DNA of 36,015 nt from Elusimicrobiota bacterium (lineage in GTDB: Bacteria; Elusimicrobiota; Elusimicrobia; UBA1565; UBA9628): the NCBI GenBank assembly GCA_026388095.1, contig JAPLKL010000041.1, forward strand, positions 1-36,015, in the 5' to 3' direction. Under the pieces are notes generated by a model that searched no databases, was not told where the DNA came from, and saw only the letters and a program-made list of their open reading frames with translations. Both the position numbers and the translations under genes were made by a program. This document shows, piece by piece, positions 1 through 36,015 of this stretch. The stretch's first letter is position 1; the number at the start of each line of letters is the position of its first letter.

Positions 1-28
1 ACGAGGTCCGCCCCAGATGCATTTCCGC

Positions 29-71
29 CGGCCTTCGGCCGTCGGTTCCGCGCGACTCTGCGAGTCGCGCG
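29..71 (-). other. tandem hairpins downstream of the giant ATPase gene
   Basis: Two adjacent inverted repeats lie about 70 bases beyond the stop of the giant gene. The stronger is a perfect 10-bp stem (CGCGCGACTC / GAGTCGCGCG) at 49-58 and 62-71 with a 3-base loop. The weaker is CGGCC/GGCCG at 29-41 with a TTC loop. No T-tract follows, so this is not a classical intrinsic terminator. It may be a transcript-stabilising 3' structure or part of a dispersed palindromic repeat. The rest of 1-140 shows no gene. Confidence 0.4.
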
Positions 72-140
72 GCCGGTTTATGAACCCAAGCCCATGCGGC
101 CGGGACTTTTTACGAGAGGCTCAAGTATTGTGTCCCCGAA

Positions 141-3100
141 TCAGCGGCCGCGCTGGAGCTGGTCGAGCCAGCGCAGCTTGGGGTCGGAGATGGGCTTGTC
201 CTGCAGGACCGAGGACTGGCGCAGCTGGTCCTCCTCGATGAGCTGCTGCTTGCGGTCGAGGTTCTCGTTGATGACCTGGTTGTAGCGCTCCACCAGGTTG
301 TTCTTGGCCACCCAGTCCACGCCCCCGGTGTCGCCTGACTTGCGCGCCTCGTCCAGCCGCCAGGTCATGAAGTCGTGGATGAGGTCCAGGCTCACGGGCT
401 TGCTGCTCTTGGCCGCGAATTCGATGACCTGCGGGTCGCTCTTGAGCGTCTCGAATCGGGTGCGCTCCATCTGCTTGACGTAGGAATCGATGAGGGCCCA
501 GTCCACCTCGACCGAATGGCCGAGCTTGACGGACTGCGCCTGGGCGAACTCGTGCACGGACGGGTCGTTGCGCAGGTTCACGAACACGTCGTTGTTGCGG
601 TACATATCCTCGAAAGTCGCGTCCTTCTGCAGGGTCTTGATGTCCATCATGAGGCGGAAGTTGCGCTGCGCGCCCAGCAGCACGCGGCCCACGTCGATGC
701 GCCCCTCGGCCTGCAGCAGATGCACCGCGCTCATCTTGTTCGGGTCCATGACCAGCATCTCGTAGTTGGTGTAGCCCTTGAAGGCGTCGAGGCGCGGGTC
801 GCCCTTGTCGCCCTTGTAGTCCAGGTCCAGGCCGCGGCCGCCCACGCGGGTGTCGAGCAGCAGGACCTTCACCTTGCCCGACTTCATGCCCGAGAGGTTC
901 ATCTGCTCGGCCACGTTGGCCTGCGGACGGTTGAGGCGCAGGTACTCCGCGTCCGAGAACACCTGCGCGATCTCGCTCTCCGAGGCCAAGCCGGACTTGA
1001 TCAGGTACTTGCGCACGGTCTTCAGGGCCCGCGTGTCGGGCAGGCTGATGACCACCAAAGCCGTGGAGCCCTGCGGCCGGCTCACCCCGGCCAGGTAGTC
1101 GCGCACGCCGATGTCGGAGATGCTCCTGATGTCGATCACCGATTCCTTCTGGCCGGAAAGGCCCTGGCTCTCCAGGAAGGCCTTGACCGGCTCCGGCGCC
1201 CGGGCCAGGACATCGGGCGTCTTGATGGAGACGAAGCGGCCGCCCTCCATGGTCACGCCCTGGCGGCCGCGCAGCATCGCGAAGTAGTCATAGACCGGGC
1301 CGTCGGGCAGCTTCTCCAGGTCTATGACCATGGCGTCCTTCTTGGCCAGGCCCTGGGCCTCCAGGTAGGTGCGCACCTCGGGCGGCGCGTTGGCCTCCGG
1401 GGCCAGGACCTCGCCGGGGCGCACGGCCACCAGCTGGCGCGAGCGCTGCTGGCCCTTGAGCATGGCCTCGGCCACGCCCGTGTACTTGCCGCCCTCGCCC
1501 TCGCGCACGTCCACGCTCTGGTTGGCCGGCTTCTTGGCGCCCGAGCCGCCGATGGAGATGCCGCTCTCGCCCAGATGCTTGATGTACTTCTCGCCGGCCG
1601 TAGCCGAGAGGGCGAACATGCGCGTCTTCTTGTTGGAGGTCACGTCCTTGATGGTGGAGAGGGCCTTGTGCGTGTAGGGCAAGGTGATGTCGGTGCCGTA
1701 TTCGAGCTCCCAGAACCGGCGCGTGGGGTTGTCCATGGTCTCGAACCACTGCCCGTTGTGGATGACGTTGGTCTTGTGGGTCAGGTTGTCCATGCGCACC
1801 GTGGCGATGTCGTCGTAATAGCCGCGCACCAGGTTCATGAATTCCTCGCGCACCCAGCTCCCTTTGGGCTGGATGGACAGCTTCGGCTTCCATGGCGGCC
1901 AGACGGACCACTCGACTTGGTACTGCTTGTTGGGGAACAGGTACGAGGTCAGCGCGTCGGCGAAGAGCTTGTCGCGCTGGCCCGCGGGCATCAGCGGGTC
2001 GGCCAGGATCTCCTTCATCATCTGCTTGGAGTAGTCCCGGGTCAGGCCGGTGATGCGCTCGTCGTAGAGCTTGATGGCCCGGTCCTGGGTCATCTGCATG
2101 CTGCGCAGCTGCACGTCCACCCCGGTCTTGAGCGCCGCCTCGCGCGCCTCGGCGCCCTGGAACACGGACTCCAGGCGCTCTACGAAGGAGGTCTCCAGGC
2201 CCGGCTGCGCCGCGCGCAGGGCCTTGAGGAAGCGCTCGCGCTCCGTGGCGTGCAGCCCGGCCATGTCCATGGCCTCGCCCAGGCTCTTGAGCGTGGCCTC
2301 CCGGTCGCCGGGCGGGAGGCTGGAGAGCTCCTGCCACTTCTCGGACTGGGTGCGCAGGATGGCCTCGGCCTGCTGGCGCAGCTTCAGGGCGGCCTCGGAC
2401 TCGCCGGGCTTGGCCAGGCCCTCGACCGACTTCAGGCCCGCGCTGAGCTCCTCGGCGCCGCCGGTCATGAGGGCCTTGGACTTCTCCACGGCCTTCTTGG
2501 CCACCTCCCCCTCATCGCGCTCCCAGATGGGGCTGCGCGCCACGGCGAAGGCGTCGGCCTTCATCTTCTTGTAGATCCCGTAGAGCGGGTTCTCGGCGCC
2601 CGCGTAGGCGTCCAGGAGGGCCTTGCGGCCCTGCAGCAGGCGCAGGGCCGCGGCCTGGCTCTCGGCGTCGCCCTTGTTGATGAGGTCCAGGATCTGCTTG
2701 GAGTTGTCGCTGAAGCGCGCCTCGGCGACCCTGAGGTCCGCGGCGGTGATCCGCGTCTGGGCCGTCTCGCGCGAGCGGGCCAGCACGGCCTGCACGCCGT
2801 CGGCCTCCGCCTGGAGCGTGCCCAGCTCCTTCTGGAACGGCTCGATGGGCCGGCCGGCCTTGGTGGCGTCGAGGATCTGGTCGTCCACGGCCGCCATGCG
2901 GCGGCCCACCTCGTAGAGCTTGGAGACGTCGGCCTGGTAGGCGTCCAGGACGGCGTTCTGCTCGGGGCTGAAGGACTGGCGCAGGGCGGCGAGGTCGGTC
3001 TGCGCGCCGGAGAGCCGGGCGTCGCCGCGACGCTGGCCCAGGCCCGCGTTGATGCCTTGCGTCTCGGCCTTCAGGGCCTGCAGCTCCGTGGTCAGGGAAC

Positions 3101-6100
3101 CCGGGACCGCGCCGGACTTGGCCGTCTCGCCCATGCGTTCCGTCAACGCCGTCATGCGCTGGCCCAGCTCGAAGAGCTTGGCCACCTCGGGGGCGGCCCC
3201 GGAGCCGCCCTTGCGCAGGCTCGCGAACTCCTTCTCGCTCTGCAAAGACCGGGAGACCTTGCCGCTGACCAGGTCGATCTGGCCCTGCACCCCCTCGAGG
3301 CTCTGGCGCAGGGAGGCCGAGGTCTCCGGGTTGGCCTCCGCCGCCATGCGTTGGCGCAGGTCCGCGGCCCGCTCCAGGAGCGTGCCGAGTTCGGTGACCC
3401 GCTTGACGTAGCCGTCCAAGGTCTTGGGCGCGCCTGCGGCCTGCTCGGACTTGGCCTGCTGGGACGGGAACTGCTCCTGCAGCTCGAAGACCTTCTCGAC
3501 CAGGCGCTGGGCATGGCCGAACTGGTCGCCCGCGAAGCGCTGGGCCAGAGCCACCTCGCCCTGGGCCAGGCGCATCTCCGACTGCAGGGCCCCCTTCTGG
3601 GCCAGCAGGTCGCCCTTCTCGCCCGTGGTCTTGGCCAGCCGCTCGTCTAAGCCCGCGATCTGGCGCTTGAGGGTCTCGATGCGCGCTTCGGCCTTCTCGC
3701 GCAGGCCCGTGGCCTCCAGGCGCAGGCTCTCCACGCGCGCCTGCGCGTCGCCGCCCACCAGAGGCAGGAGGTTCTCCTGCCGGGTCAGGTTGTCGGACAC
3801 CTCCTGGTTCATGGCCTTGCGCGCGACCGCGTCCATCACGACGCCTTGGTCGAGCAAAGAGGAGATCTTGGCCGCGGCCGCCTGCACCGAGCCCTTGGTG
3901 GCGTCGGGGATGCGCGCGGTGGAGTGCAGGACGTTCTGCTGCGCCTCCACGGCCTCCTTGAGCAAAGCTCCGAGGTCGGCGTCCTGCGGGGGGTTGGCCA
4001 AAGTATTGAGGAGCTCGCCCGTGGAGCGGCGCAGGACCTTGGCCTGCTCGCTGGCCGCCAAGTCCTTGGAGCCGAGCAGCTTCTGCTGCTCGACGAGCAG
4101 CTCGCGCACCACGGCCAGGTTCTCGGGCGTGGCCTGGGCGCGGGCCGCGTCCACCGCGGTCTGGACCTCCTGGCTCTTGGCGAAGAGGCGCGAGAGCGCC
4201 TCGGGGAAGGTCGCCAGGCCCGGCGCGGACATGGCCGCGTTGAGCGCGGAGAGGTGCGTGCGGATGGCCTCCTCGGCCTTGATGCGCCCCGCCGGGCTGT
4301 CCGCGCTGGAGAGCTGCTCGGCGGCCTTGAGCAGCTTCTCCGTGGCCGCGCGCGCGGCCCGGGACTCGGGGGTGCGCACGTCCAGGCCGTCGATGACGGA
4401 CTGGGCCTGGCGGGCCTGGACCTTGACCTTCTCGGAGAGCTCGGCCGCGTCGCGCTGCAGGAGCTGCTCCATGCGGGTGTTGAGCTCCTCCATGCGGGTG
4501 TAGACCGAGTTCTTGCGCGTGATCTTGCCCGTGGTCTCGCCCAAGGTCAGGGCCGGCTGCAGGGCCGCGCCGTCCATCTCGTCGCCCAGGATCCAGACCT
4601 TCTCCACGTAGGTGCCGCCCTTGTTCTTGGCCTCCGCGATCTTGGACTTGAGGCCCTCATAGGTGTCGAACTCGAGCTTGGAGCCCACCTTGCGCAAGGA
4701 GCGCCATTCCAATTGGGCCTGGGCGTCGAGGTTGGACTGCACCGTGAAGAAGCCCACCTCCATGTTGTGCATGCGCGCGTCGGCCTCGGCGATGGGCATG
4801 AGCCCCTCGAAGGCGAGCAAAGTCTTGCCCCCGCCCGTGGTCAGGCGCATGAAGCCGCGCACCGGGGCCCCGCCCTTGCCCATCTCCACGACCTTGGTCA
4901 GGGACTCGAAGTAGGTGACGAACTGCCCGGGCCGCCAGCCGCTCAGGGCCGTGTTCTTGGAGTCGTGCAGGATGTAGGGGGCGCCCTTCATGTCGCTGTT
5001 GACCGCGGTGCGCAGGGCCGCGGCGTCCTCGGGCGAGATGGCGCGGCTGCTCAGGGCCTCCTTGATGCCCGTGTTGAACTCGCCCAGCATGGTCTTGAAG
5101 GGAGCGGCGTCGGCCACCGTGGTCTTGCGCGCGGCGTCGGGGACCGCGTCGCGCCACTTGGCCAGCTTGCCGCCGAAGGTGTCGAGCAGCTTCTGGACCC
5201 CGGGGCTGCCCTCGTACTGCACGCGCAGAGCGGAGAGCTCCTCGTTGACGAGCGCGTGGGTGGTCTCCACGTTGTTGAAGCTCTGGAAGCGCCCCTCCTG
5301 GGCCTCGATGAGCTTGAACATGCTGGAGAGCGCGTCGAACTGCTCCTGGGTCAGGGCGCCGGCCTTGAACTTGGCCTCGACTTTCTGGCTGAGGTCCCGC
5401 GTGACGTCCATGTAGGACTTCTTGGTGACCTGGAGCTCCACGTCCTGGCCCCACTGGGAGACGTTGTCCTTGAGCTCCTTGATGAAGCCGCCCAGAGCCT
5501 CGGCCTGGGCCTTGGTCTCGTGGACGTTGGCCGCGCTGGTCTTGAGGAGCCTCTCGGCGGGGCCGCCGGCCTTGCCCAGGCTGTTGGAATCGAGGTAGCG
5601 CTGGATGTAGCCCTGCGCCAGGCCCTGGATCTTGGGAGAGACCGCGATGCCGGCCGGGAGCTCCTCGAGCATCATGGCCGCGACCTCGCGCTGCACGCCG
5701 GGGTTGACCCGGCCGAAGCCCTCCACGTTGCTGCCGGGCTTGGCGCCGAGGATCTGCTCGGCCAAGGTCGGGTTCTTGACCAAGGCCAGCACGCACTGCT
5801 TGCGCGCCTCGATGCGCACGTCGTCCGTGTTGAAGAGCTCGCCGATCATCTTGCGCTCGGCGGGGTCGGAGCGCGAGATCTTGAGGAAGGCCTCCGGGTT
5901 GATGGTCCCGAGGTCGGCCTCGGCGTTGCCGCCCGAGACGAACTTCTTGAGCTCGCGGGCGATGGCGCGGCGCTTGATGTCCTTGGTGACCAGGAAGTTC
6001 GCGTCGGCATCCTTGGAGCCGTGGTAGGTGAAGTTGAAGACGCGCTGCATCAAGGGCGGCTTGTTCTTGCCCAGCATGGGCAGGTAGCTCAGGTCCGCCT

Positions 6101-9059
6101 CCGCGTTGGCCAGCTGGGCGTCCTTGCCCGCCTTTATGTACTCGTCCTCGCCCTGCGCGCTGCGCTGGAAGGACTGGGCCGCCACCTCGTACTTGGCCGG
6201 GTAGGTCGGGATGAGCAGCCAGAGCGGCGACTCGGACCAGGCCGCGCCTGTCTTCTCGGAGCGCTTGATGCGCCGCTCCAGGCCCGCCATGACTTCCAGC
6301 GGCATGTCCTGGAGCTGGGCCAGCTCGTCCTGCGAGGCCCCGGGGCGCACCACGTCCGCCTCGTTGAAGTTCGCGTACCAGCTGACCTTCTTGGCCGCCC
6401 AGCCCACGCCTTCGCTGAAGACCATGTACTTGGCCAGGCTGTCGGCCGTGCCCCAGGCGAACTGCATGACCTTGCCCACGCCGGAGGCCAGCGCGGAGCC
6501 GCCGAACTTGGCCCCGATGCCCTGGATCACGGAGCTGTAGGCGCCGCCGATGTGCTCGGTCACGTTGGCGACCAAGGAGGAGCGCTCCGCGGCTTGGCCG
6601 ACCACCCACTTGGCGCCCTGTTGGAGCGAGCCGATGGCGCCTCTCTCGCCGAGGGTCTGGGTGATGCCCGCCAGGGAGCCGCCCTCGAAGTAGCTGGAAG
6701 GCAGTCCGATGTAGCCCAGCATGGGATGGAAGGAGTCGTTGGCCCAGTACACGCCGCCGGAGAAGCCCTGCGCGAAGGCGTCGGCGGGGTTGCTGAAGTT
6801 CGAGTCGCCCTCGCCGAACTTGACGATGCCGAGATTGAGCTTGAAGGGAGCCCGGCCCGTGAGGTCTCCCAAGGCCGTCATCGCGCCGGAGAGGGTCCCG
6901 GACATCAAGGAGAAAACCACTTGGCGGCCGGCGAAGCTGATGCTCCGGTTGGTGCTTTGGACCAGATACTCCCTCAGGGCCTGCATCCCGCCGCCTTTCA
7001 TGTTCCCCGGCTTCATGGTCTCCCGCGAGGCCTCCAAGGAGGCCAGGCGCAGGCGGGCCTGCTCGGCCACGGCGGCGATGAGCTTGAGGTCGAGCTTGAG
7101 GGCCACATTCTCGACGATGGCCAGGCCCTTGCGCAGGAGCGGAGCGCCCAAGCCGATGGTCACGGACCAGGTGATCAGGCTGCCGGCCGTGTCGACCCAG
7201 CGGTTGATGGCGGCGATCTTGGTGATGTTGTCGCGGGTGGCCTTGAGCGCGGCGGCGAGCCTCGCCGCGTCGTTGACCTTGGGGGTCTCGCCGTTCAAGG
7301 ACATGGTGGGGTGCTCGTAGACCGCGTCGGGGTTGAGCTTGATGATGGCGGCGCGCGCGTCCCAGTACTTGCCGTTGGATATCATCCCCGCGATCTTCTG
7401 ATACTCGGGCAGGGCGTGGTTGACGTCCGCGCTGCTCTTGCCGTAGCTGGTCCCGCCCGCCACGGTGGCCGCGGCCTTGTGCCAGAAGCCCCAGGACCAC
7501 CGGGATGACCAATTCCACGGCTTGATCGAGCCGTTGAAGTCGATCGGATTGATCGAGCCGTTCAACTGGGGAGCCCAGCTGCCGGACTGCTGCTGCAGGG
7601 CCAAAGTCATGCCCGGCGCGGCCGTGAAGAGCTCGTAGTTGGACCCGATCTCGCCGATCTCCTTCTGGCTGGAGTTCAGCGCCGCCTGAGCGAGGTCGAG
7701 GTTGGAGGCGTAGTCGGTCTTGCAGAGCACGTCCTCGACGCGGCCCAGCACGGCCAGGAGGCGCTCCAGGCGCGCCCGGAGCTTGTCGCCTTCGCCCTTG
7801 TAGCGGCCCTTGGCGGCCGCGTCCAGGGGCATGGTCTCCAGGCCAGCCTCCACCATCTTCGAGTCCGGGGAGGCGGGGTCGAGGCGCTCGAGCTGGCTGC
7901 GCACCGCGTATTTCTGGGCCTCCAGGAAGGCCAGCGAAAGGTAGCGCATCACGAACTGCTCGCCCATCTCCATGGATTTGACCTGCGAGTCCGTGATCGA
8001 GGTGGCGTCCTTGAACTTGCCCATCTCGCCCTGGAAGTAGGCGATGCCCTCGCCCGCCTTCTTGAGATAGCCGTCGCGCACCCGGGTCTTGGCCTCGGCG
8101 ATGTCCCAGAGGGAGTAGGTCTTGCCCTTGTGGCTGTAGGTCTTGGCCTTGGCCTTCTGGATCAGCTCGGCCTCGAAGGCGGCGTTGACCTTGCCCGGGT
8201 CGTTGCGGTCGAAGAAGACCTGGTCCTTCTTCTGCTCTCCCAGGAGCTCGGCCATGAGGACCATGCGGTCCAGGCGCGTGGCGAGGTCGAGCTGGTCGGC
8301 CTGCAGCTTGAGGCGCCAGTAGCTGACCCCGAACATCTCGTAGTTGTAGCGGCCGGTCTCGGGGACGAAAGCGGCCTGCTGGGGCCGGGTCTTGTTGATC
8401 TCGCGCTGCATCTTCTGCAGCTCCCGGTTGTAGATGGTGACCTTGTTCTTGTTGAGCACGAAGGCCACGCCGTCCTTATCCCGGAACGCCCAGCCCTGCT
8501 CGGGGCCGAGGTCCACCTGGGTGTACTCGACCTTGGGGGCGCCCACGACCGCGGCCCCGGTCATCATGGCCTCGCGCAGAGTGCCCAGCGCGAAGGTGTC
8601 CTCCGCGGACCCGCCCGGGACCGCCGGGAGGTCGCCGAACTTCTCGTTGTAGCGCTGCAGGGCCGTCTGGAAGGCCTTCTGGTAGGCGTCCTCCTTTTCC
8701 TTGTATGTCCCGTTCTTGGTCAGGGCTTTGAACGAGTCCTGCATGCCCTGCACTTCCTCGTCCGCGGCCGAATCCGGCCGGCTCTTGAGGTATTTGTAGA
8801 GGACCGCGCCGAAAGGGGTGATGAAGCCGTCCGTGCCCACGAAGTCGCGCAGCTTCTGATTGTCGCCGTCGAAGGCGTGGCGCTTCTCGAGGTAGTCGAG
8901 GACTTGCTTGGGAGTGACGCTGACCTTGGTGGGGCCGGCGGGCGGCGGGTCGGCGGCGCGCAGCAGGGGGGCCCAGCCGGGCGGCGGGGTCAGCAGGCAG
9001 AGGCAGAGCCCGACGGCGAGGCTCCTGCGCGGCAGGTCCCGGAGACTCATGGCGTCCAT
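141..9059 (-). CDS. giant exported protein with a split SecA-like SF2 ATPase core
   Basis: A 2972-aa protein. Residues 1-36 look like a signal peptide (basic start, Leu-rich core, Ala-x-Ala end). Residues about 40-1350 are mostly helical and not recognised, with a few hydrophobic stretches near 640-780. The ATPase motifs are clear: Walker A TTGGGKT (Lys about 1412), Walker B GDEMD (Asp about 1493), motif III LSATAG (about 2484-2489), motif V VGGRGLDLD (Arg about 2742) and motif VI LLQAEGRID (Arg about 2787). The order and the wording around Walker A (GGGKT, then NLDAQAQLEW) and motif V resemble SecA more than ordinary helicases. About 1000 residues, largely Glu/Gln/Ala-rich coiled coil, separate Walker B from motif III; SecA has a much shorter insert there. 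Family resemblance is read from motifs only. Start: ATG at 9059 or ATG at 9050. The latter fits the TACACT -10 box immediately upstream, and neither has a Shine-Dalgarno. Role unknown; a motor for an envelope apparatus is an inference, and an ATPase behind a signal peptide is odd because the periplasm lacks ATP. Confidence 0.85.
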   Translation of the reverse strand: MDAMSLRDLPRRSLAVGLCLCLLTPPPGWAPLLRAADPPPAGPTKVSVTPKQVLDYLEKRHAFDGDNQKLRDFVGTDGFITPFGAVLYKYLKSRPDSAADEEVQGMQDSFKALTKNGTYKEKEDAYQKAFQTALQRYNEKFGDLPAVPGGSAEDTFALGTLREAMMTGAAVVGAPKVEYTQVDLGPEQGWAFRDKDGVAFVLNKNKVTIYNRELQKMQREINKTRPQQAAFVPETGRYNYEMFGVSYWRLKLQADQLDLATRLDRMVLMAELLGEQKKDQVFFDRNDPGKVNAAFEAELIQKAKAKTYSHKGKTYSLWDIAEAKTRVRDGYLKKAGEGIAYFQGEMGKFKDATSITDSQVKSMEMGEQFVMRYLSLAFLEAQKYAVRSQLERLDPASPDSKMVEAGLETMPLDAAAKGRYKGEGDKLRARLERLLAVLGRVEDVLCKTDYASNLDLAQAALNSSQKEIGEIGSNYELFTAAPGMTLALQQQSGSWAPQLNGSINPIDFNGSIKPWNWSSRWSWGFWHKAAATVAGGTSYGKSSADVNHALPEYQKIAGMISNGKYWDARAAIIKLNPDAVYEHPTMSLNGETPKVNDAARLAAALKATRDNITKIAAINRWVDTAGSLITWSVTIGLGAPLLRKGLAIVENVALKLDLKLIAAVAEQARLRLASLEASRETMKPGNMKGGGMQALREYLVQSTNRSISFAGRQVVFSLMSGTLSGAMTALGDLTGRAPFKLNLGIVKFGEGDSNFSNPADAFAQGFSGGVYWANDSFHPMLGYIGLPSSYFEGGSLAGITQTLGERGAIGSLQQGAKWVVGQAAERSSLVANVTEHIGGAYSSVIQGIGAKFGGSALASGVGKVMQFAWGTADSLAKYMVFSEGVGWAAKKVSWYANFNEADVVRPGASQDELAQLQDMPLEVMAGLERRIKRSEKTGAAWSESPLWLLIPTYPAKYEVAAQSFQRSAQGEDEYIKAGKDAQLANAEADLSYLPMLGKNKPPLMQRVFNFTYHGSKDADANFLVTKDIKRRAIARELKKFVSGGNAEADLGTINPEAFLKISRSDPAERKMIGELFNTDDVRIEARKQCVLALVKNPTLAEQILGAKPGSNVEGFGRVNPGVQREVAAMMLEELPAGIAVSPKIQGLAQGYIQRYLDSNSLGKAGGPAERLLKTSAANVHETKAQAEALGGFIKELKDNVSQWGQDVELQVTKKSYMDVTRDLSQKVEAKFKAGALTQEQFDALSSMFKLIEAQEGRFQSFNNVETTHALVNEELSALRVQYEGSPGVQKLLDTFGGKLAKWRDAVPDAARKTTVADAAPFKTMLGEFNTGIKEALSSRAISPEDAAALRTAVNSDMKGAPYILHDSKNTALSGWRPGQFVTYFESLTKVVEMGKGGAPVRGFMRLTTGGGKTLLAFEGLMPIAEADARMHNMEVGFFTVQSNLDAQAQLEWRSLRKVGSKLEFDTYEGLKSKIAEAKNKGGTYVEKVWILGDEMDGAALQPALTLGETTGKITRKNSVYTRMEELNTRMEQLLQRDAAELSEKVKVQARQAQSVIDGLDVRTPESRAARAATEKLLKAAEQLSSADSPAGRIKAEEAIRTHLSALNAAMSAPGLATFPEALSRLFAKSQEVQTAVDAARAQATPENLAVVRELLVEQQKLLGSKDLAASEQAKVLRRSTGELLNTLANPPQDADLGALLKEAVEAQQNVLHSTARIPDATKGSVQAAAAKISSLLDQGVVMDAVARKAMNQEVSDNLTRQENLLPLVGGDAQARVESLRLEATGLREKAEARIETLKRQIAGLDERLAKTTGEKGDLLAQKGALQSEMRLAQGEVALAQRFAGDQFGHAQRLVEKVFELQEQFPSQQAKSEQAAGAPKTLDGYVKRVTELGTLLERAADLRQRMAAEANPETSASLRQSLEGVQGQIDLVSGKVSRSLQSEKEFASLRKGGSGAAPEVAKLFELGQRMTALTERMGETAKSGAVPGSLTTELQALKAETQGINAGLGQRRGDARLSGAQTDLAALRQSFSPEQNAVLDAYQADVSKLYEVGRRMAAVDDQILDATKAGRPIEPFQKELGTLQAEADGVQAVLARSRETAQTRITAADLRVAEARFSDNSKQILDLINKGDAESQAAALRLLQGRKALLDAYAGAENPLYGIYKKMKADAFAVARSPIWERDEGEVAKKAVEKSKALMTGGAEELSAGLKSVEGLAKPGESEAALKLRQQAEAILRTQSEKWQELSSLPPGDREATLKSLGEAMDMAGLHATERERFLKALRAAQPGLETSFVERLESVFQGAEAREAALKTGVDVQLRSMQMTQDRAIKLYDERITGLTRDYSKQMMKEILADPLMPAGQRDKLFADALTSYLFPNKQYQVEWSVWPPWKPKLSIQPKGSWVREEFMNLVRGYYDDIATVRMDNLTHKTNVIHNGQWFETMDNPTRRFWELEYGTDITLPYTHKALSTIKDVTSNKKTRMFALSATAGEKYIKHLGESGISIGGSGAKKPANQSVDVREGEGGKYTGVAEAMLKGQQRSRQLVAVRPGEVLAPEANAPPEVRTYLEAQGLAKKDAMVIDLEKLPDGPVYDYFAMLRGRQGVTMEGGRFVSIKTPDVLARAPEPVKAFLESQGLSGQKESVIDIRSISDIGVRDYLAGVSRPQGSTALVVISLPDTRALKTVRKYLIKSGLASESEIAQVFSDAEYLRLNRPQANVAEQMNLSGMKSGKVKVLLLDTRVGGRGLDLDYKGDKGDPRLDAFKGYTNYEMLVMDPNKMSAVHLLQAEGRIDVGRVLLGAQRNFRLMMDIKTLQKDATFEDMYRNNDVFVNLRNDPSVHEFAQAQSVKLGHSVEVDWALIDSYVKQMERTRFETLKSDPQVIEFAAKSSKPVSLDLIHDFMTWRLDEARKSGDTGGVDWVAKNNLVERYNQVINENLDRKQQLIEEDQLRQSSVLQDKPISDPKLRWLDQLQRGR

Positions 9060-9068
9060 AGTGTAGCA
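9060..9068 (-). promoter_or_regulatory. possible extended -10 promoter of the giant gene
   Basis: The minus strand reads TGC-TACACT, directly before the first ATG. TACACT is the same -10 hexamer used by the two type A promoters at 15358 and 16709. No good -35 is visible 16-18 bases upstream. If real, transcription would start about 3 bases before the second ATG (9050), giving an essentially leaderless mRNA. Confidence 0.4.
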
Positions 9069-9151
9069 GTGGGAAGTCCCATTCCGCCAGGGACCCGAGG
9101 GCCCATAGCCCTTGGGGGATTAAGGCCCAGATGGCCTGGGCCGAAGGGCCC

Positions 9152-9186
9152 AAAAAAAAGGGGCGGCCCAGCGTCAGGGCCGCCCC
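9152..9186 (-). terminator. intrinsic terminator of the 1121-aa protein gene
   Basis: On the minus strand a perfect 10-bp GC stem (GGGGCGGCCC / GGGCCGCCCC) with a 7-base loop is followed by eight T residues. It starts 13 bases past the stop codon at 9200. This is a textbook rho-independent terminator and implies that the giant gene downstream has its own promoter. A second small inverted repeat (GGCCCAG/CTGGGCC, 9124-9142) lies between it and the giant gene. Confidence 0.93.
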
Positions 9187-9199
9187 GTGCGCGCCGACC

Positions 9200-12100
9200 T
9201 CAGAGCTTGTCGTCCTTGCAGGCCTTCAAGGCCGCCGGCTCATCCATGCCCCACCAGACGACCGGGCCCAGGCAGTTGTCAGCGGATTTCGTCTCATTCT
9301 CCGGGGTCCCGCCCTTCCGCTTGACGGCGTACCAAAGGCCTTTCTCCGCTTTGCCGGCGTAGCGGAACTGGCCGTCCGGGATACCTTGGTTCTTGAGCCC
9401 CCGCAGTCCGACCTTTTCGATCGGGACCGCCGGGATGGGCATGTGCAGCTTGGGGTCGCTTGCGAAAGCCAAGCCGGGGCGGCCGTTGCGCCGGACCTCC
9501 ACCGTCTTGCCCTTGTCGTCGAGGATGGCGAAGCGGTAGGCGAGATACCACCGGCTGTTGTCGCCGTTGGCGTAGAGCCGGGCCGTGTCGTCGCCCGCCT
9601 TGGCGATGACGACCACGCTCTCCGCGGGGTTGACGTCCTTCTCCTCGAGGATGCTGGCCTGGTCCTGGAACGGCACGTCCGGGACCAGAGCGAAGTCGAA
9701 GGCATGGCCCGGGCCCGCGGTGTCCGCGTGGCCGGCCGCGGAGTTGAGGTTGTCCGCGATCTTCGGCCAGAACTGGCCGAAGAGCCGGTTGCCGCCGAGG
9801 TGGATGTCGATGGTCCCCGAGTCCATGCCGCCCTGGATGGTGTAGATCTCCGTCCCCTCCCTGAGCTTCATCACGGCGTCGAGGTTCTTCTGGACGTCCT
9901 GGGCGGTCTTGCCCTTCAAGGGGAACTTGCTCAGGTCCAAGGTGGACTTGAACAGCGCCGCGTCCGAGATGTTGAACGAGGACTTGCTGATCTTGCCGAC
10001 GTTCTCGAAGGGATGGTTCTTGGCCTTGTCATCCTCGATCACCACCTTCGCGGGTCTCGCCAGGTCATAGAAAAGGGTCTCCCACGACCGCGTGATGGCG
10101 ACGACGTGGCCGTCGATGAGGTGGAGCTCGTCGGCCGTCTCGCTGAGCGGCAGCTCCGCCGACATCGGCATGGGCATGTTGCGCGCCGAGGAGAGCTCCG
10201 CAGGGAAGATCCAGACATGCCAGTAGCCCAGCGGGGGCTTGCCGGCCAGCTTAAAGGTCCAGATCTCGATCTCCTTATCCTTGAGATCCTGGTTCAAGTC
10301 CTTGCTGATAGGGTCGATCTCGTAGTTGCCCCCCCGCAAGGTGGCCTTGACGGTCTCTAAGAGGGTCCCCGGCTTGGGGCCGGTGCCGCCGGTCTGTCCG
10401 CCCGTCGCCGTGGTGGTGGAGGTGGCGGCCCCGGGGGCGGGGTCCTGGTCGCCTGGCCCATCCTTGACCTCCCAATAGCCGTTGTCCCTGTTGAACTCCA
10501 GATGGTACGGCTTGCCGTCGGCGGCAGTGCCCAGATCCCGGCCCACCTTGTACGGGATGCTCTGGTTGCCTCCGTCCGGACCGCGCTGGTTGACCTCAGC
10601 CGCCATCTCGGGAGACAGGTTCCCGCCCGAAGCCAGGCTGTCCTTGAGGTCGCTCGGGAAGAAGAGCAGCGAGCCCTTGGCCCCGCCCTGCCCCAGCACA
10701 TAGTAGGACTTGTCTCCGACCTTGGTGACGTTGCCCTCGTCGATGGCCTGCTGGGCGCGCAGCGTGAAGAGCTGCGACACCGAGGTCTGCATCTGTTTGG
10801 CATTGTCCTCGCGGCCGAAGGTGATCAACGTGTCGCCGCCGCTGGGGGTGAACTCCAGCGTGTACTTCGGCTTGCCCGCCACACGGTCGTCCAGGGCGAA
10901 GGTCGTCTTGTTGGCCCCGGCCGAGATGGAGAACTTCTGGCCGAAGGTGTCCGCCGAGTTGGTGATGTCGAAGACGCCGATCTTGTTGACCAGAGCCCCG
11001 TTCTCCTTGACCGTGTACATCTTGATGGAGATGGCGCGGGAGACCTTGTCGCCGTCCTGGTAGACGAATTCAGCGACCTTGGCGCCGCTGCGGAAGAGGC
11101 TGTTGTAGTCGAAGCCCTTGGCCGAGCCCGTGATGGGCTGGCCGCCCCCCGCGCCGGGCCCGGTCGTGGGCACGGCGATGCCCTCGGCCCGGGATTGGAT
11201 CTGGTGGGCGATCTCGCCCAGCTCCTTGAGGACCGTGGGGTTGTTGAGGATGGCGGAGCTGATCTGGACCGCGCTGGCGGCATAGGACGCCTTGCCCTTC
11301 TCGGTGCCCAGGAAGCTCTGCACCCAGATCGCCGCGTCGGTCTGGGTGCACTGGCCCACGCCATTGGCGTCGGGCGGAGTCCGGGTCCAGGGCTTCATGC
11401 TCTCGATGAACTTCGCCGTGCGCTCGGCATTCTGGTTCGTCAACGCGCCGGCCAAAGCGGTGTCGCCGGCCAGCCAGGACGGGGCCTGGTCGCCCGCGCC
11501 CATCACGAAGTAGAGCTGGGCGACGGCTACGGCCTCGTCCTGCTTGACTTTCGCCGCCACCCAGGCGGCGGGCAGCTTCTTGATCCGCTCCACGACCTCC
11601 GGATGCTTGTCCCTCAGGTCCTTGGCGATGAACCCCTGGGCGTTGCCGTCGACGATGTAATCGGCGATGCGGGCGGCCATGGACTCGCCCACCTCTTTGG
11701 GGCTCTTGATGAGCTTGCGCGTGAGGATGGTGACGGGATTGGTCTCGCTGCCGCCGGACTTCTCGTCCGGCTGGCCGGCTCCGTCGGACCGTGCGGTCTG
11801 GTTGGCGAGCTGCGTCGGGGGTTTTGGGGCGGCAGCGGCCGTGTCCTCGTCCAAGGCGGCCTGGAGCCGGCTCTTCTGGCCTTTGGCGCTCGTGGTCAGG
11901 GCGGCATGGATGCCCTTGGCATCGAGCGACTTGCCCGGGTGGGCCTTGCTGTAGCTCGCGACGGCCTCGTTCATGGCCGCGTAGACCTTCCGCGTCGCGG
12001 CCTCGCCCCCTTCCTTTATCTTCTTGTATTCGCCGGGGTTCTTGTCCTTGATCATCTGCATGACCGAGACGTAAAGGGTGGCCGGGAGCCCCGGGGGCCG

Positions 12101-12565
12101 ATTCTCGGTGACCGCGGCCGGAGCCTTCAAGTCCAGAGCCAACGGTTTGGACCCGCTCCGGTCCGCCAAGAGAGCGAGGGAATGGTTGAACACGATGACG
12201 TAGTTCAACACGTAGGGTTCGTTATCCACTCTTTCCGTCGTCTTGAACCTGTAGAGCTCGACGTTGTCCAGCGCCTTCGCGGCGCCCACCGCGTCATAGA
12301 GCTCGCAGGATTTGTTCTCGGCGAGAGCGACGACCTTGGATTTGGGGACGTAGTAGGTCTTGCCGTCGGACTTGCTGGTCACCTGCATCCAAGCGGGATT
12401 GCCGGGGACCTCGACGGGCGTCACGGTCTGCTGGGTCGAGGTGGCGGGGTCCCAATAGTAAGGCTTGCCGTTGACCATCATGCTGGCCTGGGAGAGGCTC
12501 GGCAGGAGCGCGGGGGCTGCGAGGGCCAATACGGCAAAAATGACCATGCGGGATTTGGGGTTCAT
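9200..12565 (-). CDS. large secreted protein of unknown function
   Basis: A 1121-aa protein with a clear signal peptide (MNPKSR, hydrophobic Val/Leu/Ala core, cleavage likely after SLSQA near residue 28). The mature part starts with a Tyr/Trp-rich segment (VNGKPYYWDP, then GKTYYVPKSK). It continues as mixed alpha/beta sequence and has a Pro/Thr/Gly linker near residues 705-735 (ATSTTTATGGQTGGTGP) that divides it into two large parts. No TM helix follows the signal peptide and there are few cysteines. I recognise no family. The ATG at 12565 is supported by GGAG about 6 bases upstream. The intrinsic terminator at 9152-9186 closes the unit, and the 861-aa envelope protein gene lies 115 bp upstream on the same strand, possibly co-transcribed. 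A periplasmic or surface partner of the neighbouring envelope proteins is an inference. Confidence 0.85.
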   Translation of the reverse strand: MNPKSRMVIFAVLALAAPALLPSLSQASMMVNGKPYYWDPATSTQQTVTPVEVPGNPAWMQVTSKSDGKTYYVPKSKVVALAENKSCELYDAVGAAKALDNVELYRFKTTERVDNEPYVLNYVIVFNHSLALLADRSGSKPLALDLKAPAAVTENRPPGLPATLYVSVMQMIKDKNPGEYKKIKEGGEAATRKVYAAMNEAVASYSKAHPGKSLDAKGIHAALTTSAKGQKSRLQAALDEDTAAAAPKPPTQLANQTARSDGAGQPDEKSGGSETNPVTILTRKLIKSPKEVGESMAARIADYIVDGNAQGFIAKDLRDKHPEVVERIKKLPAAWVAAKVKQDEAVAVAQLYFVMGAGDQAPSWLAGDTALAGALTNQNAERTAKFIESMKPWTRTPPDANGVGQCTQTDAAIWVQSFLGTEKGKASYAASAVQISSAILNNPTVLKELGEIAHQIQSRAEGIAVPTTGPGAGGGQPITGSAKGFDYNSLFRSGAKVAEFVYQDGDKVSRAISIKMYTVKENGALVNKIGVFDITNSADTFGQKFSISAGANKTTFALDDRVAGKPKYTLEFTPSGGDTLITFGREDNAKQMQTSVSQLFTLRAQQAIDEGNVTKVGDKSYYVLGQGGAKGSLLFFPSDLKDSLASGGNLSPEMAAEVNQRGPDGGNQSIPYKVGRDLGTAADGKPYHLEFNRDNGYWEVKDGPGDQDPAPGAATSTTTATGGQTGGTGPKPGTLLETVKATLRGGNYEIDPISKDLNQDLKDKEIEIWTFKLAGKPPLGYWHVWIFPAELSSARNMPMPMSAELPLSETADELHLIDGHVVAITRSWETLFYDLARPAKVVIEDDKAKNHPFENVGKISKSSFNISDAALFKSTLDLSKFPLKGKTAQDVQKNLDAVMKLREGTEIYTIQGGMDSGTIDIHLGGNRLFGQFWPKIADNLNSAAGHADTAGPGHAFDFALVPDVPFQDQASILEEKDVNPAESVVVIAKAGDDTARLYANGDNSRWYLAYRFAILDDKGKTVEVRRNGRPGLAFASDPKLHMPIPAVPIEKVGLRGLKNQGIPDGQFRYAGKAEKGLWYAVKRKGGTPENETKSADNCLGPVVWWGMDEPAALKACKDDKL

Positions 12566-12680
12566 GGCTTTCTCCGAAAGACTACGACTTTCTATGTTTT
12601 GAGCTGGTCCGACTATATGTTGCCTCCAATCGAGTCCTTACGGCAAGGGCCAAAGGGCCTAGGTCCGCTCACTTCGCCGC

Positions 12681-15266
12681 TCATTTGACCTTCGCGGTCG
12701 CCCCTCCTGGCACGCAGGCGTCGCTGGTGCTGCTTCCACCGCACAGGCTCTCAGTCCCGAGCCTCTGCAGGTCGGCAGTGGTCTTTTGGGATACTGCGCC
12801 ATCATAGCCCGCCGTGGCAAGGTCACGCTCGCCGTTGACGGCGGTCGCAATCTCCCCGAGTTTGGCCTTCAGGTCGGCCACCGGAGGCGTCGCCGGGATC
12901 TCCTCCAATTTGGAGGCCACATTCTCTTGCAACTTGACGAGACCGACGTTCTTATCGCCCGCCAGACCTTCGTTGCTCAGGCCTCGGCCGTAGTTCACGT
13001 ACCCTTGCAAGGTCTGGGACAGCGCCACCTCATTGCTCTTGGCAGGTTCGCCCCCGCCCTTTTTCAAGGCATCCATCTGCAGGTTGGCGGTCTTCTGCAA
13101 GCCTCCGGCGGCTTTGGAATCCTTCGGCGTGCAGTCCGGGTTGCCGCAGGCCTGCTGGAGGGCGTCAGTGATCCCTCCCTCAGCGGACTTGATGTATTTT
13201 TCAAAACAGCCCTTCGCGTCCGTGCCGCAGCCTTCCAGCTTCTTGCCGGATGCGGGCACCCCTGACAGCGCGCCCCGAGCCTCCTTGGTATCGCCCTTGG
13301 CCTTGTTCAATGCCGCGATGACCTTGTCGATCTGGTCCTGCGTCTTCTGGACCTCCGGGATCCCCGCCGCGAACTGTTTCTGGGCCTGCTTCTGGGCCTC
13401 GGTGACCTTCCCGTCGTTATCCGCGCAGCCGGCGCACAGCTCGGGGTCCTTCCAACCTGCGACCGCGGGCTTGATGGTATTAGTCAGCAGGGTGTTGGCT
13501 TCAGCGACCGTCGTAGGCTGGGGCGGAGTGGTGCCATCGAGCTTGTTGGTCACATCCTCCTTGACCTTGTTGGTCTCGCCGGTCTTGAGCGCCTCGATGT
13601 TCTTCTGGAGCAGGTTGTCGGCATCGGTGAGCTTGAGGTACCCCGCCTTCACGTAATCCTGATTGCTCTTCGTCAGCCTGCCTGCGATGTTGCCCTCCGG
13701 CACGAAATTCTCCACCGTCGCTTGGCCGCATTGCACGCTCTTGACGTTGCCGGACATCGCGTTGTTCGCGGCCATGACCGCGGCATAGGCCCGCGCCACC
13801 GGCTGGCTGACCGCTTTGTAGGTCTCGTCCTGCGCGGCGGCCATGTCGTTGCAGAGCTTGTCGTAGTTCCCCGTCATGCCGCCGGGGACCGAGGTCCTCG
13901 GCTTGGTGGGATCGGTGCCGGGGACGTTGGCATTGTTCGGCGCGACCTCCGCTTTCGGCTTGGCATCCGACGCGTCTCCTTTCTGCTTCGAGCAGGAATA
14001 GCCGCCTTGAGGGATAGGCGGACTATAAGCGTCGAAACAGATATACAAAGTGCCTTGGCTGAATTGGCAGCACGCACCGGTGACATCCTTGCCGCAGGTC
14101 TTGGTGGAGCTTGGGAAGTTCTTGCCGCCGTCGCACTGGTAATAGGAGGTGCCAGGAGCATCAGAGCCGATCTGCTTGACCGCGTCGGCGATGCCGGCGG
14201 TGAGCGCCTTGAAGGGCGTCATCACGGCCTCCTCGAGCATCTTCTGCTTGAGGTCGGGCCAGAGCATGGCTTCCTTCTCCTTGAGCTTCCAGTAGAGGTC
14301 TATGGCCTTCTGCTGGTTCTCCTTGGCGGCCAAGAACGCCAAGGACTCGCCCAAAGACTTGGAGTCCTTGTTCCCGTTGCCGCTGCCCCCCTTGTCGTCC
14401 TTGCCCGACCCGCCCTCGCCTATGCCGCCGCCGGAGCCTGTCGGCATGTTCATCCCGGCGGCCTGCTCGGCGGCGTTGACGGCCGAGCCCTGCCGGTTGA
14501 GGGCGTTGCCCGCGTTGTCCGCGGCCTTCTTCAATGCGGCCAAGGAGCTCGCGCTGCCGCCCGTCGGACTGTGGGCCCCCACTCCCGCGTAGCCCGGCAT
14601 CTTGCTCACGTAACCCAAAGAATTGCTCTGGGCGGCCGTGTTGGGCGCATGCGCGTTGATCGGCGGCGGCGCCCAGCTGGCGCCTCCACCCCCGCCCGAG
14701 CCCGCGCTCAGGCCGCGCAGGCCCGCGTTGGTCAAAGCGGGCTTGGGCACGGGCAGGCTGGCGGCCTTGGTCGCCGCCGACGCGCCCTTGGACGCCGCGT
14801 TGGCGATGGCGTCCTTCCAGTCCGTGTTCTCCTTGGCCGCAGGCGCCGCCGCCGTGGCGGTCGCCGCGGGCTGCTGAGCGGCTCCGGGGCCCATGACCAA
14901 GGCGGAAGGGTCGCGCACGTTGAGGGGCGTGATCACGTCGCCGCCGCTGCCGGCGAAGCTGCCGGGGGCCATGCCGTTGACTCCGGGCTCGAAGGGGGAA
15001 CTCCCGTCCCCGAAGCGGCCGCCCTTGTTCATGAAGTCCCAGCCCGGCTTGAAGGTGCCGTCGCCCGCGTTCTCCGGGCTCATCATGAAATGCTCGGCCA
15101 AAGGCGCCATGAACAGCACGCCCAGACCCGCCAGGATGAAGGCCAGGTCCTTCTTCTTGAACTGCTTGATGCGTTCCACGAGGGAAAGCCTCGCGGCGAG
15201 TCCCTTGATCCGGACCTGGGGTTTCTGGGAATCCTTGAGGGTGGGGATCTTCGGTTTCTGGTCCAT
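12681..15266 (-). CDS. single-anchor envelope protein, Gly/Ala-rich, with cysteine-rich domain
   Basis: An 861-aa protein. Residues 1-43 are basic and cytoplasmic and carry an IPTLK motif near residue 7, like the IPxLK motif of the paralogs at 18226, 27263 and 32819. One TM helix follows at about 43-60 (LAFILAGLGVLFMAPLAE). Residues about 60-300 are Gly/Ala/Ser/Pro-rich. Around residues 370-420 there is a cysteine-rich module (YYQCDGGKNF, TCGKDVTGACCQF, GYSCSK) that would be disulfide-bonded outside the cytoplasm. The C-terminal 400 residues are helical, with a LCAGCADNDG CxxC-type motif and another Cys-containing segment. There is no C-terminal TM cluster, unlike the paralogs. The start is backed by AGGAGAACC before the ATG, almost the same ribosome site as the gene at 32819. 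It is transcribed from the type A promoter at 15358. Function unknown. Confidence 0.85.
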   Translation of the reverse strand: MDQKPKIPTLKDSQKPQVRIKGLAARLSLVERIKQFKKKDLAFILAGLGVLFMAPLAEHFMMSPENAGDGTFKPGWDFMNKGGRFGDGSSPFEPGVNGMAPGSFAGSGGDVITPLNVRDPSALVMGPGAAQQPAATATAAAPAAKENTDWKDAIANAASKGASAATKAASLPVPKPALTNAGLRGLSAGSGGGGGASWAPPPINAHAPNTAAQSNSLGYVSKMPGYAGVGAHSPTGGSASSLAALKKAADNAGNALNRQGSAVNAAEQAAGMNMPTGSGGGIGEGGSGKDDKGGSGNGNKDSKSLGESLAFLAAKENQQKAIDLYWKLKEKEAMLWPDLKQKMLEEAVMTPFKALTAGIADAVKQIGSDAPGTSYYQCDGGKNFPSSTKTCGKDVTGACCQFSQGTLYICFDAYSPPIPQGGYSCSKQKGDASDAKPKAEVAPNNANVPGTDPTKPRTSVPGGMTGNYDKLCNDMAAAQDETYKAVSQPVARAYAAVMAANNAMSGNVKSVQCGQATVENFVPEGNIAGRLTKSNQDYVKAGYLKLTDADNLLQKNIEALKTGETNKVKEDVTNKLDGTTPPQPTTVAEANTLLTNTIKPAVAGWKDPELCAGCADNDGKVTEAQKQAQKQFAAGIPEVQKTQDQIDKVIAALNKAKGDTKEARGALSGVPASGKKLEGCGTDAKGCFEKYIKSAEGGITDALQQACGNPDCTPKDSKAAGGLQKTANLQMDALKKGGGEPAKSNEVALSQTLQGYVNYGRGLSNEGLAGDKNVGLVKLQENVASKLEEIPATPPVADLKAKLGEIATAVNGERDLATAGYDGAVSQKTTADLQRLGTESLCGGSSTSDACVPGGATAKVK

Positions 15267-15357
15267 AAAGGTTCTCCTAGGCCTGCCTTCTACATATCAA
15301 GAAAGACCCGCGAAAACGATTCTAAGATGCGCGACTCCACTCGACGGAATCGAGGAT

Positions 15358-15386
15358 AGTGTAATATGGCCCCTAGAGATTGTCAA
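15358..15386 (-). promoter_or_regulatory. type A promoter (copy 1)
   Basis: Minus strand: -35 TTGACA (15381-15386), 17-bp spacer, -10 TACACT (15358-15363). The spacer ends GGGGCCATAT and the -10 is followed by ATC. The 24 bases upstream of the -35 (A-run, TGCTTG, then TATTGACA) match the promoter at 16709. It drives the 861-aa protein after a leader of about 85 nt. The leader contains a possible CGATTC/GAATCG stem. Confidence 0.88.
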
Positions 15387-15459
15387 TAGTGCCAAGCACT
15401 TTTTACCGAATTTAAACCAAGCCCGAGGGAAAAGCGGAATAGGGCTTAAAAAGGGCCCC

Positions 15460-16686
15460 TCAGAACAGCCCTGTGAAGAAGGAGCGCGAGGGGGCGGGCG
15501 GCAGTAGCGAATCGCAGTCCGTCAGCGTGCAGCCCTCCGAGGCGGTCAACGGGCAGGCCTCGATGTGCGCGCACTGCGCCGCATTGTAGAGCCTGCAGGA
15601 GGCCGTCACCTCGGCGGCCTTCTCGTCGCAGCGGCGGCGGCTCTCCCGGGAGCCCCAACTCGGCGGGCAGCCCAAAGCCCGGAACTGCTCGATGCGCGCC
15701 TGGAGCGCCAGGGAGAGCTCCTTCTCCCGCGCCGAATAATCCGCGTCGGCCCGCCGGCAGGTCTGCAGGTCCTTCAGGACCTGGTCCGCCTCATCCGGGG
15801 CGCCGGCGCCCCGGGCCTCGGCCGGCGAGAGCTGGGACGTCCCGTCCACTTGGGGGGTGCTCAGGGATGAAGGACTGGCGGCCTTGACTTGGTTGCCGTC
15901 GTAGACCGCGCCCAGGTTGGCGGCCGCGAATTCGGTGGTGCAGCCGGTGGCAGCGGTGCAGTCCGGGGCGCGGGAGCCGCTCGCCCGGTCGCGAGCCTGG
16001 ACCAGGTCCGTGACGGACTTGGCGCGGCTGTCGAGCAGGCTGCGGTCCATGCTCGCGCGCATTTCCACGGAGAGCGCCTTGCCCTTGGCCTTGGGCAGCC
16101 GGCCGGGGCTCACGCCCCGGACCCCTCCCGCGCCCGCCGCCGGGACGTCGGAGCCGTCGAGAGCGCCGCGCAGGTCCTCGCCCGCGCGCCCCTCCGCCCC
16201 CTGGCTGCCGGCGAAGAAGCCGCGGCCGGCATAAGCCGTGGGCTGGCCCAGGTCCGCGCTGGCCGCGCGCTGGCCCTCCAGGTCCTCGTCGCTGAGCGCC
16301 ACGCCCCGGCCCGCGCGCCTGGCGTCCTCCGGGGTCAAGATGCCGCGCACGCTCTTGGCCGCTGCGCCGGGGGAGGCGACCAGGCCCAGCTCCGCGGCGT
16401 CGCCCCGGACGAACTCCACCGAGGAAGGGCCGGCCGCGGCCGGCCCGCGGCCGAAGATGGTGGCCCAGGACAGGCCTTGGTCGCGCTTGACCGCGCTGAA
16501 GGAGGCCCGCAGCCGGGACAAGGACCCGGCCGCGCCCGCCGAGCCGGTGAGGAGGTTCGAGCGCGAGACGAACACGAGCGCGAGGGATACCGCGGTGAGG
16601 CAAAGCAGGGCGACCAGGACCCGGCGGCCCCGCAGCCACATCCCCAGGATTCCCCTCTTCTTGTTGCGCTCCAGGAAATCGGACAT
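15460..16686 (-). CDS. single-anchor envelope protein with cysteine-rich C-terminus
   Basis: A 408-aa protein from ATG 16686. Residues 1-20 are basic (DFLERNKKRG, WLRGRR), followed by one TM helix (about 21-38) and a long extracytoplasmic Ala/Gly/Ser region. A segment near residues 235-290 (RSLLDSRAKS, then AAANLGAVYDGN) resembles the SLxxLR...YDGN segment of the window-end paralog. The last 90 residues hold about nine cysteines (TCRRAD, LGCPPSW, RRRCDEK, SCRLYNAAQC, EACPL, EGCTLTDC), so disulfides are expected. The frame is open upstream to 16746, but the promoter at 16709-16737 lies inside that extension, so the ATG at 16686 is the real start (leader about 16 nt). Function unknown. It is transcribed divergently from the gene at 16791. 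Confidence 0.85.
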   Translation of the reverse strand: MSDFLERNKKRGILGMWLRGRRVLVALLCLTAVSLALVFVSRSNLLTGSAGAAGSLSRLRASFSAVKRDQGLSWATIFGRGPAAAGPSSVEFVRGDAAELGLVASPGAAAKSVRGILTPEDARRAGRGVALSDEDLEGQRAASADLGQPTAYAGRGFFAGSQGAEGRAGEDLRGALDGSDVPAAGAGGVRGVSPGRLPKAKGKALSVEMRASMDRSLLDSRAKSVTDLVQARDRASGSRAPDCTAATGCTTEFAAANLGAVYDGNQVKAASPSSLSTPQVDGTSQLSPAEARGAGAPDEADQVLKDLQTCRRADADYSAREKELSLALQARIEQFRALGCPPSWGSRESRRRCDEKAAEVTASCRLYNAAQCAHIEACPLTASEGCTLTDCDSLLPPAPSRSFFTGLF

Positions 16687-16708
16687 GTTCTTTTGCCTGA
16701 TCGATGAT

Positions 16709-16737
16709 AGTGTAATATGACCCACAAAAATTGTCAA
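16709..16737 (-). promoter_or_regulatory. type A promoter (copy 2)
   Basis: Minus strand: -35 TTGACA (16732-16737), 17-bp spacer ending GGGTCATAT, -10 TACACT (16709-16714), then ATCATCGAT. It matches copy 1 at 15358 in both boxes, the spacer length, the CATAT end of the spacer and the upstream A-run/TGCTTG/TATTGACA. It drives the 408-aa protein. Its -35 lies 17 bp from the -35 of the divergent promoter at 16755. Confidence 0.9.
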
Positions 16738-16754
16738 TACCGGCAAGCATTTTT

Positions 16755-16782
16755 TTGAAACACGGCTTTTTCTTGATATAAT
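16755..16782 (+). promoter_or_regulatory. promoter giving a leaderless mRNA
   Basis: -35 TTGAAA (16755-16760), 16-bp spacer, -10 TATAAT (16777-16782), then 8 bases and the ATG at 16791. The expected start of transcription is at or one to two bases before the ATG, so no ribosome binding site would be transcribed. Confidence 0.82.
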
Positions 16783-16790
16783 CGGTCACC

Positions 16791-17663
16791 ATGGCGGACG
16801 CAGTCCAGCCGGCTCTGCCCAGCTTCGACGTCATGTTCCAGCGCGCCCTCCTGATCTATCGCGCCCGCTGGCGGACCGTGGCCTCCATAATCGCCATCGG
16901 AGCGGCCGCCACGCTGGCCGCGGCCGTGGTCGTCCCGCTCCTGCTGTTCTTGGTCCTGCTGCGGCAAGCGCCCGGCCGGTCGTGGGAAGCCTTCATCTTC
17001 TCCACGGCCTGCGCGGTCTTCCTGGCCAGCGCCGTCTTCTTGTGGGCCCAAGTCGCCCTCGGGCTCTGCCTCGTGGACCCCGAGCGCGGCCCGGGCGCCA
17101 AGGAGTGCTTCGACGCGGCCTGGGCCAGGATGGCGGGTTTCGCGTGGGTCTGCCTGCTGGTGGGGGCGGCGTGCGCGGGCGGCTTATTCCTGCTCGTGGT
17201 CCCGGGGCTGGTCCTTTCGGTGTACCTGTGCTTCGCCCCCTTCATCTACCTCAGCGAGGGAATCGGCGGCTTCGACGCCCTGCTCAAGAGCTGCCATTAC
17301 ATCCGCGGCCGGTTCTGGCCCGTCACGGGCAGGCTGACGGCGTTCTGGGTCCCGGCCGCGGCCACCGCCTTCGTCCCCTTCGCCAAGGGGCCGGCCAGGC
17401 TCGTGGTCATGCCCTTCGTCCTCATCGGCAGCGCGCTTTTGCTGGCGGAGCTGCGGCGCCTGCGCGGCCAGACGCCGTTCGCGCCTTCCCGGCGGGCGAA
17501 GCTGCTCCTGGCGCTGGCCGTCTCGGGCCTGGCCGTGCCCGTTTATCTGCTGCCGCGCGCGCTGGGCTGGGCCTCGCCCCGCGTCCTGGCCATGGAGAGC
17601 CGGCTGGCGCGCAAAGCGCTGGATTCTCTGGCGCCGCGGCGTCCCGGACGCCGGGGGCCTTGA
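16791..17663 (+). CDS. polytopic membrane protein, paralog of 19994-20812
   Basis: A 290-aa protein with about six predicted TM helices. The N-terminus is short and cytoplasmic (FDVMFQRALLIYRARWR). The central pattern is VVPGLVLSVYLCFAPFIYLSE followed by DALLKSCHYIRGR, and there is a basic loop LLAELRRLRGQTPFAP near residue 225. The pattern matches the 272-aa protein at 19994 almost segment by segment. The overall design (repeated helices, amphipathic helix after VPG, 'DALxxS...RG') recalls the YciC/DUF975-like group of integral membrane proteins; this is a resemblance and not an assignment. Transcribed divergently from the 408-aa envelope protein, apparently from a leaderless promoter. The SRPBCC protein gene follows 39 bp later. 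Role unknown; a membrane helper of the lipid locus is plausible because its paralog is part of that operon. Confidence 0.83.
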   Translation: MADAVQPALPSFDVMFQRALLIYRARWRTVASIIAIGAAATLAAAVVVPLLLFLVLLRQAPGRSWEAFIFSTACAVFLASAVFLWAQVALGLCLVDPERGPGAKECFDAAWARMAGFAWVCLLVGAACAGGLFLLVVPGLVLSVYLCFAPFIYLSEGIGGFDALLKSCHYIRGRFWPVTGRLTAFWVPAAATAFVPFAKGPARLVVMPFVLIGSALLLAELRRLRGQTPFAPSRRAKLLLALAVSGLAVPVYLLPRALGWASPRVLAMESRLARKALDSLAPRRPGRRGP

Positions 17664-17687
17664 CAGCCCCAGCGGCTGTGTTATACC
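17660..17687 (+). promoter_or_regulatory. promoter overlapping the upstream stop codon
   Basis: -35 TTGACA at 17660-17665 (its TGA is the stop codon of the preceding gene), 16-bp spacer, -10 TATACC at 17682-17687. Transcription would begin near 17694, leaving a leader of about 9 nt that includes GGAAG before the ATG at 17703. Confidence 0.6.
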
Positions 17688-17702
17688 TTGCTGGAAGACC
17701 AA

Positions 17703-18212
17703 ATGCCCGCTTGCGAAAAGTACCTTGACATCGAGGCCTCCCCCCAGCGCATCTGGGACTTCATCTCCGATTTCAGCAACTGGGGAAAGGCGCTCGAAAT
17801 CGGAAGCCCGCTGCGCCCCTCCTTTCCCCTGACCTGCACCTTCCGTCTAGCCGAGGGTTCGGTCCCCGGCGAGAACGCGGTCGTGGTGATGAGCCAGGAC
17901 CCGGACAAGTATGGATTGACTAGGCGCGGCAGCCGGGAGAGGCCCTTGGCTTGGCGCATCCTGGAATGGGTCCCTCTGAGGAGCATCGCCCTCGGGACCC
18001 AGCGGTCTGGATGGATCTTGAACTACACCGCAGCCATGGCTTTCACCATCGAGCCCAAGGGCCAGCTCTCCACGCGGGTCGGGTTCGCGAGCGATGTGGA
18101 GACGCCGGGCAGGCTGCTGCAGCTTTTGTACTCCGAGTCGCGGGTCCAAAGGAACGCCGAGGAGCAGGCCCGCAACGTGCTCGCCCGTCTGAGGGAAGCG
18201 GTCCTGCCCTGA
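17703..18212 (+). CDS. SRPBCC/START-fold protein
   Basis: A 169-aa soluble protein. The start has the usual SRPBCC (polyketide cyclase/dehydrase-like) signature: a first strand (YLDIEASPQRIWDFISDF) followed by a helix with a conserved Trp (SNWGKALEI), then alternating strands and a long C-terminal helix (RNAEEQARNVLARLREAV). The family binds hydrophobic ligands in a helix-grip cavity; some members are polyketide cyclases/aromatases. The ligand is not readable from sequence. A second SRPBCC gene lies at 26664. ATG 17703 is preferred because it follows GGAAG and lies downstream of the -10; the upstream TTG in frame falls too close to the promoter. The gene converges with the envelope paralog at 18226 with a 13-bp gap. 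Confidence 0.8.
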   Translation: MPACEKYLDIEASPQRIWDFISDFSNWGKALEIGSPLRPSFPLTCTFRLAEGSVPGENAVVVMSQDPDKYGLTRRGSRERPLAWRILEWVPLRSIALGTQRSGWILNYTAAMAFTIEPKGQLSTRVGFASDVETPGRLLQLLYSESRVQRNAEEQARNVLARLREAVLP

Positions 18213-18225
18213 GAGCGGCGTCCGC

Positions 18226-19878
18226 CTAGCCTCCGGCTTTCCCGCCCAAGGCCTTGCCGATCACGCTCGATACGCCCGCGAGGGCGGCGACGATGGCCAG
18301 GACCACGGCCAGGTCCTCGGCCGAGCCTCCGTTCCACGCGAAATAGGTGGCGAGCATCCCGTCGAGCACGGTGATGCCTCCGGCGATCATGAACATGGTG
18401 CCTTGAGGCGCGCCGCCCATGGAATTGATCTGCGCGCCGTTGGAGACGATCATCATGCCCATGAGGGTGCCGATGACGCCAAGGATATCCGCGATGTAGC
18501 AGAGAGTCCAATACAACCATGCCGTATACGGGATATTGAACATCTCGGCGAGCATGGACAGGACGGCTGACATCGCGAGCAGGCTGGCGGCCGTGTAGAC
18601 CATCTGCGTGGTGTCATCCACCAGCTTCTGCCAGGGCGTGGAGTTCTGGCCGTTCGGATTGGTGGTGACGCAGGCGTGCCCGTTCCAATAGGCGCCCGCC
18701 TCGTAATCGCACGAAGGGTGGTCGATGGTGGGGGTGTAAGCGGGAGCGCCCGTCCCGCTGCCGGTGCCGCTGCCGGTGCCGCTGCCGGTGCCGCTGGCGG
18801 TCTGGTCGGTCGGAGAAGTGGGCGGGGTGCCGCCGATGAGCTCGGTGGCCAAGAACTGGCTCGAAGCCGCCGCGGAGTTGGCCTCGGTGACCCGGCCGCT
18901 GGCCCGGATGGCGGGATTGTATTTCGACGCCATGCCGCGCAGCAGGGCCAAAGACCTGCTGGGGGAATTGCCCAAGTGCTTGAGCTTCATGCCTTGTCCC
19001 ATCCGGGGGCTCTTGGCCTGCAAAGACCCGCCCGTGCCGGCCTTGGCCGCGCTCTGCCCGAATTGCCCGAGCATGCCGGACTCGGCCAGGGACTTCTGCA
19101 TGTCCGCGCCGCCGCCGGCGCCGGGACCGCCGGCGAGGGCGGAGCCGGCGCCGACCTGTCGGCCCAAGCCGCTGCTGAGCTTGGAGCCGCTGAGGTCATG
19201 CGCCATCTTGTCGACGGGCATCCCGTTGCGGAGCTCCGAGCTGGCGCCGGCCCCCTCCGAGGGCAGCCCCTCCTCCTCCGGCGTGCCCCCGGCCCCGGGC
19301 CCCGCCGCGCTGGCGGACGGGGACTGCCCGTCGGAGGCCAGCAGCCCATCGCCGGACGGGGCCATGCCCAGCCCCGCGTCGCCGGCTTGGCGGCTGATCT
19401 TTCCCGAGGAGGCGATGCCGCCCAGGTCCGGCAGCGAGCCGCTCCCCTCACCCCTGAAGGAGCCATGCATCAGACGATAGCCGACGACCGCGGCCAGGCC
19501 GGCGACGAGAGCGGCCGCGGCCAAGACTGCGGCCTTCCCCAGCAAGGTCGCGGTCATGGCCGAGAAGAAGCCCCCGACCTGGGCGAAGAGACCGGCGAAG
19601 AACCCGGTCCCGGCCCCGGCCCCAGCCCCGAGCCCGGCTCCGGCCTCCCCCAACGCGCCGACTCCCAGACCCCGCGCCGCGCTGGCCGCGGCCCGGGCGA
19701 TGCTGGCCGCGGCCCGGGCGCCCCCGCCGGTGGCGCCGCTGAAAGGAGCCCCGGCCGGCTTGGCGCTGCCCCAGGCCGCGCCGGTCTTCTTGCGCTCCTC
19801 TTCCTTCTTCTTCAGGTTCGGGATATCAGCGGCAGGGACATCCTCTTTGGGGAGCTTGGAGTCGTCTTTGTCAGGCAT
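18226..19878 (-). CDS. envelope paralog 1: anchored Gly/Ala-rich protein with C-terminal TM cluster
   Basis: A 550-aa protein. The N-terminus KDDSKLPKEDVPAADIPNLK is followed by a Lys/Arg-rich stretch and GAAW, clearly homologous to the protein at 27263 (KDDTKLP...IPDLK, KKGGLSW). An Ala/Gly region, FFAGLFAQVGGFF and one TM helix (about 138-155) follow. The extracytoplasmic part holds KHLGNSPSRSLALLRGMAS with KYNPA after it, a TGSG repeat, YTPTI, and a Cys pair in a short module (CDYEAGAYWNGHACV). After TPWQ come about four TM helices, ending AGVSSVIGKALGGKAGG. The frame is open 11 codons further upstream, but ATG 19878 aligns with the paralog's start and has GAGGG exactly 8 bases upstream, as in the paralog. 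Transcribed from a type B promoter. Function unknown; probably a subunit of an envelope complex. Confidence 0.85.
   Translation of the reverse strand: MPDKDDSKLPKEDVPAADIPNLKKKEEERKKTGAAWGSAKPAGAPFSGATGGGARAAASIARAAASAARGLGVGALGEAGAGLGAGAGAGTGFFAGLFAQVGGFFSAMTATLLGKAAVLAAAALVAGLAAVVGYRLMHGSFRGEGSGSLPDLGGIASSGKISRQAGDAGLGMAPSGDGLLASDGQSPSASAAGPGAGGTPEEEGLPSEGAGASSELRNGMPVDKMAHDLSGSKLSSGLGRQVGAGSALAGGPGAGGGADMQKSLAESGMLGQFGQSAAKAGTGGSLQAKSPRMGQGMKLKHLGNSPSRSLALLRGMASKYNPAIRASGRVTEANSAAASSQFLATELIGGTPPTSPTDQTASGTGSGTGSGTGSGTGAPAYTPTIDHPSCDYEAGAYWNGHACVTTNPNGQNSTPWQKLVDDTTQMVYTAASLLAMSAVLSMLAEMFNIPYTAWLYWTLCYIADILGVIGTLMGMMIVSNGAQINSMGGAPQGTMFMIAGGITVLDGMLATYFAWNGGSAEDLAVVLAIVAALAGVSSVIGKALGGKAGG
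18755..18797 (-). repeat. 12-bp in-frame tandem repeat encoding Gly-Thr-Gly-Ser
   Basis: About 3.5 copies of ccgctgccggtg (plus strand), encoding (GTGS)n in the flexible region before the C-terminal TM cluster of paralog 1. The homologous place in the paralog at 27263 has a longer version. Tandem codon repeats of this kind can vary in length by slippage. Confidence 0.85.
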
Positions 19879-19886
19879 AGCGCTAG

Positions 19887-19892
19887 CCCTCT
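19887..19892 (-). promoter_or_regulatory. ribosome binding site that decides the start of paralog 1
   Basis: AGAGGG on the minus strand, 8 bases from ATG 19878. The paralog at 27263 has GAGGG (29206-29210) with the same 8-base spacing to ATG 29197. This supports 19878 over the ATG at 19911. Confidence 0.75.
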
Positions 19893-19938
19893 GCTTGGGC
19901 TCATCGGTCATGGACGGCGGAAGAGACCCGCCAAGTTG

Positions 19939-19967
19939 AGTTTAGCCCCCGAAGCCCTATTTGTCAA
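19939..19967 (-). promoter_or_regulatory. type B promoter (copy 1)
   Basis: Minus strand: -35 TTGACA (19962-19967), 17-bp spacer ending CGGGGGC, -10 TAAACT (19939-19944). Upstream, with 15 bases between, lies an AT block (plus strand TTACTATATTTTTAC, 19983-19997) that overlaps the stop codon of the preceding gene. The same block, spacing and boxes occur at 29270-29328, and a GGnGGGTC sequence follows both -10 boxes. The AT block may be an UP element or an activator site. Confidence 0.88.
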
Positions 19968-19993
19968 TGGAAACCATGATAATTACTATATTT

Positions 19994-20812
19994 TTACCTG
20001 CCCCGCAGGAGCCATTGCATCACGAGCCCGGCATGGCCGGCCGCATATCGCCAAAGCCAGGGCAAAGCCCAGGGCGCCAGGCCGATCGGGATGAGGCAGC
20101 CGGCCATGCAGCAGAACAGCATGAGCTTCAGCCGCGGCGCAGGCGCGAAAGGCTCGCCTCCGCGCAGCCGGCGCAGCTCCGCGAGCAGCGCGGCCACGTT
20201 CATCAGCACGAAAGGCCAGGCCAGCATCTGCAGCACCGCTCCGGCTACCGGCACGAAGCCCGGCAGGCCGCCCGCGGCGCTGGCCAGGCACAGCAGGCCG
20301 GCCACGGCCACGGACCGGCCCCGCACATAGTGGACGCTCTTGAGCAGCGCATCCAGGGGGCCGACGTCCTCGGTCAGATAGATGAGCGGGGCGAAGGCCA
20401 GCCAAAAGCTGGCCAGCAAGCCCGGCAGGACCAGGAGGAAGAAGCCGCCGATGCAGGCGGCGAGATAGAGGCAGCAGGTCAGCAAGAAGCCGGGCAGCTT
20501 GCGCCAAGCGGCTTCGAGGCAAACCTGCAAGCCCCCCGGCTCGGCCGCCGCCCAGAGCAAGGCCGCTTGGCTCCAAACGAGGACGGCCGCGGCGAAGGCC
20601 GCCGCCGACATCATGGCCGTGAGCCCCACCACATCGGCCATGCCGCGCGCGAAGAAGAAAGCGCCCATGAACGACGCGCAGGCGGCGAGGAAGGCGGCCA
20701 GGATCGCGGCGTTGCCCAGCAGGATGACGGCGAGCACGACTTTCCATCTCTCGCGGTAGACCGCGGCCGCGCGGGCCCACAGCGCATCCGGGCGCGCCAG
20801 GCCGCCGCTCAT
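19994..20812 (-). CDS. polytopic membrane protein, last gene of the leftward lipid operon
   Basis: A 272-aa protein from ATG 20812 with about six TM helices. It shares with the protein at 16791 the N-terminal YRERWK, the VLPGLLASFWLAFAPLIYL segment, DALLKSVHYVRGR, and LLAELRRLRGGEPFAP. The frame is open far upstream through the acyltransferase region, but the preceding gene ends at 20821 and this ATG lies 8 bases later, so a separate start is preferred; no good Shine-Dalgarno is visible and translational coupling is likely. Function unknown. Sitting at the end of a methyltransferase-acyltransferase operon, it may help insert, move or protect the lipid product, which is inference. Confidence 0.8.
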   Translation of the reverse strand: MSGGLARPDALWARAAAVYRERWKVVLAVILLGNAAILAAFLAACASFMGAFFFARGMADVVGLTAMMSAAAFAAAVLVWSQAALLWAAAEPGGLQVCLEAAWRKLPGFLLTCCLYLAACIGGFFLLVLPGLLASFWLAFAPLIYLTEDVGPLDALLKSVHYVRGRSVAVAGLLCLASAAGGLPGFVPVAGAVLQMLAWPFVLMNVAALLAELRRLRGGEPFAPAPRLKLMLFCCMAGCLIPIGLAPWALPWLWRYAAGHAGLVMQWLLRGR

Positions 20813-20820
20813 CCCATGGG

Positions 20821-21246
20821 TCAATCGAACTCCAGGCTCCGGGACAGCGCCCGGCCTCGCCACAGCTTGAGGCCGCAATAGACCAGGAAGAGCCCGGGCA
20901 GGAGGGATATCCAGGGCGTGATCTCCCAACGCGCCAAGATCCGCCGCGCCGCCCAAAAAAGGGCATGGAACGGGACCGCGCCGGCCAGGAGATCCAGGAT
21001 AGCCTGGGGCAGGAACACCTCCGTCTTGAAATGCTGCATGATGATCATCGCGGCGCTGACGAAGACCACGTAGAATGAGACGCTCGAATAGGCCATGTGC
21101 CACCTGTGGGTGCTGATGACGAGCCCGGGGAACTTCCCCAAGGTGTAGAGCGAGGCGAATATCATCAGCAGGACGTGCGCCGCTCCGGCGGTGATGAAGA
21201 TCCCCCCCTGCATCCGACGGACGGGGTCCGAAGGTCCGCCGATCAT
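20821..21246 (-). CDS. small 4-TM membrane protein
   Basis: A 141-aa protein with about four TM helices: IFITAGAAHVLLMIFASLY, AYSSVSFYVVFVSAAMIIM, a segment around LDLLAGAVPFHALFWAA, and WISLLPGLFLVYCGLKLW. Short loops contain His/Trp (STHRWHMAY). Its ATG overlaps the stop codon of the acyltransferase gene in ATGA (21243-21246), so the two are translationally coupled. I do not recognise the family. Position between an acyltransferase and another membrane protein suggests a membrane step of the same pathway. Confidence 0.78.
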   Translation of the reverse strand: MIGGPSDPVRRMQGGIFITAGAAHVLLMIFASLYTLGKFPGLVISTHRWHMAYSSVSFYVVFVSAAMIIMQHFKTEVFLPQAILDLLAGAVPFHALFWAARRILARWEITPWISLLPGLFLVYCGLKLWRGRALSRSLEFD

Positions 21247-22181
21247 AAAGATGCTTTGCCGCGCCGGCCGCCGAGCCAGGAGTCCAGCCGCTCGCGGAAC
21301 CGGAGCTCCCGGAACGCCTGGCGGTTCTTGCGGGCGGCGGCCTCGAGGTCCCACATGTCGCTGAAGACGAACCAGTGGGCGGGATAGCGGCCGATGGCGC
21401 TCTCCATCGAGCGCAGGATGCGCCGCTCCAGGTCTTCCGGGGAGGGCTCGCCGTCCAGGCGGATCGGCTCGTCGCAGACGAGGTGATGGCGCCCGCCCCG
21501 GAATACGGGGTAGACGGGCAGGATGGGCGCCTGGGCGGCCAAGGCGAGCTTGGCGATGCCCTGCGGCGGGGTGAAAGGCGCGCCAAAAAAATCCATTGTG
21601 CGGCCGTCCGGGAAATACTCGATGTCGGCGAGAAGCAGGACCGTCTCGTTGTCGCGCAAGGCCCTGAGGCAATGCGCCGCCGCCCAGCCCACGCTGATGA
21701 AGCGGAGGTTCCTCGCCGGCCCGGCGGCCGGCCGGCCGGGCTCGGCGTAAAGGGACATGAAGCTGAGCGGCACGCCCAGGTCGGCCAATGAGATCGCCAT
21801 GAGGAGCGTGTCGCCGAAATGGGGCGAGGCCAGTATGGCGCCCCTCTTCTCGGCCAGAAGGCCCTTGAGGACCGGCAGGAGTTCCGGCTCGGCCTTGCCC
21901 TCATAGGCCCGATGATCTTCATGGGGAACGAAGGAGAATTGGTTGATCAGCGACCGCGCATAAAGGCCCGCCATCTCATCGATGATGGAGTCCAACTCCG
22001 CCGGCTCGGGCTCTCTTTTGCGCGTATAGGAGAGGACGCGGCGCAGATTGCCGCGGATCTCCCGGCCCATCCGGAGATTGCGGAAGAGCAGCGCCAGGCC
22101 CTTGCGGACCACCGAGTCGGCGAACTCTTTGCCGGCCAGGGATCCAAAGAGGTTGTAAAGGCAGGAACTCGGGTCTCGCAT
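21243..22181 (-). CDS. LpxL/HtrB-family acyltransferase-like protein
   Basis: A 312-aa protein resembling the lipid A lauroyl/myristoyl acyltransferase family (Lip_A_acyltrans), which moves acyl chains from ACP to a glycolipid or other lipid at the inner membrane. Visible landmarks are GAILASPHFGDTLLMAIS (residues 114-131), the Arg/Asp-rich block TVLLLADIEYFPDG, GAPFTPPQGIAKLAL and PILPVYPVFRGG. Length matches the family (about 300). The family's HX4(D/E) catalytic motif reads H121-FGDT-L126 here: His is present, the acidic residue at +5 is Leu, and Asp124 is nearby. There is no strong N-terminal TM helix. It follows the methyltransferase by 13 bp and overlaps the next gene. Acyl donor could be the ACP encoded at 23111. 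Activity is uncertain because of the altered motif. Confidence 0.8.
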   Translation of the reverse strand: MRDPSSCLYNLFGSLAGKEFADSVVRKGLALLFRNLRMGREIRGNLRRVLSYTRKREPEPAELDSIIDEMAGLYARSLINQFSFVPHEDHRAYEGKAEPELLPVLKGLLAEKRGAILASPHFGDTLLMAISLADLGVPLSFMSLYAEPGRPAAGPARNLRFISVGWAAAHCLRALRDNETVLLLADIEYFPDGRTMDFFGAPFTPPQGIAKLALAAQAPILPVYPVFRGGRHHLVCDEPIRLDGEPSPEDLERRILRSMESAIGRYPAHWFVFSDMWDLEAAARKNRQAFRELRFRERLDSWLGGRRGKASL

Positions 22182-22194
22182 CCGGCGCTGGATT

Positions 22195-23037
22195 TCAGGG
22201 CGCCCGGGCGATGACGCGCCCGTAGCGCAGGTAGCGGTAGTGGGTCTTGAGCATGGCCTTGAGATACGGGATCCCCAGCCGGTCGCCGGCCTCCAGGACT
22301 CCGCCCGATCTCTCCAGCACCCCCAGCCATTGCCGCATGCTTGCGTCGACTTCGTCGGTCAGCTCCTCGCAGCGCAGGATCTTGAAGCCCAAGCGCTCGA
22401 GAAGGGCGCGGAACTCTCCCAAGGAGAATTGGAACCAGATGCCGTGGTAGTACATCGGCCGATGGCGCGGAAGCCTGCGCCAGGCCTCGTCGAGGTCTCC
22501 GGCGTCCCCCCGCAGCCACTCGTTGAAGCCCGCCAAGGCCCCCGGCTTGAGGTATCTCAAGGCCCGCCGGAGGGCGAGCTCCTTGTGCTCCCAATGGATG
22601 GCGGTCTCGTTGGCGTAGAGGCGGTCGAACCTGCGGCCGCCCAGGTCGAGCTCATGAACGTCCTGCCGGACGTAATCGACGAGTTTTTCCACGCCGTGCA
22701 GGGCGGCGCAACCCTTGGCGTTGGCGACCTGCAGGGGGCTGACGTCCACGCCCGTCACATGGCAGCCGTAAAGCTTGGCGCACAAGCGGGAGGGGGCGCC
22801 GTTGCCCTCCCCAAGGCTCAGGACCTTGCAGCGGGGGGTCAGCTCAAGGGCCTCGAAAAGCGCTCGGACGCCTTTTTGCCGGAAATGCGCCAGGGACTCG
22901 GCGTCGAAGGCCCAGGGATGCGCCGTCCTCGGGTCCAGCCGCCACTTGGAGTAGAGCCGCCTCAAAACGCTCGCGGGCAAGACCCGGTAGGGCCCGTCCG
23001 GCCGATAGGCGCGTATGATGCGGGAGATGGTGTCCAT
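22195..23037 (-). CDS. class I SAM-dependent methyltransferase
   Basis: A 280-aa protein. The SAM-binding motif I is VLSLGEGNGAPSRL (about residues 91-104), motif II is CHVTGVDVSPLQVANAK, and a DVHELDL...FDRLYANETAIHW segment corresponds to motifs III/IV. This layout is like sterol, gamma-tocopherol or fatty-acid-modifying methyltransferases, but the substrate cannot be fixed. The C-terminal 80 residues (YYHGIWFQFSLGEF onward) form a helical lid. First gene of the leftward operon, divergent from the ACP gene across 73 bp. Probably methylates an intermediate of the locus (inference). Confidence 0.83.
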   Translation of the reverse strand: MDTISRIIRAYRPDGPYRVLPASVLRRLYSKWRLDPRTAHPWAFDAESLAHFRQKGVRALFEALELTPRCKVLSLGEGNGAPSRLCAKLYGCHVTGVDVSPLQVANAKGCAALHGVEKLVDYVRQDVHELDLGGRRFDRLYANETAIHWEHKELALRRALRYLKPGALAGFNEWLRGDAGDLDEAWRRLPRHRPMYYHGIWFQFSLGEFRALLERLGFKILRCEELTDEVDASMRQWLGVLERSGGVLEAGDRLGIPYLKAMLKTHYRYLRYGRVIARAP

Positions 23038-23110
23038 GCTATTTTAGGTCCGATTTTATCATATAATTCCTTCCGGCATCGCAAAAGCGATTTCCAAGAG
23101 GGAAGAGCTC
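23038..23110. promoter_or_regulatory. divergent promoter region of the lipid locus
   Basis: 73 bp between the methyltransferase and ACP start codons. Rightward, TATAAT at 23062-23067 is a good -10 without a clear -35. Leftward, TATGAT/TAAAAT on the minus strand at about the same place can serve as a -10. The ACP leader carries a small hairpin, ATCGC-AAAA-GCGAT (23078-23091), and then AAGAGGGAAGAG as a strong ribosome site before ATG 23111. One short region therefore controls both arms of the locus. Confidence 0.6.
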
Positions 23111-23383
23111 ATGGCTGAATTCAACGAGGCTGTGCTGCGGCGCGAGGCGCTGCAGATGATCGCGGACGTTCTCGCCCGCAAGAAGTCCCCCATCAAGCCG
23201 GACCAGATCAAGGAGGGGGTGTCGTTGACCACCCAGCTCGGGATCGATTCGCTGGACATCCTGCAGCTCATGGCGACCATGGAAAAGAAATACAAGCTGA
23301 AGATACCCGACGATGAGCTAAGAGAGCTGGACGATCTCGGCGGGTTCATCAAGGTCGCCAGGAGACATTGGCCGAAGGACTGA
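23111..23383 (+). CDS. acyl carrier protein
   Basis: A 90-aa protein with the acyl carrier fold. The phosphopantetheine site is LGIDSLDILQL, with Ser47 as attachment residue, followed by helix II/III sequence (KKYKLKIPDDELRELDDLGGF). Length and acidity are typical. It carries acyl or ketoacyl intermediates for the ketosynthase and probably the acyltransferase of the same locus. No phosphopantetheinyl transferase is encoded in this window, so activation depends on one elsewhere. The next frame begins inside its 3' end (TTG 23368), so the two are coupled. Confidence 0.93.
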   Translation: MAEFNEAVLRREALQMIADVLARKKSPIKPDQIKEGVSLTTQLGIDSLDILQLMATMEKKYKLKIPDDELRELDDLGGFIKVARRHWPKD

Positions 23384-24696
23384 CGCGCGCCGCCGCCCCG
23401 CCGCTCCGACCCTTGCAGATCCGACTGATCTTCCCGGCTTGGGAAAGGCTCGAGTTCCAAAGCCGGTACGTGTTTCCTCCCTTGGGCGTCACGCTCGTGG
23501 CGGCCCTGACCCCGCCCGGCCACGAGGTCTCCATCAGCGATGAGAACATCGCGCCCGTCGACGCCGAAGCCCCGGCGGACCTGGTCGGCATCTCGCTGCT
23601 CATGGTCAGCCAACTGCCCCGGGCGCTGGCCTGGGCCGACCGGTTCCGGGCCCGGGGCGTCCCCGTGGTCATCGGCGGCATCTCCGCGGGCTGCGCCTTG
23701 GAGCTGGCAGGCCGGCACGCGGACGCGGTGGTCGTGGGAGAGGCCGAAGGGGTCTGGGAGCAGGTGGTGCGCGACGCGGCCCAAGGTCGGCTCCAGCCCT
23801 TATATCGCCGCCCCTCGCCGGCGCGCCCCGGCGAGATCCCGCTGCCCAGGCGGGACCTCCTCGACATAGACCGCTACGCCTACCGGGGCGTGCGGATGCT
23901 GGAGCTGCTGGAGACGAGCCGGGGCTGCGGAGAGCGTTGTTCCGAATGGTGCCTGATCCCGAGCGTCCACGGGCGCCGTTTCCGTCCCCGGCCGGCCCGG
24001 GCCATCGCCGAGGAGCTGGGCCGCATGCGAGGAGAACGCCTCTATCTGGTGGATGTCTCGCCGCAGCAGAGCGCGGCGCACGAACGGCGCCTTTTCCCGG
24101 CGCTCCGGGACGCCGGCAAGGCCTGGGTGGGCAATCCGATCTCGGATCGGCCGGACATCCTCAAGCTGGCGTCCCGCTGCGGCTGCTGGTACGTGTATCA
24201 GCCCGTCCTGGGACCCTCGCCGGCCCTGGCGCAGCGCATCCGCAGGCTGCGCGAGCAGGGCATCGGCGTGGAGGCCGCCGTGGTCCTCGGCGGCGACCAC
24301 CAAGGCCCGGACATCTTCCAGAGGCTCCTTGATTTCCTGCTCCAGAACCAGGTGGACATGGCCGAGTTTTCCATCCTGACGCCCATCCCCGGCTCCCCCC
24401 TCTTCGAGCGGCTGCGTCAAGAGGGGCGCCTGCTGCACGAGGATTGGGGTCGCTACAACGGAGCCCACGCGGTCTTCCGGCCGGCGCGCATGACCGCCGA
24501 GCAATTGAGCGAGGGCTGCCGCTATCTTTGGCGGGAATACTACCGGCACGAGACCCAGCCGGCCAGGATGTCTAGGCTTTTCCGCAGGCTCCAAGGCCGT
24601 CCCGGCGATCCTCTGCGCCAGCTCTGCGCCCAGGCGCCCGGTCTTATCCCCGCCCCGGTCTCGGGCGGCGAAGTCCCCTGGGGCCCGGTGAGATGA
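23368..24696 (+). CDS. B12-binding-domain radical SAM-like protein with CX3CX3C motif
   Basis: A 442-aa protein with the layout of class B radical SAM enzymes. An N-terminal Rossmann-like region (residues about 18-140: FPPLGVTLVAALTPPGHEV, DLVGISLLMVSQLPRAL, VPVVIGGISAG, DAVVVGEAEGVW) resembles cobalamin-binding domains but lacks DxHxxG. A TIM-barrel-like region follows, with ETSRGCGERCSEWCLIPS at residues 182-199. The cysteines (187, 191, 195) are spaced CX3CX3C instead of the canonical CX3CX2C. Later landmarks (ILTPIPGSPLFERLRQEGRL) are typical of the superfamily. It may modify the acyl chain (methylation, cyclisation, rearrangement), which is inferred from context. Start: TTG 23368, overlapping the ACP gene by 16 bp, or TTG 23413. 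It overlaps the ketosynthase gene by ATGA. Confidence 0.8.
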   Translation: MAEGLTRAAAPPLRPLQIRLIFPAWERLEFQSRYVFPPLGVTLVAALTPPGHEVSISDENIAPVDAEAPADLVGISLLMVSQLPRALAWADRFRARGVPVVIGGISAGCALELAGRHADAVVVGEAEGVWEQVVRDAAQGRLQPLYRRPSPARPGEIPLPRRDLLDIDRYAYRGVRMLELLETSRGCGERCSEWCLIPSVHGRRFRPRPARAIAEELGRMRGERLYLVDVSPQQSAAHERRLFPALRDAGKAWVGNPISDRPDILKLASRCGCWYVYQPVLGPSPALAQRIRRLREQGIGVEAAVVLGGDHQGPDIFQRLLDFLLQNQVDMAEFSILTPIPGSPLFERLRQEGRLLHEDWGRYNGAHAVFRPARMTAEQLSEGCRYLWREYYRHETQPARMSRLFRRLQGRPGDPLRQLCAQAPGLIPAPVSGGEVPWGPVR

Positions 24697-26615
24697 CGGC
24701 CCTGCGGCGGGTCGCGATCACCGGGCTGGGCGTCGTATCGGCCGTCGGCCGCGGCAAGACGGCCTTTTGGGAGGCCTTGCTTTCCGGCAAGTCCGGCGCG
24801 GCCCCGGTCAAGAGCTTCTCGACAGAAGCCTATCGCACGCATCTGGGCTGCGAGGTCAAGGATGCCGTGGAGCGCGGCGCCGTGGCCTTCGCGCTGGATG
24901 CCGCGCGGCAAGCCTTGGCCGACGCGAGCGCGCCCTCGCCCTGGCGCGCCGGCATCGCCTTGGGCACCACCTTGGGCGACTCCGCCTTCATCGAGCAGGC
25001 CCTGGCCCGCGCCGCGCGCGGGTCGAGCCCTGCGGAGCTCATGCGCGAGGCCTTCCCGCATTTTCCAGGCGCCATCCCCGCCGCCGTGGCGCGCGAGCTC
25101 GGCCTGAGCGGGCCCAACGCCATGCTGACCTCGGCCTGCGCCGCCGGGAATTTCGCTTTGGCCCACGCCTTCGAGCAGATCGCCCGCGGCCGGATCGACG
25201 CGATGCTGGCCGGAGGGGTGGACGTGTTCAACGAGATCACCTATGCCGGCTTCAACCGCCTTCTGGCCGTCGCGCCGGAGCGCTGCGCCCCGTTCTCCAA
25301 GGGGCGCCGCGGGCTCATCCCGGCTGAAGGCTGCGCCATCCTCGTCCTGGAGGAGTGGGAAAGGGCCGTGGACCGCGGAGCGCGCATCTACGCCGAGATG
25401 CTGGGCTACGGCATGAGCTCCGACGCCTTCCACGTGACCATGCCGGACCTGGACGGCGTGGTCAGGGCGCTGGAGGCGTGCCTGGAGGATTCGGGGCTGA
25501 AGCCCGGGGACGTGGATTACATCAGCGCCCACGGCACGGGCACGTCCGCCAACGACAAGACGGAGACCGCGGCGATCAAGCGGGTCTTCGGCGTGGCTGC
25601 GGCCAAGATCCCCGTTTCCTCCATCAAGGCCGTCCTGGGCCACGGCATGGGCGCGGCCACGGCCTTGGAGGCCGCGGCGTGCGCGCTGGCCTTGGAGACG
25701 GGCCTGTTGCCGCCCACGGCCAATTTCACGCCGGGCGACGCGGACTGCGACCTGGACTACGTCGCCGAGGGGCCCCGCCGGGCGGACCCGCGGGTCATCC
25801 TCTCCAACGGCTTCGCCTTCGGCGGGGCCAATGCGGTGATCGCTCTGGCCAAGCCGGGGCGGCCCCCGGCCGCGGCTTCGCCCGCGGCTCTCCCGAGGCT
25901 CGTGATCACCGGCATGGCGATGACGAGAGACCCCCAGCCCCTGGCCTTGGCCGAGGCGCTCTTGCCGGACAAGGATCTGCGCTTCATGGACAAGCCCATG
26001 GCGTACGCCTTGATCGCCGCGCGGCAGGCGCTCCAGGATGCCCGGCTCGGGACTTCCGGGCCCCAGCCGGGGGTGGGACTCGTGCTGGAGAGTTCGGGCG
26101 AACTGGAAAGCCAGCTGCGCTTCGAGACCGACCTGGTCACGCTCGGCCCTTCGGGGGTCGAGCCCATGCTGTTCCCCTCCATCCTCGCCAACGCGGCCGC
26201 CAGCCGCACCGCCATCCTGCTGGGCCTCAAGCTCATCAACAAGAGCCTGGCCGGCTCATTCCCGGGCGGAGAGACCGCATTGGCCGCGGCCTGCGACTTC
26301 CTGTCCAGGCGCGGCCGCGGCATCGTGCTGGCCGGCGGAGTCTGGGCCGCGCCCGGGCCGGCGCCCGGCCTTCCCGCCCTGCCCGAGGGCGGCATCATCT
26401 TCGTCGTGGAGACCCGGGAGGGCGCCTTGGCCCGCGGGGCCAGGATCTATGCCGAGATCGGCTCCTGGGAAGAATCCTTCGACCCCGCGGGCCGGGCCGA
26501 GGCCGCGCCTGACGGACTCTGGGAGGCGGTGCGCCGGGCCGCGGCCGGCGCCCGGGTCCGCCACGAGGCCAGGGGTCTGTGGGGCGGCCGCATCAGCATC
26601 TCCCTGAGCCCCTGA
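24693..26615 (+). CDS. beta-ketoacyl-ACP synthase fused to a truncated second ketosynthase domain
   Basis: A 640-aa protein. Residues 1-405 are a complete FabF/KAS II-type condensing enzyme: VAITGLGVVSAVG at the start, active-site Cys149 in TSACAAGN, His280 in SAHGTGTSANDKTE, Lys312 and His317 in SIKAVLGHGMGAA, and NGFAFGGANAVIAL near the end. Residues about 410-640 begin again with LPRLVITGMAM and resemble the N-terminal half of a ketosynthase, or the PF13723-type chain-length-factor-like domain of aryl polyene clusters. They lack an active Cys (GSFPGGETALAAAC stands at that place) and the His region. It probably elongates an ACP-bound chain; the C-terminal piece may be structural or set chain length. 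The start codon overlaps the upstream stop (ATGA). Confidence 0.9.
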   Translation: MTALRRVAITGLGVVSAVGRGKTAFWEALLSGKSGAAPVKSFSTEAYRTHLGCEVKDAVERGAVAFALDAARQALADASAPSPWRAGIALGTTLGDSAFIEQALARAARGSSPAELMREAFPHFPGAIPAAVARELGLSGPNAMLTSACAAGNFALAHAFEQIARGRIDAMLAGGVDVFNEITYAGFNRLLAVAPERCAPFSKGRRGLIPAEGCAILVLEEWERAVDRGARIYAEMLGYGMSSDAFHVTMPDLDGVVRALEACLEDSGLKPGDVDYISAHGTGTSANDKTETAAIKRVFGVAAAKIPVSSIKAVLGHGMGAATALEAAACALALETGLLPPTANFTPGDADCDLDYVAEGPRRADPRVILSNGFAFGGANAVIALAKPGRPPAAASPAALPRLVITGMAMTRDPQPLALAEALLPDKDLRFMDKPMAYALIAARQALQDARLGTSGPQPGVGLVLESSGELESQLRFETDLVTLGPSGVEPMLFPSILANAAASRTAILLGLKLINKSLAGSFPGGETALAAACDFLSRRGRGIVLAGGVWAAPGPAPGLPALPEGGIIFVVETREGALARGARIYAEIGSWEESFDPAGRAEAAPDGLWEAVRRAAAGARVRHEARGLWGGRISISLSP

Positions 26616-26634
26616 AGAAGGGCTTTGGCTCAGG

Positions 26635-26663
26635 TTGACAACGGCCTTCGCGCGTGTCAGAAT
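26635..26663 (+). promoter_or_regulatory. possible promoter of the second SRPBCC gene
   Basis: TTGACA at 26635-26640, 17-bp spacer, TGT-CAGAAT at 26655-26663 (extended -10, weak hexamer). Transcription would begin at about the ATG at 26670, again leaderless. The gene could also be read through from the ketosynthase, whose stop lies only 48 bp upstream. Confidence 0.45.
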
Positions 26664-27221
26664 ATGGCCATGGCTATAGTTGAAGACTCCGTCTCCCTTT
26701 TGGTCCCTGCCAGGACCGTCTGGTACCGCCTCATCGAGTTCGAGCGTTGGGACGAATTGCTGTGGGCGCACATCCCGAAGGACGCCAAGATCGCCCTGGG
26801 CGACACCATGCGCCTGCTGGGCGGCGAAGGCACCGAGATGCGTTTCGGCCTCTTCGGGGGCGGGGTCCTCAAGCAAACCTTGCGCGTCACCGCCTGGGAC
26901 CCGCCCAAGCGCCTGGACCTCTCTTTCGAAGGCTGGAACCCGAAGTCCGTGGTCAATTCGAAAAACAAGATGAACGACCGGGCGGCGAACCTGATGGGGA
27001 CCTTGGGAGCCGTGAGCTTCGCCTGCAGCGCCGAGGTGGCCCCGGTCTCGGACCTGGAGACCAGATTCACCTTCCGGATGGAGGCGGCGTTCACCCATCC
27101 CATCATGGGTCCGCTGCTCTCCTTGCTCTACGTCATCCCCGGGCGCTCCGCCATGCGCAGCTCGGTCGAGGGATTCACAAGCCGCTTCGCCCAATCCTTC
27201 GAAAAGCCGAAGGCCACCTGA
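26664..27221 (+). CDS. second SRPBCC/START-fold protein
   Basis: A protein of about 185 aa with the helix-grip pattern: EDSVSLLVPARTVWYRLIEFERWDE (strand, helix, conserved Trp), several strands, and a C-terminal helix (RSSVEGFTSRFAQSFEKP). An inserted loop (SVVNSKNKMNDRAANLMG) and a hydrophobic segment (MGPLLSLLYVIPGR) suggest membrane or lipid contact. The ATG at 26664 has no Shine-Dalgarno; ATG 26670 is two codons on and fits a leaderless start. It follows the ketosynthase, so a role in binding or cyclising the product is possible. It is more divergent from the SRPBCC protein at 17703 than the two polytopic paralogs are from each other. It converges with the gene at 27263 with a 41-bp gap. 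Confidence 0.8.
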   Translation: MAMAIVEDSVSLLVPARTVWYRLIEFERWDELLWAHIPKDAKIALGDTMRLLGGEGTEMRFGLFGGGVLKQTLRVTAWDPPKRLDLSFEGWNPKSVVNSKNKMNDRAANLMGTLGAVSFACSAEVAPVSDLETRFTFRMEAAFTHPIMGPLLSLLYVIPGRSAMRSSVEGFTSRFAQSFEKPKAT

Positions 27222-27262
27222 TCAGGCGGCCCTGGCTTGCGACGCCTGCCTCGGCGAGCTAG

Positions 27263-29197
27263 CTACAGGCGGCCGGCGTCGTCGGGGTTGGCGGGTGCGA
27301 AGTCCTTGCAGCCCGAGTCCGGGTTCTTGCTATCCACAGGCGCCTGGCCCTTCGGACAGCTCACCTCCTCGGGCGTATCCGGGGTGGGCACGTCGGGAGG
27401 CGGCGGGCTCAGCAGGCCCGTGCAGAGGGCCATCAGCGCCGGGAGGAACACGATGATGGACAAGATCAAGGTGTTGGCCCAGAAGAACTGGGTGAAGAAG
27501 CTCATGATGATGGAACCGATGCCGCATAGGATGAACGTGTTCCCCATCTTCGTATACGTGTCTCCCAGCGGCTTGCCGCCCTTGTCGTTGATCTTCTTGC
27601 CGTCCTCGACGATCTTGCCCGCGCAGGCGATCGCGCCCGCGGCGCAGCCCAGCGCAATGGCGAAGAGTATCCACCCGATATAAGAGCAGCAGGTCTTGGC
27701 CCAATAGCCGCCGATCACGGCGATGATCCCGGCGATGGTCAGCAGGATCATGCACAGGTTCATGTTGCTCTTCGCGTCCTCGACATCATCCTTCCAGGCC
27801 GTCGAGTCATGGTGCCTGACGCTCTCGTAGACGCAATGATTGTCCTTCCAGTAGCCGTCGGTGCGGCACTGCTCGATGGTGGGCGTATAGCCCGTGCCGG
27901 TGCCGGAGCCGGTCCCGGAACCGCTGCCGGTGCCGCTGCCGCTGCCGGTGCCGCTGCCGGTGCCGCTGCCGGTGCCGGTGGCGTCGGTCGGCGATTCCGG
28001 GGGTTTGGGGTTGCCGGTGAGATCGGTCGCTTCGAACTGGGACTGAGCCGCGGCCGCTCTGTAATCAGCGGCCTTGCCTCCGTTCATCATGGCGGGGTTG
28101 TAAGTCGACGCCATGCCGCGCAGCAGAGCCAGGCTCTTGCTGTTGCCGCTGGCCAGGTGCTTCAGGGGCATGGAGCCGCTCTTGCGGATGTTCTTCGCCT
28201 GCAGAGTCCCGCCCTTGCCGGTCGTGGCCGGGGCCTGTCCGGGCTTGCCCAGCTTGCCGCTGGTGCCCGCGTAATTCGGCACGATGCCCTGGCCGCCGCC
28301 GCTGCCGCCGCCGAGGGAGTTGCCGCCTCCGCCGAATATGCTGTTCGCGCCGAAACTGCCCGCGCCGCCGCTGAGATGCGGCTGCATCATGGTCCTCTCT
28401 GCCCCCATTCCGCCTTCGCGCAGAGCCGCGGCGGCCTGGGCATCAGCCTCGGCCTTGGCCTTGGCGGCATCGTCCTTGGCGGCCTGTTCCTTTTCGCCGG
28501 CGGCCTTGACGTCGTCGGTCCCGACGGATTTGTTCTCCCAATCGAGTTGGCCGTTGGCGGACTTGGCCGCGTACTGCAGGCGGGAATCGTCCGTATCGTT
28601 CCGGATCTTCATCGTGGAGCTGATGTCTCCCAGTGCCAGCTCGGGCGTCGGTTGGTTGTTTCCGGCCAGAAGCTTGTAGGCGATGGCCGCGATCCCGCCG
28701 ATCATGAGCGCGGCTACGGCCAGGACCGCGACCTTGCCCAGCACGGTCGCGGTGAGCTCGCCCAGGACACCGCGCACGGCCCCGGCGAGGTTGCCCAGGG
28801 CAGCGCGCAAAGGTGCGGTGAGCCGTCCCAAGAAACCGCCGATGCGGGCCATGAGGTTGCCGAAGAACCCGCCCCCGGCTCCCCCGGCTCCCGCGGCGCC
28901 CTCGGCGCCCGCAGCGCCTGCTGCGCCGGCAGCGCCCCGTGCGCCGCCCGCTGCAAGGGCCTCGCCGGCCTCACCGGCGGCGCCGGCAGCGCCCCGTGCG
29001 CCGCCCAATGCCGCCTCAGCGGCCTCTCCGGCCTCGCCGGCGGCGCCTTTGGCGCCCTGGAAAGCTTTCGCTCCCTCTTTGCTGCTGCCCCAAGACAACC
29101 CGCCCTTCTTGCGCTCTTTCTTCTTGAGGTCGGGAATCTCGGCGTCGGGAATCTTCTGGTTCGGGAGCTTGGTATCGTCCTTGTTTGTCTCGGCCAT
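27263..29197 (-). CDS. envelope paralog 2: anchored protein with collagen-like stretch and C-terminal TM cluster
   Basis: A 644-aa protein from ATG 29197. The order is: KDDTKLPNQKIPDAEIPDLK and KKGGLSW near residues 7-36; a Gly-x-x collagen-like run (66-109); FFGNLMARIGGFLG; one TM helix (about 155-175, GKVAVLAVAALMIGGIAAIAY). The extracytoplasmic part then has an Ala/Lys coiled segment, a Gly-rich region, KHLASGNSKSLALLRGMAS with TYNPA, a long TGSG repeat, and YTPTIEQC...YWKDNHCVY. About four TM helices follow, and the protein ends in a hydrophilic Pro-rich tail with two Cys (EVSCPKGQAP, DSGCKDF). Many motifs are shared with the protein at 18226 in the same order. Start supported by GAGGG 8 bases upstream; the frame is open 18 codons further but without such a site. 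Transcribed from the second type B promoter. Function unknown. Confidence 0.86.
   Translation of the reverse strand: MAETNKDDTKLPNQKIPDAEIPDLKKKERKKGGLSWGSSKEGAKAFQGAKGAAGEAGEAAEAALGGARGAAGAAGEAGEALAAGGARGAAGAAGAAGAEGAAGAGGAGGGFFGNLMARIGGFLGRLTAPLRAALGNLAGAVRGVLGELTATVLGKVAVLAVAALMIGGIAAIAYKLLAGNNQPTPELALGDISSTMKIRNDTDDSRLQYAAKSANGQLDWENKSVGTDDVKAAGEKEQAAKDDAAKAKAEADAQAAAALREGGMGAERTMMQPHLSGGAGSFGANSIFGGGGNSLGGGSGGGQGIVPNYAGTSGKLGKPGQAPATTGKGGTLQAKNIRKSGSMPLKHLASGNSKSLALLRGMASTYNPAMMNGGKAADYRAAAAQSQFEATDLTGNPKPPESPTDATGTGSGTGSGTGSGSGTGSGSGTGSGTGTGYTPTIEQCRTDGYWKDNHCVYESVRHHDSTAWKDDVEDAKSNMNLCMILLTIAGIIAVIGGYWAKTCCSYIGWILFAIALGCAAGAIACAGKIVEDGKKINDKGGKPLGDTYTKMGNTFILCGIGSIIMSFFTQFFWANTLILSIIVFLPALMALCTGLLSPPPPDVPTPDTPEEVSCPKGQAPVDSKNPDSGCKDFAPANPDDAGRL
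27893..27980 (-). repeat. tandem GTGSG-encoding repeat
   Basis: Interspersed 6- and 12-bp units (ccggtg, ccgctg, ccggag) encode a Gly-Thr/Ser-Gly tract of about 29 residues at the same place as the shorter tract at 18755 in paralog 1. A likely flexible linker before the Cys module and TM cluster. Confidence 0.85.
28871..29002 (-). repeat. collagen-like Gly-x-x repeat
   Basis: Two related blocks (residues 66-80 and 85-109 of paralog 2), each beginning GARGAAGAAG, keep Gly at every third position (GAA, GEA, GAR, GAE). They lie before the TM helix and so are predicted cytoplasmic, which is unusual for collagen-like sequence. There are no prolines, so a stable collagen triple helix is doubtful. 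Confidence 0.7.
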
Positions 29198-29269
29198 ATT
29201 GATATCCCTCGTATGGGGTCCTTCCTCCTCGATAAAGGTCAGGACGGGCAACCGGGACCCACCATGGTC

Positions 29270-29328
29270 AGTTTAGCCCCCGACTTGGCGATTGTCAATA
29301 GAAACAATCGCGTTTACTATAATTTTAC
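29270..29328 (-). promoter_or_regulatory. type B promoter (copy 2) with upstream AT block
   Basis: Minus strand: -10 TAAACT (29270-29275), 17-bp spacer ending CGGGGGC, -35 TTGACA (29293-29298), GTTTCTA just upstream, then the AT block (plus strand TTACTATAATTTTAC, 29314-29328). All elements and distances match copy 1 at 19939-19997. Leader to ATG 29197 about 66 nt. Confidence 0.9.
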
Positions 29329-29339
29329 TTTGCCGCCAA

Positions 29340-29372
29340 TGGGCGGGTAGTGGGCGGGTAGTGGGCGGGTGG
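29340..29372. repeat. three tandem 11-bp repeats between divergent genes
   Basis: tgggcgggtag is repeated three times head to tail (third copy ends gg), followed by one more cggg. One repeat is one helical turn, so a protein could bind all three on one face. The array lies between the type B promoter of paralog 2 and the -10 of the winged-helix gene at 29415, where an operator would be expected. Confidence 0.8.
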
Positions 29373-29388
29373 CGGGAGCCGTCCAGCT

Positions 29389-29397
29389 TGCTATAAT
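29389..29397 (+). promoter_or_regulatory. extended -10 promoter of the winged-helix gene
   Basis: TGC-TATAAT, with no good -35 at the right distance, where the 11-bp repeats end instead. Transcription would start near 29404. GGGAGAG lies shortly before the TTG start at 29415. Confidence 0.65.
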
Positions 29398-29414
29398 CTG
29401 CCCCGGGAGAGCCC

Positions 29415-30542
29415 TTGACCCAACCCCCAGACCTCGCCGAGCCGGTTCCGCCTGATTTCGGCAATGTCGTAGCCGGCATCGGGTTTGCCGCCGGCGCCAT
29501 AGGCCTCTTATGCCTTTTCGACGCCCTCAGGGAAGCCCTGGGCGCCTACCTGTACCACACCTCCATCCCCGTGCTGAGCATCTACAAGGGCGTGCTGGGC
29601 ATCTACGCGGCGGTCCGCCAGGGGCATCAATGGAGCGACCCCGACGCCAAGCCCTCGCTCGGCGGCCGTTTCTTCGTTCTCGCCTGGCTTGCTCTTCCCG
29701 TTTTCTTGAACGCCCTGGAAGTGGGCAGGCTGTGGTCTCCTCCCCCCATCCAGCCCGCGAGTCTCAACAGCACCCTATGCTGGGTCATAGGCTACTACGT
29801 CTTCAGCAAAGTCTCGACGCTGACGAGGCTGAACGGCTACCGGCCTTTTGGCCTGGGCAAGGACCTCGACCGCCCCCCCTTGCCCGAGGCGAAGCTCAAG
29901 ATCATGAAGGAGCTCGGGCTGGCGGTGGACGTCCTGGGCGCCATCTGCCTTTTCGACATCCTCCGCGAGGGCATCGCCCCGCCGAACCGATCCTACATCG
30001 ACATCCATTTCGCCTACAGGCTCGCGCTTGCGGCTTACGCCGGGACCAACCAATGGCGCAAATGGACCGACCCTGAGGCGGACTCGCCGCGCTGGGGCTT
30101 GATGTGGGTGCTGACTTGGCTGGGCGTGGCGGTGCTGCTCAAGGGCCTGACGCTCATCAGCTCCGACAATCTCATGGTCATGCCCCAACACCTGACCGGG
30201 ACTTTGCTCTGGGTTCTCGCGATCTACGGCCTGGGCCGGGTGCCGACCTTCCTGGGTTGGAATCCTTTGGGGTCGGCCCCGAGACCTCCGATCCCCTCTC
30301 CGCCGCCGGCAGAGGACGACCGGACGCCGGACGATGGGTCGGATGACTCTCAGGGCGATCTCGATGCCGTGGCCGCCGCCTGCAAAGCGGCCGGGGAATT
30401 CTCCCGTTCGGACATCATGAAGGCGACCGGCCTGGGCGCCGATGCCGCCAAGCGCCGGCTCGGGGTCCTGCTGCGCAGGGGCTGGATCGAAAGGATCATG
30501 TTCGGGAGGTATCGCTGGAAGGGCCCGAGGTCCGATGCCTGA
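29415..30542 (+). CDS. membrane protein with internal duplication and C-terminal winged-helix-like domain
   Basis: A 375-aa protein. Residues about 20-145 and 165-285 are two copies of one membrane unit: AIGLLCLFDALREAL / VLGAICLFDILREGI, then QWSDPDAKPSLGGRFFVLAWLALPVFL / KWTDPEADSPRWGLMWVLTWLGVAVLL, then LNSTLCWVIGYYVF / LTGTLLWVLAIYGL. Each has about three TM helices. A Pro/Asp-rich linker (residues 288-318) leads to a 55-residue C-terminal domain (SRSDIMKATGLGADAAKRRLGVLLRRGWIERIMFGRYRWK), which looks like a winged helix-turn-helix with a basic wing. This suggests a membrane-embedded sensor/regulator; DNA binding is inferred, and its target might be the adjacent repeats. The TTG start is supported by GGGAGAG; no better ATG is near. 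Overlaps the next gene by 8 bp. Confidence 0.8.
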   Translation: MTQPPDLAEPVPPDFGNVVAGIGFAAGAIGLLCLFDALREALGAYLYHTSIPVLSIYKGVLGIYAAVRQGHQWSDPDAKPSLGGRFFVLAWLALPVFLNALEVGRLWSPPPIQPASLNSTLCWVIGYYVFSKVSTLTRLNGYRPFGLGKDLDRPPLPEAKLKIMKELGLAVDVLGAICLFDILREGIAPPNRSYIDIHFAYRLALAAYAGTNQWRKWTDPEADSPRWGLMWVLTWLGVAVLLKGLTLISSDNLMVMPQHLTGTLLWVLAIYGLGRVPTFLGWNPLGSAPRPPIPSPPPAEDDRTPDDGSDDSQGDLDAVAAACKAAGEFSRSDIMKATGLGADAAKRRLGVLLRRGWIERIMFGRYRWKGPRSDA

Positions 30543-31215
30543 ACAACGCAAAATAGACGGCTCGATGTTCCTGGCGAGCCTGTGCGCGCTCTCGGCCTTC
30601 ATGGCGTTGTCCGTGATCTCGGTGTGGCGGGAAGTGCCTTTCGTGTATCCGCCCAATCCGATTGCGGAAGGCGAGCAGGCCTCAAGCCAGTCTTTGGAGC
30701 GGGTCGCGGTCCTGTCTTTCGAAGACACCCGGGGGGCTTCGCCTTACGCGGCGGCGCTGCGCCGCGAGGCGTCGGCCAACGGCGGCGGGTTGGTCTGCGA
30801 GCTGGGCGCGGACTCGAACCATTTGGGCCGGGTGGACGGGGCGGCTCTGGCGCGGGTCCTGGCCCAGGAGCTGGCGCGCACGGGGCGTTATGCGAGCGTG
30901 CGCTACATCGGGGCGCCCGAGGAATTCAAAGACGAAACGGCGATCGTCTACGGCAAGGTCCTGGAGGCGGAGATGCGCATCCGCAAGGACGGCAACAGGG
31001 AGTATGCTGTGGGCGTCGAGCTTTCCGCGGCCCGGGCTAATGCCGAAGGCCGTACCGTGCAGGCGCCGTTCTGGCAGAAAACTCTGCGCCGCAAGGCGCG
31101 GGCCGAGGGGGCTCCTCCGGCCTACGAGATCAGGGCGTTGGTGGGCGCGCTCAGCGCCGAAGCCGCCGAGAAGCTAGCTGAGGATTCTTGGGGCGGGCCC
31201 GCAAACAGGCCGTGA
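30535..31215 (+). CDS. anchored extracytoplasmic protein of unknown function
   Basis: A 226-aa protein from ATG 30535, which overlaps the stop of the preceding gene. One TM helix or uncleaved signal lies at residues about 12-28 (MFLASLCALSAFMALSVISVW). The rest is a mixed alpha/beta domain starting RVAVLSFEDTRGASPYAAAL, with LARVLAQELARTGRY and YGKVLEAEMRIRKDGNREY. The pattern (a 'VAVLSFEDxR' strand, a helix ending in 'L..tg.y..V.y', then a strand with polar loops) recalls periplasmic lipoproteins that assist transporters or assemble secretion components, but there is no lipobox Cys and I make no assignment. Co-transcribed with the winged-helix protein. It converges with the caspase-like gene. 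Confidence 0.75.
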   Translation: MPEQRKIDGSMFLASLCALSAFMALSVISVWREVPFVYPPNPIAEGEQASSQSLERVAVLSFEDTRGASPYAAALRREASANGGGLVCELGADSNHLGRVDGAALARVLAQELARTGRYASVRYIGAPEEFKDETAIVYGKVLEAEMRIRKDGNREYAVGVELSAARANAEGRTVQAPFWQKTLRRKARAEGAPPAYEIRALVGALSAEAAEKLAEDSWGGPANRP

Positions 31216-31261
31216 ACGCAGTGCAGGGCCTCCAGGAGAATCCACCTTGTCCGAGGAGAGA

Positions 31262-31277
31262 CGGTCATGCCTGACCG
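31262..31277. terminator. weak hairpin between convergent genes
   Basis: CGGTCA-TGCC-TGACCG, a 6-bp stem with a 4-base loop, without a T-tract on either strand. It may slow transcription from both sides. Nothing else is visible in 31216-31307. Confidence 0.3.
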
Positions 31278-31307
31278 CAATCTGGCAAAGCTACGGAGAA
31301 TATTGCC

Positions 31308-32702
31308 CTATTTGAACCGGACCAACTCAGCATCCTGCCCAGCGCCTTCCAACATTGGCGTCTGGTCCCGGTTCTGTCTGCTGGCCGCATCCTGCACCTT
31401 AGGCTTGAGGTAGTCGTAGAGTCCGCGCATGGTGATTGCGCCGGACTTATCCTTGGCCTCGCCCCCCAGCCCCTTGAGGAAGTAGTAGGTGAATATCCCG
31501 TGGCCTTGGTCATCCAAAGTGCTGGTGGTCTCCTTGGCTGAGGTGGCGGCGAAGAGAACGAGTTTGCCGTTGGGGGCGACGTCCATGTCGACCTTGTTGA
31601 CCAAAGGCCGCGTGCCCTTGGCCAAAACCGAGCGTCCGCCCGCACCCGAGAAACAGGCATCCAAGGCCACGATGACCTGCTTGGCCTTGAGGCCGCCCAG
31701 CTTGGCGTAGAGCTTCTTGAGGGGGTAGGCGGTCTTGTCGAGGAAGCTGGGGTTGCCATCCCAGGGGACGAGGTAGGCTTGGCCGGACTCCGGGTCCGGG
31801 GCGCCGTGGCCCGAGAAATAGAAGAAGACCCGGCCTCCTTCCTTGACGTTGCGCGACAGCCAGTCCTCGGTATAGGAGGCCAACCCCGAGAGAGTGGCCC
31901 GCGGACCGACCAGGAACTTGATGTTGCGCTCGGGGACGCCGAGGGCGAGCAGGTGGTTCTTGACGGCTTGGGCGTCGCGCTCGGCGAACTGGGCGTCGGG
32001 GAGGTCGTTGGAGTATTTTTCTATACCCACCACCACAGCGAAATCGCCGTCTTTCTGAGGGAGTCTGTAAGCCGGCTGGCCAACATCCGGGTAGACTTCC
32101 TGCGTCGGCTGAACTGGCTTCGGAGCGCTCACCTGCTCCGCCACTGGCTGAGACATCGGGCTGGCCTTCTCTGCCTCGCGGACAGGGAGTCTTGGAGGTT
32201 GCGCAGAGACAATCCTCCACTCCTTCAGGGGTGACGAACGCCGTTGGGCAACGATGCGGGAGTGGAATTTGGAGCCCGGAGAAAAAAGACCGCAGATTTC
32301 CGCCCCAGCACCAGCCCAAGCGCGCATATCCGATTCAGGACGAGGCGATCGCGCCATAGAGAGCGTCTGCTTGGAATAAGTCGACAATACGTCGAACCTG
32401 GCGCCTTGGTCGCGGAAGAGAATAGTCACATCATGAGCAGGAGCTGCATCCAATGCCGCGACTTGCACTATGCTGCTACCGCAGATTCGAGAACAGCCTT
32501 CGACCATAGCCGCGAACGCATTGCCAGGCAGATTATCATCCATCACGACGCCGAAGGTCAAAGGCCCGCCATTCTTCTGGCAAGTCCCTGCTTCCTCACC
32601 CGCCAGCACCGATTTGGAGCCGCTCCAGGACAATGCAACGATAAGAAGCGGCAGGACCGCCAATATTTTCCGCAAAGAAAGATCAGTTCTCATTATCGTC
32701 AT
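31308..32702 (-). CDS. secreted caspase-like (peptidase C14) protease
   Basis: A 464-aa protein with a signal peptide (LRKILAVLPLLIVALSWSG, cleavage near residue 35). A domain of about 130 residues with four Cys (TCQKNGG, GCSRICGSS, AEICGLF) is not recognised. A Pro-rich linker follows, then the caspase-like domain from about residue 222: FAVVVGIEKYSND, YFSGHGAPD with His299, and VIVALDACFSGAGG with Cys350. These are the His/Cys dyad positions of clan CD proteases (metacaspases, bacterial C14), which usually cut after Arg/Lys or Asp. The export signal places it outside the cytoplasm. Transcription probably starts 2-3 bases before ATG 32702 (-10 TATAAT at 32712), so the mRNA is almost leaderless; ATG 32693 is an alternative. 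It follows the terminator of the paralog 3/4 operon. A maturation protease for the envelope proteins is inference. Confidence 0.9.
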   Translation of the reverse strand: MTIMRTDLSLRKILAVLPLLIVALSWSGSKSVLAGEEAGTCQKNGGPLTFGVVMDDNLPGNAFAAMVEGCSRICGSSIVQVAALDAAPAHDVTILFRDQGARFDVLSTYSKQTLSMARSPRPESDMRAWAGAGAEICGLFSPGSKFHSRIVAQRRSSPLKEWRIVSAQPPRLPVREAEKASPMSQPVAEQVSAPKPVQPTQEVYPDVGQPAYRLPQKDGDFAVVVGIEKYSNDLPDAQFAERDAQAVKNHLLALGVPERNIKFLVGPRATLSGLASYTEDWLSRNVKEGGRVFFYFSGHGAPDPESGQAYLVPWDGNPSFLDKTAYPLKKLYAKLGGLKAKQVIVALDACFSGAGGRSVLAKGTRPLVNKVDMDVAPNGKLVLFAATSAKETTSTLDDQGHGIFTYYFLKGLGGEAKDKSGAITMRGLYDYLKPKVQDAASRQNRDQTPMLEGAGQDAELVRFK

Positions 32703-32711
32703 GATGCAACC

Positions 32712-32717
32712 ATTATA
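32712..32717 (-). promoter_or_regulatory. -10 box of the caspase-like gene
   Basis: TATAAT on the minus strand, 9 bases from ATG 32702. The -35 position (TTTTTG) falls in the T-tract of the upstream terminator and is weak. The transcript would have a leader of about 2-3 bases. Confidence 0.65.
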
Positions 32718-32735
32718 CTACACCAGTCCCAGGAC

Positions 32736-32790
32736 AAAAAGGCGCGAGCCAAATGCTCACGCCGCTCTCAGCGGCTTGAGCGCTTGGCTC
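32736..32790 (-). terminator. strong intrinsic terminator of the paralog 3/4 operon
   Basis: On the minus strand a long stem of about 20 bp (GAGCCAA...GCTCA.GCCGCT pairing with AGCGGC.TGAGC...TTGGCTC, small mismatches, 3-base loop) is followed by GCGCC and five T residues. It starts 29 bases past the stop codon at 32819. Confidence 0.92.
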
Positions 32791-32818
32791 GTGCTACCGT
32801 GCTGCTACGACCCGGAGA

Positions 32819-34594
32819 CTAGTCCCACTGCTGCGTGTCTGGATTCCAGTGGCGAGGATCCACATTGTGGAAATCGCCATAGAGGTTCGATCCAGTGCCG
32901 AGGCTCCCCATGCCTAACGAAGTATTTCCTGCGGACATGACACCTTGGTTGGCAGTGATTGACGCCCCAGTGGTGCTAGAGGGAAGGTTGGCCATGGATG
33001 ACGTCTGTGCCTCAGTCAGACCATTGGGATTAGATATCCCATATCCGGTATTCCCAGAAGCATGTCCTCCCTGGTCCATGAATGTCCTCTCGGCCGCTGT
33101 CTGCTCTTTCCCAGCCGACTCGACGGCTTTGGCGTCTGCCGAGGCCTTGTCCGCGCTCGCATACGCCATGTACCCGGCGATTGAAGTCAGGGTACCCATG
33201 ATCGCGAAGATCGTACCCTCTGGCTTGCGGCCCATGCCGGCTACCATCAAGCCCAGAATCGCTATCAGGGCGCCGACCGCGCAGAGCATCACGCCGCAGA
33301 CCTTTGCCATCGCGAAGCCCAACATCATGGTCGCCGGCACGACGCTCTTCTGCAGGAACCCAGCAAGGAGCAGGAAGACGCTGAGGATGGTGGCTATAAG
33401 GGACAGGATCTTCAGCATGTCGAAATACTGGTTCGTCGGATCATCCTTCCCGGTACCGGCCACGTTACCTTGCTTGAGTACGCAGCCCCCGTCCGCCGAA
33501 TTGACGAAGTCCCCATGCCAGCCGTACTGCGACGCCAAAGTGCCGCAGTCATCAGGCCCGCCCGAACCGACGTTGCCGCCGGCACCCACCGGGGCCCCGC
33601 TACCTCCACCACCCCCTGAGGAAGGATTAGAATCCTTGGCCCCTGCGCGGGGGCCGCCACCCAATCCCCCCCCGGACCCGCTGAGCAACTGGCTATCCCC
33701 GGAACCGGTGTCGAAAGGCACTCGCGACGCATCCGAACGAGTCTCGTTGGCGCCAGCCTTCATCTGCCTGGCGCCCTGGACAGCACGGTTAAGCTGTCTC
33801 TGGGCCAGGCTCCGGCCCGGGTTCCGGCCCGTCGAGATCCGGGAAGACGAAGAGCCCGCACCCATTCGTTTGCTGCCCAAAGTGGACAGGGCGCCGGCAG
33901 CCCCCGGGTTAGGCTTCACCTGGGCAAAGCCCTGCCCGATCCCGCCCGCCATCCCCCCGCCTCCGGACAAGCCGCTGCCCCCCTTGCTGAGCTCTCCGAA
34001 CTTACGGCTGAACGCAGCCGCCTTCTCCTTCTCGGCCGCAGCCGCCTGCGCCGCGGCCAGAGCGGACGGGTCAGGCCCAGCCGGGACGTTAGCCTCCTCC
34101 TTCGCCTTGGCCTCCGCGTCGGCCTTGGCCTGGGCTTCGGCCGCCGCCTTGGCATCCGCCTCAGCCTTGGCAGCCCTGGCCGCGCGCTCCTCAGCGGTCA
34201 AACCGTCCAGACTGCCCGAAACCATGGTGACGCTGTTCTGCCCCGAGACCGTCCCGCCCGGAAGCTTGGAAAGGTCTCCCTCGTACTTGGGCTTCTCGTT
34301 CTTGGAAGCGAAGAGCTGCGGCTTCCTTTCGAACTTGCTCTCATCCGGCCTCAAGCCCTTGCCCGCGTTATAGGCGCCGACGCCCACCGCGCCCGCCAGC
34401 AAAGTGACCACGATCTTGAGCGCGGACTGGCTCATGATGCCGGAGACCGAGCCCCAGATGCCGCCGCCGCCGCTGCGGCCCGCCGCGCCGGCGCCGCTGT
34501 GCCAGAAGGCTCCGCCCTTCTTCTTCCGGCGGTCGTCCCCGACCTTGGCCAATTTCAGCTCCGGGATCTGCGGAGCGACTTGTTTAGTGTCCAT
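32819..34594 (-). CDS. envelope paralog 3: anchored coiled-coil protein with C-terminal TM cluster
   Basis: A 591-aa protein. Motif IPELK near residue 10 and RRKKKGGAFW near 22-31 match the N-termini of paralogs 1 and 2. One TM helix at about 58-75 (ALKIVVTLLAGAVGVGAY) is followed by FERKPQLFASK, an Ala/Glu/Lys coiled coil (LTAEERAARAAKAEADAK onward, residues about 130-190), a Gly-rich stretch, GRSLAQRQLNRAVQGARQ (compare SLALLRGMAS of paralogs 1 and 2), a Gly/Ser linker, and a Cys pair (DDCGTLASQYGWHGDF ... GGCVL). About four TM helices cover residues 390-480. A hydrophilic Asn/Ser/Gly-rich tail ends WNPDTQQWD. The ATG has AGGAGAACC upstream. It lies 15 bp after paralog 4, in one operon, and ends in the terminator at 32736. 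Function unknown. Confidence 0.85.
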   Translation of the reverse strand: MDTKQVAPQIPELKLAKVGDDRRKKKGGAFWHSGAGAAGRSGGGGIWGSVSGIMSQSALKIVVTLLAGAVGVGAYNAGKGLRPDESKFERKPQLFASKNEKPKYEGDLSKLPGGTVSGQNSVTMVSGSLDGLTAEERAARAAKAEADAKAAAEAQAKADAEAKAKEEANVPAGPDPSALAAAQAAAAEKEKAAAFSRKFGELSKGGSGLSGGGGMAGGIGQGFAQVKPNPGAAGALSTLGSKRMGAGSSSSRISTGRNPGRSLAQRQLNRAVQGARQMKAGANETRSDASRVPFDTGSGDSQLLSGSGGGLGGGPRAGAKDSNPSSGGGGGSGAPVGAGGNVGSGGPDDCGTLASQYGWHGDFVNSADGGCVLKQGNVAGTGKDDPTNQYFDMLKILSLIATILSVFLLLAGFLQKSVVPATMMLGFAMAKVCGVMLCAVGALIAILGLMVAGMGRKPEGTIFAIMGTLTSIAGYMAYASADKASADAKAVESAGKEQTAAERTFMDQGGHASGNTGYGISNPNGLTEAQTSSMANLPSSTTGASITANQGVMSAGNTSLGMGSLGTGSNLYGDFHNVDPRHWNPDTQQWD

Positions 34595-34609
34595 GGCGGT
34601 TCTCCTGAC

Positions 34610-36015
34610 CTAGACCAAATACCGGTCCAAAATCCCCTGCGAAGGCGGCCTGACCACCTGCGACGACTGGTAAGGATGGTCCCAGTCCGGCGGCCTGCCG
34701 TCCTTGAACAAACTCGCCTCGTATGACTTCTTCGGAGCCATATAAGCCCAAGCCGTGGCGGCCAAAGCGGCACCGCCGCAGACCATCATGAGGAGATGGG
34801 TGTTGCCGCCCATGGCCGTAGCCAAGGCTTTGTCGTCGGCTGTGGCGTTCGCCTTAGTTGCGCCGGCCGCATCATAATTCGCGGCCGGATCGCTCCCCTT
34901 GATCGGGTCTCCTGCTTTAACAGGATCGCCTTCGGCTTTAGCGCCTGCCGCGCTGACGATGAGGACGGCCGAAGTCGCTATGAGGCAGCCTCCCGCCAGA
35001 GCCAGCATCTGCCCCTGCAATTGCTGACCGAACTTGCCTCCGCCGATCTCCGCGCCCAGGGAGACGACCTTCGCTGCCAGCGCGGCGGCGATGATAGCCA
35101 ATAGGATGATGATGGCCTTTGCCAACCCAAGAGACAATCCCTGCATGCTGCCGATCTTCGAAGCCATGAACAAGATCATGGCCGAAGCCATCACCAGCAT
35201 CATGGCGGTGTTGATGGCCGCCTGCCAAGGCGTGACGTTCTTGCCGGTGACCGCGGGCACTGAAGACCCGAATTGACTGTCAGGCGAGCCGCCGCCGGAG
35301 GGATTGACCGACGGATTTCTGTCATGCGCCCCCTCCTGCGCGGCCGAGGGGCTTTCCGCCGACGGCGACGCGGCCTGCGCGGTATTGCCATCATAGGTGC
35401 GGCCCGCGCCCATGCTGCTCGTCGCGCCCTTCTGGTCGTGGTGCACCGCGCTGAGCTGCCTGACGACTCCGCTGCTGCCCAAGGCGCGGCCCGAGCGCAA
35501 GGCCTGCAGGCCGCTCGCCCCGTGGGATGCGGTGTTGGCGCCCAGATTGCCGCGGTTGGCTTTGGCCAGAAGCGAAGCGTTGCCCGCCGGTCCCCCGGCG
35601 GCGGGAAGGGAGACCGAGCCGCCCGAGCCCGAGGTCGCGCCCTTGGTCAGGTCTCCGATCTTATGGTCCATCTTGAGCTTGGCGATGGTGCTGCCTCCGA
35701 CATTGTCGTTCCTGAGCGGCGGCGGCACGGCGGCGGCCGAGGCCGAGGGGGCGGCCGGCGCGGCTGCAGCCTCCGGCGCGGCCTGCTCCTGCGGCGCAGC
35801 TTGGCCCTTGGAGTTGGCATCCACGAGGAATTGCAAGGATTTGGAGGCCCCGTTGGCCGATGCGGAGCTGTCCTGCCCGCCCGCGCCAGCCTGGTTCTGG
35901 GGCTTGGGCGCGAAAAGGGATGTGAAGCTGGCGTCGCTGCGGTCCGCGGCCGTGGGGCCGAAGAGCTTGTAGGCGACCACTCCCAAGGAGCCCGCCACCG
36001 TGGTCCCGACCAGGA
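34610..36015 (-). CDS. envelope paralog 4 (N-terminus beyond the window)
   Basis: At least 467 codons; the reading frame runs off the window end, and the first visible residues (LVGTTVAGSLGVVAYKLFG) are the TM helix that in paralogs 1 and 2 sits near residue 150, so perhaps 50-150 residues are missing. Then come SLFAPKPQ, an Ala/Pro/Gln-rich region, KLKMDHKIGDLTKGA, a Gly-rich part, GASGLQALRSGRALGSSG and a GRTYDGN motif, then TPWQAAINTAM leading into about four TM helices with a hydrophilic loop (DPVKAGDPIKGSDPAAN), and a short cytoplasmic-like tail. The GTG at 35998 should not be taken as the start. In an operon with paralog 3. Function unknown. Confidence 0.82.
   Translation of the reverse strand, partial: LVGTTVAGSLGVVAYKLFGPTAADRSDASFTSLFAPKPQNQAGAGGQDSSASANGASKSLQFLVDANSKGQAAPQEQAAPEAAAAPAAPSASAAAVPPPLRNDNVGGSTIAKLKMDHKIGDLTKGATSGSGGSVSLPAAGGPAGNASLLAKANRGNLGANTASHGASGLQALRSGRALGSSGVVRQLSAVHHDQKGATSSMGAGRTYDGNTAQAASPSAESPSAAQEGAHDRNPSVNPSGGGSPDSQFGSSVPAVTGKNVTPWQAAINTAMMLVMASAMILFMASKIGSMQGLSLGLAKAIIILLAIIAAALAAKVVSLGAEIGGGKFGQQLQGQMLALAGGCLIATSAVLIVSAAGAKAEGDPVKAGDPIKGSDPAANYDAAGATKANATADDKALATAMGGNTHLLMMVCGGAALAATAWAYMAPKKSYEASLFKDGRPPDWDHPYQSSQVVRPPSQGILDRYLV

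Follow-up and report, generated by a model that had tools for sequence, protein, structure and literature searches.

SecA is regarded as the cytosolic motor of protein export. The gene at the beginning of the window (the whole stretch of DNA analysed here, 36,015 nucleotides from the 4.6 Mb genome assembly of a member of the Elusimicrobiota) encodes a giant protein in which SecA-like ATPase motifs lie on a chain that starts with a signal peptide. This poses a genuine and testable puzzle: from where would such a motor get its ATP? Do the widely separated motifs belong to one motor, is that motor akin to SecA, and on which side of the membrane does it work?

The gene and its motor motifs

The open reading frame runs from 9059 to 141 on the minus strand. 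An assembly or frame artefact was considered and dismissed, since no break interrupts the frame, which many assemblies conserve. The protein can be divided as follows.

141-9059, minus strand: whole gene (P0001), giant protein of 2,972 aa, from the ORF call
8955-9059, minus strand: signal peptide, residues 1-35 (MDAMSLRDLPRRSLAVGLCLCLLTPPPGWAPLLRA), with a basic n-region, a hydrophobic stretch at 13-31 and a conserved hydropathy peak, by inspection
7260-8954, minus strand: N-terminal helical domain, predicted to be exported, about residues 36-600, from stand-alone signal-peptide proteins and cysteine sets
7122-7190, minus strand: hydrophobic segment, residues 624-646, which may span the membrane or be a buried helix; its hydropathy peak is strong in the family and as high as that of the signal peptide
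6867-6923, minus strand: weaker Gly-rich hydrophobic segment 713-731, from hydropathy
5010-7112, minus strand: conserved helical middle region, residues 650-1350, from conservation; no PDB fold match at E<=0.001
4470-4982, minus strand: first part of putative RecA1, residues 1360-1530, with Walker A and Walker B, from an 18-member alignment and Pfam ResIII/DEAD matches
2130-4469, minus strand: helical insert where SecA has its PPXD, roughly residues 1531-2310, with low conservation, all-helical in a homologue model, heptads at 1791-2050
450-2102, minus strand: end of putative RecA1 (motif III) and RecA2 (motifs V and VI), from the alignment, a homologue model and a fold search

Motifs I, II, III, V and VI of an SF2 two-RecA ATPase are all present and in order: Walker A (GGGKT, residues 1409-1413, with K1412; DNA 4821-4835), Walker B (DEMD, 1493-1496, with D1493; 4572-4583), motif III (SAT, 2485-2487, with S2485; 1599-1607), motif V (DTRVGGRGLD, 2736-2745; 825-854) and motif VI (QAEGRIDVGR, 2783-2792; 684-713), all on the minus strand. 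A reading made from the sequence alone had placed K1412, D1493 and position 2485 there, with motifs V and VI following normally and some 1350 residues before the core; the residue numbers were verified and a 1,350-residue N-terminal extension was confirmed. The two motor halves were aligned over 18 family members, which are 27-82% identical within those halves. Invariant in this alignment are the G, K and T of Walker A, the D, E and D of Walker B, the S and T of motif III, DTRV.GRGLD in motif V and Q..GR....R in motif VI; the motifs are also conserved in 17 full-length homologues. Because the key residues are invariant over 18 homologues, chance occurrence is ruled out. The same invariance bears on the idea that the RecA pair has lost its ATP turnover and is kept for a structural role: an exported location with no known ATP supply would suit it, but every catalytic motif is kept over 18 divergent sequences, and we consider it very improbable. 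Conservation in the family as a whole is high at residues 36-1590 and 2320-2870 and low between.

Fold, insert and kinship of the motor

The structure model used here is of a homologue, L069, and not of the window protein (AlphaFold2, pLDDT 72.5, pTM 0.45). In it the two halves form the strands and helices of two RecA domains. VIA-align superimposed it on SecA with a Z of 20.7 and 360 residues aligned across both halves, so that the expectation that the halves would fold into one RecA-pair ATPase is borne out as far as the homologue's prediction goes; in the model the two halves make up one RecA pair, one motor. The biochemical class of the giant, a putative SF2-type RecA-pair ATPase, is fairly secure.

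Between Walker B and motif III lie 990 residues (639-1,389 in 16 homologues), as against 182-187 in the housekeeping SecA of the same phylum (30 SecAs), in agreement with the earlier statement that SecA's own insertion at the comparable PPXD place is far shorter. The interruption had also been called largely coiled coil. It is indeed helical, to judge from the L069 model, where the insert is all alpha; coiled coil is indicated in part of it, as heptad periodicity beats shuffled sequences only around 1791-2050 and, weakly, at 2181-2310. Two distant relatives, L041 and L080, have the same two motor halves with little in between, so that the simplest view of the insert is that the PPXD position has expanded.

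The SecA-like fold of the family surfaced only by structure comparison. Single-sequence searches of the giant with Pfam, NCBIfam, and phmmer against the PDB gave no matches, and profile searches of the PDB using either motor half gave chance matches only. With the L069 model, the 17 best PDB matches in Foldseek are all SecA (E 1.9e-5), though DEAD/DEAH helicases come within about 1 Z of SecA in VIA-align. Profile comparison leaves the two undistinguished: the SecA profile reaches 1.4e-5 with the N half of the family and 3e-4 with the C half (a collinear match of 228 columns), while a DEAD-box profile matches them at 1.1e-4 and 1.2e-5; Foldseek ranks SecA ahead. The sequence-only reading, which had the halves SecA-like, therefore stands in that both match SecA and needs amending in that DEAD-box profiles fit equally well.

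The likeness to SecA lies in the RecA pair, in the TGxGKT, DExD, SGT/SAT, GRGxD and QxxGR motifs, and in a large insertion between motifs II and III. Unlike SecA, the giant family has a II-III stretch that is 3.5-7.6 times longer and helical, and the giant has only 185 residues after motif VI with no wing or scaffold, as well as a signal peptide, the long N-terminal extension and nearly no cysteine. Pfam SecA_DEAD, SecA_PP_bind and SecA_SW had no match in the window protein: PPXD (SecA_PP_bind) was not found between motifs II and III, where an insert of another kind takes the same place, and the C-terminal wing, scaffold and two-helix finger (SecA_SW) were not found. From motif V to the C-terminal end there are 237 residues in the giant and 178-199 in its relatives (SecA has a median of 367 after GRGTD). 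Because SecA_DEAD, PPXD and wing/scaffold are absent, the giant is SecA-like rather than a SecA: of the earlier claim, a SecA-like two-RecA ATPase on a chain with an export signal holds, and membership in SecA proper is not supported. It probably works like SecA, and may be descended from it.

Complete SecAs with export signals do exist in the phylum. Five SecA paralogues with N-terminal signal peptides were found in Elusimicrobiota (L110, L111, L112, L113 at 4684-8139, minus strand, and L114 at 5733-9062, plus strand), in genomes that also encode a normal SecA. L113 and L114 are full SecAs by Pfam, with PPXD and wing/scaffold, and start with a signal peptide and an Ala/Pro-rich linker; in L112 SecA is joined to an M50-like domain and TPRs, and in L110 (5,255 aa) to a DnaJ domain. 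Like the giant, these proteins begin with an export signal, and the SecA motor behind it has no cysteine or a single one; unlike it, they match Pfam SecA with PPXD, and L113/L114 the wing/scaffold too. In a crude motif scan of sampled DNA, signal-peptide proteins with a clear P-loop motor turned out, FtsH-like AAA aside, to carry a SecA-like one.

A second SecY was considered as a general partner and rejected, since 12 of 13 genomes have one copy. The host genome has a single SecY; genome G034, which has a signal-peptide SecA, also has a second, divergent SecY (L212, 2230-4518, minus strand).

The signal-peptide SecAs bear on the alternative that the giant is not related to SecA at all and is a DEAD/ResIII-type SF2 translocase of nucleic acids carrying a large insert. 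Among the 18 family members Pfam ResIII matches 16 and DEAD 11, as against one for SecA_DEAD (E 0.017), the C-half profile matches DEAD-box as well as SecA, and the folds are close; but the top of the Foldseek list is held by SecA entries, the collinear SecA match runs through the stretch before motif III, and the giant has a signal peptide in a phylum with bona fide signal-peptide SecAs. On balance that alternative seems unlikely.

The N-terminus and the side of the motor

The signal peptide noticed in the first reading is seen, by inspection, in the giant and in all of its full-length homologues. The N-terminal domain behind it is, judged from its sequence relatives, exported, because it is found alone in signal-peptide proteins (which end before position 624) and because its cysteines in homologues co-occur as sets, 310 with 323 and 206/228/248. 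An N-terminal model had no PDB match at E<=0.001.

The giant could be a type I inner-membrane protein, with residues 36-620 periplasmic after signal cleavage, a span at 624-646 and a cytoplasmic motor that would serve the Tad-linked locus described below by driving a protein or pilus component into the membrane or across it. The hydrophobic segment together with intact ATPase motifs, which need ATP, argues for a motor inside. Family-mean hydropathy at 628-646 is 1.45, equal to the signal peptide level and above the SecA maximum of 1.04; the loop at 647-712 is K/R-rich, with a net charge of +0.075 per residue vs -0.026 after 733; and between signal peptide and motor there is one hydrophobic segment in members L037-L040 of a distant subfamily and there are three in L110. 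Against this, the segment, hydrophobic in most members, is weaker than the true spans of Tad proteins and falls to soluble-protein level in the divergent members L078/L079, and cysteine is depleted after residue 650. This arrangement is credible, and we give it well under an even chance. A first idea, that a single span at 624-646 settles the topology, was weakened by the cysteine data, L078/L079 and L080. Segments 624-646 and 713-731 may also form a transmembrane hairpin.

A motor outside is argued for by the near absence of cysteine and by relatives in which a signal peptide is present but nothing ahead of the motor looks clearly like a membrane segment (L078, L079, L080 and the full-length SecA L114). 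The family has hardly any cysteine beyond residue 650. The Walker half of the motor has no Cys at all over 4,681 residues, and the other half has 0.32 per 1,000; the corresponding figures are 6.65 for SecA motors, 6.21 for DEAD motors and 13.5 for cytosolic proteins sampled from the same genome. Cytosolic and exported control proteins were drawn from about 400 kb of the host genome. A classifier that leaves cysteine out finds the composition of the motor shifted toward exported proteins, though the classifier is too weak (AUC 0.77) to decide the matter. Proteins >600 aa low in cysteine are few in a random genome sample, and most are very large or have signal-like N-termini; the same sample has a histidine kinase-like protein of 646 aa without cysteine, however, and since low-Cys proteins with cytosolic domains thus exist, the cysteine argument is inconclusive. 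ATPase motifs would also be pointless without ATP, and the hydrophobicity of segment 624-646, seen in most members, would imply a cytoplasmic motor. Taken together, we lean slightly toward the whole chain, motor included, lying outside the cytoplasm of the producing cell. The same genome has further large, nearly Cys-free ORFs at L182:9741-12770 and 12770-19999 and in L191 around 4336-9534, two of them with signal-like N-termini.

If outside the producer's cytoplasm, the motor has to find its ATP somewhere else, the simplest source being a cell with which contact is made. Generalised, Elusimicrobiota might export SecA-type ATPases: the giant family and, separately, the full SecA paralogues with signal peptides would translocate proteins beyond the producer's cytoplasm, working inside a contacted cell or fed by an extracytoplasmic source of ATP not yet recognised. 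This we put forward tentatively, as rather doubtful.

The family, its operon and the Tad-linked locus

Giant homologues are present in 41 of 57 relatives, with identities of roughly 30-45% across one order. A C-half profile, run on 199 sampled genomes of the phylum, picks up the family in 15 of them, in the same order and also, as distant relatives of 4,903-6,078 aa, in another family of the class. In this analysis the family was met only in Elusimicrobiota; it has no Pfam or NCBIfam model, and its sequences indicate that it is real and conserved. The giant closes a three-gene operon of envelope proteins (P0003-P0002-giant), which recurs in most relatives whose flanking sequence is long enough.

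9203-12565, minus strand: P0002, exported protein of 1,121 aa, family c1; adjoins the giant in 14 genomes
12684-15266, minus strand: P0003, 861 aa, single N-terminal membrane span, family c2; kept in 13 genomes
15463-16746, minus strand: neighbour family c8, membrane-anchored Cys-rich protein of 428 aa; 6 genomes

Upstream on the same contig are genes for an FtsH-like AAA/M41 protein, TadE-like, TadG-like, TadB and TadC proteins and a TadZ-TadA fusion. The FtsH-like gene of the Tad locus (L046:1480-3183, minus strand) occurs in 48 of 57 relatives, and the fusion of TadZ-like (MinD/ParA) and TadA-like (T2SSE) parts (763 aa; L046:16606-18894, minus strand) in 52 of 57, both class-wide. The giant and the FtsH-like gene lie on one contig in nine genomes, 14-30 kb apart, and in four of the nine (G000, G003, G024 and G031) the TadZ-A gene is there too. 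Downstream of the giant, eight relatives have a further large gene of up to about 4,850 aa.

The reading we prefer, tentatively and at somewhat less than an even chance, is that the giant is an envelope protein peculiar to its lineage, with a SecA-type (SF2) motor as its basis, and that it works as part of a surface apparatus linked to Tad; the motor is slightly likelier to be outside. ATP-driven closure of the RecA pair would move the helical arm against a polypeptide or partner, much like SecA's PPXD clamp; alternatively, the giant would be tethered by 624-646 with its motor inside. Location and job are inferred here, and the Tad link is suggested by gene neighbourhood rather than by function.

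A secreted effector, in which the whole giant is delivered into a contacted cell where the motor uses host or prey ATP, would fit the export signal and Cys-poor motor. Tad pili kill prey by contact in Myxococcus (PMC12075869), and SecA-like helicase domains are listed among Amoebophilus effectors (PMC3482391). The fixed operon and locus, the level of identity across the order and the broad conservation resemble an apparatus part instead, and we think an effector quite unlikely. The Kil (Tad-like) predation system of Myxococcus resembles the giant's locus in being a Tad locus with extra envelope proteins, and differs in that a SecA-like motor goes unmentioned in the abstracts on it (PMC12075869, PMC8460266).

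SecA-like motors, even complete SecAs, are thus found on chains with export signals in a phylum whose giant proteins have been noted with no mechanism attached to them. The giants of Omnitrophota and Elusimicrobia in the 2023 bioRxiv preprint of West-Roberts et al. reportedly have divergent SecA DEAD domains. Going by their description, they are like ours in being large and exported, with a SecA-like motor, near type IV/II secretion genes and in the same broad lineage; ours differs in size (about 3,000 aa vs tens of thousands), in having one or no clear span and in its dedicated operon. Giant proteins are common in Elusimicrobia and Omnitrophota (PMC12057145, citing West-Roberts 2023). SecA domains in giant exported proteins have thus been described previously; a description of the present family was not found in the literature searched. 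Being comparatively small, the giant lends itself to direct measurement of topology and ATPase activity, and it ties such motors to a Tad-pilus locus.

Other genes of the locus and of relatives may be mentioned. A signal-peptide protein with a caspase (Peptidase C14) domain lies inside it (31311-32702 of the window, minus strand), and a relative of this protein is directly downstream of the giant's homologue in L071. A series of 500-660 aa proteins is encoded on the minus strand (18229-19911, 27266-29251, 32822-34594, and from 34613 past the end of the window). Their N-termini are rich in Lys and Gly, and inspection suggests one membrane segment in each; a similar series lies between the FtsH-like gene and the operon in relatives. 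A single transposase-like gene (REP-associated type, by eye; L073:15944-16834, plus strand), with equivalents in 10 genomes, is fixed just before an exported giant of ~4,650 aa with a C-terminal membrane span.
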